64,000 bases of DNA from Gammaproteobacteria bacterium (GTDB lineage Bacteria; Pseudomonadota; Gammaproteobacteria; Steroidobacterales; Foliamicaceae): assembly GCA_011523505.1 (NCBI GenBank), contig WTGP01000026.1:1-64000 (forward strand), written 5' to 3'. The notes beneath the pieces are model-generated. The model had not been told where the DNA came from and ran no database searches. It saw only the letters and a program-made list of their open reading frames with translations. This document shows positions 1 to 64,000 of the stretch, in pieces (positions within the stretch are counted from its first letter, which is position 1; the number at the start of each line of letters is the position of its first letter). The position numbers and the translations under genes were made by a program.

Positions 1-2
1 GC

Positions 3-3000
3 GGCGAGGCGACCTACACGGTGAAGCTCGCCACCGAACCGACGGCCAACGTCACCGTGACGATCGCGGGCCACGACACGACGGACCTGACGCTCGATCC
101 GTCCTCGGCGACGCTCACGTTCACGACGTCGAACTGGGCCACCGCCCAGGAGGTGACGGTGAGCGCGGGGGATGACGGCGACGCGGACAACGACACCGCG
201 ACCTTGGCCCACACGGCGGCCGGCGGCGACTACGGCTCGGTGTCGAAGAACCTGGGCGTGACGGTGACCGACGACGACACGGTCGCGATCGTGCTGTCGG
301 CCGAGACGCTGACGGTGCCTGAGGGCGGCGACGCGACCTACACGGTGAAGCTGGGTTCGGCGCCCACGGCGAACGTCACCGTGGCGATCGCGGGGCACGA
401 CACGACGGACCTGACGCCTTCGCCGGCATCGCTGACGTTCACGACGTCGAACTGGGCGACCGAGCAGATGGTGACGGTGAGCGCGGACGAGGACGACGAC
501 GCCGGCAACGACACCGCCACGCTCACCCACACCGCCTCGGGCGGCAACTACGCCGGCCGGACGGCGGACCTGGGCGTGACGGTGACCGACGACGACACCG
601 CCGGGATCGTGCTCTCGCCCACGGCGCTGACGGTGGCCGAGGGCGCGGCGGCCACCTACACGGTGGCGCTTGCCACCGAGCCGGCCGGCGGCGCGGTGAC
701 GGTGACGGTGGCCGGGACGTCGAACACCGACCTGACGGTGGACACCGATCCGGACCGGAACGGCGACCAGGACACGCTGACGTTCACCGCGACGGACTGG
801 GAGACGGAGCAGGAGGTGACGGTGACGGCCGGGCACGACGAGGACGCCGCCAAGGACACGGCGACCTTGACCCACACCGCCTCGGGCGGCGGCTACGGCG
901 CCGTGACGGCGAACCTGTCGGTGACCGTCGACGACGACGAGCATCGGCCGCCGACGTTCAGCCTGGCGCTGGCGCCGGGCGCGCCCGATTCGGTGGCCGA
1001 GGACGGGGCGCCGGTGGAGTTGCGGATCGTGGTGGAGTCCGGGCGGTTCAATTACGACGACGGGCTGTTCGACGAGGTGTTCCTCGAGGCGACGGGCACG
1101 GCCACCCGCCGGGACTACCGCCTCGAGTACCGGTTCCGGGACCGCTGGTCGCAGGCGCCCCCCGGCGCGATGCCGGTGACGGTGTATACCGAGGACGAGC
1201 CGCAGTACCAGCGGTTCCGGCTGGTGCCGCGCGAGGACGACCTGACCGAGGGCGCGGAGACGGTGCGCCTGGAGCTCGTGCCCATTCCGGACAACCGCGT
1301 GGCGCACTTTTCGCCCTACTTCCTGGGCGAGGACACCGTGGTCGAACTGACGCTCACCGATCCGGTCCCGCCGGGCACGCCGGCGGCGGCGTTCGCCGCA
1401 AGCGCGTCGAGCGCGGACGAGGACGGCGGCGCGGTGAGCGTGACGGTCACCCTCGACCCGGCGCCGGAGGCGGACCTGACGCTGAACTACGCCGTCTCCG
1501 GCACCGCGGACGCGGGCGAGGACTACGAGGAACTGAGCGGGACGCTGGCGGTCTCCGCCGGCGCCACGAGCGCGGACATCGAAGTGGCCGTGACCGACGA
1601 CGAGACAGCCGATCCGCGCGAGACGGTGGTCCTGACGCTGGAAGCCGGCGACGGCTACGCGGTGGGGACGGCCAGAACCCACACGCTGACCATTGCCGAC
1701 GACGAGGAACCGCCCGGTCCGCCTAAGGCGAGCATCGCGGCCGGTTCGGACATCACCGAGGGCGGCAACGCGGTGTTCACGATCACGGTGACGCCCGCGC
1801 CGAGCCCTGCGATCCAGGTGAACGTGAACGTCGTGGACAGCGGCGACTTCGCCAAGGCCGGCAACACCGGCGCGCGCACCGTGCGGGTCGGCGGCGCCGG
1901 GAGCGCGGCCTTCTCGGTGCCCACGGTCGACGACGGGACCGAGGAGCCTGACGGCGCGCTCACCGCCACGATCCAGACCGGCGAGGGCTACGAGCCCTCG
2001 GCCACGGACGCCAGCGCGAGCGTCGCGGTCGAAGACGACGATCCGCCGGTGGTGAGCATCGCCGCGGGCCCGGACATCACCGAAGGGGAGGACGCCACCT
2101 TCACGCTGACCGCGTCGCCCGCGCCCAAGTCCGCGATCACGGTGAACGTGAACGTGGTGGACAGCGGCGACTTCGCCGAGGACGGCGAGGACGGGGCGCG
2201 CACCGTATCGATCGGGACCTCCGGCACGGCGACCCTGACGGTGGAGACCGACGACGACGGCGTCCACGAGCCCGACGGCACGATCACCGCCACGATCCAG
2301 ACCGGCGAGGGCTACGAGCTCTCGACAACCAGCGTCACGGCGTCGGTCGCGGTGGCCGACGATGACGACCCGCCGGCGCAGCCGGTGGTGAGCATCGCGT
2401 CGGGCAAGGCGGTCACCGAAGGCGGCGACGTGACGTTCACGCTCACCGCTTCTCCGGCGCCCGGCGCCGCGATCTCGGTGAACGTCGAGGTGACCGAGAG
2501 CGGCAGCTTCGCCGAGGACGGCGAGACCGGCGAGACGACGGTCGACATCGGCACGTCCGGCACGGCGACGCTGACGGTGGGCACCGACAACGACACGGGC
2601 GACGAGCCCAACGGCAGCATCACCGCCACCGTCCAGGACGGCGCCGGCTATGCGCCCTCGGCGACCGAGGGCGACGCCACCGTGGTGGTGCGCGACGACG
2701 ACGATCCGCCCGAGATCCGCATCGCGGCCGGAGCGGACGTCACCGAGGGCGGCGACGCGACGTTCACGCTCACCGCCGTGCCCGCGCCCGGGGCCGGCAT
2801 CACCGTGCACCTCGAAGTGGCCGACAGCGGCGACTTCACGGCGAGCGGCCAGAAGGGCCAGCGCACCGTGGGTATCGATACCTCCGGCACGGCCACGCTG
2901 ACGGTCGAGACCGTCGATGACGACGTGGACGAGGACAACGGCGCGATCACCGCGGAGGTCCGGCCCGCGACGGGCTATACGCCGTCCAGCACCCGGGGCA

Positions 3001-6000
3001 CGGCCTCGCTCGCCGTGTCCGACAACGACGCCGCGCCCGCGGCTGCGTTCAAGGCGGCGGACTCGCAGGTGGACGAGGACGCGGGCGCGGCCAAGGTGCG
3101 CATCGAGCTGAGCCGGGCGTCGGAGGCGGCGCTGGAGCTGACCTACACGGTCGGCGGCACGGCCACGGCGGGCGAGGACTACAGCATCGCCGACTCCGGG
3201 AGCGTCACGGTGGCCGCGCTCGCCAAGTCCGTAGACATCCCGGTCACGGTCATCGACGATGACGACGAGGAGGCCGCCGAGACGGTCATCCTGACCTTGA
3301 CCGCCGGCACGGGCTACACGCTCGGCGGGCGCACCGCGCACACGCTCACGATTGCCGCCAGCGACGTGACGCCGGCCGTCACCATTACCGGCGGCGGCAA
3401 GATCACCGAAGGCGGAGCCGCCGCGTTCACGGTCTCCGCCGACCCTGCGCCGGCGGCGGACTTGACGGTGAACCTCAGCATCGCCGACGTTCAGGGCAGC
3501 GACTTCGTGGCCCCCGCCGACGAGGGCAGCGACACGGTCACGATCCCGGCCGGCAAGACCTCGGCGGCCTATGACGTCGCCACGGTGGACGACCAGGTCC
3601 ACGAGGACGACGGCCCGGTGACGGCGACGCTCGCGGCGGGCAGCGGCTACGTGCTGGGAACGCCGGCCAGCGCCGGCGTCACGGTCGAGGACGACGACGA
3701 GCCCAAGCCCGAGGTCAGCGTGACCGCCGGGTCGGACATCGTTGAGGGCGGACAGGCGGCGTTCACGGTCACCGCCACGCCCGCGCCCGACAAGCCGCTG
3801 CGGGTCACGCTGTACATCGTCCAGGAGGGCCGCTACGCCGGGCCCGGCGCGCTGGGCGAGCAGACGGTGACGGCGCCGACCTCGGGATCGCTCACTCACA
3901 CGGTCGAGACCGTCGATGACGGCGAGGACGAGCCCAACGGCTCGATCACGGTCACGGTGCGGCCGCAGTCCCACTACACGGTGGCGGAGGCCGACTCGGC
4001 GAGTGTCGCGGTCGAAGACAACGACGAGTCGAACTACGCGGGCGTGGAGGTGTCGATCGCCGATGCGCGCGCCAAGGAAGGCGAGGAGCTGGAGTTCGTG
4101 ATCACCCTGAACCGGGCCGCGCCCGGCCCGATCACGCTGTCCACCACCTGCCATGCCGGCACGGCCCGGCTGAACCACGACGTGGAATGCGGTTCCCCGA
4201 CGCTGAAGTTCGAGCGGGGCGACACCTCCATCGCGCACCGGGTGTGGGCGGTGGAGGACGACATCGACGAGGGAGAAGAGACGTTCGAGTTCGAGATCCG
4301 CAACCCGGACCCGGCGGTCGTGACCATCGCGCGCGGCGTGGCCACGGGGATCATCGAGAACACAGGCCCGCTGCCGTCGGCGTGGCTCGCGCGGTTCGGC
4401 CGCACGGTGGCCGAGCAGGCCATCGACGGCATCGCCGCGCGCATCGAGGCTACGCGCAGCGGCGCGCGAACCCCCGGGTTCCGCGGCGCGTTCGGCGGCG
4501 CACCCGTCGGCGGAACTCCGCCTGACACCGCCTCTTGCGGTCCAACACCCGGCGGCATGGCCACGCCCGCCGCAGGGGAGAACGCGCCGGCGGACCCGGC
4601 GGCACCCGCCGCGCCGCCCTGCGTGGTGAACGCTCCGGCGCCGTCCGGCATGGCGGCGGCACTGGGCGGCGGACCGCAGGGCGCCGGGTTCGGCGCGGGA
4701 CTCGGCCAGGGCCCCGCCGGCATCGGCCCAAGCCCGCGTTACGGAACGGGCAGCATTGCCGCGGGGATGCGCCAGGGCCACAGTGTGGCCGGCATCGGCG
4801 GGCCGGGCCAGGGCCAAGGTGTGGCCGGCCAGGGATCCGGTGTCCAAAGCGACCCCGCCGCGATGCTGCTGAACCTCCTGATGGGCAGCAGCTTCACGTA
4901 CACGCGCGAGGAGGACGAAGCCGGCGGCACGCTCGGGTTCTGGGGCCGCGGCGCGCACACGACGTTCAATGGCCGCGACGGTTCGCTGGACCTCGACGGC
5001 GAGGTGGGCACCGCGCTCCTCGGCGCGGACTACGCGCGGGGCCGCTGGCTCGCGGGCGTGGCGCTCACCCAGAGCTTCGCCGAGGGCGGCTACGCCAACC
5101 CCGAGACTGGCGCCGGCGCGGTCGAATCGACGCTGACCGCCGCCATCCCTTATGCCGCCTGGGACGTCTCCGAACGCTTCAGCCTCTGGGGCGCCGCCGG
5201 CCACGGCGCCGGGCGCACGGCGCTCACCCCCGGCGGCGAGCGCAAGGGGCTGGCCGGTCCGGTCCACGGCATCACGAACGCCGGCATGGCGCCGGCCGGG
5301 CCGCCGATGCCCGCGCGAACCGGAGAGCCTCCGGCCACGCCACTGGAAACGCTGAGTACCGGCATCGGCTGGTCGATGGCGACGCTGGGGTTGCGCGGCT
5401 CGCTGTTCACCGGTCACGGCGGCGGCCCGTCGCTGGCGGTGATCTCCGATGCGCTGTGGTCGCGAACCACGTCGGAGAAGACCCAAGGCATGATGGCCGG
5501 CGCCGGCGCCGTCACGCGCCTGCGGCTCGGCCTGGAGGGTGGCTGGACGTTCACTCTGCCCGGCGGCGGCAGCCTGACCCCGAAGATCGAGGCGGGCGTG
5601 CGCCGCGACGGCGGCGACGCCGAGACCGGGTTCGGGGTGGAACTCGGCGGCGGGCTGAACTGGACCGATCCGAAGCGCGGCCTCGCCCTGGACATCGAGG
5701 GCCGCACGCTCGTCGCGCATGAGGCCGGCGGGAGAAGGGACGTCGGGTTCTCCGCCTCGCTCGGCTACGACCCGAGTCCGGACAGCCCGCTGGGGCCGTC
5801 GTTCAACCTGCGGCGCGCGTTCGGCGGACAATCCTCCGGGGGTCTGGAAGCGCTGTTCGCGTCCGATCCGCTGGCGCCCATGGGCCAGGACGGCGCCGGG
5901 CAGTGGACGGCGGAGGCCGCCTGGGGCCTGCCGGCGTTCAGCGAGCGGTTCACCGGCGCCCCGACGCTCGGCTACGGCGTCTCCGGCGCCGGCCGCGACA

Positions 6001-6137
6001 TCAGCGCCGGCTGGTTCCTCGAACCGGCCGCCCCCGGCGCACCGGACCTGCGGCTGGGCGTCAAGCTCACCCGCCGCGAAAGCCCCACCGAACCCCCGGA
6101 CCACGGCATCGCCATCGAGATCGCGGCGAGGTGGTGA
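3..6137 (+). CDS. Calx-beta repeat autotransporter adhesin, 5' partial
   Basis: The gene enters from the left edge in frame (the first visible codons already belong to a repeat), so the true start is outside the window; 2044 residues are visible. Visible residues 1-315 are three repeats of about 100 residues with TYTV starts and DDDT ends. Residues about 316-460 are a different insert domain. Residues about 460-1450 are a series of Calx-beta-like repeats with EGG, DSGDF and EDDD motifs. The motif LPSAWLARFGRTVAEQ then precedes a Gly/Pro-rich linker. The last about 430 residues look like an autotransporter beta-barrel ending in Trp (IEIAARW). By family knowledge this is type V secretion, with the repeats displayed at the surface and probably binding calcium through the Asp-rich loops. 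The ligand is unknown. Confidence 0.88.
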   Translation, partial: GEATYTVKLATEPTANVTVTIAGHDTTDLTLDPSSATLTFTTSNWATAQEVTVSAGDDGDADNDTATLAHTAAGGDYGSVSKNLGVTVTDDDTVAIVLSAETLTVPEGGDATYTVKLGSAPTANVTVAIAGHDTTDLTPSPASLTFTTSNWATEQMVTVSADEDDDAGNDTATLTHTASGGNYAGRTADLGVTVTDDDTAGIVLSPTALTVAEGAAATYTVALATEPAGGAVTVTVAGTSNTDLTVDTDPDRNGDQDTLTFTATDWETEQEVTVTAGHDEDAAKDTATLTHTASGGGYGAVTANLSVTVDDDEHRPPTFSLALAPGAPDSVAEDGAPVELRIVVESGRFNYDDGLFDEVFLEATGTATRRDYRLEYRFRDRWSQAPPGAMPVTVYTEDEPQYQRFRLVPREDDLTEGAETVRLELVPIPDNRVAHFSPYFLGEDTVVELTLTDPVPPGTPAAAFAASASSADEDGGAVSVTVTLDPAPEADLTLNYAVSGTADAGEDYEELSGTLAVSAGATSADIEVAVTDDETADPRETVVLTLEAGDGYAVGTARTHTLTIADDEEPPGPPKASIAAGSDITEGGNAVFTITVTPAPSPAIQVNVNVVDSGDFAKAGNTGARTVRVGGAGSAAFSVPTVDDGTEEPDGALTATIQTGEGYEPSATDASASVAVEDDDPPVVSIAAGPDITEGEDATFTLTASPAPKSAITVNVNVVDSGDFAEDGEDGARTVSIGTSGTATLTVETDDDGVHEPDGTITATIQTGEGYELSTTSVTASVAVADDDDPPAQPVVSIASGKAVTEGGDVTFTLTASPAPGAAISVNVEVTESGSFAEDGETGETTVDIGTSGTATLTVGTDNDTGDEPNGSITATVQDGAGYAPSATEGDATVVVRDDDDPPEIRIAAGADVTEGGDATFTLTAVPAPGAGITVHLEVADSGDFTASGQKGQRTVGIDTSGTATLTVETVDDDVDEDNGAITAEVRPATGYTPSSTRGTASLAVSDNDAAPAAAFKAADSQVDEDAGAAKVRIELSRASEAALELTYTVGGTATAGEDYSIADSGSVTVAALAKSVDIPVTVIDDDDEEAAETVILTLTAGTGYTLGGRTAHTLTIAASDVTPAVTITGGGKITEGGAAAFTVSADPAPAADLTVNLSIADVQGSDFVAPADEGSDTVTIPAGKTSAAYDVATVDDQVHEDDGPVTATLAAGSGYVLGTPASAGVTVEDDDEPKPEVSVTAGSDIVEGGQAAFTVTATPAPDKPLRVTLYIVQEGRYAGPGALGEQTVTAPTSGSLTHTVETVDDGEDEPNGSITVTVRPQSHYTVAEADSASVAVEDNDESNYAGVEVSIADARAKEGEELEFVITLNRAAPGPITLSTTCHAGTARLNHDVECGSPTLKFERGDTSIAHRVWAVEDDIDEGEETFEFEIRNPDPAVVTIARGVATGIIENTGPLPSAWLARFGRTVAEQAIDGIAARIEATRSGARTPGFRGAFGGAPVGGTPPDTASCGPTPGGMATPAAGENAPADPAAPAAPPCVVNAPAPSGMAAALGGGPQGAGFGAGLGQGPAGIGPSPRYGTGSIAAGMRQGHSVAGIGGPGQGQGVAGQGSGVQSDPAAMLLNLLMGSSFTYTREEDEAGGTLGFWGRGAHTTFNGRDGSLDLDGEVGTALLGADYARGRWLAGVALTQSFAEGGYANPETGAGAVESTLTAAIPYAAWDVSERFSLWGAAGHGAGRTALTPGGERKGLAGPVHGITNAGMAPAGPPMPARTGEPPATPLETLSTGIGWSMATLGLRGSLFTGHGGGPSLAVISDALWSRTTSEKTQGMMAGAGAVTRLRLGLEGGWTFTLPGGGSLTPKIEAGVRRDGGDAETGFGVELGGGLNWTDPKRGLALDIEGRTLVAHEAGGRRDVGFSASLGYDPSPDSPLGPSFNLRRAFGGQSSGGLEALFASDPLAPMGQDGAGQWTAEAAWGLPAFSERFTGAPTLGYGVSGAGRDISAGWFLEPAAPGAPDLRLGVKLTRRESPTEPPDHGIAIEIAARW

Positions 6138-6228
6138 GACAGGGCGAAATTCCACCAACCCCTGGCGGCGTGCTCCGACAAACCGGGTCGGATGTATCGT
6201 TTGCGCCCAGGGTACGGGAGTGCCGGAC

Positions 6229-7227
6229 ATGAAAATTCTGAAACGTCTATTGATCTGGATGGCCGGTTTCGTGGCCGTCGTGGTGCTGGCCGTCGCCGGA
6301 TTTGTCACCTGGTTCACCGTTCGCGGTGAGCGTCAGATCGCCGAGCAGGAAATCGTCGACCGGCATGCCGAGGGTCCGGGCCTGTTTCTGAATGTGGATG
6401 GCCACGAGTACCACGCGGTAATTCGCGGCGACCTGTTCGCCGATCCCACGGACGCGCCGATCCTTATGGTTCACGGGTTTGGCCCTACCGGCAGCAACGT
6501 CATACTGCCGCTGGCGAACGAGTTGGCGGCTACCCGTTCGGTCATCGTGCCGGACATGCTGGGCTTTGGTTACTCCGAGAAAGTTTCGGAGCCGGGCGCC
6601 CACTTCACGGTGGAAGGCCGGGCATCGGCGATATTGGCGATGCTGGACGCTCTGGGCGTCGAGCAATTCGACCTGGTCGGTCACTCCTACGGCGGTTCGG
6701 TAAGCGGGCGGCTGGCCCTGACGGCGCCGGACCGCGTGCGCCGGGTCGTGTTCGTATGTCCGTCGATCTATCCGCAGACCACGCCGGGGAATTTCATTGC
6801 GTATCTGCCCAGGTCAACGGCCCGTGTAGCCATTTGGGGATCGCTGGGCGGCGGGCCGAGCAGTTTCAGCGGTCGGGCGTGCGCGGCCGATCCGGCGGCC
6901 TGCGACGCGCATCGCATCGCGCTGGTTGAAGGCACCGTCGATGCGTTGCTTGCGATCAACAAGACGCCCAGGGGATACGCTCTGCCCGGCGAACTGCCGA
7001 ACGTGCAGCCGCCCGCGCTGGTCATCTGGGGCGACGACGACGCCATCGTGCCGCCGGAATTCAGCGCCAGGGCCGCGGCGGCCATGGGCGCCGAAACCTG
7101 GATAGTGCCCGGCGGCGGCCACTGGCCGTTTGCCGTCGAGCCGGCCGGCGTAACGGAGCGCATTCGCAGCTTCTTCGCCGCGGGAGCCGCCTCCGAGGCC
7201 CTGACCCCGCCCGATTCAATGCCATAA
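6229..7227 (+). CDS. Membrane-anchored alpha/beta hydrolase
   Basis: A 332-residue protein with one N-terminal membrane segment at about residues 5-25 and then an alpha/beta hydrolase fold. The oxyanion region reads HGFGPTGSN, the nucleophile elbow is GHSYGG (catalytic Ser), the acid is in GDDDAIVPP and the catalytic His is in GGGHWPF. The start is the ATG before KILKRLLIW, because this places the hydrophobic anchor at the N-terminus; upstream in-frame sequence overlaps the autotransporter gene and is not hydrolase-like. The gene lies 91 bases after the autotransporter and 65 before the TonB receptor, on the same strand. The substrate cannot be told from sequence; an esterase, epoxide hydrolase or C-C hydrolase all fit. 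Confidence 0.88.
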   Translation: MKILKRLLIWMAGFVAVVVLAVAGFVTWFTVRGERQIAEQEIVDRHAEGPGLFLNVDGHEYHAVIRGDLFADPTDAPILMVHGFGPTGSNVILPLANELAATRSVIVPDMLGFGYSEKVSEPGAHFTVEGRASAILAMLDALGVEQFDLVGHSYGGSVSGRLALTAPDRVRRVVFVCPSIYPQTTPGNFIAYLPRSTARVAIWGSLGGGPSSFSGRACAADPAACDAHRIALVEGTVDALLAINKTPRGYALPGELPNVQPPALVIWGDDDAIVPPEFSARAAAAMGAETWIVPGGGHWPFAVEPAGVTERIRSFFAAGAASEALTPPDSMP

Positions 7228-7228
7228 T
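7201..7228 (+). promoter_or_regulatory. Candidate sigma-70 promoter for the TonB-dependent receptor
   Basis: CTGACC at 7201-7206 and CATAAT at 7223-7228 are separated by 16 bases and lie 64 bases upstream of the receptor start, at the end of the hydrolase gene. The match is fair rather than strong. Confidence 0.3.
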
Positions 7229-7292
7229 CGGGAGCGTGTCCGCTTAAGGACACCGTCATCGCGGGGACTTGTCTGAGCCGGAAGGGGGGCTT

Positions 7293-9686
7293 ATGTCAAA
7301 ACGCGCAATCTTCAGCGTGGCCGCGCTCTGCGCCGCGCTCGCCTGTTCCTCGATAGCCATCGCGCAGGAAGTTGCTATCGAGGAAATCATCGTTACCGCC
7401 CGCAAGCGGAACGAGAGCCTGCAGGAAATTCCGCTGTCGGTCACCGCGCTGTCGATCGATTCCATTCGACAACGCAATATTCAGACCATCTACGACATCG
7501 CGGCCAATACGCCCAACTACCACGAGCGCAAGCAACTGGGCCGGCGGCTGGATCACCCGATCATCCGGGGCCAGGCAGGCCCCACGGTGTTCGGTGAGCG
7601 CAACGCGTCGTATTTCGTCGACGGCGTCTACGTCCCCGGCAGCATTACCTCATCCACGTTCGCCGTGGTGGAGCGCGTGGAAGTGATCCGCGGGCCGCAG
7701 TCGGCGCTGTTCGGCCGCGCGACTTTTTCGGGCGCCGTGAACATGATAACGCGGCAGGCCTCCGACGAGCACGAGGGCAGTTTCAGCGCTCGTGCCGGTT
7801 CGCACGAGGACTACCAGGCCGCGGCCTGGTTTTCCGGCCCGATCATCGAAGACAGGCTGTATTACATGGTTTCGGGGAACTGGGAGAACTACGGCGGCGA
7901 GTGGAACAACGGCCTGCTGGAGAACGAGGCGCAGAACCCGCGGCTGTTTCCCTCTCCCTTTGCGCCCCGTATTTTCAGCAGTGCCCCCACTCGCGGGGAC
8001 GACAGCCCGCTGGGCGGGGAATCTTCCTGGGACGGCACGCTGAGGCTGACCTTCAGGCCGAACGACAACCACGAGTTCACTTTCAAGTACGCCTATCAGG
8101 GAAGCGAAGACGATCATTTCGCCGACCTGCTGCTGCCTTACACCGAACTGAATTGCTTCCGGCCCGGTGATCCGGGCGCGGGCCCCCTGGCGCGCGGATA
8201 CTACTGTGGCGAACTGGCCCCCGACGGCAGGGCGCCCAAGATCAATATTCCCGATTTTGAAGACGGAGTAACGACTTTCTTCGGCACGGCCGAACCTTCA
8301 CCGCTGGTAGGAAAGCGGCGGAACGTCATCCGCACTTACCTGCAATATGACGGCAATTTCAACGGCTGGGGATTCATGGGCCGTTATGCGCGCAGCCGCG
8401 ACCAGTCCGTCGATGCGCGCGACCTGGACCGCAGCCCCGCGCGCCCCGTTTTCGGGCTGTTCACGGCCATAGAAGACAACCATGTCAGGGACTGGTCGTT
8501 CGAGGCCCGGGTGACTTCACCCCAGGACCGGGCCCTGCGCGTTCTGTTTGGCGCCTACTGGCTGGACGTTGAGGCCAAGGGCCGCGATCGCCGGTTTACC
8601 GGTCCCGGGTTCACGGGACACATCTTTCATGCCGACGGCAGCGATTTCGACGGTCGCGAAGTGCAGAACTCGGCGGTCTTCGGTCAATTGGAGTATGACC
8701 TGCGCGACGACCTGACCTTTTCCGTCGAGGGCCGCTATTCGCAGGACGAGAAAGCCGTGTTCAACTCGGGGCTGATCGAAGCGGGATTTGCTCAGGGGCT
8801 GGAAGAAGACACCAAGGCCTTTACGCCTCGCTTCACCCTGACCTACAGGGCGAATGACGACGTGACGGTTTATGGCCTGCTGGCGAAGGGCGACAAGCCG
8901 CTGGATTTCAACCAGGCGTTTTTCGACGACGACACTCCGGTCAGCACCATCGATGCCGCCATTGCCGACGGCCGCGCCATTATCAAGGAAGAGGACGCCT
9001 GGACCTACGAAGTGGGCGTCAAGTCGACCCTGATGGACGGGCGCCTTCTGTTCAATCTGTCCGGGTTCTTCATTGACTGGACCAACCAGTCCATCAACGG
9101 CAGGACGATAATCGACACGGTGCACGGTCCCGAACCCAACAACGTCGTGCTGACGGTTCCGGAAGCCGAAGTGTGGGGACTGGAACTTGAGACCAGTTGG
9201 GCGGCCAGCGAGAACCTGTTGCTCACGCTGGGCTACGGCCTTATTGATCACGAGTTTATCGACTTCTTCGATATCGAAGCTGCGGATTTGTTCGGCAACG
9301 ACGGTGACCTTTCGGGCAATACGACCGGCGGCACGCCGAAAAGCACGCTCAACGCTTCGGGCACTTACAGGGATGAACTGACAGCGGAAACGGACTGGTT
9401 CTTCCGCACAATCGTCAACTACCACTCCAGCGTATTCACGTCGGCTTTCAATCTGACGGAGACGGGCGCGCCTTTGATCGTGAATGCCAATCTCGGCATC
9501 GAGACCGACAGCTGGAACCTGACCCTGTACGTCGACAATGCGCTGGACGACGATACGCCGATCAATATAGGCCGCTTTACGGACTTCTTCGGGCCGCTGC
9601 TCCCGAATCGGCAGAATGCGTACCAGTTCGGGATAATCCCAAGGCGCGGACGGGCCTTCGGCGTGAGGGTCTACTACACGTTTTGA
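7293..9686 (+). CDS. TonB-dependent outer-membrane receptor
   Basis: A 797-residue receptor with a signal peptide ending near SIAIAQ, followed by a TonB-box-like segment (EEIIVTARKR) and a plug domain. Plug motifs include YFVDGVYVPGS and VEVIRGPQSALFGR. The beta-barrel ends with the Phe-terminated VYYTF expected for BAM-dependent insertion. The ATG at 7293 has a strong GGAAGGGGGG ribosome site just upstream; an earlier in-frame start would place charged residues before the signal peptide. It would import a ligand across the outer membrane using TonB energy. The sequence resembles the broad group of receptors for siderophores or other organic ligands, but the substrate is not determinable. Its 3' end almost meets the convergent ArsC-like gene (7-base gap). 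Confidence 0.93.
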   Translation: MSKRAIFSVAALCAALACSSIAIAQEVAIEEIIVTARKRNESLQEIPLSVTALSIDSIRQRNIQTIYDIAANTPNYHERKQLGRRLDHPIIRGQAGPTVFGERNASYFVDGVYVPGSITSSTFAVVERVEVIRGPQSALFGRATFSGAVNMITRQASDEHEGSFSARAGSHEDYQAAAWFSGPIIEDRLYYMVSGNWENYGGEWNNGLLENEAQNPRLFPSPFAPRIFSSAPTRGDDSPLGGESSWDGTLRLTFRPNDNHEFTFKYAYQGSEDDHFADLLLPYTELNCFRPGDPGAGPLARGYYCGELAPDGRAPKINIPDFEDGVTTFFGTAEPSPLVGKRRNVIRTYLQYDGNFNGWGFMGRYARSRDQSVDARDLDRSPARPVFGLFTAIEDNHVRDWSFEARVTSPQDRALRVLFGAYWLDVEAKGRDRRFTGPGFTGHIFHADGSDFDGREVQNSAVFGQLEYDLRDDLTFSVEGRYSQDEKAVFNSGLIEAGFAQGLEEDTKAFTPRFTLTYRANDDVTVYGLLAKGDKPLDFNQAFFDDDTPVSTIDAAIADGRAIIKEEDAWTYEVGVKSTLMDGRLLFNLSGFFIDWTNQSINGRTIIDTVHGPEPNNVVLTVPEAEVWGLELETSWAASENLLLTLGYGLIDHEFIDFFDIEAADLFGNDGDLSGNTTGGTPKSTLNASGTYRDELTAETDWFFRTIVNYHSSVFTSAFNLTETGAPLIVNANLGIETDSWNLTLYVDNALDDDTPINIGRFTDFFGPLLPNRQNAYQFGIIPRRGRAFGVRVYYTF

Positions 9687-9693
9687 CGGCGCG

Positions 9694-10038
9694 CTAAAGA
9701 AGCTCCAGCACGCGTTCGGGAGGCCTGCCGACGACGGCCCTTCCATTCGTGATGAATACGGGGCGTTCGATAAGAATGGGGTTATCGGCCATGGCCCGAA
9801 TGCGGTCGTCGTCGGAAATATCGGCGCCCTGGAGTCCGAGCTCCCGGTACCGGGCTTCACCGCGGCGCATGAGTTCAAGCGGCGTCATGTCCAGTTGGCC
9901 CAGCAGTTCGCGCAGCGATGCTTCGTCCGGCGGGGTTTCGAGATAGCGCACCACTTCAAGGTCAATTTCGCGCTCCTGCAGAAGCGCCAGGGCGGCGCGT
10001 GACTTGGAGCAACGTGGGTTGTGGTAGAGAACGGCCAT
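9694..10038 (-). CDS. arsC: ArsC/Spx-family arsenate reductase-like protein
   Basis: A 114-residue thioredoxin-fold protein. It has the family active-site region YHNPRCSKSR with the single catalytic Cys and a following Arg, and later RRGEARYRELG and RPVFITNGRAVVGRPPE, typical of glutaredoxin-dependent arsenate reductases and their YfgD-like relatives. It is the last gene of the minus-strand export cluster, 13 bases after the permease, so it is probably co-transcribed. No other arsenic gene is nearby. A YfgD-type role not involving arsenate is equally possible; the family call is firm but the reaction is not. Confidence 0.85.
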   Translation of the reverse strand: MAVLYHNPRCSKSRAALALLQEREIDLEVVRYLETPPDEASLRELLGQLDMTPLELMRRGEARYRELGLQGADISDDDRIRAMADNPILIERPVFITNGRAVVGRPPERVLELL

Positions 10039-10051
10039 GGGAGTACTGGAG

Positions 10052-11245
10052 TCAGCCGTCGCGCATAGCGGTGATGGGATCCAGATGCGCGGCTTGCCGG
10101 GCCGGGTGATAGCCGAAGAACACGCCCACGGCGCAGGCGGTGGCTATGCCGAGAATGATTGCGCCCGGCGACAATTTCCAGGTCCACTCCGCGAATACGC
10201 CGATTACCACGCTCGCAGCGACGCCCAGCACGGCGCCGAGGACGCCACCGACCGCGCACAGGAGGGAGGACTCGGCGAGAAACTGATGCTGTATGTCCGC
10301 CCGCCGCGCGCCGATCGCCCGCCGGATGCCGATCTCCTCGCGACGCTCCGCTACCGAAGCCAGCATCGCGTTCATCACGCCGAAGCCGCCCACCACCAGC
10401 GAGATGCCCCCGACCGCACCGAGCAGCAGAGTGAACAGGCGCATTTGCGCTTCCATCTGCTCGATGACGCGCACGGGACTATCGACCCGGACATCCATCG
10501 TCGGCGCGTTGAGCCTGAAGTGCTCCACGACCTCGGCGGCCGCGGTCAGGTAGTGAACCCCGGGTTCAATGCGCAGCGTGATGCCGGTAATCTCCTTGCT
10601 GGCGGTTGCCCGTTCGGCGAGGCCGATGGGAATGAACACACTGCCGTCGGGCCGTGTGCCCGGCGGACCTTGAACGCCTCCCTGCAGCACACCGACCACC
10701 GTGAAGACGCCTGCCTGGTCCAGACGCAGGAGCGTTCCCACCCGCACGGAGTTGGGGCCGCCCTCGGCCTCGCGCGCCACGCCGGCGCCGACCGCGGCAA
10801 ACGGGCGGCGTCCATCGAAGGTGGAGATAAATCGCCCCTCGGCCGCCCTGGCGTCGTGCAGGTCGGCAAACGCCGACGTCACACCGATCAGTTGCACTGA
10901 CCGAAGCTTGCGGCCGTCGAGGACGAGTTCCGCGGAACGGAGCGTATACGGCGACGCAGCGGCGATAGTCGCGAGCCCGGCAAGTTCAGGGGCATGGGAT
11001 GACCTGAGTACGTCCTGGGGCGTGCTCACCGAGGTTCGCCGGGTGATGTCGAACACGGACAACATGTCCGTGCCGAGAGACTCGAACTGCCTGACCGCCT
11101 CCGATTTCGCCATGGCGCCCGTCGTCAGCAGGGCGATCACCGCGCCGATGCCTACGACAATTCCGAGCAGCGCCAGAAGGGTGCGCTGCCCGCTGGCGAG
11201 AAGATTCCCGGAGGCCTGCCGGACATGGGCGGTGATTGAGGTCAT
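10052..11245 (-). CDS. MacB/FtsX-type ABC transporter permease
   Basis: A 397-residue inner-membrane permease with an N-terminal membrane segment (TLLALLGIVVGIGAVIALL), a large periplasmic MacB-type domain of about 220 residues, and three C-terminal membrane segments. The cytoplasmic motif RREEIGIRRAIGARR is diagnostic of FtsX/MacB permeases. The ATG at 11245 overlaps the stop of the ATPase gene as ATGA, indicating translational coupling; an upstream in-frame extension lies inside the ATPase gene and was rejected. With the ATPase, PAS-adaptor and TolC-like genes just upstream it forms a complete tripartite mechanotransmission-type exporter. Cargo is unknown. Confidence 0.92.
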   Translation of the reverse strand: MTSITAHVRQASGNLLASGQRTLLALLGIVVGIGAVIALLTTGAMAKSEAVRQFESLGTDMLSVFDITRRTSVSTPQDVLRSSHAPELAGLATIAAASPYTLRSAELVLDGRKLRSVQLIGVTSAFADLHDARAAEGRFISTFDGRRPFAAVGAGVAREAEGGPNSVRVGTLLRLDQAGVFTVVGVLQGGVQGPPGTRPDGSVFIPIGLAERATASKEITGITLRIEPGVHYLTAAAEVVEHFRLNAPTMDVRVDSPVRVIEQMEAQMRLFTLLLGAVGGISLVVGGFGVMNAMLASVAERREEIGIRRAIGARRADIQHQFLAESSLLCAVGGVLGAVLGVAASVVIGVFAEWTWKLSPGAIILGIATACAVGVFFGYHPARQAAHLDPITAMRDG

Positions 11246-12105
11246 GTGTGTTGCTGCCTGATGGTTTCCGGCGCTGGGCCGGGTCGGATGACCACCTCGG
11301 TGATGACCCCATTGACGAGACGCGCGTTGCGCGTGCACTGCCGCGCCACGCTCCGGTCGTGCGTGATGACCACCACCGCGATGCCCTCGCCGTTGAGTTG
11401 GGCGAACAGCCGCATGATTTCCTCGCCGGTCTCCGGGTCAAGGCTGCCTGTCGGCTCGTCCGCCAGTACGACGGCGGGCGAACCGACCAGGGCGCGTGCA
11501 ATGGCCACCCGCTGTTGCTGCCCGCCGGACAACTGATCGGGACGGTGTTCCGCGCGTTCCGCCATGCCGACCTTGCCGAGCATGCTCTTTGCGCGCGCCC
11601 TGGCCTCCGGTCCGTCGATACCGCGGTAGGTTAGCGGCAGCGCCACGTTCTCCCAGGCGGTAAGGCGGGGAAGCAGGCGGAAGGACTGGAACACGAAGCC
11701 GATCGTCCGGTTGCGGATGTCGGAGAGTTCGTCGTCGCTCATCGCCGACACGCCGCGTCCGCCGACTGAGCAGGATCCGCTCGTGGGGCGGTCGAGCAAG
11801 CCCATGATATTCATCAGCGTGGACTTCCCCGATCCCGAGGCGCCCGTGATCGAGACCAGTTCGCCGGCGCGGATGTCAAGATCGACCCCCCTGAGCACCT
11901 CCGTTGCAACCGGCCCGACGGTGTATCGTTTCTTCACGCCCGCAAGTCCGATCAGCGTCCCTTCCCGCTGCGCGAGCGCGCCTCCAGGACGCCGGGCCGG
12001 TGCAGGACGGCCCGCTTTCGACGGGATTGCGGGTGGCCAGGGAAGCCTTCGGGCAAGCCCGGCCAGTTGCAAAGCTCTTTTGCGGCAGATCCCGAGAACG
12101 CCCAT
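11242..12105 (-). CDS. ABC transporter ATP-binding protein (MacB/LolD type)
   Basis: A 287-residue ATPase with Walker A GASGSGKST, Q-loop FVFQSFRLLP, signature LSGGQQQR, Walker B VVLADEPT and switch His in VVVITHD. Family membership in the MacB/LolD/FtsE group is clear. The ATG overlaps the stop of the upstream adaptor gene as TAATG, which supports this start even though it adds about 45 Arg/Pro-rich residues before the normal domain beginning near LIGLAGVKKRY; a downstream alternative start would give a more usual length. Here the ATPase and permease are separate polypeptides, unlike fused MacB. Confidence 0.92.
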   Translation of the reverse strand: MGVLGICRKRALQLAGLARRLPWPPAIPSKAGRPAPARRPGGALAQREGTLIGLAGVKKRYTVGPVATEVLRGVDLDIRAGELVSITGASGSGKSTLMNIMGLLDRPTSGSCSVGGRGVSAMSDDELSDIRNRTIGFVFQSFRLLPRLTAWENVALPLTYRGIDGPEARARAKSMLGKVGMAERAEHRPDQLSGGQQQRVAIARALVGSPAVVLADEPTGSLDPETGEEIMRLFAQLNGEGIAVVVITHDRSVARQCTRNARLVNGVITEVVIRPGPAPETIRQQHT

Positions 12106-13892
12106 TACGGCTGCGGGACCAGAATCCGGTCACCGGGCACAACACCCTCGAGGATCTCGACGGAGTCGATGGTCGATTCGCCTACAGAGACGGGTACCGG
12201 CCGGAAGTCGTCGCCCCGCGCCACGAGCACGGTCGGCTGGCCGTCGGCGAGGGTCACGGCGTCGAGCGGCACGAGTACGGCGCTGGCTTCGCGGCGAACC
12301 AGCACCTCCAGTACCGCGGACATGCCGATTCGAAGCGCCGCGCGCTGATCCGGCGTCAGGCTCTCGACAACAGCCGTCACCTCGAAGAAGGGGAGCGCGC
12401 GCGACTCGATTATCGCTTCGGAGGAAACCCGTTCGACGATGCCTCGCAGGACTGTGTCACGAAAGGCGTCGCCTCTGATCAGGACCTCGTTGCCCGGTTC
12501 GATCTCGACGACGTCCACCTCGTCCACCCGTCCCACCACCGACACGCCGTCGAGGTCGCCGATGATCAGAAGGCGCTCTCCCTGGGTGACCGAGTCGCCC
12601 GCGCCGAGCCGCTCGCGGCTCTCGCCGCCGCCCTCGGTTGGGGCGGGACGCATGACGACACCACCCACCGGCGCCCGCAGCATCGCGAGGCGAAGCGTCT
12701 CGCTGAGCTCGTCGAGTCGCGCCTTGGCATTCGCCAGCTCCAGTCTTGCCACACGGGCATCCGCCGTGCCCTTTTTCAGAACGCTGGCAAGATCCTGCTC
12801 GGCAGCCTCCAGATCGAGTCGCCGATTGTTGAAGCTGCGTTGCGCTGCGTCGTGCTCGGAACTGGGGATCACCCCCCTTCCGAGCAGAAAGGCTGTTTCC
12901 TCGACTTTCGTACTGCTGTCAGCCAGGTCGAGCCGTGCCTTGGCAACGCTGCGGCGCGCGCGCGAAACCTCGACGCCATCGGCCCAGTTGTCCGTCTCGT
13001 TGAACCGCTCAATTGCGCGGATGTGGCCCGCCTCAGCGTCGCGGTGCTCGATGCGCACTTCCGTCACGTCGAGCTCGAGCAGAAGCTGGCCCTGCTCCAC
13101 CCGGGCGCCGTACGGCACATGCACCACTGCCACCTTGCCCGTCATCGGACTGGTGACGTCCACCTCCCGGCGCGGCGCGAGCCGGCCCTCGACCAGCACG
13201 CTCTTGCTCAGCTCCCGCGGCTCGACCGTCATCACCACCGAGTCCCAGCCCGCCGTTTCCGATGCGCGTCCTGTGGCGTTCGGTCCGGGGGACCGAAAAT
13301 CCATTGCATAGAGACCAAGCACGGTCAGCAGCACCACCACGGCGCCGAGGCCTCCGACGCGCGCCAGACGCGCCTGCCGGTTGGCTTCCGCCAGAGTGCG
13401 GTTGCTTTCCTCGAGCCCCAGGTACGCCTCGCGCAGTTCCCGATGCTGCGCATCGACTTCACGGGCCAGCGCAACTTCCTTTTCGCGTAGTTCCCGGATC
13501 TCGGATATGTCGTCGAACACCACGGCAAGGCCCGCGTCGTCGTCTTCGCCGGCCACGATCCGCGACACGCTGACGGACAGGGAGCGGATGCCCGCATCGA
13601 AGGCGGCCTCGATGAGGCGGCGCCTGACCAGAGGCCCCTGGTACACGGAATCGAGGACGGCCTGTGTAAAGTCCTCCGCGCCTTCCATGGGCACAAAAAC
13701 CTCGGCAAAGGTGCGCCCGATCACGCTCTCCGGCGTAAGGCCCGTGATCCCGGCCGCCGCCGCGTTGAACGTGATGATCACGCCGTCGGGGCGCATGGAG
13801 ATGACTGCGCTGGCCAGGGTCTGGAGAATCGCCTCATGCAGCACGCCGGGAGCGCCCGCAATTGCCGCAGAGTCGGACCGCGCCGCGGCCAA
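12105..13892 (-). CDS. HlyD-family membrane fusion protein with N-terminal PAS domain
   Basis: A continuous 595-residue frame. Residues about 24-133 read as a PAS domain (the stretch from PDGVIITFN through GLTPESVIGR to the terminal FDDISEIRELRE). Residues 132-176 are a charged predicted coiled coil, and about 179-197 a single membrane segment. From about 210 to the end is an adaptor of the HlyD/MacA type, with VLVEGRLAPRREVDV, a central coiled-coil hairpin and an RVDEVDVVEIEPGN barrel segment. The start is taken as TTG at 13892, abutting the TolC stop with no clear ribosome site; a GTG about 17 codons later is an alternative. By topology the PAS domain is cytoplasmic and the adaptor periplasmic. 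The PAS ligand is unknown. Confidence 0.85.
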   Translation of the reverse strand: MAAARSDSAAIAGAPGVLHEAILQTLASAVISMRPDGVIITFNAAAAGITGLTPESVIGRTFAEVFVPMEGAEDFTQAVLDSVYQGPLVRRRLIEAAFDAGIRSLSVSVSRIVAGEDDDAGLAVVFDDISEIRELREKEVALAREVDAQHRELREAYLGLEESNRTLAEANRQARLARVGGLGAVVVLLTVLGLYAMDFRSPGPNATGRASETAGWDSVVMTVEPRELSKSVLVEGRLAPRREVDVTSPMTGKVAVVHVPYGARVEQGQLLLELDVTEVRIEHRDAEAGHIRAIERFNETDNWADGVEVSRARRSVAKARLDLADSSTKVEETAFLLGRGVIPSSEHDAAQRSFNNRRLDLEAAEQDLASVLKKGTADARVARLELANAKARLDELSETLRLAMLRAPVGGVVMRPAPTEGGGESRERLGAGDSVTQGERLLIIGDLDGVSVVGRVDEVDVVEIEPGNEVLIRGDAFRDTVLRGIVERVSSEAIIESRALPFFEVTAVVESLTPDQRAALRIGMSAVLEVLVRREASAVLVPLDAVTLADGQPTVLVARGDDFRPVPVSVGESTIDSVEILEGVVPGDRILVPQP

Positions 13893-15437
13893 TTACCGAA
13901 CGGTCTCCCGATACAGGCCGAAGCGCTCGCCCTCGGCGTTGTCATGCTCCACCCGGTCGATCTCGATGCCCCACCGTTCCAGGGTTGTGCCCAGGGTCCG
14001 GTCCAGCTCCGTGGCGGCGTTGAGCTTGCCCACGGCGGCATCGAGTTCTGCGTTTTCCGCAAGCACGAGGTCGTTTTCGAATGCGACGAGCTGGAAGTTC
14101 GTAGTGATGCCCAGGTTCAGTTTTTCGCGCTCGATTTCCGTCTTCTGCTGCGCGAGTTCACGCGCCCTGGAAGCCAGTTCGAGGCGGCGCTCCGCGAGCC
14201 CGATCTCCCGAACGGCGTTCTGGACGTCGATGGCGATGCGCTGGCGAAGATCGTCGAGCCGGTTCCGCGCGGCCTGCAGGCCGGCAACGGCGCGGCGGTG
14301 CTCGAGCCGCGCCCGCCCGGCGGCGGCCCGGCCGACCGGCACGTTCAGATCCAGTGATACGCGGTTGCGGGAGCGGTCCAGATCCCTGATGGCGCCGCCG
14401 AACCCGTCGTCCGACCCGGTGAAGGCGCGTCCCAGCGTGAGGGACAGATCCCACAACTGCGCATTTCTTGCCAAATGCGCCCGGGTTTCCGCGTTGCGGA
14501 CTTCCAACAGCCCGATTGCGTAGTCGGGCCGATTGGCCAGGGCGATCTCGAAGGCGGACTCGATGTTCAGCGGTTCGGTTGCGTCCGCTTCAGCGGCTAG
14601 CCCCTCCGCCTCTCCGAAGCGTGTTCTGGTCTCGAGGTCCAGCAGGTCAAGCAGATTCAGGCGCGCGGCATCCAGATTCCCCCGCGCGGCAACGACATCA
14701 AGTTCGCGGCGCGCGATGTCCGCCTCCGCCTGGATCACGTCGCGTTCCGCCATGCGTCCGGACTGGACCAGCAGCCGGTTCACCTCCAGCAGTCTGCGCG
14801 CCCGATCCAGGGAACGGACGGCGATCTCGTCCCGCTGTCCCGCCTGCACGTAGGCTCGATAGGCCCGGACCGCACGCGAAATGAGGTCGATCACCGCCGA
14901 CTCGAAAGCGAGTGCGTTGATCTCCTCGGTCACCCTCGCGGTTTGCAGCGCACCCCGGGCGACTCCGAATCCCGCACCGCGCAGGAGCGGCTGCGTAAAG
15001 GTCAGCTCGATCACGCTGCTGTGTGACGCGAGGGTCAGCGCGCCGATGCCGGCATCCGCAACACGCGATGAGAGCGCGAACTCCCCTCCGGTCGGGACCC
15101 GCAACCGGACGGACGAACCGATTCCCGAAGTTTCGTCTACAACTTCCCGCGCGTCCCGGTCGGCATAGGCGTCGAGGGTCAGTCTGGGTCGAAATTCGTC
15201 CTCGGCGACAAGGAGCGCGAACCGGTCCACCGAACGGTTGAGCCGCGCGTTCTCCAGCATTCTGCTGTTCCGCAACGTGAGGACTATGACCTCGCGCACG
15301 GTCAGATCAATTTCCGGCGCATCCGCGCCGGCGCCGTCCACCTCCGATTGCGCCGATGTAGCACTCGCCGCAATGATCGCGCAAACTACCAACAACGGAA
15401 GGCGCCGTCTGAGCCGGACGGGACCTTGTCCATCCAT
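13893..15437 (-). CDS. TolC-family outer-membrane efflux channel
   Basis: A 514-residue protein with a signal peptide (LPLLVVCAIIAASATSAQS) and the two repeated long helical regions of the TolC family, for example RAYRAYVQAGQRDEIAVRSL in the first half and LEHRRAVAGLQAARNRLDDL in the second. I chose the ATG at 15437, which has AGGA eight to nine bases upstream; a GTG at 15458 would add seven residues. It is the first gene of the exporter proper and directly abuts the PAS-adaptor gene, so the outer-membrane duct of the system is supplied in the same operon. Confidence 0.9.
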   Translation of the reverse strand: MDGQGPVRLRRRLPLLVVCAIIAASATSAQSEVDGAGADAPEIDLTVREVIVLTLRNSRMLENARLNRSVDRFALLVAEDEFRPRLTLDAYADRDAREVVDETSGIGSSVRLRVPTGGEFALSSRVADAGIGALTLASHSSVIELTFTQPLLRGAGFGVARGALQTARVTEEINALAFESAVIDLISRAVRAYRAYVQAGQRDEIAVRSLDRARRLLEVNRLLVQSGRMAERDVIQAEADIARRELDVVAARGNLDAARLNLLDLLDLETRTRFGEAEGLAAEADATEPLNIESAFEIALANRPDYAIGLLEVRNAETRAHLARNAQLWDLSLTLGRAFTGSDDGFGGAIRDLDRSRNRVSLDLNVPVGRAAAGRARLEHRRAVAGLQAARNRLDDLRQRIAIDVQNAVREIGLAERRLELASRARELAQQKTEIEREKLNLGITTNFQLVAFENDLVLAENAELDAAVGKLNAATELDRTLGTTLERWGIEIDRVEHDNAEGERFGLYRETVR

Positions 15438-15539
15438 GCCCGAATCCTGTCTAGACACCTCCGTTCAGGCTCATGTGCGTATTGAATTACGCTTCCTGGC
15501 CAGCCACGGCTCCCGTCATCGCTTGCCGGCGGCGCATGT

Positions 15540-15884
15540 TCAGCATTCTGTCTTAAGTTCACCGCTGCAATTGAGCAGCGTCACAACCCCTGCCGGCCCG
15601 CCGTGGTAGTCGCTGAAGTTGTCATGCTCCCCGCCTAGCGTCGTGGCGCAGTTGGCCTTGACGGCGCAGTTGTTCACGATGTCCGATCCGGGAGCGGTTT
15701 CGGCCTCCAGCACCGTGGTCGTGCAGCTTGCGCTTGCGGACGCTTGGGCCCACGCCGCCTCGCAATCGGCAGTTGTAATCTCGGTGTCGCTGGGCGGACC
15801 GATCTCCTGGGCGACGGTGGCGCCAAGCGCCAGAAGCAAGCCCGTTGCAACCGCAGCGAGTGTGTGCGATGAGTTACGCATCAT
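15540..15884 (-). CDS. Small secreted cysteine-rich protein, possible lectin-like fold
   Basis: A 114-residue protein with a clear signal peptide (LAAVATGLLLALGATVAQE). The mature part of about 85 residues has six cysteines, ends with NCSGELKTEC and contains two CxxxxxC-like blocks. The ATG pair at 15884 has a GGGGGA ribosome site. The layout (Cys near the start of a CxxAW block, a Ser/Thr-rich SCTTT, and a final NCxGxLxxxC) reminds me of small mannan-binding or cyanovirin-like bacterial proteins, but I cannot confirm this. It sits 102 bases upstream of the TolC gene on the same strand and could be cargo of the exporter, although its Sec-type signal argues for independent export. Confidence 0.7.
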   Translation of the reverse strand: MMRNSSHTLAAVATGLLLALGATVAQEIGPPSDTEITTADCEAAWAQASASASCTTTVLEAETAPGSDIVNNCAVKANCATTLGGEHDNFSDYHGGPAGVVTLLNCSGELKTEC

Positions 15885-16048
15885 TTTTCCCCCGATTCCA
15901 TTGATATCTTGATAGTACCACAGCACTCGCGTCTGTCTGTCGCTGGATCCCACGGCGGCTCCTGGTGCGGCGCTGGTGCAGCGCCTGGTGTTCGCGGTTC
16001 GTCTTCATGCGTTGTAGACTCTTGCATCAAGCGGAGGGCAGTGATTTC

Positions 16049-17095
16049 ATGCAGCACCTGGAATGGCGTGTAGGCGCTACCCATCGGCGGGCAGCCGCGG
16101 GCCGGACCGCGATGGTTCTGGTGCTTGCCGTCAGCGCCGGCTGGGGGGCGATCGCGCAAACCGAAAGCGCGCCGGCCGCCTACAAGACGGAATCGGGACC
16201 GTACGGCGTTCAGGTAATCGACAATCACGTCCTGCCGGCAGAAACCGGCCAGCGCAGCCTGCGTGCGCGCATCGCGTTTCCTCAAGGCGAGGGGACGTTT
16301 CCGCTGGTGGTGTTCTCGCACGGCTTCGCCTGCTATCGTGAAAACTATTCCGACTTGACGGACCACTGGGCCTCGCACGGCTACGTCGTGGTGCAGCCGG
16401 AACATCCGGACTGCCCCACATCCGAGCGCAGGCTCAGCGCCCAGGACGCCCGCAACCTGCTCTACATCCGGATTTCCGACGTGGAACGCGTGCTCGACAC
16501 GCTGTTCGCGCCGGGCGAGGACATACCGGGGCTGACCGGCAATATCGACTACAGCCGCAGGGTCATGGCGGGACATTCCTTCGGCGGAATGGTTACGCAG
16601 ATCATCTGGGGGCAGCCCATCAAGGATCCTGAGGGTGCCGAAGCCGTGAGCCACGCGCTGGACTTCGATGCGGCCATCGTCATGAGCGGTCCGGGGCCGA
16701 TGCCGCAGATGGCCGACGCGCCTTTCACCGAATTGCCGGGACCGTTGCTGGTAACGGGCGGCACCCGCGATACTCGCAACGCCGGCGATGGGGTCATCCA
16801 GCCCTGGGAGTGGCGCATGCTGTCTTACGAATCAAGCCCTCCGGGACACAAGTACTCGGTCGTTCTTGAGGAAGGGGACCACTACCTGGGCGGGCGCATC
16901 TGCCGCGAGGACCGCGGCGGGCCGGAAAACCGCGGCGGGGCACACGACATCGAGGGAGTGACGATCCTGGCCGGCGTCACCATCGCTTTCCTGGACGCAT
17001 GGCTGAACAATGACGCAGCCGCCAGGCGGTTCCTCGAGGAATTCGAGCAGCATGCGGGTATAACCGGCGGACGCGCCCGCTTCGCCCGCAGATAA
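16049..17095 (+). CDS. Secreted alpha/beta hydrolase (dienelactone hydrolase/chlorophyllase-like)
   Basis: A 348-residue enzyme with a long N-terminal region and signal peptide (MVLVLAVSAGWGAIAQ), then an alpha/beta hydrolase core. It has FPLVVFSHGFACYREN (oxyanion side), the nucleophile elbow GHSFGGM, and a late His in EGDHYLGGR. The ATG at 16049 has a GGAGGG ribosome site. It resembles the chlorophyllase, platelet-activating-factor acetylhydrolase and dienelactone hydrolase group, which cleave esters. It heads a plus-strand cluster of exported enzymes with the two amidohydrolases that follow (29-base gap), suggesting extracytoplasmic breakdown of one class of compound. Substrate unknown. 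Confidence 0.87.
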   Translation: MQHLEWRVGATHRRAAAGRTAMVLVLAVSAGWGAIAQTESAPAAYKTESGPYGVQVIDNHVLPAETGQRSLRARIAFPQGEGTFPLVVFSHGFACYRENYSDLTDHWASHGYVVVQPEHPDCPTSERRLSAQDARNLLYIRISDVERVLDTLFAPGEDIPGLTGNIDYSRRVMAGHSFGGMVTQIIWGQPIKDPEGAEAVSHALDFDAAIVMSGPGPMPQMADAPFTELPGPLLVTGGTRDTRNAGDGVIQPWEWRMLSYESSPPGHKYSVVLEEGDHYLGGRICREDRGGPENRGGAHDIEGVTILAGVTIAFLDAWLNNDAAARRFLEEFEQHAGITGGRARFARR

Positions 17096-17124
17096 TCAGG
17101 GTTGCAAGCGCCAGGGGAAAGACC

Positions 17125-18177
17125 ATGCCGTTTTCCAGACTCAAGTTAAGCAGTATTCTGATGGTCGCGCTGGCCGCGGCCGCCCATGCCGACGAATCCG
17201 CGCGGATGGGCGTCGAAATCAACGGCGAGAGGCTTGCCGTGATCGATATGCACCTGCATACGGGAACCTGGATGACGAAATCGCTGCGATTTCAGCAGCG
17301 CCTTCTGGGCCGCATTCCGGACGAACGGAAACCGGTCATGATTCGGAACATGGACCAAAGCCAGACGGGACAGGGCATTCTCGCCACGCTTGACGAGGTG
17401 GGCATCAGTGCCGGCGGAGTATTCGCCGTTTGGAGTCCGGCCACCACCGGCATCGCCACCAACGAATTCACGGCCAAACAGGTCGCCGTGAATCCCGACC
17501 GCCTGTTCGGCTTCGCGAGCTTTCGCGCCGACCGCTGGAACCGGAACGGGCCGGAGCAATTGCGGCAGATGGAAGAGGCGATCGAGAAGCACGGCATGGT
17601 CGGCATCAAGGTCGCGCATGCGCACCAGCAGTTTCGCCTGGACGACGAGCGATTCGATGGTGTTTACGAAATCGCGCAGCGGCAGGGCACGCCGATTTAC
17701 CTGCACACCGGCACCAGCCCCAACCCGGGCACACGCACGGAAGCGCCGTATTGCGACCCCGCCTACCTGGAGGGCGCCATACGCCGCTATCCGGACGTGG
17801 TCTTCATACTCGGCCACTCCGGCTACGACAGTTTCAATCGGGCGCTGACCTATACCGACTCGGCAATCGATCTGGCCCAGCGTTATTCGAACGTCTATCT
17901 GGAGCCCGGCGCGCTGGGCGCCAGGCGGGCCACCGGGGTGTTGCAGGATTACCTGGAGCGTATTCGCGCAGGCGGCGTCATCGACAAGTTGCTGTACGGG
18001 TCCGACGGCCCGCAGTTTGCAGGCTATGTCAAGTCACACCTCGACGCATTTGTCGCCGGCATGCAGGCCGCGGGGTACACGACCGACGAGATGCGCCTGA
18101 TCCTGGCCGACAACTTCACTCGCGTCTTCGGCATGCCGAAGATCGTCCTGGAAAATCCGCATCAAACAACGGAGTAA
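17125..18177 (+). CDS. Exported amidohydrolase, copy 1
   Basis: A 350-residue TIM-barrel metal-dependent hydrolase with a signal peptide (LSSILMVALAAAAHA). Metal-site elements visible are DMHLH (His 43 and 45), YLHTGTSPN, the His of ILGHSGYD and the Asp of LYGSDGPQ, a pattern of the amidohydrolase_2 (ACMSD/gamma-resorcylate decarboxylase-like) family. Members of that family hydrolyse or decarboxylate cyclic and aromatic acids; most are cytoplasmic, so the signal peptide here is notable. Only 4 bases separate it from a close paralogue. Confidence 0.88.
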   Translation: MPFSRLKLSSILMVALAAAAHADESARMGVEINGERLAVIDMHLHTGTWMTKSLRFQQRLLGRIPDERKPVMIRNMDQSQTGQGILATLDEVGISAGGVFAVWSPATTGIATNEFTAKQVAVNPDRLFGFASFRADRWNRNGPEQLRQMEEAIEKHGMVGIKVAHAHQQFRLDDERFDGVYEIAQRQGTPIYLHTGTSPNPGTRTEAPYCDPAYLEGAIRRYPDVVFILGHSGYDSFNRALTYTDSAIDLAQRYSNVYLEPGALGARRATGVLQDYLERIRAGGVIDKLLYGSDGPQFAGYVKSHLDAFVAGMQAAGYTTDEMRLILADNFTRVFGMPKIVLENPHQTTE

Positions 18178-18181
18178 CGAA

Positions 18182-19216
18182 ATGAAGTTTCTCAGACCGT
18201 GCATTCTGCTTGCTGCGCTGTCCGTCACCGGATTGGCCAGCGGGCAGGAGAACATGGGAGTTGCCGTCAACGGCGAAAGGCTTGCCGTGATCGACATGCA
18301 CCTGCATACCGGGACCTGGGCCGGGACGCCGCCCCGCTTCAGGAAACGCCTCACGGACCGCGTGCCGACGGGCTTCAAATGGACCATGGGGGTATTCATG
18401 AACAACCGCCTGGACGGCGAGAGCATTCTCGGCACGCTGGACGACGCCGGCATCAGCGCCGGAGCGGTGTTCGCGCTGTGGAGCCCGGCCACCACCGGCA
18501 TCGCCACCAACGACCACGTCGCCAAGCAGGTTGCGGTAAATCCCGACCGCCTGTTCGGTTTTGCGAGCCTAAGGGTCGACCACTGGAACCAGGACGGACC
18601 TGAGCAACTGCGGCAGATGGAAGAGGCGATCGAGAAGCACGGCATGGTGGGCATCAAGCTTGCGCATGGGCACCAGCAGGTCCGTCTGGACGACGAACGC
18701 CTGTACGGGGTTTACGAGATTGCGGCGCGGCAGGGTACTCCCATTTACCTGCACACGGGCACCAGCCCGAATCCGGGCACCCGCACCGAGCCGGCGTATT
18801 GCGATCCCGCCTACCTGGAGGACGCCATCCGACTCTATCCGGGTGCGATTTTCATACTCGGCCACTCCGGCTACGACAGTTTCAACCGGGCGCTGACGCA
18901 TACCGACGCGGCGATCGATCTCGCCCGGCGTTATCCGAACGTGTACCTGGAACCCGGCGCTCTGGGCGCCGAGCGTGCGGAACACGTGCTGCACGATTAC
19001 CTGGAGCGGATTCGGGCCGGTGGCGTCATAGAAAAGCTGATCTACGGATCCGACGGCCCGCAGCTTCCCGGCTACGTTCAGTCGCATCTCGACGCGTTCG
19101 TCGCGGGGATGCAGGAGGTCGGTTACACGACCGGCGAGATGCGCCTGATCCTGGCCGACAATTTCACGCGTGTCTTCGGCATGCCCAAGATCGTTCTGGA
19201 GGATCAGGAATCATGA
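18182..19216 (+). CDS. Exported amidohydrolase, copy 2 (tandem paralogue)
   Basis: A 344-residue paralogue of the preceding gene. It has the same signal peptide type (CILLAALSVTGLASGQ), the same DMHLHTGTW metal motif (His 40 and 42), YLHTGTSPNPGTRTE, ILGHSGYDSFNRALT and YGSDGPQ. Differences concentrate in residues just after the first metal motif (TWAGTPPRFRKRL versus TWMTKSLRFQQRL), which in this fold line the substrate pocket. It ends in an ATGA overlap with the small probable lipoprotein gene. A recent tandem duplication followed by pocket divergence is the simplest reading. Confidence 0.88.
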   Translation: MKFLRPCILLAALSVTGLASGQENMGVAVNGERLAVIDMHLHTGTWAGTPPRFRKRLTDRVPTGFKWTMGVFMNNRLDGESILGTLDDAGISAGAVFALWSPATTGIATNDHVAKQVAVNPDRLFGFASLRVDHWNQDGPEQLRQMEEAIEKHGMVGIKLAHGHQQVRLDDERLYGVYEIAARQGTPIYLHTGTSPNPGTRTEPAYCDPAYLEDAIRLYPGAIFILGHSGYDSFNRALTHTDAAIDLARRYPNVYLEPGALGAERAEHVLHDYLERIRAGGVIEKLIYGSDGPQLPGYVQSHLDAFVAGMQEVGYTTGEMRLILADNFTRVFGMPKIVLEDQES

Positions 19217-19683
19217 CCACACAGATAAACAAGACGATTCCGGTTTTCTTCGCCGTTTTGTGCTTCGGTTGCGCCGCCGACGAGCCGCCCCCACCGCCCA
19301 TTTCCGTCGAACTCACGGTGGAGGTAACCGCTCCCGAGGAAGTGGACCCTGCGGCGACCGTGCACATTTCCGTTCATCACGCCTGGACCGGGGCCGGCGA
19401 ACTGCGCTATCCGCTGGAAATCGTGGAGAGCTGGGAGACGAACCTGGGTTCCTCGAACTTCAGTTTCGACTACCCGGCGGAACTCGGTGAAGGCCTGATC
19501 GTGTACGCGTGGGTCGATTCCGACGGCGACGGAGCCAACTGCACGCCGACGGTACGCGGCGACCTGGCCGACCTGGTCGAGGTCGAAGCGTTTCCCGCGG
19601 AGCAGGTATCGGTTTCGCTGTTACTTGACGCGCCCTGCGCGGGGCCCGACTGGTTCTTCCCGGGACCCGAACCCAAGGGGTAA
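19213..19683 (+). CDS. Small probable lipoprotein of unknown function
   Basis: A 156-residue protein starting at an ATG that overlaps the amidohydrolase stop (ATGA). The N-terminus is hydrophobic and ends FFAVLCFGCAADEPPPP; the Cys followed by small and acidic residues and a Pro-rich linker suggests lipid attachment, but the lipobox is imperfect. The rest is predicted beta-rich (SVELTVEVTAPEEVDP) and includes DSDGDGANC, a possible calcium-binding loop. I do not recognise a named family. Translational coupling links it to the amidohydrolases; an accessory or binding role at the cell envelope is inference only. Confidence 0.7.
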   Translation: MTTQINKTIPVFFAVLCFGCAADEPPPPPISVELTVEVTAPEEVDPAATVHISVHHAWTGAGELRYPLEIVESWETNLGSSNFSFDYPAELGEGLIVYAWVDSDGDGANCTPTVRGDLADLVEVEAFPAEQVSVSLLLDAPCAGPDWFFPGPEPKG

Positions 19684-19720
19684 GTCTGGTAGAGTGGCGG
19701 CTTCGACTGCGGGGGGCCGT

Positions 19721-20599
19721 ATGAAGAACGTCCACATTTTCTGCCTGGCGCTCGCGTGCGCGCCTTTGGCAAACTTGGCGACGGCTCAGGAAGAGAGCGA
19801 TGCCGTCATCGAGGACATCGTCGTTACCGCGCAGAAGCGGGAACAGTCGTTGCAGGAAGTGCCGATCGCCATTACCAGCATCGACGGCGACGAACTGATC
19901 GGCAACGGTGCGGACAATCTGGCCGATCTGAGCGGAATAGCGCCGAACGTTTCGATCGCGGACCTGTTCGTTCCGAATGTCGCGCAATTCTCGATACGCG
20001 GAATCGCTTTCGGCGATCCGGACGCCAACGCCGAATCGAAGACGGGCGTCATGGTGGACGGAGTGCCGCGCACCCGAACGATGGGCCTGCTGACCAACGC
20101 GTTCGACGTCGAGCGGATCGAGGTTCTCCGCGGTCCGCAGGGCACGCTGTTCGGACGCAACAACCTGGCGGGTACGGTCCGGCTCGTCACCCGTCGCCCG
20201 GGAGAGGAATTCGGCGGTGATTTCAGGTTTGCGCTGGGCAACTACGACTTGCGGAAAGCCCATCTGGCGATCGATACGGGCGCGTTTGCCGGAGGGATGT
20301 TCAGGGCGCGCCTTTCGGGCGCGAGCGTGGACCGGGGCGGTTTCTACACCAACTCATTCAACGACAACGAACTCGGCAAGAGGGACTCAAGAGGCATCAG
20401 GGCAACCCTGGATGCGGATTTCGGGGCGCTGGACGCCACGCTGATTCTGGATTCCGAGCAACAGGACAGCGTTGGCGTTCCCCTCAATAACTTTGTGCTG
20501 GAGCCGGACGGCACGCGTCTCGACGGGGATCCCTACACCGTCCGCCATGATTATGACGGCTATGGCGAATCCGATGCTGCTCGAGGAGCGCCTTCTTGA
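19721..20599 (+). pseudogene. TonB-dependent receptor, truncated after the plug domain
   Basis: The frame begins as a normal receptor: signal peptide (IFCLALACAPLANLATAQ), TonB-box-like EDIVVTAQKREQS, plug motifs GVMVDGVPRTRT and IEVLRGPQGTLFGRNN, and the first barrel strands up to GYGESD at about 20575. It then ends within seven residues (AARGAPS and a stop). Only 292 of the usual 700-800 residues remain, so the barrel cannot form. Sequence immediately beyond reads on the other strand as an RND adaptor that is also cut short. The receptor is therefore almost certainly non-functional here, unless the junction is an assembly error. It follows the lipoprotein gene by 37 bases. Confidence 0.85.
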
Positions 20600-20966
20600 C
20601 CTTGAGGTCGATCTCGAAGTCGGTCGGGTCGATCGTCAGCAGGGTCTGGCCGGCGCGAAATGTCCCTCCGCCCCGCAACGCCTCGGAAACGGAAAGCACC
20701 CGCCCGGCAACCTGGGAACGCAGACCCACCTTGCCCTGGGCCCGCACTTCGCCGGTCAGGGCCACGGTAAGGGAATGCTGGCCCCTTGCCGGATGCGAAA
20801 CGACGACTTCGGGATCCTGCAACTGGGCTCGCGCGACGGAGGTCTGCGGCCCGCCCATGTCCGGCGCCCGGGCAAAATATATCGCTACCGCAAATACCGC
20901 CAGGACCAGGACGATCTGCGCAAGTCCCGCAAAACGCCGGCGCTCGCCCGTATTGTTGCTGTTCAT
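20484..20966 (-). pseudogene. RND efflux membrane fusion protein, 3'-truncated
   Basis: The start is normal: an ATG with a GGGGGAAAG ribosome site, a membrane anchor (AQIVLVLAVFAVAIYFA), then MFP sequence with VALTGEVRAQGKVGLRSQVAGRV, GTFRAGQTLLTIDPTDFEID and VKKALLEQ. After residue 130 similarity ends and the frame runs out as non-family residues to 160. The hairpin beyond its first residues, the second lipoyl half and the barrel domains (roughly 230 residues in a normal member) are missing. It lies 98 bases downstream of the RND pump gene on the same strand. The lost part presumably included its own partner pump, but that is inference. Confidence 0.82.
20570..20580. other. Junction joining two 3'-truncated convergent genes
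   Basis: Receptor-like sequence on the plus strand is recognisable up to about 20575. Adaptor-like sequence on the minus strand (VKKALLEQ) is recognisable down to about 20577. Nothing separates them, so both genes lost their 3' ends at essentially one point. This fits a deletion or an assembly join; I see no IS end, target duplication or long repeat at the site. Confidence 0.7.
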
Positions 20967-21064
20967 TGGCTTTCCCCCGCGCGTAGGTGCCGGTTGAGTC
21001 TATATGGGCGACCGACCGCTTTCAATTGTCATCACCGGTCGCGAGTCCTGTCGGCGTCCACGCC

Positions 21065-24000
21065 TTACGCGGCGAATGTTTGGTCCAGGATGCGGGCGGT
21101 TCCCAGGGCGGTTTCCGAAATCAGATCGCCCAGGTCATCAAAATGGCCGATGCCGCACATTTCCGCGATCGCGGCTTTCTGATCCTCGGAGGCGGAATCG
21201 GGATCGAAAGCGTCGCCGCAGGTCATCTGGAAATATCCTTCCAGGTTTTGCCAGAGCGTCCCGGCCTCGACCAGCCCGGAGGCCGCCCGGGCATCGATCA
21301 GGCCATGCCCGTCTGCGGCTTCGAAGGTGGGGATGAGGCCATGTACCAGCACCTCGGGAGTATGGCGGGCATTCGTGAGCTGCAGGAATTCGGCGGCCAG
21401 TTCCACTTCCGCAAGGCCGCCCGGACGGCGCCGTATCTCCCAGGCATCGCTGTCCTTGTGCTGTTGCGCCAGGCTCTTGCGGACCGCGACCATGTCGGCG
21501 ACGATCGCGCCCGCGTCGTGTGAGCCTGTCAGCACGGAACGCCGGAACGGCTCGAACCGGTCGCCGAGGTCGCCTTCCGCCTCGATGACGCGAGCGTGGA
21601 CCAGCATGCGCAGATCGTTGGAACTGGCGATTTCGTCGAAGTGCTGCCGGGTTGCCCCGAGTGTCGGGGCGAATGTTTCGCGCCCGCCGCTTTGCAGGGC
21701 GTAGGGGGGCACAGGCCTGAGCAGAATGCCTTCGGCGGAGAAATCACGAATCAGCCGCATGAAGAATTGCACGAATTGCGCATGCCAGGCAGTGGGGTTG
21801 AGTGTTGCAGTGCTCGATTTCCGGTCTTCACGGTCGCAGATGAACAGCAGTTCCAGGGGGCCACCGGTCACGAACTCGCGCCGGCCCGCGGGGCCCAGCG
21901 CCACCAGCGCTATGCGGCTGCCGGGAATTTCGCCGTGCTGCGAGGTGAATTCGGCCCTGGCCGCGGGCAACAGCGACGCCAGGCAGGTTTCCAGGATGTC
22001 GGTCAGGGGTGCGGCGGCTTCCACGGGCGGCATTGTCCCGCCGGCAATGTGGGCGCCGAGCTGGAAGGTTCGCTCTTCCGCCCAGGTTCGGGCTTCATTG
22101 ACGAGATCGTTGGCGTCGGGCGTCCTGGCGGCGACGGCGCCCAGCTGCGCGCGCATTTCGCCGATGTCGAACTCGCGCTGGTAGTACACCCGCACCAGGC
22201 CCTGGCGCGCGATCTTCTCCATCTCCGGATCCAGTTCGAGGTCTTCCGGCAGCTGGAGATCGGTGAATTCCTGCGCTCTCAGGCTTTCCTGCACGTAGGG
22301 ATAGCGCGCCATCCATTGGGACAGCCGCGGGGCGGCGCCGATTACGCCGGCCACAACCTTGTCCGTAACGCGCCGGGTTCCGCCGGAAATGTCCCGCAGG
22401 ACCAGCCACAGGGCCGGGACGAACAACAGCGCGGCGACCGAGGAAAATACGACGCCGAAGGCCAGCGAGGCAGCCATCGGCACGAGCGGCTGCGCCGGAA
22501 CGCTGTTGCTCAGCATCAGGGGCGCTACGCCGGCAAAAGTGGTGACTGTGGTAATCAGTATCGGACGAAAACGGGAAACGGCGGCCTTCAGCAGGGCGTC
22601 CTCCATGCCGTCGCCCGCGGCCCGAAATCGGTTGACGCCATGTATCAGGACGAGAGTCGAGTTCACGACCACGCCGGAGGCGGCCACGATCCCGAAGACC
22701 GAGGCCATCGAAAGACCCACGACGGGTCCGAACAATTTGAGAGTCACGTGCCCCCATACCGCGCCCACGAAAGCAAAAGGCAGCACCGCCATGATGATCA
22801 GCGGTTGCGAATAGGAACGCAGGGGCAGGGCCAGCAGCGCGAATATCGCAAACAGGGCCATGAGAAACAGCGGCCCGACCGTGGCGACCGTTTCCTGCTG
22901 CTCGCGGGCGCTTTCAACGGTGAAGGAAACGCCGTCGTAGCGGCGCAGGACCTGGCTCAGGAACCCGGCGTTCAGTTCGGCCATGACGGCTTCCGCGGAA
23001 GTGATCCGGGGATCCACTTCGGCCGAGACATCAACGGTGCGCGATCCGTTGGTGCGCTGGATCTCCGCCAATCCCCGCCCACTGCTCAATACGGCCACCG
23101 CCGAGAACGGCACCTCCCCGCCCTCCGGCGTCCGGATCCTCAGCGAGTAGAGTGAATCCAGCGAGCGCCTTTGCTCTTCGGGGTAACGCACCATCAGACG
23201 GACGTCGTCACGGCCACGTTGTATCCGCTGGGCCTCTTCGCCGTAGAAAGCCTGTCGCACCTGGCGGCCCAGGTCGGCGAGGGTTATCCCCAGGGCTTCA
23301 CCGGCCGGAGTAACCGAGAGTTCCAGCTCGGCCTTGCCCTCGCGCAGCGAATCGACGATACCGAATACGCCCGGGTACTGAAGCAACTCGCCACGAAATT
23401 CGTCGGCGATGCGTCTCAAGTCGCCGATGTTCTCGCTCGCGAACCGAATCCATATTTCCGGGTCTCTTTCTATCCTCTCCGTAATGAAGTTGAGTTGGTC
23501 CGAGGCGGCAACGGAACCGGCGATCTCGCGCCACATCCTGGCGACTTCCTCGGTTCGGATGTCGCGCTCCTCGCTCGGGTTCAGTTGCATCGTGACTTCG
23601 GCGAGGTGCGTGCCGGACGGCGCCGGGATGGCGCTGCCGGGCTGGGCCGTGGACGGGTGCCCTCCCATCGCCTCCAGAATGTGCAGCACCACCGGCTTGC
23701 CCTGTTCGTCGGCCAGTTGTTCCCTGAGGTCCCGGGCGGATTCCGCAAGTTGTTCAATGATCTCCAGCGTGGTCTCCTCGCTGACTCCCAGGGGCATCCG
23801 CAATCGGGCGGTGACCGTGTCTCCCTGTATCGGCGTGAAAAACGTGAACGGCAGGTGACCGCTGAGAACGATGCTGATCGAGACAATCAGGGCCGCCAGG
23901 GAAATGGCCAGCGTCAGGACGCGCTTCCGGTACGCGGCACGGGCCAGCTCGCGGAAACGTCCTTCGACAAGCGCCTCCAGCGCCGATTCGAACATGACCT

Positions 24001-25639
24001 GAACGCGCGCGAATCGGGCCCCCAGACGGCTGAGCGCACCGGTCACGTGGGCGGCGTAGACCAGAGATACGCCGCCGATTGCGACGCCGATCGCGGTGCG
24101 CAGGTCGGGCGTGACGGCAAACGCGCCAATCACCACGGCCGCCAGAACGGTCATCCCGAATTCGCCCAGCGGCATCCGGGTTCGGCGGTGTCCGAGATGC
24201 GCCGGCAGGACCATCTGGCACTCGATCAGGGAGAAGGCAAGACAGCAGATGACGGTGCCGGCAATCACGCTGAATATCTGCCCGATCCTGCCGACCGAGA
24301 ACAGAAGCGGCGTGAAGGCCGCAACGGTGGTCAGAACGCCGAACGTGACCGGAACCATGACCTGCTGCGTTCCCCGGATCGCGCCGGCGAGTTGACCGGC
24401 TCCCCGGCGGTGCGCGACGTAGGCGCTCTCTCCCACCACGACGGCGTCGTCCACCAGCATGCCGAGAGCGAGGATGAACCCGATCACCGAGATGGAGTCG
24501 ATCGAGAAGCCGAGCGAATACATGAGGAAAAGCGCGCCGAGAAAGGCGATGGGAATGCCCGCCGCCACCCATAGCGCCAGGTGGGGGCGGAGGAACAGGG
24601 CCAGCAGGAGCAACACCAGCAAGAGACCCTGTACACCGCTGTCCACGAGGGCCCCCAGGCGGCCGGTCACCAGTTTCGATTCATCCTGCCAGACCTGCAC
24701 CTGCACCCCTTCCGGATAACGGGAAGGCGACAGGGCAATAAAGTCCTTGACGGTCTCGGTAATCAGGCGAATGTCCTGCTCGCCCATTCTGCTGACCTGC
24801 ACCAGTGCGGCCGGCTTGCCGTTGAACGTGAGGCTCTGGCTGGTGTCTTCGAAGCCGTCCACGACCCGGGCCACATCTTTCACGAGGACCCGGGTGCCGT
24901 CGTTGCGGGTGGTGACCAGCAGGTTTTCGATTTCACGGCCCCGATAGGCCTGCCCGCTGGTCCGCAGCAGCACTTCGCCCTCGCGCGTTTTCACGGTGCC
25001 GCCCGGCAGGTCCAGCGAACGCATGCGCAGCGCGCTCGCGACGTCGTCGAACGTCAGGTTGTTGCGCGACAGCGACAGTTCGGAGATTTCAACGGAAATT
25101 TCGTACGGCCGCGCATTGGTGACTTCCGCATGCGTGACGCCGTCAAGCCTCAGGATGTCGTCGCGCACGCGACGCGCCATTTCCTTGAGCGCGCGTTCGT
25201 CGGCAGGGCCGGTAACGGCAATCTCCATGACCACGCTGGACGGCGTGACCAACTGAATAATCGGTTTTTCCGCCTCCTGCGGAAACGTGTCGATGGCGTT
25301 GATCTGCGCATCGACGTCGTCCAGCACCAGGAACCGGTCGGCGTCGTAGAAGAGCTCCACCACGACGTTGCAGCGACCCTCCATCGCGGTTGAGCGCACT
25401 TCCTTGATGCCGTTGATGCCCTCGATCTGCTCCTCGATCCGGGTGCAGATCCCGGACTCCACTTCCTCCGGGGCTGCGCCCAGGTAGGGGACGGTGACGG
25501 TAATGACGGGCAGGTCGAAGTCGGGATAGAGCTTGACCGGTATCTGGCCGAGCGACGCAAGACCGGCCAAAACGGCAAATCCCATCAGGAGGTTGGCCGC
25601 CACCCTGTTGGTGGCGAACCAGGCGATCATCGCCTTCAT
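21065..25639 (-). CDS. RND efflux permease fused to a GlnE-like nucleotidyltransferase domain
   Basis: One uninterrupted frame of 1524 residues. Residues 1 to about 1088 are an HAE1-type RND pump: N-terminal MIAWFATNRVAANLL, porter domains, the TM4 proton-relay motif ALGMLVDDAVVV, and a last membrane helix ending LFVPALWLVLRDI. Extra hydrophobic segments lie at about 505-545. Residues about 1089-1524 are soluble and match the order of a GlnE adenylyltransferase unit: LGPAGRREFVTGGPLELLF (1248-1266), RMLVHARVIEAEGDLGDRF, RRRPGGLAEVELAAEFLQL (1403-1421) and a helical C-terminal bundle. The usual SDLDLIF metal Asp pair reads GPLELLF, so catalysis is probably lost. Its ATG overlaps the adaptor stop (ATGA). 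The domain would be cytoplasmic. Confidence 0.9.
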   Translation of the reverse strand: MKAMIAWFATNRVAANLLMGFAVLAGLASLGQIPVKLYPDFDLPVITVTVPYLGAAPEEVESGICTRIEEQIEGINGIKEVRSTAMEGRCNVVVELFYDADRFLVLDDVDAQINAIDTFPQEAEKPIIQLVTPSSVVMEIAVTGPADERALKEMARRVRDDILRLDGVTHAEVTNARPYEISVEISELSLSRNNLTFDDVASALRMRSLDLPGGTVKTREGEVLLRTSGQAYRGREIENLLVTTRNDGTRVLVKDVARVVDGFEDTSQSLTFNGKPAALVQVSRMGEQDIRLITETVKDFIALSPSRYPEGVQVQVWQDESKLVTGRLGALVDSGVQGLLLVLLLLALFLRPHLALWVAAGIPIAFLGALFLMYSLGFSIDSISVIGFILALGMLVDDAVVVGESAYVAHRRGAGQLAGAIRGTQQVMVPVTFGVLTTVAAFTPLLFSVGRIGQIFSVIAGTVICCLAFSLIECQMVLPAHLGHRRTRMPLGEFGMTVLAAVVIGAFAVTPDLRTAIGVAIGGVSLVYAAHVTGALSRLGARFARVQVMFESALEALVEGRFRELARAAYRKRVLTLAISLAALIVSISIVLSGHLPFTFFTPIQGDTVTARLRMPLGVSEETTLEIIEQLAESARDLREQLADEQGKPVVLHILEAMGGHPSTAQPGSAIPAPSGTHLAEVTMQLNPSEERDIRTEEVARMWREIAGSVAASDQLNFITERIERDPEIWIRFASENIGDLRRIADEFRGELLQYPGVFGIVDSLREGKAELELSVTPAGEALGITLADLGRQVRQAFYGEEAQRIQRGRDDVRLMVRYPEEQRRSLDSLYSLRIRTPEGGEVPFSAVAVLSSGRGLAEIQRTNGSRTVDVSAEVDPRITSAEAVMAELNAGFLSQVLRRYDGVSFTVESAREQQETVATVGPLFLMALFAIFALLALPLRSYSQPLIIMAVLPFAFVGAVWGHVTLKLFGPVVGLSMASVFGIVAASGVVVNSTLVLIHGVNRFRAAGDGMEDALLKAAVSRFRPILITTVTTFAGVAPLMLSNSVPAQPLVPMAASLAFGVVFSSVAALLFVPALWLVLRDISGGTRRVTDKVVAGVIGAAPRLSQWMARYPYVQESLRAQEFTDLQLPEDLELDPEMEKIARQGLVRVYYQREFDIGEMRAQLGAVAARTPDANDLVNEARTWAEERTFQLGAHIAGGTMPPVEAAAPLTDILETCLASLLPAARAEFTSQHGEIPGSRIALVALGPAGRREFVTGGPLELLFICDREDRKSSTATLNPTAWHAQFVQFFMRLIRDFSAEGILLRPVPPYALQSGGRETFAPTLGATRQHFDEIASSNDLRMLVHARVIEAEGDLGDRFEPFRRSVLTGSHDAGAIVADMVAVRKSLAQQHKDSDAWEIRRRPGGLAEVELAAEFLQLTNARHTPEVLVHGLIPTFEAADGHGLIDARAASGLVEAGTLWQNLEGYFQMTCGDAFDPDSASEDQKAAIAEMCGIGHFDDLGDLISETALGTARILDQTFAA

Positions 25640-26820
25640 CCGGGCACAGCGGAATCGGCCGGGGCGGGCGTCGGGCGAACGCTCTGGCCCTCGACGGCGT
25701 CATCCAGGGCCGTTACGCAGATCTGCTCCCCGTCCGCTACATCGACCCGAACGTAGGCGATCTCGGCGTTCAGGAACACGACTTCGGCATCGCGGAAGGA
25801 AAGCCGATTGCCGTTGTCGACGACATAGATTCGGTTGCCCGTCTGCAGCGCCGCGCTGGGGACCATAATGACGTCTTCGACCGTGTTGCCGATGATGTCC
25901 GCCTCGACGAAGAGCCCGACCATCAGCGGCGGCGCTCCGTCTGCGGGTTCATACGGATCGGCCACCTGCGCTATTACGTTGACGACACGGCTCAAGGGAT
26001 CCAGTTCGCCTTCGGTCCGCACCACGTCGGCCTCCCATGCATAACTGCCGCCGGCGAATTCGGCGCGCAGTATCGCTTTGGTCTTTGCCGCGGCAGGCGA
26101 GTCGGTACGCGCGAGGGTAAAGGGCAGATAGGCGAGGTCCTGGTCCTTGACCGGCAGGCGCACCTCCGCGTAATCGGTGGAATAAAGGGTGGCGATGGAC
26201 TCGCCGCGCGATACGAACTGCCCGGTGTCCACGCGTTCGGAGCGCACCCGCCCGTCATACGGCGCGGTCACGCGGGTCCGCTCCAGGTCGCGTTCAGCCT
26301 GCGCCAGTGCCGCCGTGGCCTGACGCTGGCCCGCGCGGGAAAGATTGAGCTGGTTCAGCGCCTTGTCTAGATCGGCCTGGCTGACCGCCTGGGTGGCTGC
26401 CAGTTCTTCCGCGCGGTCGAAAGTGATTTCGGCGTTGGCGAGTTCGCTCTCGGCGGAAGCGAGCGCGGCCCGCGCCTGCTCCAGGGCGGCTTCGTAGTCG
26501 ATCCGCTCGATTTCGAGCAGCACGTCGCCCCGCGAGAAAAACCCGCCCGACACCATGGAAGGAGAAACGGCGACAATCCGACCCGCCACTTCGGCGACCA
26601 GATTGCTCTCGGTCTTGGGCACGACGGTTCCGTGCGCTCTGACGCTCAATTCCCCGGGGCCCTTGAGTGCCGGAATGGTCAGGACCGAGGGAGCGTCCGG
26701 CGGCCGCGCCTGGCGGTCCGGCCTGGGACCCGTGGCAATGATGGCGATTGCCAGCAGGAAGCCTCCCGCCACGATGAGTACGGGGCCGAGATAGCGCTTC
26801 AACAGGGCCAGGAAGCTCAT
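25636..26820 (-). CDS. RND efflux membrane fusion protein (periplasmic adaptor)
   Basis: A 394-residue adaptor with an N-terminal membrane anchor (YLGPVLIVAGGFLLAIAII), the first lipoyl half (VVPKTESNLVAEVAGRIVAV), a coiled-coil hairpin (ALEQARAALASAESELANAE), the second lipoyl half (VTAPYDGRVRSERVDTGQFV) and beta-barrel and membrane-proximal domains ending with PSAALQTGNRIYVV. It is complete, in contrast to the truncated adaptor downstream. Its stop overlaps the RND start and its start overlaps the permease stop, both as ATGA, so three genes are translated as a coupled set. It is the expected partner of the RND pump; an outer-membrane channel is not encoded next to them. Confidence 0.93.
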   Translation of the reverse strand: MSFLALLKRYLGPVLIVAGGFLLAIAIIATGPRPDRQARPPDAPSVLTIPALKGPGELSVRAHGTVVPKTESNLVAEVAGRIVAVSPSMVSGGFFSRGDVLLEIERIDYEAALEQARAALASAESELANAEITFDRAEELAATQAVSQADLDKALNQLNLSRAGQRQATAALAQAERDLERTRVTAPYDGRVRSERVDTGQFVSRGESIATLYSTDYAEVRLPVKDQDLAYLPFTLARTDSPAAAKTKAILRAEFAGGSYAWEADVVRTEGELDPLSRVVNVIAQVADPYEPADGAPPLMVGLFVEADIIGNTVEDVIMVPSAALQTGNRIYVVDNGNRLSFRDAEVVFLNAEIAYVRVDVADGEQICVTALDDAVEGQSVRPTPAPADSAVPG

Positions 26821-28580
26821 CCGGCTGCTCCCGCAACGGTTCTTGGCGTGTCCACACGCACGGTGACGATGTCGGTATCGTGGTATTGCTGGTGGTGGAC
26901 GGACGAAGCCAGGCCGCGCAGCAAGCGCAGCGAGACTTCATGTTCCGGCGCCTGGCTGGAGCTCTGTTCCACCAGCAGGGCCATCCGGTCCTCCACGTTG
27001 CCTTCGCCGGGCGCCGCGATGAGTTCCAGGACCGCGCCGTCGCCTTCCTTGTGCGCTACCAGCAACAGCCGTCGCTTTGCCTGGTTTTCGTCGTCCTGGT
27101 GGTCGAGCAGGGTCAGGAGGGTTTCCTCGCTGGCGGCCTGAAGCCGGCCGGCCATCGCGTCCGACCAGCCGCTGCGCTTTGTGAACGACTCCAGGAATTC
27201 CTGGATCCGGGGCAGGGCGGACACCGCGAACTCCGCCTCGAGACGTCGGCGGCGCGGCGCCGTGAGTTCGAGGAACAGGGTCATGAGCACAGCCGTGAGT
27301 CCACCGGCCGTCATGCCGTTCTCCATCATCCCGCCGGCAAATTCCGAGAAGAACTCCGGGAAGATGACGCCGGCCTGGAAACCGGTGCCGATCCAGAAGG
27401 ACACGCCGCAGATCAGGCCGTTGCGGGCGTTCATGCCGTCCTGGATCACCAGTTTTATCCCGACCATGAACAGCATCGCCATGAGCACGATGACGTAGGC
27501 CGCCACCACCGGTCCGGGTATGGCCAGGATCATGGCCAGCGCCTTGGGAAGAAACGCCACCGCCAGGAAGATCGCTCCCACGGCGATTCCCACCCTGCGC
27601 GCCCCGACGCCGGTCAGCTCGGTCACCGAGACGCTGGTCGAGTAGGTGGTGTTGGGCACCGTGCCGGCGAGGCCCGACAGCAGGTTGCCGACGCCGTCGG
27701 CCGCCACGGCGCCCTGGACCGCCCGGAAATCCGGCGCGCGCGGTTTGCGCCACGACACGCGTTGAATCGCGAGCCCGTCGCCGATGGTCTCGATGGCGCC
27801 CACCAGGGTGGCGAAGATGAAGGCCGGCAACAGGCTCCAGAAGACCGGGCCGAAGTCGAGGTTGAGCCCCGGCCAGTTACCGGCGGGAAGCCCGACCCAG
27901 CCGGCTTCCGCAACCAATTGCGTGTTGTAGAGGCCGTAGAAGCCCGCAAGAATCGAACCGGCCACGACGCCGATCAACGGCGCCCACAGGCGCAGCACGG
28001 CGTTTCCCCGCAGGGCTATGGCCACGATGATCAGCAGTGTCACGACCACGGTAAGCGGGGTGGCGAAGGACGGCGCGCCCTCGGGGAGGTCCTTGAGCAT
28101 GTCGAATGCGACCGGCATCACGGTCACCGCAATCAACATGATCACGGTGCCCGATACGGTCGGGGTCAGCACCCGGCGCAGCAACGAAAGCCGCCCGGAC
28201 AGCAGGAACTGGAACAGGGAGGCGATGATGACCAGCGTGCCCAGCATGGCCGGTCCGCCCTTGGAGATGGCGGCGATGCAGACCGCGATGAAAGTCGCCG
28301 AAGTGCCCATGACCAGCACGTAGCCCGATCCGAAGCGCCCCACCCGAACGGCCTGAAGGATGGTCGTGACGCCGCTGATGGCAACCGCGGCGAATACCGC
28401 CCAGGAGAGGTAGGATTCCGCGCCGCCCGCGGCCCGGATCACGATCGCGGGGGTCAGGACGATGCCGGCAATACAAAGCACCGCGAACTGCAGGCCAAGG
28501 CCGAAGGCGAGCGGCTTCGGCAGCTTTTCGTTCGGCTCGTAGCGAACGTTGGCGACGGAATCGGGCGTATCGGCCATCAT
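26817..28580 (-). CDS. NCS2 xanthine/uracil-type permease with C-terminal ATPase-like domain
   Basis: A 587-residue protein. Residues about 20-445 are a nucleobase:cation symporter-2 permease with many membrane helices, FAVLCIAGIVLTPAIVIRAA, the acidic motif AIETIGDGLAIQR and the loop GTVPNTTYSTSVSVTELTGV characteristic of the family. Residues about 451-587 are soluble: GRLQAASEETLLTLLD, RLLLVAHKEGDGAVLELIAA, EVSLRLLRGLASSVHHQQ and DTDIVTVRV. This order resembles a degenerate histidine-kinase-type or RsbW-like ATPase fold. Transport of xanthine, uracil or urate is family knowledge; the exact substrate is not visible. It is the first gene of the adaptor/RND operon. Confidence 0.9.
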   Translation of the reverse strand: MMADTPDSVANVRYEPNEKLPKPLAFGLGLQFAVLCIAGIVLTPAIVIRAAGGAESYLSWAVFAAVAISGVTTILQAVRVGRFGSGYVLVMGTSATFIAVCIAAISKGGPAMLGTLVIIASLFQFLLSGRLSLLRRVLTPTVSGTVIMLIAVTVMPVAFDMLKDLPEGAPSFATPLTVVVTLLIIVAIALRGNAVLRLWAPLIGVVAGSILAGFYGLYNTQLVAEAGWVGLPAGNWPGLNLDFGPVFWSLLPAFIFATLVGAIETIGDGLAIQRVSWRKPRAPDFRAVQGAVAADGVGNLLSGLAGTVPNTTYSTSVSVTELTGVGARRVGIAVGAIFLAVAFLPKALAMILAIPGPVVAAYVIVLMAMLFMVGIKLVIQDGMNARNGLICGVSFWIGTGFQAGVIFPEFFSEFAGGMMENGMTAGGLTAVLMTLFLELTAPRRRRLEAEFAVSALPRIQEFLESFTKRSGWSDAMAGRLQAASEETLLTLLDHQDDENQAKRRLLLVAHKEGDGAVLELIAAPGEGNVEDRMALLVEQSSSQAPEHEVSLRLLRGLASSVHHQQYHDTDIVTVRVDTPRTVAGAAG

Positions 28581-28653
28581 GCAGCTCCGGTTGGGTGCGG
28601 GGCGCGGCGGGTCGGTCCAGTGTCCATGTGGCGTTGCTCGTCCGGCGCCGCGG

Positions 28654-29559
28654 TCAGTTGCCGATCAGGCGCTTGACCGTCAGCATGAGCGTCCAGCTGC
28701 GCGTTCCGCTGAAGGTATTGGTGTTGGTCAGGTCGGGGTCCAGTTGGTGCATGGGGTGGTATTCGTAATCGCCTATGTCCTCGAAGTCGCCGGTGGCCGA
28801 CCAGGTCAGTTTCAGGCCCACGCGCACCTTGCCTCCCGGGTTGTAGTCGGCCCCGGCGTGCAGGCGCCAGACCATGACCGTGTCGTTGAGATCGTTGTTC
28901 TGGGCGCTGTTGTAGAACGAAAGCGGCGGGTCGTACGTTTCGCCGCCGGCCGAGGTGTCCTGGTAATCGCTGGCGTAAAACACGTCGGCGAACTCCACCG
29001 ACGCCAGGCCCAGCCCCACTCCCGCGTACGGTGTGATCGCGCCCCATGCGCCGGGGAAGTCGTAATACGCATCCAGCGAAACGGAACGCACGCTCAGGTG
29101 GTCGATCATGGCGCGTCCGTTGGCCTCGACCGTGCCGCCGGGCCGCGGCCGGATGGCGGCCCCGTCGTAGTAGGTGATGTCCCTGAACATCTGGTTGGTG
29201 TCGTTCCTCTGTTGTGCAAGCGCCAGCTCCAGGCGGGTCCGGCCGAAAAAGCGTCCGGCGGACAGCTCGAAAGCGGCGCCGTCGTCCAGGCCGACGTCGT
29301 AGTGCCAGCGGTATCCGGGAGCCAGGGGAACGGGGTCCTGATCGAAGCAGGCGGCGTCGGGATAACAGAAGCTCTCCCGGTTCCAGCCCTCCTGATCCAG
29401 GGTGGAGCCCCGGTTGGCTCCGAGGCCGGCCCCGATGTACCAGCCGGCGTCCGCGCCGTCCCGGGCAGAGTCCTGCGCTGCCGCCGGGCAGGCAAGCGCG
29501 ACCAGCGCCGCGACACCCGCGACCGGAGCCAGGAAAAACCTGCAACGCCCTGAAATCAC
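28654..29559 (-). CDS. Outer-membrane beta-barrel protein
   Basis: A 301-residue protein with a signal peptide (LAPVAGVAALVALACPAAAQ), then GWYIGAGLGANRGS and alternating hydrophobic strands such as ITPYAGVGLGLASVEF and KVRVGLKLTWSATG, ending SWTLMLTVKRLIGN. This is the pattern of an OmpW/OmpA-like or opacity-type barrel. Two cysteines in ESFCYPDAACFDQD could form a loop disulphide. It is a single gene, 73 bases from the permease start and 68 from the smpB start side. Function unknown; surface porin or receptor are both possible. Confidence 0.8.
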   Translation of the reverse strand: MISGRCRFFLAPVAGVAALVALACPAAAQDSARDGADAGWYIGAGLGANRGSTLDQEGWNRESFCYPDAACFDQDPVPLAPGYRWHYDVGLDDGAAFELSAGRFFGRTRLELALAQQRNDTNQMFRDITYYDGAAIRPRPGGTVEANGRAMIDHLSVRSVSLDAYYDFPGAWGAITPYAGVGLGLASVEFADVFYASDYQDTSAGGETYDPPLSFYNSAQNNDLNDTVMVWRLHAGADYNPGGKVRVGLKLTWSATGDFEDIGDYEYHPMHQLDPDLTNTNTFSGTRSWTLMLTVKRLIGN

Positions 29560-29627
29560 TTCTCCAACCCCCGCCGGAACCCGACCGCGAAGTATGCTAT
29601 CAAACTTGCGTGCCGCGCATGCCCGGC

Positions 29628-30107
29628 TCAGGACCGGCCCTGGGCCTTGTGCCGCGCAAGGCGCTGTTTCTCCCGCTGCCAGTCGCGTTCCTGGTCCAGC
29701 CGGCGTTTGTCGTACTGCTTGCGCCCCCTGCCCAGGCCGATGCGCAGCTTTACCTTCGATCCGCTCCAGTACAAGGCCAGCGGTATCAGGGTGAGCCCGC
29801 GCTGCTGGACCTTTCCGGCCAGCCGGTCGATCTGGTTGCGGTGCAGGAGCAGCTTGCGGCTGCGGTCGGGCACCGGGGGCGGGTGGGCGCTGGCGTTCGG
29901 CAGCGGCGCGAAGTTGGCGCCGGTCAGCCAGGCTTCGCGATCGCGGATGGCAACAAAGGCCTCCGCGAGGCTGGCGCGGTTGGCGCGCAGGGCCTTGACC
30001 TCCCAGCCGAGCAGCGCGAGTCCGGCATCGAGTTCCTCGAGGATCTCGAAGTTACGGTATGCGCGGCGATTTGCCGCGATTCGTCCCGGTTGTGGTTTGC
30101 GCGCCAT
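29628..30107 (-). CDS. smpB: SsrA-binding protein SmpB
   Basis: A 159-residue protein that binds tmRNA and delivers it to stalled ribosomes for trans-translation. Family motifs are ANRRAYRNFEILEELDAGL, LLGWEVKALRANRASL, RKLLLHRNQIDRLAGKVQQ, LTLIPLALYWSGSKVKLRIG and the basic tail GRGRKQYDKRRLDQERDWQR. Length and order are normal. It diverges from ratA, as in many Gammaproteobacteria. I saw no tmRNA gene nearby. Confidence 0.97.
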   Translation of the reverse strand: MARKPQPGRIAANRRAYRNFEILEELDAGLALLGWEVKALRANRASLAEAFVAIRDREAWLTGANFAPLPNASAHPPPVPDRSRKLLLHRNQIDRLAGKVQQRGLTLIPLALYWSGSKVKLRIGLGRGRKQYDKRRLDQERDWQREKQRLARHKAQGRS

Positions 30108-30214
30108 GTCTTCGGATTCGGTGTCGCAAGGCGCAACGGGCGCCCCGGCCAGGACACGAGTGCCGTGTCAGGTTCATATTGTCGCATCAGCGCGCAGGCG
30201 GCATCATAAAACGA

Positions 30215-30652
30215 ATGCGTGAAATCTCGAGAGAGGCCCTGACGCCGGGTTCGCCCGAGACTGTTTTCGATCTCGTGGCCGCGGTGGAGGACTACCCGCG
30301 TTTTCTTCGTGGCTGCGCCGGCGCCGAGATTCATCGTCAGGACGAGGACGAGGCGCTGGCCAGCCTGGACCTCAAAGGCGGTGTGTTCAAGCAGCGACTG
30401 ACCACACTGAACCGGATGGAACGGCCCCGCCGGCTGGTCATGAACCTGAGCGAGGGGCCTTTTCGTCATCTGCGCGGGGAGTGGCGATTCGAACCGGCCG
30501 GCTCGGGCTGCAGGGTTTCGCTGCGCATCGAGTTCGAGTTCTCCAGCAGGGCCCAGGACTTGTTGCTGCGGCCGAGCTTTGAGGCCTTGTGCGACCGTCT
30601 GGTCCAGGACTTTCTCAGACGGGCGAGGGAGATCGCCTCCCGTCATGGCTGA
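30215..30652 (+). CDS. ratA: RatA/Coq10-family START-domain protein
   Basis: A 145-residue polyketide-cyclase/START-like protein beginning MREISREALTPGSPETVFD, with VAAVEDYPRFLRGCAGAEI, the FRHLRGEWRFEP strand and a C-terminal helix ending FLRRAREIA. In E. coli RatA was described as a ribosome-association toxin, while the family is homologous to the ubiquinone-binding protein Coq10; which role applies here is open. The ATG at 30215 is preferred because the conserved domain starts immediately. It overlaps rnfH by 8 bases and diverges from smpB, the classic arrangement. Confidence 0.93.
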   Translation: MREISREALTPGSPETVFDLVAAVEDYPRFLRGCAGAEIHRQDEDEALASLDLKGGVFKQRLTTLNRMERPRRLVMNLSEGPFRHLRGEWRFEPAGSGCRVSLRIEFEFSSRAQDLLLRPSFEALCDRLVQDFLRRAREIASRHG

Positions 30653-30935
30653 CGAAATCGCCATTGAAGTGAGTTATGCACTGCCGGGAGCGCAGCGTGT
30701 CCTGTCGCTGTGCGTGCCAGCCGGCTCGACGGCGCGGCGCGCGGTCCTGCTGTCCTGCATCGACGCGCTTTTCCCGGAGATCGACGCTGCGAACTGTCCG
30801 CTCGGCGTGTTCGGCACCGCGGTGGCCGACGAACACCGGCTGGAGGACGGCGACCGGCTGGAGATCTACCGGCCGCTGGAAAACGATCCGATGGAGGCGC
30901 GGCGCCTGGGTGCTAGCCGGCGGGCAGGGGCGTGA
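30645..30935 (+). CDS. rnfH: RnfH (RatB) family protein
   Basis: A 96-residue ubiquitin-like-fold protein starting MADEIAIEVSYALPGAQRVL and containing CPLGVFGTAVADEHRLEDGD and RLEIYRPLENDPMEARR, which identify the RnfH/UPF0125 family. Its biochemical role is not established. The start overlaps ratA. The 3' end overlaps the convergent bamE gene tail-to-tail by 23 bases, so the final residues of both share the same DNA. Confidence 0.92.
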   Translation: MADEIAIEVSYALPGAQRVLSLCVPAGSTARRAVLLSCIDALFPEIDAANCPLGVFGTAVADEHRLEDGDRLEIYRPLENDPMEARRLGASRRAGA

Positions 30936-31233
30936 TTTCTATCGAGCTTACGCCTTCGTCCGAGAATTCGATCATGACGATGCGGCGCTCGCCTTCGAGG
31001 GTTCCGGGCGTAAACACGTAGTCCCAGCGATCGGCGTGAAACGGGTCGCGCACCGTCGGGGTGCCCAGCAGATAGGCGACCTGCTCGCGGGTCATCCCCA
31101 TCTCCACCTTGTCGATATCGCCGGGATCGGTGATCCATCCCTGGTAGACGTTGACCTTGTAGACGCAGCCCGCCAGCAGCGCGCCGGCTGCGGCGATCAG
31201 GGCCAGGCGGCGCAAGTGACTGCAAGGCTTCAT
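30913..31233 (-). CDS. bamE: Outer membrane assembly lipoprotein BamE (SmpA/OmlA)
   Basis: A 106-residue lipoprotein with signal peptide and lipobox LLAGC, then VNVYQGWITDPGDIDKVEMG, MTREQVAYLLGTPTVRDPF and RWDYVFTPGTLEGERR, all diagnostic of BamE. It is part of the BAM complex that inserts outer-membrane barrels such as the receptors and porin encoded in this window. It overlaps rnfH at the 3' end and lies 27 bases beyond the fur stop on the same strand. Confidence 0.96.
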   Translation of the reverse strand: MKPCSHLRRLALIAAAGALLAGCVYKVNVYQGWITDPGDIDKVEMGMTREQVAYLLGTPTVRDPFHADRWDYVFTPGTLEGERRIVMIEFSDEGVSSIEITPLPAG

Positions 31234-31260
31234 TGCGGAGGCGGAGTATAGCCGTTCGGG

Positions 31261-31674
31261 TCAGCGCCGTTTGCGGACGTACAGGACCAGGCTGTGGTCG
31301 ATCAGTTCGTATCCCGCCGAGCGGACGACTTCTTCCTGCAGGCGCTCGATGTCCTCGTTCACGAATTCCATGACCTCGCCGGTGTCGACGCAGATCATGT
31401 GGTCGTGGTGATCGCCCGAGTCCAGCTCGAACACGGAATGCCCGCTTTCGAAGTTGTGCCGCGTAACCAGGCCCGCCTGTTCGAACTGCGTCAACACCCG
31501 GTAGATCGTCGCAAGTGGTATTTCGTTGTCGTCCGCCGCCAGCCTGAGATGGATGTCGTCGGCGCTCATGTGCCGCTCGCTGCTTTGCGCCAGCACGCGA
31601 AAGATGCTGAGCCTGGGCTGGGTGACCTTCAGGCCCACTGCCTGCAGGTTCTTGCGCGGCACGCTCCTCGTCAC
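31261..31674 (-). CDS. fur: Ferric uptake regulator Fur
   Basis: A 137-residue Fur repressor. The DNA-binding helix region reads LKVTQPRLSIFRVL and LATIYRVLTQFEQAGLVTRH, followed by the metal segment HHDHMICVDTGEVMEF. The single Cys in CVDTGEV (rather than CxxC) is the Pseudomonas-type form, so it is not a defect. I take the GTG at 31674, which overlaps the recN stop as GTGA; the frame stays open upstream but that sequence is recN in another frame. It probably controls iron genes, possibly including the TonB-dependent receptors here, although I did not find a convincing Fur box before them. Confidence 0.95.
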   Translation of the reverse strand: MTRSVPRKNLQAVGLKVTQPRLSIFRVLAQSSERHMSADDIHLRLAADDNEIPLATIYRVLTQFEQAGLVTRHNFESGHSVFELDSGDHHDHMICVDTGEVMEFVNEDIERLQEEVVRSAGYELIDHSLVLYVRKRR

Positions 31675-33374
31675 TTGCCCGCCGCTCCCGCATGAGAACC
31701 GCCGCCCGGCGCCTGCCGGACGCGCCCGCGCGCCAGCATCTCCTCGGCGTGGGCCAGGGTCCGGGGCGTGATCTCCACACCCCCAAGCATACGCGCAACT
31801 TCCCGTATCCGTTCGCTTTCGGCCAGTTGCGCGGACACCGTTCGCGTGCCGCCGTCGCGCACGATCTTGCTCACCCGGATCTGCCGGCCGGCCTGGCTGG
31901 CGACCTGCGGGAGATGGGTCACGCAAAGCACCTGTCCGCGCTCGCCGAGTTCCGCCAGACCGGCGCCAACCACTTCGGCTACCCGGCCGCCGATTCCGGA
32001 GTCGACTTCATCGAAAACCATGGTCGGCGGCTGTCGTGCGCCCACTGCCGCCAACTGGATGGCGAGTCCGATCCGGGCCAGTTCGCCGCCCGAGGCGCAG
32101 CGCGCCAGCGGACGCGCGGCCTGGCCGGGATTGAGCGCCACCAGGAATTCCACCCGGTCGCGGCCCCGGCGTCCTGCAGCGTCGGTCTCGCCGAAGCGAA
32201 CGGAAAGCGATCCGCCTTCCATCGCCAGGCCCTGCATGCGATCGGATACCGCGCGGGCAAACTCCGTTGCCGCCCGCCGGCGGGCTTCGGACAGGGCGGC
32301 GGCGCCGTCCTCCGTTGTACGCCGCAATGCGTCGCGGCGCCCGAGCGCCCGCGATAGCTGTTCGTCCAGCGATTCCAGGCTTTCTTTCTCTGCTTTCAGT
32401 TCCACGGCCAGCCCGGGCAGTTCCTCCTGGCTGCTGCCGTGCTTGCGGGCTACGGCCAGGAGCGCCTGCCGCCGCTGCTGGACCTCGTCAAGATTGCCGT
32501 CCTCTTCTTCCAGGTCCATGCCGACATGCTGAATTGAGGCCACTGCCTCGTCGACCAGAACTTCCGATTCGCCGATCAGGCGGGCCGCCTCCCTGAGGCC
32601 CGGCTCGAATTCGCCGGCGCTCTCGAGCGCCTGGCGGGCGGAAGCCAGCGCGCCGCCGGCGGAGTGCTCGCTTTCACGCAGCGCATCGAGGGCGCTGCCT
32701 GCCGTTTCGAGCAGGCGCGCCCGGTTGGCCAGGCGCAGGCGAATGCGGTCCAGTTGTTCCAGTTCGCCCGCCCGGGGCTTCAGGGCCTCGAGCTCGCCGA
32801 TCCAGCTGTTCAGCAGGTCCTGGCGCGCCGCGCGCTCGCCGGCGCGCTGCTTCAGGGAGTCGCATTCACGTTCCGCTTCGCGCAGTTCCTCGTAGCGCGC
32901 CGAGAAGTCTTCCACGGATTTCGACAGCCCACCGAACTCGTCGAGGATGCGCAGTTGCGCGCCGGTATGAAGCAAGGCCTGGTGCGCCTTCTGCCCGGAG
33001 ATGTCCACGATGCAGGCGCCCAGCTCGCGCAGGCGGCGGGCGGGAACCGGTACGCCGTTCAGCGAGCCGCGCGAGCGCCCGTCGGCGCGGATGACCCGCC
33101 GCATGATGCACTCGTCGGCCAGGTCGTAATCGCCGGCCCATTCAGGCAGAGGCGTTGACTCGGGGACCTCGAAACAGGCGGTAACGTCCGCCTGCGTCTC
33201 GCCGGTACGCACCTGGTTCGAGTCCGCTCGCTCGCCGGTGGCCAGCGACAGCGCCTCCACCAGGATGGACTTTCCCGCGCCGGTCTCCCCGGTCAGCGCG
33301 GTGAATCCCGGCTCAATGTCCAGTTCGGCGGAATCGACCACAGCCAGGTTACGGATGGCCAGGTGGGTCAGCAC
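31671..33374 (-). CDS. recN: DNA repair protein RecN
   Basis: A 567-residue SMC-like ATPase. It has N-terminal MLTHLAIRNLAVVDSAELDI with Walker A GETGAGKS, a central coiled-coil region of about 300 residues, the signature CASGGELARIGLAIQL and Walker B PTMVFDEVDSGIGG, then CVTHLPQVA. RecN acts in double-strand-break repair and is usually part of the SOS response. It begins 4 bases after the nadK stop and overlaps fur, so nadK-recN-fur is one transcription unit. I found no clear LexA box in the short nadK-recN gap. Confidence 0.97.
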   Translation of the reverse strand: MLTHLAIRNLAVVDSAELDIEPGFTALTGETGAGKSILVEALSLATGERADSNQVRTGETQADVTACFEVPESTPLPEWAGDYDLADECIMRRVIRADGRSRGSLNGVPVPARRLRELGACIVDISGQKAHQALLHTGAQLRILDEFGGLSKSVEDFSARYEELREAERECDSLKQRAGERAARQDLLNSWIGELEALKPRAGELEQLDRIRLRLANRARLLETAGSALDALRESEHSAGGALASARQALESAGEFEPGLREAARLIGESEVLVDEAVASIQHVGMDLEEEDGNLDEVQQRRQALLAVARKHGSSQEELPGLAVELKAEKESLESLDEQLSRALGRRDALRRTTEDGAAALSEARRRAATEFARAVSDRMQGLAMEGGSLSVRFGETDAAGRRGRDRVEFLVALNPGQAARPLARCASGGELARIGLAIQLAAVGARQPPTMVFDEVDSGIGGRVAEVVGAGLAELGERGQVLCVTHLPQVASQAGRQIRVSKIVRDGGTRTVSAQLAESERIREVARMLGGVEITPRTLAHAEEMLARGRVRQAPGGGSHAGAAGK

Positions 33375-33378
33375 GGAT

Positions 33379-34239
33379 CTAGCCGCCTTGTGTTGCCGGC
33401 CCCTTGGCCCAGTTGAGCTTCTCGCGAAGCACCGAGAAATAGTTGTAATCGGACGGATGGATCAGCTTGAGCCGGCGCGAGGAACGGGAAACATGCAGCG
33501 TATGGCCGTATTCCAGGACGCCCAGATCGATTCCGTCGCAACTCACGGCCGCGCTGATCCCGGTGTCCGCCGGTATCGCCAGCGCGAGCTTCGCGGCGCC
33601 CGGAATCACCAGCGGCCGGTCGTCCAGTTTGTGCGGACAGATCGGCACCAGGACCGTGGCGTCGAGGCGTGGGTCCACGATGGGCCCCCCGCAACTCATC
33701 GCGTAGGCGGTGGAGCCGGTGGGCGTGGCGGCGATGAACCCGTCGCCGCGGTGCGTGGCGATATGCCGCCCGTCCACCGTGGTCGAAAGCTCCAGGATGC
33801 GCGCGCCGCCGCTGCGATGCGCCACCACGTCGTTGACCGCCGTGGCGCGCAGGGCCTTGCCCTTCCTGCGGGTCAGCCGGGCGCTCAGCAGCATGCGGCG
33901 TTCAGAAAAATACTGGCCGGCCAGCAGCGCCGAAAGTTCCGATTCGAATCGTTCCTGGCCCAGGTCGGCCAGGAACCCGAGCCGGCCCAGGTTGACGCCC
34001 AGCAGGGGAGTGTTCCGCTGCACGGCGACCTGGGCCGCGCGCAGCATGGCGCCGTCCCCTCCCATCGCGATGATCAACTGGGCTTCGCGCGCCGCCGCCG
34101 GGTTCTCCTGCCCGTGCGAGAGCGTTGCCGAGCATCCGAGTTCGGTCAGATGGGCCGCCAGTTCGCCGGCCGCCCGCGCGATCGCGCCGTGCCCGTCGCG
34201 GGCAAGAATCGCCACCCTTTGGAACTGGATATTCGGCAT
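33379..34239 (-). CDS. nadK: NAD kinase
   Basis: A 286-residue enzyme making NADP from NAD and ATP. Motifs are IIAMGGDGAMLRAA, LGVNLGRLGFLADL, the NDVV equivalent of the usual NE motif (ATAVNDVVAHR), and GFIAATPTGSTAYAMSCGGP. The ATG at 34239 is preceded by AGAGG at a suitable distance; more upstream frame is open but has no family sequence. It is divergent from grpE and leads into recN. Confidence 0.96.
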   Translation of the reverse strand: MPNIQFQRVAILARDGHGAIARAAGELAAHLTELGCSATLSHGQENPAAAREAQLIIAMGGDGAMLRAAQVAVQRNTPLLGVNLGRLGFLADLGQERFESELSALLAGQYFSERRMLLSARLTRRKGKALRATAVNDVVAHRSGGARILELSTTVDGRHIATHRGDGFIAATPTGSTAYAMSCGGPIVDPRLDATVLVPICPHKLDDRPLVIPGAAKLALAIPADTGISAAVSCDGIDLGVLEYGHTLHVSRSSRRLKLIHPSDYNYFSVLREKLNWAKGPATQGG

Positions 34240-34282
34240 TTGCGGGACCTCTGTTCGGCGGCAGTCCAACAGGCTGTTGCGG

Positions 34283-34310
34283 CTTGAAAAAGAGGAATAA
34301 TGCACCATAG
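34283..34310 (+). promoter_or_regulatory. Candidate sigma-32 heat-shock promoter of grpE
   Basis: CTTGAAA at 34283-34289 and CACCATAG at 34303-34310, with a 13-base spacer, closely fit the consensus CTTGAAA-N11-14-CCCCATNT. The predicted transcript start lies about 60 bases before the grpE ATG. The location in the nadK-grpE divergent gap supports it. Confidence 0.6.
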
Positions 34311-34375
34311 TACTCCCGCATGGAATACATGGGAGCAGGCCCGTCCCGCTCCCGGCAGCAAAGGGGAAACCGTTG

Positions 34376-34945
34376 ATGAGTGAGCGGAAGCAATCCGAAG
34401 AGCCGCAAGAGGCAGACGCGCCGGATGCGGCGGACAGTGCCGAATCCGCCGAACCGGAGGATCCTGCGAAGCAGATCGAGGGCCTGAAGGCCGCGCTCAA
34501 CGAACAGCATGAGGCGCATTTGCGGGCGGTGGCCGAGGCCGAGAATGTTCGCAGGCGCGCGCAAAGGGAAATCAGCAATGCATACGGGCGCGGACAGCGG
34601 CAGATCGCGCGCGAACTCCTGGCGTCCATCGACAGCCTGGAACTGGGCCTGAGCTCCGCCGACGGCGCCACCGCCGACACTCTCCTGGAAGGTCAGCAGG
34701 CCACGCTCCGCCAGCTCCTCAAGGCGCTGGAGCAGTTCGGCGTCGAGGCGGTGGACCCCGAGGGCGAGCCCTTCGACCCCGAACGCCACGAGGCGGTGAG
34801 CATGCAGCCGTCTGATTCGGTGGCTGCCGACAGCGTGATCGCCGTCATGCAGAAGGGCTATCTCATGCAGGGGCGGCTGCTGCGCGCGGCACGCGTCGTG
34901 GTTTGCTCCGGACCTCCCGCGGCGCAGGACCCTGAGGACGGCTGA
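34376..34945 (+). CDS. grpE: Nucleotide exchange factor GrpE
   Basis: A 189-residue DnaK co-chaperone. It has an acidic N-terminus, a long helix (EGLKAALNEQHEAHLRAVAE followed by ENVRRRAQREI), and the beta-domain with FDPERHEAVSMQPS, VMQKGYLMQGRLLRAARVVV. The ATG at 34376 follows an AAGGGGAAA ribosome site; a TTG one codon earlier is possible. It precedes dnaK by 87 bases in the usual order. Confidence 0.96.
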   Translation: MSERKQSEEPQEADAPDAADSAESAEPEDPAKQIEGLKAALNEQHEAHLRAVAEAENVRRRAQREISNAYGRGQRQIARELLASIDSLELGLSSADGATADTLLEGQQATLRQLLKALEQFGVEAVDPEGEPFDPERHEAVSMQPSDSVAADSVIAVMQKGYLMQGRLLRAARVVVCSGPPAAQDPEDG

Positions 34946-34959
34946 AGCGCGGCGGAGCC

Positions 34960-34988
34960 GTTGAATTGCGGGGTGTGAATCCTCATAT
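34960..34988 (+). promoter_or_regulatory. Candidate sigma-32 promoter directly upstream of dnaK
   Basis: GTTGAAT (34960-34966) and CCTCATAT (34981-34988) are separated by 14 bases and resemble the heat-shock consensus with one or two mismatches per element. The spot is 45 bases before the dnaK ATG, in the grpE-dnaK gap, and would allow dnaK-dnaJ to be induced independently of grpE. Confidence 0.45.
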
Positions 34989-35032
34989 CGGGTAGAGGTA
35001 ACAAATATGTTGAAGTTCATGGAGAAACACGC

Positions 35033-36973
35033 ATGAGCAAAATAATCGGAATCGATCTGGGGACCACCAATTCCTGCGTGGCCGTCATGGACGGCAAGCA
35101 GGGCAGGGTCATCGAGAATTCCGAAGGCGACCGCACCACGCCTTCCATCGTCGCTTTCGCCAAGGACGACCAGGTCCTGGTGGGCCAGTCCGCCAAGCGC
35201 CAGGCCATTACCAATCCCACCAACACGCTCTACGCGATCAAGCGTCTGATCGGGCGCAGGTTCAAGGACAGCGTCGTGCAGCGCGATGCCGAGATGGTGC
35301 CGTACAAGCTGGTGGAATCGGACAACGGCGACGCCTGGGTGGAGGTCAAGGGGCGCAAGATCGCCCCGCCCGAGATTTCCGCGCGCGTGCTGCAGAAGAT
35401 GAAGAAGACCGCCGAGGATTTCCTGGGCGAGGACGTGACTGAAGCCGTGATTACGGTTCCGGCCTATTTCAACGACTCCCAGCGCCAGGCCACCAAGGAC
35501 GCCGGCAGGATCGCCGGGCTCGAGGTCAAGCGCATCATCAACGAGCCCACCGCGGCCGCGCTGGCCTACGGCATGGGCCAGCAGCGCGGCGACCGCAAGA
35601 TCGCCGTCTACGACCTGGGCGGCGGCACCTTCGATATTTCGATCATCGAGATTGCCGAGATCGACGGCGAGACGCAGTTCGAAGTGCTGGCCACCAACGG
35701 CGACACCTTCCTGGGCGGAGAGGACTTCGACAACCGGCTGATCGACTACCTCGCCGGCGAGTTCGAGAAGGAGCAGGGCGTGGACATCCGCAAGGACCCG
35801 CTGGCCATGCAACGCCTGAAGGAGGCTGCGGAGAAGGCCAAGATCGAACTGTCCACGCAGCAGCAGACGGAAATCAACCTGCCGTTCATCACCGCCGACG
35901 CGGACGGTCCCAAGCACATGAACATCCGGGTCACCCGCGCCAAGCTCGAGGCCCTGGTGGAGGACCTCATCAACCGCACGATCGGGCCCTGCCGCACGGC
36001 GCTTTCCGACGCCGGTCTGTCGGTGGGCGATATCAACGACGTGATACTTGTGGGCGGCCAGATCCGCATGCCCAAGGTCCAGGAAGCCGTGCGCGACTTC
36101 TTCGGCCGCGATCCGCGCAAGGACGTGAATCCCGACGAGGCCGTGGCGCTGGGCGCCGCCATCCAGGCCGGCGTCCTTTCCGGGAGCGTCAAGGACGTAT
36201 TGCTGCTCGACGTGACCCCGCTGTCCCTGGGTATCGAGACGCTGGGGCAGGTCATGACCCGGCTGATCGACAAGAATACGACGATTCCGACCCGCGCCAA
36301 CCAGGTGTTTTCCACCGCCGAGGACGGACAGTCCGCGGTGACGATCCACGTGCTGCAGGGCGAACGGCAGCGGGCCGCGGACAACAAGTCGCTGGGGCGC
36401 TTCGACCTGACCGACATTCCGCCGGCGCCGCGCGGCGTGCCGCAGATCGAGGTGACCTTCGATATCGACGCCAACGGCATCCTGAACGTGTCGGCCAAGG
36501 ACAAGGCCACCGGACGCGAGCAGAAGATCGTGATCAAGGCTTCCAGCGGGCTGTCCGACAAGGAGATCGACCAGATGGTCCAGGAAGCCGAGATGCATGC
36601 CGAGGAGGACCGCAAGTTCCGCGAGCTGGTGGACGTGCGCAACCAGGCCGACGGGCTGGTGCACTCCAGCGAGAAGGCGCTGTCCGACCTGGGCGAAAAG
36701 GTGCAGCCGGACGAGCGGGCCGCCATCGAGTCGGCGATCGCCGACCTGAAGACGGCGCTTCAGGGCGACGACAAGTCGGTGATCGAAGCCAAGAGCCGTG
36801 CGCTGTCCGAGGCGGCCGCCGGCCTTGCCCAGCGCGTCTACCAGGAGCAGGCGCAGGCCGAGCAGGGCGCCGCAGGCGCGGAACCGGAAATGGACTCCGG
36901 CGGCGATGACGCCGACGTCACCGACGCCGAGTTCGAGGACGTCACGCCCGACGACCAGAAGAAGTCCGCCTGA
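35033..36973 (+). CDS. dnaK: Chaperone DnaK (Hsp70)
   Basis: A 646-residue Hsp70 of normal length. The ATPase domain shows [63 protein letters not shown] and [12 protein letters not shown]. The substrate domain begins [13 protein letters not shown] and has the [19 protein letters not shown] strand, with an acidic C-terminal tail. One small departure is VGGQIRMP, where VGGQTRMP is common. It is followed by a long inverted repeat and then dnaJ. Confidence 0.98.
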
Positions 36974-36990
36974 TTGCTACGCACACCGTA

Positions 36991-37097
36991 GCCGTCTCTT
37001 TGCCTCCTCCGTCCGGGAGTATTGGAGGCAGGGATGCCGGAGCAAGCTACAGGGATGTATTCATGCGTCTCCCGGACGGAGGAGGCAAAGAGACGGC
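36991..37097. repeat. 29-bp perfect inverted repeat with 49-base loop between dnaK and dnaJ
   Basis: Arms at 36991-37019 and 37069-37097 are exact reverse complements (starting GCCGTCTCTTTGCCTCCTCC). The loop contains GCCGGAGCAAGCTACAGGG and GGATGTATTCATG, wording I associate with dispersed intergenic repeats of some Gammaproteobacteria. As RNA it would form a very stable hairpin in the dnaK-dnaJ transcript; there is no U-run, so it is not a standard terminator. Confidence 0.85.
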
Positions 37098-37119
37098 GGA
37101 CTCGAAGGGAGTAACCTGA

Positions 37120-38247
37120 ATGGCTGAGCGGGACTACTACGAGGTTCTCGGCGTGGACCGCAACGCGTCGGAAGCGGATGTCAAGAAGGCATTCCGGCGC
37201 CTGGCCATGCGCTATCACCCGGACCGCAATCCCGACCAGGGCGAGGAAGCCGCCAATCGCTTCAAGGAGGCCAAGCGCGCCTACGAGGTCCTGAGCGACG
37301 AGCAGAAGCGCGCCGCATACGATCAGTTCGGCCATGCCGGCGTCGAAGCGGGCGCCGGCTCCGGCGCGGGAGCAGACCCTTTCAACACGATCTTCGGCGA
37401 CATCTTCGGCGAAGTGTTCGGCGGCAGGCGCGGCGGCGGGCGCCAGTCCCGCCGTGGCGCCAACCTGCGCTACCGGCTTGACCTGGAATTTACCCAGGCC
37501 ATATTCGGCGCCGATATGCGGATCACCATTCCGCGCACGGTGGCCTGTTCCACCTGTTCCGGCTCCGGAGCCCGGCCCGGGACGGGATTGAGCACCTGCG
37601 GGCGCTGCGGAGGCACGGGGCAGACCCAGGTGCGGCAGGGAATCTTTTCCATCCGGCAGACCTGCGGCGCGTGCGGCGGCGAGGGGCGCGTCGTGTCCGA
37701 TCCCTGCGGGGATTGCTCCGGCAACGGCGCGGTCCGCAAGAGCGAGGAGATTTCGCTCAAGGTGCCGCCGGGCGTGGACACGGGCGACCGTTCCCGCGTG
37801 CGCGGCAAGGGCAATGCCGGAAAACGCGGCGGTCCGGCCGGCGACCTGCTGGTGGAAATGAATGTCCGGCCGCATGCCTTGTTTGAGCGGGACGGGGCCA
37901 ATCTGCACTGCCGCTTTCCATTAAGCTTTACCACCGCTGCCCTGGGTGGAGAGGTGGAAGTGCCGACACTGACCGGAAACGTGAAACTGAAGATTCCCGC
38001 CGGCACCCAATCCGGGCGCACTTTCCGCCTGCGCAATCGCGGCGTCAAACCGGCCCGCGGCGGACGCAAGGGCGACCTCTTCTGCCATATCGAAGTGGAA
38101 ACGCCCGTGGACTTGAACGGCGCGCAAAAGCGGCTGCTCAAGCAGTTTGCCCGGGAGCTTGAGAGCCAGGGCGACCGCCAGCAGCCCCGCCGGGCGCGCT
38201 GGCTCGAATGGGCGCGGGGCAAGGGAAGCGAGCGGCGCGCATCATGA
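37120..38247 (+). CDS. dnaJ: Chaperone DnaJ (Hsp40)
   Basis: A 375-residue type I J-protein. It has a J domain with the HPDRN motif ([12 protein letters not shown]), a Gly/Phe region, four zinc motifs ([32 protein letters not shown]) and the C-terminal substrate domain. It stimulates DnaK ATPase and delivers clients. Its stop overlaps the dapB start (ATGA), so chaperone and lysine biosynthesis genes are translationally coupled, an order seen in other Gammaproteobacteria. Confidence 0.97.
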
Positions 38248-39053
38248 AGATCAGCCTGCTGGGAGCCAGCGGCCGCATGGGCCGCGAACTGATGACACGG
38301 GTGGCCGCCGCCGGCGACCTGGAGCTTGCCGGCGCCCTGGCGGCGCCCGACGATGCCTGGATCGGTCAGGACGCCGGGCTGGCCGCAAACCTTCCCGCCG
38401 CCGGCGTCGAGGTTACGGCTTCGCCGGCCGAAAGCATTGCCGGGGCTGATGTGGCGGTCGATTTTTCCTCCTCCTCCGCGACCGCGGAGATCGCGTCGGC
38501 CTGCGCCGAGGCCGGCTGCGCGCTGGTGGAGGGCGTGACCGGAATCGGCGAGGAGGGCCAGGCGGCCCTCGAAAGGGCTGCCGGGCGGATCGCCGTTTTG
38601 CAGGCCAGCAACATGAGCCTGGGCGTGTACGTGCTGAATGAACTGCTCAGGGTAGCGGCCGGGCAGCTCGGTGAGGACTACGATCTCGAAATCGTCGAGA
38701 CCCACCATCGAGGCAAGGCCGACGCTCCGTCGGGCACCGCGCTGCAACTCGGCAGGACGGCCGCCGCGGCGCGCGGACGGGAATTCTCCGACGTTGCCGT
38801 ATTCCAGCGCCACGGGCAGACCGGTGCGCGGGAGAAGGGCTCCATAGGGTTCAGCGCGGTGCGCGGAGGGGGTTATTCCGGCAATCATTCCGTGTTGCTG
38901 GCCGGCAACGAGGAAGTGCTGGAATTGCGGCACCAGAGCCTGAGCCGCGGCGTATTCGCCGCCGGCGCGCTGCGCGCCGCACGCTGGCTTGCCGGACGAC
39001 CGTCCGGACTGTACGATTTGTCCTCCGTAATGGCGGCTTCCGTGACCCGGTGA
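38244..39053 (+). CDS. dapB: 4-hydroxy-tetrahydrodipicolinate reductase
   Basis: A 269-residue NAD(P)H enzyme of the lysine and peptidoglycan diaminopimelate pathway. The Rossmann motif is [13 protein letters not shown]. The active-site stretch is [20 protein letters not shown], with the catalytic HH and Lys, and VFQRHGQTG follows. The start overlaps dnaJ (ATGA) and the end overlaps carA (GTGA). Confidence 0.96.
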
Positions 39054-40174
39054 AATCTGCGGTGCTAGCCTTGGCGGGCGGGGCCGTGTTCCGTGGCTGG
39101 TCGATCGGCGCCGATGGAGAGACTCAGGGCGAGGTGGTGTTCAACACCGCCATGACCGGCTACCAGGAAATCCTCACCGACCCTTCCTATTGCCGGCAGA
39201 TCGTTACCCTGACCGTGCCCCACGTGGGCAACACCGGCGCCAACCGCGAAGACTACGAGTCCGACCGGGTTTACGCGGCGGGCCTCATCATCCGCGACCT
39301 GCCCGTGGTCGAAAGCAACTGGCGCAAGGACACGCCGTTTACGGACTTTCTGCGCGACGAGGGCACGGTTGCGATCGCCGGGATCGATACCCGGCGGCTG
39401 ACGCGCATCCTGAGGGAAGAGGGCGCGCAGCAGGGCTGCATCCTGACCGGCACGGACCGGTCCGACGAGGCGCTGGCCAGGGCCCGCGCCGCGCCGGGCA
39501 TGGTCGGCATGGACCTGGCCCGCGTCGTGAGCGTCAACTCGGCCTATGAATGGCCGGTGGATGCCGGAGATCCGGAAATTGGCTGGACCGGCGGCGCGCA
39601 AGGTCGGAAGTTCGACCGGATCGTGGCCTACGACTACGGCGTCAAGCGCAACATTCTCCGCTCGCTGGCCCGTCTGGCCCGGCGCGTGACCGTGCTGCCC
39701 GCCGAGGCGCCGGCAAGCGAGGCCCTTTCGCTCAAGCCGGACGGCATTTTCCTGTCAAACGGTCCCGGCGATCCCGAGCCCTGCACCTATGCGATCGAGG
39801 CGGTAAAGGAGATTCTGGACTCGGGCACGCCTGTTCTTGGCATATGTCTCGGGCACCAGATTCTGGGTCTCGCCTGCGGTGCACGCACAATGAAGATGAA
39901 ATTTGGACATCACGGGGCCAATCATCCTATTGTGGACCTCGAAAGCGGAGAGGTGGCCATCAGCAGCCAGAACCACGGCTTTGCCGTGGAAGAAGAAAGC
40001 CTGCCCGATTGCCTGCGGGCCACCCATCGCTCGCTGTTCGACGGAACCCTGCAGGGCCTGGCGCACCGCTCCCGTCCCGCCATCGGCTTCCAGGGCCACC
40101 CCGAGGCCAGCCCGGGCCCCCACGATCTGGGCTACGCCTTCGAACGCTTCGCCGGACTGATCGGGGACTCTTGA
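39050..40174 (+). CDS. carA: Carbamoyl phosphate synthase small subunit
   Basis: A 374-residue glutaminase subunit that supplies ammonia to CarB for arginine and pyrimidine synthesis. The N-terminal domain has [20 protein letters not shown]. The class I amidotransferase domain has [12 protein letters not shown], the nucleophile Cys in [10 protein letters not shown] and the His/Glu of GHPEASPGP. It uses a GTG start that overlaps the dapB stop. carB begins 4 bases later. Confidence 0.97.
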
Positions 40175-40178
40175 CCCC

Positions 40179-43396
<3,218 letters not shown>

Positions 43397-43400
<4 letters not shown>

Positions 43401-43873
43401 CCCAGGTTCCCATGACCCCCGCCGGCGAACAGGCGCTGCGCGAGGAATTGAAGCGGCTGAGGAACGAGGACCGTCCGCGCCTGGCGCGCGCCATAGGGGA
43501 GGCCCGCGAGCACGGCGACCTGCGCGAGAACGCCGAGTACCACGCGGCCAAGGAACAGCAGGGGCTGGTCGAGGCCCGCATCCGCGACATCGAAGGCCGC
43601 CTGGCCCACGCCCGGGTCATCGACCTCGACCGTATCCCGCATGACGGACGGGTCGTGTTCGGCGTAACCGTGGAACTTAGCAGTCTCGACGGCGGAAAGC
43701 AGGTCCGCTACCAGATCGTGGGCGAGGACGAAGCGCGGGTGCGGGACGACGCCATATCCTTCGTATCTCCCATGGCCCGTTCATTGATCGGCAAGTACGA
43801 GGGCGACGAGATCACGCTCAATACGCCGGGCGGGGTGCGCCGCTACGAGATCCTGTCCGTCAGTTACGGATAG
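43397..43873 (+). CDS. greA: Transcription elongation factor GreA
   Basis: A 158-residue factor that rescues backtracked RNA polymerase by stimulating transcript cleavage. The N-terminal coiled coil carries the acidic tip in [20 protein letters not shown]. The C-terminal FKBP-like domain includes [20 protein letters not shown]. It overlaps carB by 4 bases, and the carAB-greA order matches related Gammaproteobacteria. Confidence 0.97.
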
Positions 43874-43908
43874 CATCGTGTGAATGGCGAACCGGTGCGC
43901 TGAATGCC

Positions 43909-44490
43909 ATGAAGTCGAACGGCTGGACGGACCATTGGGCAAGACGCGCAAAGTCGGAAGGCTGGCGATCGCGCGCGGTTTACAAGCTTGAGGAACTGGA
44001 CCGGAGAAGCCGTCTGTTCCGCCCGGGGGACCGGGTCGTGGACCTGGGGGCGGCGCCGGGAAGCTGGAGCCAGTATGCCGAGCGCAGAATCGGCCCGAAG
44101 GGACAGGTCGTGGCCGTTGATATCGAACCGATGGAATCGCTGGGAAATATCGTGGTGCTGCAGGGCGACATTACCGCGGAGCAAACGCTGAGTCGGCTGG
44201 ACGAGGTCCTGCAAGGCCCCGCGGATGCGGTCATCTCGGACCTGGCGCCCAGACTCAGCGGGAACCGAGACCGGGACCAGGCCGTGTCCCTGGAGCTGGC
44301 GGAAATCGCTCTGGTGACGGCCCTGGCTTTGCTGCGTCCCGGCGGAGTGTTCGTAACCAAGCTCTTCCAGGGCTCCGGCTTCGAGGAATTTCTGGCCGAA
44401 GCGCGCGCAGGCCTTGAGAAAGTGCAGTTGCGGACTCCGGCCGCTTCGAGGAAGGCCAGCCGCGAAACCTACCTGGTGGGCCGGGCATGA
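43909..44490 (+). CDS. rlmE: 23S rRNA (uridine2552-2'-O)-methyltransferase RlmE
   Basis: A 193-residue SAM-dependent methyltransferase (FtsJ/RrmJ). Evidence is the N-terminal WTDHWARRAKSEGWRSRAVYKL, the SAM motif VDLGAAPGSWSQYA, VISDLAPRLSGNRDRDQA and FVTKLFQGSGFEEF, which carry the family K-D-K-E catalytic residues. In E. coli rlmE is next to ftsH; here an MBL-fold gene and a peroxiredoxin gene lie between them. It ends in an ATGA overlap with the MBL gene. Confidence 0.95.
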   Translation: MKSNGWTDHWARRAKSEGWRSRAVYKLEELDRRSRLFRPGDRVVDLGAAPGSWSQYAERRIGPKGQVVAVDIEPMESLGNIVVLQGDITAEQTLSRLDEVLQGPADAVISDLAPRLSGNRDRDQAVSLELAEIALVTALALLRPGGVFVTKLFQGSGFEEFLAEARAGLEKVQLRTPAASRKASRETYLVGRA

Positions 44491-45356
44491 AACCGCAGGT
44501 CGAAGGATTCTGGGACCCTGTGACCCACTCCGTTACCTATGTGGTCAGCGATCCCGCCACTGGCCGCGCCGCGCTCATCGACCCCGTGCTCGGCTACCGT
44601 CCGGCTTCGGGCAGGACCGATTACGGCCACGTCGATCAGGCCATGGCGGCCGTGCAAGGGAGCGGGCTGACGCTCGACTGGATCATTGAAACGCATGTGC
44701 ATGCGGACCATCTGAGCGCGGCGCAGTACGTACAGGACCGGCTGGGAGGGCGCCTGGCGATATCCAGCGGCGTCGTCCAGGTGCAGCGGCACTTTGCCGG
44801 CGTCTTCAATTCCGGCGATGGTTTCGCTGCCGACGGGTCCGACTTCGACCACCTTTTCTCCGACGGAGAGCGTTTCGCGCTTGGCGGGATCGAGGCCTGG
44901 GTCCTGCATACGCCGGGACACACGTCGGCTTGCGCCTGTTACGTTATCGGCGACACCGTCTTCGTGGGCGACACGCTGCTGATGCCGGATACGGGCTGCG
45001 GGCGGTGCGATTTCCCGGGCGGCTCGGCGGCCGTCCTGTTCGACTCCCTGCAGCGCGTTCTGGCGCTCGATCCCGCGACGAGGGTGTTCGTGGGTCACGA
45101 CAGCGGCGCATCGGGCAAGCGCGCGGTCGCCTGGGAGACGACGGTGGCCGAGCAGCGCAGCGACAATATCTATTGCGGCCACGGCGTCTCGCGCAGCGAG
45201 TTCATTGCCCGCCGCGAATCGCGCGACGCGGAGCTCTCGACCCCCCGGCTCATGCTTCCGGCCATGCAGGTCAATATTCGGGCCGGCCGCCTGCCGGCGC
45301 CGGAATCCAACGGCAGCCGCTACTTGAAGATTCCGTTGAATGTCCTCAAATCATAG
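44487..45356 (+). CDS. MBL-fold hydrolase, persulfide dioxygenase-like (Blh/ETHE1 type)
   Basis: A 289-residue metallo-beta-lactamase-fold protein with the intact metal motif THVHADH, then HTPGHTSACACYVIGD and DTLLMPDTGCGRCDFPGGSA and a final FVGHDSG. This combination is typical of the ETHE1/Blh group of non-haem iron persulfide dioxygenases, so sulfide or persulfide detoxification is the likely role. There is no fused rhodanese domain. It is coupled to rlmE by an ATGA overlap. Confidence 0.88.
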   Translation: MKPQVEGFWDPVTHSVTYVVSDPATGRAALIDPVLGYRPASGRTDYGHVDQAMAAVQGSGLTLDWIIETHVHADHLSAAQYVQDRLGGRLAISSGVVQVQRHFAGVFNSGDGFAADGSDFDHLFSDGERFALGGIEAWVLHTPGHTSACACYVIGDTVFVGDTLLMPDTGCGRCDFPGGSAAVLFDSLQRVLALDPATRVFVGHDSGASGKRAVAWETTVAEQRSDNIYCGHGVSRSEFIARRESRDAELSTPRLMLPAMQVNIRAGRLPAPESNGSRYLKIPLNVLKS

Positions 45357-45396
45357 GGTGTCGACATTCCACGCCGGCGATTACAAATACCCGCTT

Positions 45397-45405
45397 TGGT
45401 ACAAT
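45397..45405 (+). promoter_or_regulatory. Extended -10 promoter of the peroxiredoxin gene
   Basis: TGGTACAAT is an extended -10 element (TGnTACAAT) 57 bases before the ATG, with no clear -35. The wider string TTTGGTACAATT recurs before rpsP at about 58002. A strong GGAGAGG ribosome site follows at 45451. Confidence 0.5.
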
Positions 45406-45461
45406 TTCGGAACTGATCCGCATCGGAATGCAGCGGTCCCAACGAATTATGGAGAGGCCCC

Positions 45462-46121
45462 ATGAGCTTGAGGATTAACGACATAGCGCCCGACTTCACG
45501 GTCGAGACCACGGAAGGAGAGATCCGGTTCCACGACTGGATCGGCGACGGGTGGGCGATTCTGTTTTCTCATCCGAAGGATTTCACGCCGGTCTGCACAA
45601 CCGAGCTGGGCTACATGGCGGGGCTGATGCCCGAATTCGCAAAGCGCAATGCCCAGGTGATCGGGCTCAGCGTCGATCCGGTGAGCGATCACCGCGAATG
45701 GGTCAAGGACATCGAGGAGACCCAGGGGCACGCGGTCACCTACCCCCTGATCGGCGATTCCGATCTCGCGGTCGCCAAGCTGTATGACATGCTGCCGGCT
45801 TCGGCCGGCGACCAGTCCGCGGGACGGACCGCGGTCGACAATCTCACCGTTCGTTCCGTGTTCATCATCGGGCCGGACAAACGCATCAAGGCCATGCTGA
45901 CCTACCCAATGAGCACCGGGCGCAACTTCGACGAAGTGCTCCGGCTGCTCGATTCCTGTCAGCTCACCGCCGCCCACCAGGTCGCGACTCCGGTGAACTG
46001 GAACTGGGGCGAGGACGTCATCATCGTGCCCGCCGTGTCCAACGAGCAGGCCAGGGAGAAGTTCCCGGACGGCTGGAAAGCGCCCAAGCCCTATCTGAGG
46101 ATCGTGCCGCAGCCCGAATGA
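45462..46121 (+). CDS. 1-Cys peroxiredoxin (Prx6 type)
   Basis: A 219-residue thiol peroxidase. The catalytic site reads HPKDFTPVCTTELG with the peroxidatic Cys, and IGLSVDPVSDHREWV and the C-terminal ATPVNWNWGEDVIIVP plus KPYLRIVPQ arm identify the Prx6/1-Cys class. A second Cys in LLDSCQLT is not at a classical resolving position. It reduces H2O2 and organic peroxides. It has its own extended -10 promoter and lies between rlmE/MBL and ftsH on the same strand. Confidence 0.95.
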   Translation: MSLRINDIAPDFTVETTEGEIRFHDWIGDGWAILFSHPKDFTPVCTTELGYMAGLMPEFAKRNAQVIGLSVDPVSDHREWVKDIEETQGHAVTYPLIGDSDLAVAKLYDMLPASAGDQSAGRTAVDNLTVRSVFIIGPDKRIKAMLTYPMSTGRNFDEVLRLLDSCQLTAAHQVATPVNWNWGEDVIIVPAVSNEQAREKFPDGWKAPKPYLRIVPQPE

Positions 46122-46225
46122 AACTTGATGCGTATTCATGCGATAAGCGGACGCCGGCCCGCCCCGCTGCGTTTCGCGCGCCGCGGCCCTTCATGTATGG
46201 TTGTATGGCCTGACGGCGCCGGATA

Positions 46226-48151
<1,926 letters not shown>

Positions 48152-48192
48152 CTATCTTTTCAGATATCTAACTATCTTTTCAGATAGTTAGA
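48152..48192. terminator. AT-rich tandem hairpins between convergent ftsH and decarboxylase genes
   Basis: CTATCTTTTCAGATA occurs twice with a 20-base period (48152 and 48172). The second copy lies in a perfect 11-bp stem (48167-48177 with 48182-48192) with a TTTC loop; the first forms a 5-bp stem. The position between two gene ends suggests a bidirectional terminator, but the stem is AT-rich and atypical. Confidence 0.45.
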
Positions 48193-48200
48193 CAACATTA

Positions 48201-49604
48201 TCATATAGATAGCGCGATTTCCTGAATTGTTTTCCAGGCTGAGCGCACGTGCTCGGCCTCGGTGCGGGTCTGGCCGATGGAAAAGCGGATGACCATGCGG
48301 CCGTTCACGGAACCCCGCGTCAGGTACAGGCGGCCGTCGTCGTTGATCGCCTGCAGCAAGCGCTCGTTGAGTTCGTCCAGCGCCGCGCCGCTTACGCCCC
48401 CGGGGGCATAGCGCCAGGTGATCAGCGCGAGGTTGGGGCCGGTAACCAGTTCGAAATCGTCAGCGGCCTCGATTTCCCCGGCGAGCTCCCGGGTCCAGTC
48501 GATGTGCGAGCGGATCTTCTCGCGCAGGCCCTCGGCGCCGAAGGCGCGAATCACGAACCACAGCTTCAATGCGCGGAACCTGCGGCCGAGCGAGATGCCG
48601 AAATCGCGGTACTCGGTGATCTGCTCGTCGCTGGTGTTCTGCAGATAGACGGGGTTGATCGACAGCGAACGCTGCAGCGATTCGGGGTCCTTGAGAAAGT
48701 GCGCCGAGCAGTCGAAGTTGGTGAACATCCACTTGTGCGGATTGAACACGAAGGAGTCGGCGTGCTCGATGCCGTCCAGCAGGCGCCGGTATTCCGGCAG
48801 TATCAGGGCGCTGCCGGCCCAGGCTGCGTCCACATGCAGGTAGATGTTTTCGCGCCGGCATATCTCGCCGATCTCCGCCAGCGGATCCATCGCGCCGGTG
48901 CCGGTCGTGCCCAGGGTGATTACGACGCAGGCCGGGGTCAGTCCCGCCGCCCGGTCGGCCTCGATCGTCTGCGCGAGCGCATCGGGCTTCATTGCCTGGT
49001 GCTGGTCCGTGTCGATGCTGCGGATGCAGTCCAGCGGGAATCCGGCGATCCGGGCGCCCTTGTGGACCGAGGAATTGGCTTCGTCGGAAGTATAGAACGC
49101 AAGCCTGTCGACCACCGTGTTCTCTCTCTCCCGCTCGCGCGCCGCGAGCATCGCGCAAAGCGTTGCTCCGGAAGCCGAGTCCTGGATCACGCCTCGCCAT
49201 TCGTGCGGCAGACCGAGCAACTCCTGCAGCCACTCCATCATGCGGGCTTCCAGTTCGTTGGCGGCTGGAGAGGTTTCCCACAGCATGCACTGGGCCGCCA
49301 TGCCGGCGGTGAGCATCTCCGCCAGCACCGATGGCGGGCTGGAGTTGGCGGGGAAAAACGCGAAGAAGGACGGGTGCTGCCAGTGCGTCATGCCCGGCGG
49401 AATCAACTGCCGGAAGTCCGCCAGGATGCGCTCCATCGGCTCGGGCCGTTCGGGCGCGCTGGAGGGCAGGGCGGCAAGCAGGTCGCCGGGTTGCGCCCGC
49501 GAGCGCACCGGGAATCCTTCCACCTCCTCGAAATAGTCGGCAATCCAGTCCGCTACCTCGTGGGCGTGCCGGCGGAACGCGCCGGTGTCCAGGCTTTCAG
49601 TCAT
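48201..49604 (-). CDS. PLP-dependent group II amino acid decarboxylase
   Basis: A 467-residue enzyme of the aromatic-L-amino-acid decarboxylase family. Visible motifs are HWQHPSFFAFFPANSSPPS (substrate side), VVITLGTTGTGAMDPLAEI, the PLP aspartate in HVDAAWAGSALI and the PLP-binding Lys in FVFNPHKWMFTNFDCS. Such enzymes make tryptamine, tyramine, phenylethylamine or dopamine-like amines; the exact amino acid cannot be assigned. Its start overlaps the end of a 77-residue gene by 8 bases, suggesting co-translation. Confidence 0.92.
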   Translation of the reverse strand: MTESLDTGAFRRHAHEVADWIADYFEEVEGFPVRSRAQPGDLLAALPSSAPERPEPMERILADFRQLIPPGMTHWQHPSFFAFFPANSSPPSVLAEMLTAGMAAQCMLWETSPAANELEARMMEWLQELLGLPHEWRGVIQDSASGATLCAMLAARERERENTVVDRLAFYTSDEANSSVHKGARIAGFPLDCIRSIDTDQHQAMKPDALAQTIEADRAAGLTPACVVITLGTTGTGAMDPLAEIGEICRRENIYLHVDAAWAGSALILPEYRRLLDGIEHADSFVFNPHKWMFTNFDCSAHFLKDPESLQRSLSINPVYLQNTSDEQITEYRDFGISLGRRFRALKLWFVIRAFGAEGLREKIRSHIDWTRELAGEIEAADDFELVTGPNLALITWRYAPGGVSGAALDELNERLLQAINDDGRLYLTRGSVNGRMVIRFSIGQTRTEAEHVRSAWKTIQEIALSI

Positions 49605-49830
49605 CGTCGAACCAGTCGTCGAGCTCCGAGCCTTTCAGTTCCATGATCGCGTGTTCGTTGAACGCGCGATACGCCACCCAGTGGCTGATCCTGTCCTGTA
49701 TCGCGAGGTCCTGTTCGTCGTCCGCCCCTGTCAGGGCCGCGCGGTAGTTCCGAAGCTTGTTGTCGGAATAGTCGTTGCAGCGCTTGAGAAAATCCTCAAC
49801 GATGCGCTTTTTCTCTGCGGCTGTGGCCAT
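49597..49830 (-). CDS. Small conserved-type protein of unknown function
   Basis: A 77-residue, mostly helical, charged protein with no signal or membrane segment. It begins MATAAEKKRIVEDFLKRC and ends GSELDDWFDDD. A strong AAGGAGG ribosome site at the right distance and an 8-base overlap with the decarboxylase start make it a genuine gene. I do not recognise a family; the context suggests a link with the decarboxylase. Confidence 0.72.
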   Translation of the reverse strand: MATAAEKKRIVEDFLKRCNDYSDNKLRNYRAALTGADDEQDLAIQDRISHWVAYRAFNEHAIMELKGSELDDWFDDD

Positions 49831-49889
49831 TCGATCCTCCTTTCCCGGCTGGCCGATATACTACGCCGTGCCCGCAAGCTTGCCAGCCC

Positions 49890-50540
49890 ATGACTGCCTA
49901 TCCCGACCTCGACACCTACCGCCGCAGCCTGTTCGACCACGAGGACAAGCTGCTGGCCGGGATCATGCCCGCAGCGGTCGCGCGCGGCATGCCCGACATC
50001 TCGGTGAACGCCGAAACGGGGCAGGCGCTGAATCTCCTCGCGCGGCTGATCGGCGCGCGCAGGATCCTGGAATTCGGCACCCTGGCCGGCTATTCGGGAA
50101 TCTGGCTGGCGCGCGCGCTGCCCCCGGGCGGCCTGCTGGTGACCAACGAGTTCGAACCGCTGCACGCCGAAGTCGCCGGGGAGAACTTTCGCCGCGCCGG
50201 AGTGGAGGACAAGGTCCGCATCGTACTTGGCAGCGCGCTGGACGTGCGGCCCGAACTGGCCGAGCACGGGCCCTACGACCTGGTGTTCATCGACACGGGC
50301 AAGGAGATTTACTCCGACGCGCTCGATTTCGCCCTTGAGCACACCCGGCCGGGCGGGCTGATCCTGGGCGATAACACCAACTGCTTCGGCCAGGGCCACG
50401 AGGACCTGGCGCCCGATCATCCGGCCTACGGGATCCAGGTCTTCAATCGGCGCATCGCAACCGAAAAAAGGCTGCAATCGATGATCATTCCGGTCGGCTC
50501 CTGGCTTTCCGTATCGCGCGTGCTCGAAAACCCCGAATGA
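49890..50540 (+). CDS. O-methyltransferase, CCoAMT/COMT-like family
   Basis: A 216-residue class I SAM methyltransferase. ILEFGTLAGYSGIWLARALP is the SAM-binding motif, then LLVTNEFEPLHAEVAGENF, YDLVFIDTGKEIYSDALDF with the acidic metal-site residues, and GGLILGDNTNCFGQ. Bacterial relatives methylate small catechol-like or other hydroxyl substrates. It diverges from the small gene and decarboxylase and is coupled by ATGA to the following MBL-fold gene. Confidence 0.9.
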   Translation: MTAYPDLDTYRRSLFDHEDKLLAGIMPAAVARGMPDISVNAETGQALNLLARLIGARRILEFGTLAGYSGIWLARALPPGGLLVTNEFEPLHAEVAGENFRRAGVEDKVRIVLGSALDVRPELAEHGPYDLVFIDTGKEIYSDALDFALEHTRPGGLILGDNTNCFGQGHEDLAPDHPAYGIQVFNRRIATEKRLQSMIIPVGSWLSVSRVLENPE

Positions 50541-51841
50541 CCGCCCTCCGTTGGCGGGGGCGCCTGGCTGGCATGGCCGCCATCCTTGCAGCGCTGGCGT
50601 TTCTTTCCGCCCCGCGCGGCTGGGCCGGGGAAGTGATCGAGGTCGCCGACGGCGTCTACCTGGCGACCGGCTTCGGGCCGTCGAACTCCACCCTGATCGC
50701 CGGCGAAGACGCGGCCATCCTGGTCGACGCGCACCACTCCGGCGCCGCGGCCGAGAGGGCCGCCTCCGCCTATCGGCAACGCGTGGAACTGCCCTTCGCC
50801 GCCGTGATCTACACCCACGGCGACCGGTCTCACGTGGCCGGCGCGGCGGCGTTCACCGGAAGCTACTTCGCCCCCAATGTATACGCGCGTTCCAACTTCA
50901 GGCTCAGGCGCAGCGTGACCGGCGTGGAGGCGCGAAAGCGGCGCCAGCGGCAGAAGGGCCTGCTTCTCGGACAGGAGCAGCGCGCCGTTGCGGCGATCGA
51001 CCCGCTGCCGGCGGAAGAGGATACGGGGGACCGCTACCTGCCTCCCGACAGGCTGTTTTACGGCGACCGCTACCGGCTGCGGATTTCCGGCGTGATGGTG
51101 GAGCTGGTCGCGGCTCCGGGCGAGACCCAGGATCAGCTCTACGTCTGGCTGCCCGAACGCAAGGTGCTGATTACCGGAGGCAATTTCTACCAGGCCTTTC
51201 CCGGCGACCTGGACGGGATCGGCGACCAGGCGGCGGATTTCGAGCAGTGGGCGCGCAGCCTGGACCGGATGCGGGCGGAGAAGGCCGAAGTGCTGATTGC
51301 CGGCCACCTTCAGCCCCTGTTCGGCGCCGCCGCGATCGACCGGGCGCTGGCCGACTATGCCGCGGCGCTTCGTTTTGTCCTGGACGAGACCCTGCGGGGC
51401 ATCGACGCAGGCCTGGACCCCGGGGAACTGGCCGCTGCAATCCGCCTGCCCCCGAATCTGGCCTCCAGCCCGGTCCTGGCGCAGTCGCACGGCACCCTGG
51501 GCTGGGCCGTACGCTCCGTCTATGCGCGCCATATGGGTTGGTTCGACGGCAAGCCCGGGAGCCTGGCGCCGCTCGCGCCGCGCACGCTGGCCTGGCGATT
51601 GCACGAACTGGCTGCCGGCGGCATCTCGCTGGACGAGGCGCTGGACAACGCGCTGCTGCTGAGGGATTACCGCTGGGCGGCCTATCTCGCGGACCAGTTG
51701 ATGCTGATCGAGCCCCTGGAAGCGCGTCACGTCGAGCGCAAGGCCAGTGCGCTTGAGGGCATGGCCCGGGACCTGGAGAACCCGCAGGCGCGCAACTACC
51801 TGCTGTCCGCCGCCAAAGAACTGCGCCTCAACGGCCCCTAA
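50537..51841 (+). CDS. Exported MBL-fold protein related to alkyl sulfatases, with altered metal motif
   Basis: A 434-residue protein with a signal peptide (MAAILAALAFLSAPRGWAG), an MBL domain (VYLATGFGPSNSTLIAGEDA, AVIYTHGDRSHVAGAAAF, AAPGETQDQLYVWLPERKV, VLIAGHLQPLFG) and a helical C-terminal region like the dimerisation domain of SdsA1-type alkyl sulfatases. The canonical HxHxDH site reads HGDRSH, so two of the four positions are changed, and the later acidic ligand position reads GGN instead of AEN. It may be non-catalytic or use a different metal site. It follows the O-methyltransferase gene with an ATGA overlap. Confidence 0.8.
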   Translation: MTALRWRGRLAGMAAILAALAFLSAPRGWAGEVIEVADGVYLATGFGPSNSTLIAGEDAAILVDAHHSGAAAERAASAYRQRVELPFAAVIYTHGDRSHVAGAAAFTGSYFAPNVYARSNFRLRRSVTGVEARKRRQRQKGLLLGQEQRAVAAIDPLPAEEDTGDRYLPPDRLFYGDRYRLRISGVMVELVAAPGETQDQLYVWLPERKVLITGGNFYQAFPGDLDGIGDQAADFEQWARSLDRMRAEKAEVLIAGHLQPLFGAAAIDRALADYAAALRFVLDETLRGIDAGLDPGELAAAIRLPPNLASSPVLAQSHGTLGWAVRSVYARHMGWFDGKPGSLAPLAPRTLAWRLHELAAGGISLDEALDNALLLRDYRWAAYLADQLMLIEPLEARHVERKASALEGMARDLENPQARNYLLSAAKELRLNGP

Positions 51842-51930
51842 CAGCTAAAGGCGAGGGAGGCACATAACGGCTACGGTGGCAGAGTATTCTTGGGGCGCTA
51901 AACTTGAAGGTTCCTCTATAGAGTACGAAG

Positions 51931-52836
51931 ATGGTAGAGCAGAGCCTGCGCGATAAGACCTGCCTGATTACGGGAACCGCACGCGGCATGGGACGGATCG
52001 CCGCGCGCGAGCTCGCGAAGCTGGGAGCGCGGCTGATCCTGGTCGACATCAAGGACGAAGAGGGGCGCGAGGCGCGCGATGAAATCGTCGAGCTGACCGG
52101 CAACGATCAACTGGAGTTCGTGCACTGCGACGTTGCCTCGTTTTCGCAGGTGCGATCGCTCGCAAACCACGTGCTCGAGCGCTACGACCGGCTGCACGTG
52201 CTGATCAACAACGCGGGGGTCGTGAATCCCGTATACCGGCTCACCGAGGACGGCTTCGAGCAGCACATGGCCGTGCATCACCTCGGCCATTTCCTGCTGA
52301 CCCGGCTGCTGCTGAAGCGCATGAAGGAGTCGGCCCCGGCCCGCGTGGTGATGATTTCCTCGGACGGGCACAAGGCCGGCGGTCCCCTCAACTGGGACGA
52401 TATGGAGATCAGAAGGCCCTGGGGGCGCCGCTCGATCTCCAACCGGGGCGCCTTTGCCGCCTACCAGCAGTCCAAGCTGGCCATGACGCTCACCACCTAT
52501 GAAATGGCCCGGCGCCTGGAGGACAGCGGTGTGACGGTGAACGCGGTTTCTCCCGGCTATTTCGTCAAGACCACCGTGTACGACAACATGCGCGGCCTGT
52601 TCAGGCTGGGCTGCAAGCTGCTGCGGCCGTTCTTCAACGATCCGGAGCGCTCGGTGAGGACTTACGTGTACCTGGCGGCCTCGCCGATGCTGGAAAGGGA
52701 GACCGGCAAGTACTGGGAGCATCTGATCACGAAGGAAAGTTCGCCGGCCTCCTATGACCGCTCGGAGATGAAGCGGCTGTGGGACTGGAGCGAGCGGGCC
52801 GTCGGGCTGGACCCCTGGCCGGAGGGCGCGCTATGA
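51931..52836 (+). CDS. Short-chain dehydrogenase/reductase
   Basis: A 301-residue classical SDR resembling the retinol dehydrogenase/WW-domain oxidoreductase group. The cofactor motif is CLITGTARGMGRIAARELA, with LHVLINNAGVV, the catalytic Ser region VVMISSDGHKAGG and the YQQSK active site, followed by VNAVSPGYFVKT. Substrate is unknown. Its stop overlaps the imuA start by ATGA, so it heads the operon of the mutagenesis cassette, which is an unexpected neighbour. Confidence 0.92.
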   Translation: MVEQSLRDKTCLITGTARGMGRIAARELAKLGARLILVDIKDEEGREARDEIVELTGNDQLEFVHCDVASFSQVRSLANHVLERYDRLHVLINNAGVVNPVYRLTEDGFEQHMAVHHLGHFLLTRLLLKRMKESAPARVVMISSDGHKAGGPLNWDDMEIRRPWGRRSISNRGAFAAYQQSKLAMTLTTYEMARRLEDSGVTVNAVSPGYFVKTTVYDNMRGLFRLGCKLLRPFFNDPERSVRTYVYLAASPMLERETGKYWEHLITKESSPASYDRSEMKRLWDWSERAVGLDPWPEGAL

Positions 52837-53525
52837 CGACTCCCGACCGGGCCGCCTCCCGCGAGGAGCGGGGATGGCCGCTGGCGGTGCTGGAACGGCC
52901 CGGCGTTCACGAGTTTCTGGGAGAGCGGGACGCGAACCGGGCGGCGGCGCTGTCGCTGCTTTTGTGCGGCGCCGCGTCCCTGCCGGGCGCCGCCGAAAGG
53001 CGCCTGGTATGGGTGCAGACGAGCGCCGCCACGCGCCGCTGGGGGATGCCTTGCGGCGAGGGCCTGAACGCTATCGGGCTGAACCCCCGCAACGTGCTTT
53101 TCGTCGAGCCGGAGAACGAGCGCGAATTGCTCTGGGCGCTGGAGCAGGCGCTGGATTGTCCCGGTCTGCTGGCGGTGGTGGGCTGCCTGCCCGGAGCGGA
53201 GCGGCATTACGGATTTACCGCGTCGCGGCGCCTGTCGCTGCGGGCGCTGCGCAACGGATCGAGGATCTTTCTGGCGCGCGGCGCCCGGATTCGCGAAGCC
53301 ACCTCGGCGCAGACCCGCTGGCGGGTGGAACCGGCGCCCAGCGCGCCTTCCGGCCTCGTCTGGCGCGGCTTTGAACTGCCCGGCGCGCGAAGCTGGCGCG
53401 TGGGCCTGGAGCGGGCCCCCGGCTGGACGCCCGGCGCCTGGAACATTGAATGGAGCGAGCATGAGAATCGCCTGCGTCTGGCTGCATCGCCTGAACGAGC
53501 GAACCCCGTCCGGGCCGCCGGCTGA
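52833..53525 (+). CDS. imuA: ImuA, RecA-like component of the mutasome
   Basis: A 230-residue protein. The opening PGVHEFLGERDANRAAALSL is followed by a RecA-fold region (RRLVWVQTSAATRRWGMPCG, ALEQALDCPGLLAVVGCLPG). No P-loop is evident, in keeping with proteobacterial ImuA/SulA-like members. Identification rests largely on position immediately before imuB and dnaE2, plus this fold pattern. It is coupled to the SDR and overlaps imuB by 65 bases. Confidence 0.82.
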   Translation: MTTPDRAASREERGWPLAVLERPGVHEFLGERDANRAAALSLLLCGAASLPGAAERRLVWVQTSAATRRWGMPCGEGLNAIGLNPRNVLFVEPENERELLWALEQALDCPGLLAVVGCLPGAERHYGFTASRRLSLRALRNGSRIFLARGARIREATSAQTRWRVEPAPSAPSGLVWRGFELPGARSWRVGLERAPGWTPGAWNIEWSEHENRLRLAASPERANPVRAAG

Positions 53526-54837
53526 ATCCGCGCAGCGATTGCTCGCGGAACGCCTGGCGCGCCTGGCGCATGCCTGCTGGCGTTTTACCCCGAGAATCGC
53601 GCTGGCGCCCGGCGACAGCCTGTTTCTGGACGTTTCCGGCTCCATCGGCCTGTTCGGCGGAGAACGCCGGCTGCTTCGCAAGGTTCTGGCCGAGCTTGAG
53701 GAGCGGGGTGAAGCGGGACGGATCTGCCTCGCGGACACGCCCGGCGCCGCCTGGGCCGGAACCCGGGCCGCTTCGGAGCCCGTAACCATTCTTGCGCCGG
53801 ACAGCGGTCTTGAGTCCATGAGCGCATGGCCGGTCGAAGCGCTGCGGCTGGACGCCGAGGATTGCGGCTTGTTGCGGGAACTGGGGCTGGACACGATCGG
53901 CGCTCTCGGCGGCATTCCCCCCGAGTCCCTTCAGGCCAGGTTCGGCGCCGGAACGGCCTTGCGCCTGAAGCAGGCCGCGGGCCAGGCTCCCGAGCCCCTG
54001 GACTACCTGCCGCCGCCGCGGACATTCAAGGCGCGGATGGAATTCGAAAGTCTCGTGGTGCTGCGGCAGGCGATTGCCGCGGCGGTTGCCGAACTGGCCG
54101 TTCGGCTTTGCGATCAGCTGGCCGCGGCCGGCATGGGTTCGCGGCGTTTCGAACTGCGCCTGCACCGCTCGGACGGCAAATGCGTGGCGTACGGCCTGCG
54201 CACGGCCCGGCTCATTCAGCCGGCGCCGCAACTGGCCGAACTTCTGGACGAGAAGCTGCAGGCGGGCGCGCCGGGCAGGGAGCGCGGAGTGGGCTACGAC
54301 GCGGTCAGCCTGGTTGCCCGCGACACCGAAGACGTGATGGCCGAACAGGCGGACTGGCTTTCCGGCGCCTCCGCGGGCAACCTCAAGGGCGATTTCGCGC
54401 GCCTGGTGGACCGGCTCTGCAGCCGCCTGGGGGCCGATGCCGTGCGCGTCCCGACGCCGGAAGACAGCTATTTGCCCGAGCGGCGCTGGCGGTTTGTCTC
54501 CGCGCTGGACGGTCCTCCGCCGGAGCATCGATTCGAGGCGCCGCACGAGGCCATGCGCGCCCCGCTGCTGTTGCTGGAGCAGGCCGAGCCCGTGGAGGCT
54601 GCCGCCGCGGCGGCCGGCGGCCCGCCGGCCTGGATACGCTGGCGCCGCAAGCGGCTGTCGCTGCGGCGTGCGCAAGGTCCCAGGCGCGTGCTGGCGGAGT
54701 GGTGGCGCGGCGAGGAACGCGGCGGCCGCGAATACTGGCTGGTGGAGGATGAGCAGGGGCGCTCCCTGTGCCTGTTCCGCAGGCAGCCGCCCGCCGATGA
54801 GGCCTCCCGATGGTACGTCCAGGCGCTGGCCGCCTGA
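53461..54837 (+). CDS. imuB: ImuB, catalytically degenerate Y-family polymerase-like protein
   Basis: A 458-residue protein starting MRIACVWLHRLNERTPSG. DSLFLDVSGSIGLFGGERRL is the ImuB version of the Y-family palm, and GLLRELGLDTIGALGGIPPE is a helix-hairpin-helix-like segment. The conserved acidic triad of active Y-family polymerases is absent, as known for ImuB, which acts as a scaffold linking the beta clamp to DnaE2. The ATG at 53461 is preferred because the conserved domain begins right there. Confidence 0.93.
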   Translation: MRIACVWLHRLNERTPSGPPAESAQRLLAERLARLAHACWRFTPRIALAPGDSLFLDVSGSIGLFGGERRLLRKVLAELEERGEAGRICLADTPGAAWAGTRAASEPVTILAPDSGLESMSAWPVEALRLDAEDCGLLRELGLDTIGALGGIPPESLQARFGAGTALRLKQAAGQAPEPLDYLPPPRTFKARMEFESLVVLRQAIAAAVAELAVRLCDQLAAAGMGSRRFELRLHRSDGKCVAYGLRTARLIQPAPQLAELLDEKLQAGAPGRERGVGYDAVSLVARDTEDVMAEQADWLSGASAGNLKGDFARLVDRLCSRLGADAVRVPTPEDSYLPERRWRFVSALDGPPPEHRFEAPHEAMRAPLLLLEQAEPVEAAAAAAGGPPAWIRWRRKRLSLRRAQGPRRVLAEWWRGEERGGREYWLVEDEQGRSLCLFRRQPPADEASRWYVQALAA

Positions 54838-54848
54838 CCCGCTGACCC

Positions 54849-57800
54849 ATGAGGCCGTCCTACGCCGAACTGGCGGCGGCAAGCAACTACTCTTTTCTTC
54901 GCGGCGCCTCCCACCCGGCGGAAATGGTCGCCCGGGCCGCCGAACTGGGCCTTGCGGCGATCGGGCTGGCGGATTGCAACAGCGTTGCGGGCGTGGTTCG
55001 GGCCCACGTTGCGGCCCGCGAAGCGGGTATCAGCTTCCTGCCCGGGGCGCGTCTTCAGCCCCGCGACGGTCCGGACGTTCTCTGCTATCCCGGCGACCGC
55101 GCCGCCTGGGGAAGGTTGTGCCGGCTGCTTACCCTCGGCAAGCGCCGCGCGGCGAAGGGCGAATGCGATTTCAGCCTCACGGAACTGTGTGCGCACGCCG
55201 CCGGCCAATTCTTGCTTGTTGTGCCGCCGCGCAACCCGAATGACATTCCCGGCCTGTCCCGCCTGACCAACGCGGGCGCCGGGCAGGTGGGCCTGGCCGC
55301 GCCGCTTTGCTTCGACGGCCGGGACGCAGGCCGGCTCAAAAGGCTTGAGGCCATCGCCGGGCAATGGTCGATTCCGCTCGTTGCCGTGGCCGACGCCTGG
55401 ATGCACGTGCCGGACCGCAAACCGCTGGCCGACGTGCTGACATGCGTGCGCGAGGGCGTGACCATCGATACCGCGGGGTTCCGGCTCGAGGCCAATGCCG
55501 AACGTCATTTGCGCAGCGCGCAGGAGATGCTGGGCCTCTACGAAGGCTGCGGGCACGCCGTTGCCCGCAGCCTGGAATTCGCGGAGGACGTGCGCTTCAG
55601 CCTGGATGAACTGCGCTACGAGTACCCCGAAGAGCAGGTCCCCGAAGGTTACTCGCGCCAGGAGTGGCTGGAGCGCCTGACCTGGGAATCGGCGGCCGAG
55701 CGCTACCCGGAAGGGATACCCACGCGGGTCCGGGAGATGGTTTCGCGCGAACTGAAGCTGATCGCGGAACTGGATTACGCCCCGTATTTCCTGACGATTT
55801 ACGACCTGGTCCGGCATGCCCGAAAAGAAGGCATTCTCTGCCAGGGCCGCGGCAGCGCGGCCAATTCCGCCGTGTGCTTCTGCCTGGGCATTACGGCGGT
55901 GGATCCCGAGAAGATCGATCTTTTGTTCGAGCGTTTCATTTCCAGCGACCGTGGCGAGCCGCCTGACATCGATGTGGACTTCGAGCACGAGCGGCGCGAG
56001 GAGGTCATTCAATACGTGTATCGGCGCTACGGCCGGGAGCGCGCGGGGATGACCGCCACGGTCATTCACTATCGGCCGCGCAGCGCGCTGCGCGAGACCG
56101 GCAAGGCGCTGGGATTGCCGCATTCGACGCTGGATGCCCTTGCCGGGCGGATCTGGGGCGCGGGCGGCTGGCCCGACGAGGCGCGCCTCAGGGCCCTGGG
56201 CCTGGATCCGGAACACCCGCGGCTGAAGGCGGCCCTGGCCCTGGCAGCGGAGCTGGTCGGGTTCCCGCGGCATCTGTCCCAGCACCCCGGCGGAATGATC
56301 ATGACCAGCGGGCGGCTGGATGAGGCGGTGCCCATAGCCAACGCCGCGATGGCCGATCGAACCATGATCGAGTGGGACAAGAACGATCTCGACGACCTGG
56401 GCATGCTCAAGGTGGACGTGCTGGCCCTGGGCATGCTCACCTGTCTCAGGAAGTGCCTGGACCTGCTCGCGCGGCACCATGGCCGGCCTTTGACGCTGGC
56501 GTCCATACCGGCCGAGGATCCCGAGGTGTACGACATGCTCTGCCGCGCCGACGCCGTGGGCGTGTTTCAGGTGGAGAGCCGGGCGCAGATGAACTTTCTT
56601 CCGCGCATGCGGCCGCGCTGCTTCTACGACCTGGTCATCGAGGTGGCCATCGTTCGCCCGGGCCCGATACAGGGCGACATGGTCCACCCGTATCTGCGCC
56701 GCCGGCACGGCAAGGAGCCGGTGGAATTTCCGTCGGATGAACTGCGCAGGGTCCTTGCCAATACGCTGGGCGTGCCGCTGTTCCAGGAGCAGGCGATGCG
56801 GATCGCGGTGGTCGCCGCCGGTTTCAGCCCGGCGCAGGCGGACGCCCTGCGCCGCTCCATGGCCACGTTCCGGAACACCGGAACCGTAAAGGCGTTTCGC
56901 GAGAGATTCGTTGCCGGAATGACCGGCCGCGGCTATTCCCTGGAATTTGCCGAACGCTGCTTCAGCCAGATCGAGGGCTTCGGCGAGTACGGGTTTCCCG
57001 AAAGCCACGCGGCCTCGTTCGCGATCCTCGTGTACGCCTCGGCGTGGTTCAAGCGCCACTACCCGGAGGTGTTCGCCTGCGCCCTGCTCAACAGCCAGCC
57101 GATGGGCTTTTACGCGCCCGCCCAGATCGTGCGCGATGCGCGCGAACACGGCGTGAACGTCCTGTCGGTGGACGTCAATTCGAGCGACGTGGACTGCACG
57201 CTGACCCCGGACGGAGGCGGGCGGCCTGCCCTGAGACTGGGTCTGCGGCAGGTGCGGGGCCTGGGCGCCGCGGCGGCCGGGCGCCTGGTAGCGGAGAGGG
57301 AAAGCGGCTACGCGGACATTCCTTCACTCAGGCGGCGGGCGGTCCTGGACAAGGGCGCGCTGCGCTGCCTGGCGCGCGCCGACGCCTTCTCTTCCATGGA
57401 ATTGACCGGACGGCGCGCGCTGTGGGAAGTGGAACGGCTGCCGGTCGGCAGGCCCTTGCCCCTGTTTTCCGTCGCCGGACTGGACGAATTGCCGGACGAG
57501 GAGTCCGCGCAACTCCCGGTCGAGCCGCCCGGCGAGCGGGTGCTGCGCGACTACGGTGCGCTGGGCCTGAGTCTCAAGGGCCACCCGCTGGCCTTTGTTC
57601 GGGCGCAACTGGGAGAACTGGGGTATGGGACCGCGGCGATGGTGACGGAAGCCGGCCATGGCGACCTGTGCGCGGCAGCAGGCCTGGTCCTGGTCCGCCA
57701 GGCTCCCCAAAGCGCCGAAGGCGTCGTGTTTCTGACGCTGGAAGACGAGACCGGCGTGGTGAACGTGGTCGTCTGGCGCGATGTATTCGAACGCAATCGG

Positions 57801-57980
57801 GACACGCTGATGTCATCCATCCTGCTGGGCGTGCGCGGCGAAGTGCAGCGGGAAAACGACGTCATCCACCTGGTGTCCCGGCGCATGGAGGACCTTTCCG
57901 ACCTGCTCGGCGCCCTGGCTTCCTCGCAGGTCGCGGCGCCGCATACGGCCCGCTTAAGCCCGCGCCTGGGCCGGGCCTGA
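54849..57980 (+). CDS. dnaE2: Error-prone DNA polymerase DnaE2 (ImuC)
   Basis: A 1043-residue C-family polymerase, shorter than replicative DnaE, as expected for DnaE2. It has the PHP domain ([20 protein letters not shown]), the palm catalytic aspartates in [16 protein letters not shown] and [15 protein letters not shown], the [20 protein letters not shown] region, and a C-terminal OB domain ([20 protein letters not shown]). With ImuA and ImuB it carries out SOS-induced translesion synthesis and mutagenesis. It starts 11 bases after imuB. Confidence 0.96.
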
Positions 57981-58003
57981 CGTGGCGGTTGCGCCGCCAT
58001 CTT

Positions 58004-58012
58004 TGGTACAAT
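58004..58012 (+). promoter_or_regulatory. Extended -10 promoter of the rpsP operon
   Basis: TGGTACAAT sits in TTTGGTACAATT, the same string as before the peroxiredoxin gene. It lies just after the dnaE2 stop and 42 bases before the rpsP ATG, where the ribosomal operon needs its own promoter. No good -35 is visible. Confidence 0.5.
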
Positions 58013-58053
58013 TCGCGGGTTTGGCGAGCGGCGTTGCCGCGGGATCACTTTCA

Positions 58054-58731
58054 ATGGTAGGCATACGGCTATCCCGGCATGGGGCCAAGAAGCGGCCCTT
58101 CTATCACATCGTCGTTACCGACCGGCGCAACAAGCGCAACGGCCGGTTCATAGAGCGGCTGGGTTTCTACAACCCCATCGCGACCGGCGGCGAGCAGCCC
58201 CTGAAGCTGGCCCTGGATCGCGTCGATTACTGGCTGGGGCAGGGCGCGCAGCCCTCCGAGCGGGTGCGGCAACTGATTCGCCGGCGCCGCATGGAAGGCG
58301 ACCTGGCGGCGAAGGCGGCCGAGGAAGCAGCCGCTGCGAAGGAAGCCCCGGAGGAAGAGGCTGCGGCGGAAGAAACATCGGCGGAAGAGGCTGTGGCCGA
58401 AGAGGCGCCAGCGGAAGAGTCCGCCGTGGAAGAGGATGCCGAGGCGGATGGCGGACCCGCGGCTGAGGCCGTCGAAGCCGAGGAGACTGCCGCCGAGGCG
58501 GAAGCGCCGAGCGAAGAAACCGCCGAAGAGTCCGCTGCTCCTGAAGAAGCTGAAGAAACTGCCGCGGCCGAAGCCGAAGCCGAAGCCGAACAGGCCGCGG
58601 CGGAAGACGAGGCAGAACCCGGCGAGGTCGCGGCAGAAGACCAAGCAGAACCTGACGAGGCCGCGCCGGAAGACGAGGGCGCCGAGGAAGATGGCGAAGA
58701 CGCCACCACGACCGGGAAGGAATCCGGCTGA
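58054..58731 (+). CDS. rpsP: 30S ribosomal protein S16 with long acidic Ala/Glu tail
   Basis: A 225-residue protein. The first about 85 residues are normal S16: [52 protein letters not shown]. The remaining about 140 residues are almost entirely Ala and Glu, with Asp, Pro and Gly, in loose repeats of AEEA and EAEAEAE type. S16 is normally 80-90 residues, so the tail more than doubles it. It is highly acidic, predicted disordered or helical, and would project from the ribosome. The 3' end overlaps rimM by 41 bases. Confidence 0.93.
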
Positions 58732-59260
58732 GCCGGACCAGCCGGAGAACCGTACGCCGGAAGCGAAACTGATTCCCATGGGCCGGCTGGGCGCCGCCCG
58801 GGGACTGAAAGGCTGGCTCAGGGTGAAGTCCTTTGCCGACCCGCCGGAACAACTAGAGAATTACCGTGCCTGGAATCTTCTCGTGAACGATCAGTGCAGG
58901 GAAATGACCTTGCGGCGCTTGCGGACCACACCCCGGGGCCTGGAGTGCCTCCTGGACGGAATAGATACGCGCGATGCGGCGGAAGCGCTGCGCGGCGCGG
59001 AGATCCGGGTGAATCGCGCGGATTTGCCCCCCGCCGGCGAGAATGAGTGGTATTGGGCCGACCTGGAAGGCCTGGAAGTGCGGAACCTGGAGGGCCGGTC
59101 CCTGGGCCGGGTCCACGGCCTGATGGCCACCGGCGCCAATGACGTGCTTATCGTGCAGGGTGACCGCAGGCGGTTGATCCCCTTCGTTCAGGGCAGCCGG
59201 GTCCGCGAGGTTGACCTTCGGGCGCGCCGGCTGATCGTGGACTGGGACCCGGCGGATTAG
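58691..59260 (+). CDS. rimM: Ribosome maturation factor RimM
   Basis: A 189-residue 16S processing factor. The N-terminal domain has [20 protein letters not shown], and the PRC-barrel domain has [37 protein letters not shown] and [15 protein letters not shown]. The ATG at 58691 lies inside the S16 tail; an ATG at 58778 would cut off the first beta strand (KLIP), so the earlier start is preferred although it adds about 25 unusual residues. The order rpsP-rimM-trmD-rplS is universal in this group. Confidence 0.93.
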
Positions 59261-59277
59261 GGAGCGGCAGGTCCACG

Positions 59278-60051
59278 ATGCATATCACTACCGTATGCCT
59301 GCACCCGGAGATGGTGCTGGACGCCTTCAAGGGAGGCGTTTGCGGCCGGGCGCTGGAAGCCGGCGTGGCCAGTCTGCGGTGCGTCAACCCGAGGGACTTC
59401 GCCGCCGGGCCGCACCGCAGCGTGGACGACCGTCCCTACGGCGGAGGCCCCGGCATGGTCCTGAGCCCCGAGCCCCTGCTGGCGGCGGTGAGGGCCGCCC
59501 GCGCCGGGGCGCCCGGCGGCGCACCGGTCATCTTCCTCACTCCGCAGGGCGGACGCTTTACCCAGCGGCGCGCACGGGAACTGGCGGCCGGCCCCGGCAT
59601 GGTCCTGGTGGCCGGGCGCTACGAGGGGATCGACGAACGGGCGGTGGAGCTGGAAGCCGACGAGGAGTTGTCGCTGGGCGATTTCGTCCTGAGCGGCGGC
59701 GAACTGGCCGCTTGCGCGGTCATCGATGCGGTGGTGCGGCTGTTGCCCGGGGCGCTGGGGGACGATCGCTCGGCCGAGGAAGAATCCTTTTCCGTTGGCC
59801 TTCTTGATTTTCCGCAGTACACTCGGCCCGCCGTGGTGGAAGACCGCGAAGCGCCGGAGGTGCTGCTGAGCGGCGATCACGAGCAGGTGCGGACATGGCG
59901 CCTGAAGCAGTCGCTGGGCCGCACCTGGGCGCGGCGGCCGGAATTGCTCTCCGGGCGGGACCTGGATGAACGGGAAAGCCGGCTGCTGGCGGAGTTCCAG
60001 GCGGAATACGACATTAAAATACGAGACGCGAAAGATGACCAACCTCATTGA
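59278..60051 (+). CDS. trmD: tRNA (guanine37-N1)-methyltransferase TrmD
   Basis: A 257-residue trefoil-knot (SPOUT) methyltransferase that modifies G37 and prevents frameshifting. Motifs are [53 protein letters not shown] and [11 protein letters not shown]. It starts 17 bases after rimM and its end overlaps rplS by 17 bases. Confidence 0.97.
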
Positions 60052-60379
60052 ACAACTTGAAGCGGAGCAAATCCGCACCGACCTGCCCGATTTTTCACCG
60101 GGCGACACGGTGGTGGTGCAGGTGCGCGTACGCGAAGGGCAGCGGCAGCGATTGCAGGCCTTCGAAGGCGTCGTGATCGCCAAACGCAACCGGGGTCTCA
60201 ACTCCTCCTTTACCGTGCGCAAGATTTCGCACGGCGAAGGGGTCGAGCGGGTGTTTCAGACCCACAGCCCGATGATCGCCGGGGTAAAGGTCAAACGCCG
60301 CGGCGACGTGCGGCGCGCCAAGCTCTACTACCTTCGGCAGCGGCGCGGGCGGAGCGCGAGAATTCGCGAGAAGCTATGA
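60035..60379 (+). CDS. rplS: 50S ribosomal protein L19
   Basis: A 114-residue L19. [20 protein letters not shown] opens the protein, followed by [53 protein letters not shown] and the basic C-terminus [18 protein letters not shown]. Its stop overlaps the start of the TRAP-associated lipoprotein gene as ATGA. Confidence 0.97.
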
Positions 60380-61221
60380 GGCTCAAGGGCCTGGCCCTGG
60401 CTTTAGTTGCGATAGGCCTTTCCGGCTGCGATTCGCTGATTCAATCCGCCACCAGCGGCCTGACCGAACAACTCGGTGACGCCGTCCTGGGCCACGACGA
60501 CCCCGAACTCGTTCGCGAGGCCACCCCCACGCTGCTCATCCTGATCGACAGCCTGGCCGGCGAGGACGCCGGCCCCGCGGTCCTGGGTTCCGCCGCGCAG
60601 TTGTACGCCGCCTACGGCGTGGTTTTCGTCAACGATCCCGAACGCGCCCACAAGCTCACCGAGCGGGCCTACGGTTACGGCCGCAGGGCCCTGTGCGCCG
60701 CCGACGAGGCAGGATGCGGCGTGCGGGAACTGGGCTTCGAGGAATACGAGGCCCGGATCGGCGCGTATCCCGCCTCCAGGGCGCAAGCGCTGTACGACTA
60801 CCTGATCGGCTACCTCTCCTGGGTCCAGGCCCGCGGCGACTATGAGGCGCTGGCCCGGCTTCCGCGGCTGCAGGTGGCGCTGGACCGGCTGCTGGACGTT
60901 GCGCCGGCGGACATTCGCGGCCGCGCGCACATGTACATGGGTGTCCTGCAATGCCTGCGGCCGCCTTCGCTGGGCGGCGAACCGGAAGCCGGCATGCGGA
61001 ATTTCGACGAGGCGCTGCGCCTGACCGGGCGCAGGGACCTGAGCGTGCAGGTGGAATATGCGAGAAACTGCGCCCGCTTGCTCTATGATCGCGAACTGCA
61101 CGACAGGCTGCTTGAAGAGGTGCTCGACGCCCCCGCCGACCAGCCGGGCCTTACGCTTTTCAACAATCTTGCCAAGGCCGACGCCCGTGAATTGCTGAGT
61201 ACTGCCGATGAATACTTCTGA
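60376..61221 (+). CDS. TRAP transporter-associated lipoprotein TatT
   Basis: A 281-residue lipoprotein (lipobox LSGC) that is helical and TPR-like, including [40 protein letters not shown] and [14 protein letters not shown]. This matches the TatT family (Tp0956-like), known to form a trimer that works with the periplasmic TRAP substrate-binding protein. It overlaps rplS (ATGA) at its start and dctP by 14 bases at its end, so the transporter genes are attached to the ribosomal operon. Confidence 0.88.
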
Positions 61222-62254
61222 GTCTGGTGTTTTGGGACGCAACTCCGGTCCGCTGCGGTTCGCCGCGTTGATCGTGGCCGCGCTGCTGGCGGCCGGTCCG
61301 CTTTCGGCGCAGACGCTGAAGATCGCGACCGTTACGCCGGAGGGGTCGGCCTGGATGCGCGACATGCGCGCCGCTGCCGCGGAAATTCGCGAGCGCACGG
61401 GCGGACAGGTGCAGGTGAAGTTCTACGGCGGCGGCACGCAGGGCGACGACCTCAGGGTGCTGCGCAAGATTCGCGTCGGCCAGTTGCAGGGGGCGGTACT
61501 CACTTCGAGCGCACTGGCCGGCAGGTATCCGGACGTGCTGCAGTACGGGCTGCCGCTGTTGTTCCGCTCGCGCGACGAAATGCTGTTCGTGCGCGAGCGG
61601 TTTGACCCGGTGCTGGCGGACGGCCTGCTCGACAGCGGATACGAGACTTTCGGCTTCGGCAGCCTGGGTTTCGCCCGCATCATGTCGGGCAAGAATCCGG
61701 TGGTCCGGCTGGAGGACGCGCGCGGACTGAAGATCTGGGTGCCCGAGGGCGACGACATCGGCCTGCGCTCCATGCGTTCGGTGGGCCTGGCCCCCGTCCA
61801 GCTTCCGATCTCCGACGTGCTGGTCGGGCTGCAGACAGGCCTGGTGGAGGTCATCGTGACGCCGCCTTCGGGCGCCATTCTGCTGCAGTGGCACACACGC
61901 TTGCGCTACGTCACCGACTTCCCCGTGGTATTCGCCTTCGGCCTTTTGGCGATGGACAAGAGGGCTTTCGGCCGAATGTCGGAACCCAACCAGGCGATAG
62001 TCCGCGAGGTATTCGGCGCGCTGGCGGCCCAGCTTGACCGTCGCGACGCCCAGGACAACCTGGAAGCCGGGCAGGCGCTTAAGAATTCCGGGCTCGAATA
62101 CCTGGCTCCGACGTCCGACGAAGTTCTCCGCTGGCGCCAGGCATTCGGTCAAATCTACCCCGAACTGGTGCGTGAAGCGGGGATGTCACGCGACATGCAT
62201 GAAGAAATCATGCAGACGCTGCACGATTTCCGCGGCGAATCGGGATCCGGCTGA
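61208..62254 (+). CDS. dctP: TRAP transporter periplasmic substrate-binding protein (DctP family)
   Basis: A 348-residue protein with a signal peptide (FAALIVAALLAAGPLSAQ) and DctP motifs: LKIATVTPEGSAWMRDMRAA, GGGTQGDDLRVLRKIRVGQL, LEDARGLKIWVPEGDDIGLR and VGLQTGLVEVIVTPPSGAI. The ligand is unknown; members with TatT partners may bind hydrophobic compounds rather than C4-dicarboxylates. The gene is followed after 35 bases by the small permease subunit. Confidence 0.92.
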   Translation: MNTSESGVLGRNSGPLRFAALIVAALLAAGPLSAQTLKIATVTPEGSAWMRDMRAAAAEIRERTGGQVQVKFYGGGTQGDDLRVLRKIRVGQLQGAVLTSSALAGRYPDVLQYGLPLLFRSRDEMLFVRERFDPVLADGLLDSGYETFGFGSLGFARIMSGKNPVVRLEDARGLKIWVPEGDDIGLRSMRSVGLAPVQLPISDVLVGLQTGLVEVIVTPPSGAILLQWHTRLRYVTDFPVVFAFGLLAMDKRAFGRMSEPNQAIVREVFGALAAQLDRRDAQDNLEAGQALKNSGLEYLAPTSDEVLRWRQAFGQIYPELVREAGMSRDMHEEIMQTLHDFRGESGSG

Positions 62255-62289
62255 TCCACGTGCCGCACTGGCGCTGACGCGAGTATCCA

Positions 62290-62805
62290 GTGACGGGCAG
62301 GGCGGGAAAGAGGGCCGGGCTGCTGCTGACCGGCCTGCTGGCCACTTTCCTGGGCGCCATGCTCGTTCTGGCGGCGGCGCAGATCCTTTGGCGCAACGTC
62401 TTTCGCATGTCGATTCCGTACAGCGAGCAGGTGCTGGAATGGTTGGTGCTCTGGATTGCGTTGCTGGGCGCGATGGCAGCCAGCATCGGCAGCCGCCACA
62501 TCACGATAGACGCACTCTCGCAGGTGCTCTCGGAATCGGCCCGCAGATGGGTGGGCGTGGCGGCGCAGTTTTTCGCACTGGTCGCCTGCGTGGCGCTGTT
62601 ACTGATCTGCGGGGCCTATTGGCTGGACACCATGAGCTATGGCGAAACCACGCTGGGCGGACTCCCGCGATGGGCATTTGAGGTCATTCTGCCGGTTGCC
62701 TTTGCCGTGATGGCGGGCGCCCACCTCGCTCACATGGTTTCGCTGCTGCGGCACGGGCGCCTCGCCGGGGGCGCGGGAACGGCCGTCCCTCCGAAGGCGG
62801 ATTGA
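62290..62805 (+). CDS. dctQ: TRAP transporter small permease (DctQ family)
   Basis: A 171-residue, four-helix membrane protein: LLLTGLLATFLGAMLVLAAA, then the characteristic SEQVLEWLVLWIALLGAMAA and RHITIDAL, followed by two further helices. It starts with GTG and has a poor ribosome site, so expression may depend on coupling with upstream translation. It pairs with DctM to form the Na+-driven transporter. Confidence 0.9.
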   Translation: MTGRAGKRAGLLLTGLLATFLGAMLVLAAAQILWRNVFRMSIPYSEQVLEWLVLWIALLGAMAASIGSRHITIDALSQVLSESARRWVGVAAQFFALVACVALLLICGAYWLDTMSYGETTLGGLPRWAFEVILPVAFAVMAGAHLAHMVSLLRHGRLAGGAGTAVPPKAD

Positions 62806-62809
62806 ACCC

Positions 62810-64000
62810 ATGCACTGGCTTGTTCTGGGGTTGCTGGCCATTTTGGGAGTGCCGCTCTTCGCGATCATCGCGGGCGGAGCGATGCTCGGCTACCTGAGCG
62901 CAGACATTCCCCTGGCCTCCATCGCCATCGAAATACTGGGCGTGGCGACGCTGCCTGCGCTGGTCGCCATTCCCCTGTTCTGCTTCGCCGGATACGTGCT
63001 GGCGGAGAGCCCGGCGCCGAAGCTGCTGGTGCGCCTGAGCGAAGCCCTGGTGGGGTGGATGCCCGGGGGCCTGGCGGTTTTCGCGTTGGCCGTCTGCGCG
63101 CTGTTCACGGCATTCACGGGCGCGTCCGGCATCACCATCATCGCGATGGGCGCCTTGCTCTATCCGGCGCTGAAACAGGCGCGCTACCCGGAGGGATTTT
63201 CCCTAGGGCTGGTCACCACCGGCGGCAGCCTGGGGCTGCTGTTCGCGCCTTCCCTGCCTTTGATTCTCTACGGCGTCGTCTCCGAAACCCGCATCGACTC
63301 GCTGTTCAGGGCCGGCGTGCTGCCCGGCCTGGCCATGATCGTTCTCCTTGCCGCGTACTGCCTGTGGGTCAACCGCAGCGAACGCCGGCCGCTTTCCAGC
63401 TTCGATTGGCGCGAGGTCGCCGGCGCGGTCAGGGCCGCCGGCTGGGAGCTGCCGTTGCCGGTTATCGTGCTGGGCGGCATCTATTCCGGCTACTTCGCGA
63501 TTTCCGAGGCGGCGGCGGTCACGGCGCTCTACGTCGTGATCGTGGAAGTGTTCATCCGCCGCGCCATTCCGCTTTCGCGCCTGCCGCTGATCATGCGCGA
63601 TTCGATGACGCTGGTGGGCGGGATACTGCTGATCCTGGCCGTATCGCTGGCGTCCACCAACCTGATGATCGACGCCGAGGTGCCCCAGCGGCTGCTGGCG
63701 GTGGTGGGCGAGGTCGTGAGCGGACCCGTGACCTTCATGCTGGCCTTGCTGGTGTTCCTGCTGATCCTGGGCGCTTTCCTGGACATCTTCTCCGCCATCG
63801 TGCTGGTCGTGCCGCTGATCCTCCCGGTCGCGGCCCAGTTCGGCGTGCACCCGGTCCACCTGGGCATCATTTTCCTGGCGACCATGCAGCTGGGTTACCT
63901 TACGCCCCCCGTGGGTCTTAACCTGTTCATTGCGAGCTACCGGTTCGAGCAGCCGATCGTTCGCGTTTACCTGGCCAGCCTGCCGTTTCTGCTGGTGCTC
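62810..64000 (+). CDS. dctM: TRAP transporter large permease (DctM family), 3' partial
   Basis: The frame is open from the ATG at 62810 to the window end, giving 397 residues of a protein usually about 425-440 long. Many hydrophobic helices are present with DctM motifs: IPLFCFAGYVLAES, FTAFTGASGITIIAMGALLY, GLVTTGGSLGLLFAPSLPLI, ISEAAAVTALYVVIVEVF, FLDIFSAIVLVVPLILPV and MQLGYLTPPVGLNLF. It is the last recognised component of the TRAP system and starts 4 bases after dctQ. Confidence 0.93.
   Translation, partial: MHWLVLGLLAILGVPLFAIIAGGAMLGYLSADIPLASIAIEILGVATLPALVAIPLFCFAGYVLAESPAPKLLVRLSEALVGWMPGGLAVFALAVCALFTAFTGASGITIIAMGALLYPALKQARYPEGFSLGLVTTGGSLGLLFAPSLPLILYGVVSETRIDSLFRAGVLPGLAMIVLLAAYCLWVNRSERRPLSSFDWREVAGAVRAAGWELPLPVIVLGGIYSGYFAISEAAAVTALYVVIVEVFIRRAIPLSRLPLIMRDSMTLVGGILLILAVSLASTNLMIDAEVPQRLLAVVGEVVSGPVTFMLALLVFLLILGAFLDIFSAIVLVVPLILPVAAQFGVHPVHLGIIFLATMQLGYLTPPVGLNLFIASYRFEQPIVRVYLASLPFLLVL

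Follow-up and report, generated by a model that had tools for sequence, protein, structure and literature searches.

The protein described here is an RND-type exporter that ends in a dead adenylyltransferase unit, the AT-C half of an alphaproteobacterial-type GlnE, and this tail has probably been repurposed as a cytoplasmic docking or allosteric (regulatory) domain. The window, by which we mean the whole 64,000-nucleotide stretch of gammaproteobacterial DNA that was analyzed, encodes it on the minus strand at 21065-25639 as a single uninterrupted ATG frame of 1,524 codons. The earlier note on this DNA had claimed a complete HAE1-type RND permease whose frame continues as a GlnE-like tail, and the single frame, together with matches to ACR_tran and GlnE, agrees. 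The pump moiety and its flanking genes are as follows.

22376..25639, minus strand: HAE1-type RND permease moiety, residues 1-1088, with MexB/AcrB/MdtB relatives and tailless orthologues
24446..24451, minus strand: proton-relay pair Asp397-Asp398 in TM4, kept in tailed and tailless pumps
24041..24172, minus strand: inserted hydrophobic hairpin in the TM6-TM7 loop, residues about 490-533 (~42 aa), from alignment and hydropathy
25636..26820, minus strand: membrane fusion protein (HlyD-type adaptor), overlapping the pump start (HlyD_3, 4.3e-13)
20484..20966, minus strand: truncated second adaptor, downstream of the pump, from comparison with locus L005

The ACR_tran profile covers the permease moiety over its full length in two stretches (493 bits, E=2.1e-147), and its nearest solved relatives are MexB, AcrB, and MdtB. 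RND pumps are the chief multidrug exporters in Gram-negative bacteria; the Asp-Asp pair in TM4 is the proton relay of their permeases, and their C termini lie on the cytoplasmic side. HAE1 members usually, though not by strict definition, have 12 TM helices and a short cytoplasmic C terminus. The TM4 pair and a neighboring membrane fusion protein, which mark a HAE1 pump, are both present in the window, and the gene product is, by sequence, an intact RND drug/solute exporter. It resembles AcrB, MexB, and MdtB in the whole of its permease, in the TM4 aspartates, and in the adjoining HlyD-type adaptor, but it has two additions, namely, a hydrophobic hairpin between TM6 and TM7, seen in the hydropathy profile, and a cytoplasmic tail of 436 residues.

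Adaptor homologues adjoin most tailed pumps, and the only other conserved neighbor, at several loci, was a second, tailless RND permease; other clusters in the flanks were mostly antisense reading frames. In the window, the truncated second adaptor meets a truncated TonB receptor (19721-20966). In L005 (about 9410-16180), this adaptor is followed by another RND permease, also the second of its locus and tailless, and then by a TonB receptor of full length. By comparison, some 3 kb appear to be missing from the window genome, unless the contig is misjoined here. Directly upstream of the adaptor-pump pair is a gene for a xanthine/uracil-type permease of 587 aa (26817-28580, minus strand). Its C-terminal stretch gives a weak match to HATPase_c_2 (E=6e-4 when searched alone, below cutoff), which weakly suggests a second neighboring transporter whose tail looks regulatory. 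At 17125-19213 on the plus strand is a tandem pair of amidohydrolase-like genes that share about 75% identity and are found in tandem in L006 too.

The tail keeps the GlnE order of parts: helices, a nucleotidyltransferase (NT) core, and a C-terminal helical domain. Its features are these.

21068..22375, minus strand: degenerate GlnE AT-C tail, residues 1089-1524
22184..22264, minus strand: 27-residue tail-specific insert TDLQLPEDLELDPEMEKIARQGLVRVY, residues 1126-1152, missing from canonical AT-Cs and the most conserved segment of 50 tails
21836..21901, minus strand: nucleotidyltransferase loop ALGPAGRREFVTGGPLELLFIC, with GPLEL in place of canonical SDLDL (aligned motif table)
21710..21712, minus strand: position of the third catalytic Asp (canonical DxRLRP), Val in the window tail (aligned motif table)
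21377..21433, minus strand: GlnE/GlnD C-terminal helical motif RRRPGGLAEVELAAEFLQL, residues 1403-1421, whose Gly-Gly and helix are kept in canonical AT-C and full-length tails

With the whole protein as the query, Pfam GlnE (PF03710) matches residues 1157-1362 at 34.5 bits against a gathering score of 24; the tail alone reaches 38.7 bits (cutoff 24, E=9.5e-10). The earlier note had staked its reading on such a profile-level match and had expected GlnD_UR_UTase beside it; GlnE came out over its gathering score, while GlnD_UR_UTase stayed below cutoff (18.7 versus 21). PRK14108, the NCBIfam model of alphaproteobacterial-type GlnE, finds the tail with an E value of 5.1e-41; the match spans positions 621-977 of the model's 986, which is the C-terminal AT unit. 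The score of 140 bits is far under the full-length equivalog cutoff of 724, as expected for half a protein. A sequence search of the PDB with the tail gave E. coli GlnE 3k7d as the sole significant match (9.8e-10). The top structural matches of a tail model built from seven sequences, of modest confidence (pLDDT 56), were the two halves of E. coli GlnE (Foldseek 2e-8 and 8e-7), with Z scores of 18.2 for 1v4a and 17.4 for 3k7d and 10.6 for the next match; DrrA and other nucleotidyltransferases, which have a core in common with the tail, followed. Because of this modest confidence, tail-pump contacts are not readable from the model, and a single-sequence model of TM10-12 plus the tail (pLDDT 40) was discarded. 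The adenylyltransferase fold proposed for the tail is thus recovered in profiles, sequence, and structure, and the motifs that the earlier note had picked out (the GRRE loop, the WE..AL..AR helix, and the GG(L) motif) match canonical AT-C column for column. Whereas GlnE, the glutamine synthetase adenylyltransferase/removase that responds to PII and glutamine, joins two units, the AT-N removase and the AT-C transferase, in one soluble protein, the window protein has only one, fused to an RND permease. Overall, the tail is like the AT-C half of a PRK14108-type GlnE in sequence, helix order, NT core, and C-terminal helical domain, with 3k7d and 1v4a as top structural matches, but differs from GlnE in its single AT unit, its fusion to a membrane protein, the loss of the catalytic triad, and the gain of a 27-aa insert.

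The positions of the Asp/Asp/Asp triad read P/E/V in the window tail, and in the aligned motifs the triad is found in 26/26 canonical AT-Cs and 0/50 tails. Both metal aspartates had been called missing from the outset (SDLDL to GGPLELLF); the alignment concurs and shows the third acidic residue to be lost as well. To judge from these positions, the tail is catalytically dead, as all three acidic residues for the metal-dependent AMP chemistry of GlnE are gone. That it still acts as an enzyme or nucleotide binder through other residues might be argued from the GRRE part of the loop, which most RND tails retain; we consider this extremely unlikely, as not only the three acidic metal ligands but also, in most tails, the canonical-site Lys and Glu have been replaced.

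An assembly or frameshift artefact was dropped as an explanation because the in-frame fusion recurs in many independent MAGs and paralogues and because dN/dS is below 1. The idea that the tail is translated by itself, from a start within the gene, was also rejected: where the tail begins, three homologues had no start codon accompanied by a Shine-Dalgarno-like site. A search for further RND proteins of this architecture, as the earlier note had suggested, found it to be recurrent in many MAGs, and the 50 aligned tails comprise 29 on RND pumps and 21 on AlkB-type oxygenases. In-frame RND-tail fusions were present in 4 further genomes of the window's genus and in six Gammaproteobacteria MAGs, two of which are apparently the same genomes as two of these congeners. 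Among relatives of the genome containing L010, a single genome can have as many as three paralogues of the tailed pump. In the search of relatives, tails were found in 15 of 98 genomes. The sample names of the tail-bearing MAGs point, we presume, to marine sponges.

The alphaproteobacterial flavor first attributed to the tail holds up in the PRK14108 match, in tail-model scores, and in trees, and from these the tail is judged to descend from the AT-C half of an alphaproteobacterial-type GlnE. A model of the tail scores 149 to 209 bits on AT-C of that type, 70 to 105 bits on gammaproteobacterial AT-C, and 27 to 84 bits on AT-N. The best plasmid matches of the window tail were Tistrella (6e-33) and Shinella and Sinorhizobium (about 1e-20), compared with 1e-7 for Klebsiella and Acinetobacter. 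We infer the alphaproteobacterial identity of the top-scoring AT-C genomes from these named matches and from the PRK14108 type, a model that exceeded its threshold in just one of 14 control genomes and that also responds in Caulobacter, E. coli, and Corynebacterium. Tree building grouped all tails into one clade (support 100/100) on the side of alphaproteobacterial-type AT-C and apart from host GlnE, with RND tails and AlkB tails as sister clades; a second tree repeats the single tail clade (100/99). Derivation from the host's own GlnE is ruled out by both trees. The window genome (G000) has a separate, intact GlnE elsewhere.

One genome with tailed proteins, G988, also encodes a full-length alphaproteobacterial-type GlnE (L193:3230-6193; 726 bits versus a cutoff of 724). 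Its AT-C reads GSPLELLLVA, with Pro/Glu/Val substituted just as in the window tail, but unlike that tail it belongs to a full-length protein with an intact AT-N motif and no membrane-protein fusion. We predict a deadenylylation-only enzyme. In the tree, it adjoins the tail clade (94/95) on a long branch, and it may be an intermediate; given the long branch, and with misbinning of the contig possible, it is suggestive only.

The 27-aa insert was present in every tail region examined, where it lies within EFTDL...IARxGLVRVYY and includes near-invariant positions. Across the 50 tails, mean conservation was 0.73 for residues 1124-1156 versus 0.49 for the NT core. The least constrained part of the tail is its C-terminal third. 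Tail dN/dS was mostly 0.19 to 0.31 across pairs, compared with 0.05 to 0.13 for the pump in closer pairs, and in close pairs the tail value was several-fold above that of the pump. The tail is thus under purifying selection, though less constrained than the pump. It is possible to see it instead as a neutral remnant, a piece of GlnE joined by accident and kept because a C-terminal cytoplasmic extension is harmless, and the dead active site, the higher dN/dS of the tail, and the truncation of AlkB tails in one genus fit such an account. We hold it to be very unlikely, as tail dN/dS is still only about 0.2 to 0.3, insert positions are near invariant, full-length tails have been retained in paralogues differing at about half their residues, and the tail co-occurs with the hairpin.

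Every tailed pump that covers the TM6-TM7 region (23 rows, several of them near identical) has the same 53-residue stretch there without gaps. Tailless orthologues from another family of the same order (G027 and G040), 43% identical over the whole pump and ending at residue 1085 of the window protein, have neither hairpin nor tail, and the tailless RND paralogues adjoining tailed pumps are without the hairpin as well. One distant CusA-like permease was left out of this count because its alignment is unreliable there. Among the pumps sampled here, hairpin and tail thus occur together. The hairpin is not a general requirement of the tail, since AlkB, by family membership, has none.

The second head on which the tail is found is an AlkB-type oxygenase with an FA_desaturase domain. 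Oxygenases of this type that carry the tail occur in 8 of the 9 genomes of the window's genus, G000 included, although one of the 8 copies has an in-frame stop. Full-length AlkB tails came from three sources: a different family of the order, a different order of the class, and relatives of the genome containing L010. In the window's genus they stop after about 300 residues, with the C-terminal third lost, whereas pump tails there are not shortened; part of the module is therefore dispensable in that genus. The AlkB-tail fusions (L002, L016, L187, and others) belong to the same tail clade as the window protein and carry the same insert, but differ in their FA_desaturase head and, for the G000 copy, in lying within a TOMM/NHLP peptide cluster. 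That cluster (L148; G000:C9:14000-33000) contains a SagD-family component, a leader-binding protein, an NHLP export ABC transporter, a halogenase-like gene, and an HAE3/MMPL-type transporter, a gene content that recalls sponge srp clusters. A 459-aa protein at L150:170-1546 has an N-terminal NHLP leader and is far longer than usual precursors; its counterpart in G000 (L148:10502-11680) weakly matches squalene cyclase.

Among the loci examined, no fusion partner other than RND and AlkB-type proteins was found, every tailed protein having one of these two heads. Within the same genomes, one module is thus carried by two families of membrane proteins and no others, and the EFTDL insert is common to both tail types. 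This could mean that the tail is a scaffold without any sensing role, tying pump and oxygenase to a common cytosolic protein or to each other, for example so that an oxidized product is exported. We regard this as improbable: the AlkB-tail and RND-tail genes are on different contigs in G000, there are up to three tailed pumps per genome, and only the AlkB tails are shortened in the window's genus.

Our preferred reading remains a pseudo-enzyme tail with a docking or allosteric role. Docking is favored over the sensing of nucleotides at the former active site because of the AlkB fusions, the extra hairpin, and the peak of conservation in an insert that GlnE does not have. Three copies of the tail would hang beneath the RND trimer, and their insert-bearing helical part would bind a cytosolic partner, in common with the AlkB fusion. 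Hairpin and tail may then relay the state of that partner to the transmembrane proton-relay domain, the hairpin being specific to the pump. PII could be the first candidate for the partner, as a lead only. It is a reasonable one because GlnE is a target of PII (PMC9249168), because PII-family genes were present in all 7 of the 7 genomes checked, and because PII-regulated transporters are trimers; fused regulatory domains are a common theme among regulated transporters (review, PMC10710835). No canonical GlnE was found in G940-G943 (the genomes of L007-L010), though PII-family genes are present there; these MAGs may be incomplete. Some PII matches in G940-G943 fall within open frames of about 390 to 410 codons. 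The cognate PII gene of the window genome is at G000:C9:5467-5784.

A stronger form of this idea, akin to the gating of efflux by glutamine, PII, or nucleotide signals that the earlier note had suggested, is that PII or glutamine binds the tail in the manner known from GlnE, and that the trimeric pump is thereby directly opened or closed as nitrogen status changes. The GlnE ancestry of the tail, the PII genes in every genome checked, and the trimeric state of RND pumps, of PII, and of PII's transporter targets (PMC10710835) all fit. We nevertheless find it unlikely, as no substrate connects the pump to nitrogen and as the best-conserved part of the tail is absent from GlnE, so that the ancestral GlnE binding surface is not the obvious one. 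A still broader version is likewise doubtful: a dead module from alphaproteobacterial-type GlnE, captured after inactivation of AT-C, would now be a portable domain tying both RND trimers and AlkB-type oxygenases to a PII/glutamine signal in a group of marine gammaproteobacteria.

The control proposed here, by a cytoplasmic domain or trimeric partner, has parallels in MetNI C2, ModABC, AmtB-GlnK, and SbtA-SbtB (PMC10710835). None of these uses a GlnE fold, however, and the RND regulators named in that review, AcrZ and WatS1 among them, are small proteins. In the open-licence literature, we found no description of a GlnE-RND fusion, a GlnE-AlkB fusion, or an RND protein with such cytoplasmic domains, in keeping with the earlier note's impression that the architecture is undescribed. 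RND pumps are not known to carry large cytoplasmic regulatory domains.

Taken together, a domain of known ancestry sits on a known type of pump in a place where it is not known to have been described, and the recurrence of this tail suggests a new way of wiring pumps to an intracellular signal. The GlnE with a dead AT-C may offer a view of an enzyme half becoming a docking domain, and because pump and oxygenase have the module in common, the question of what it binds can be approached from two independent sides. With a lineage-specific, conserved pseudo-enzyme on the inner face of the pump and a hairpin to match, posttranslational control of RND efflux becomes directly testable.
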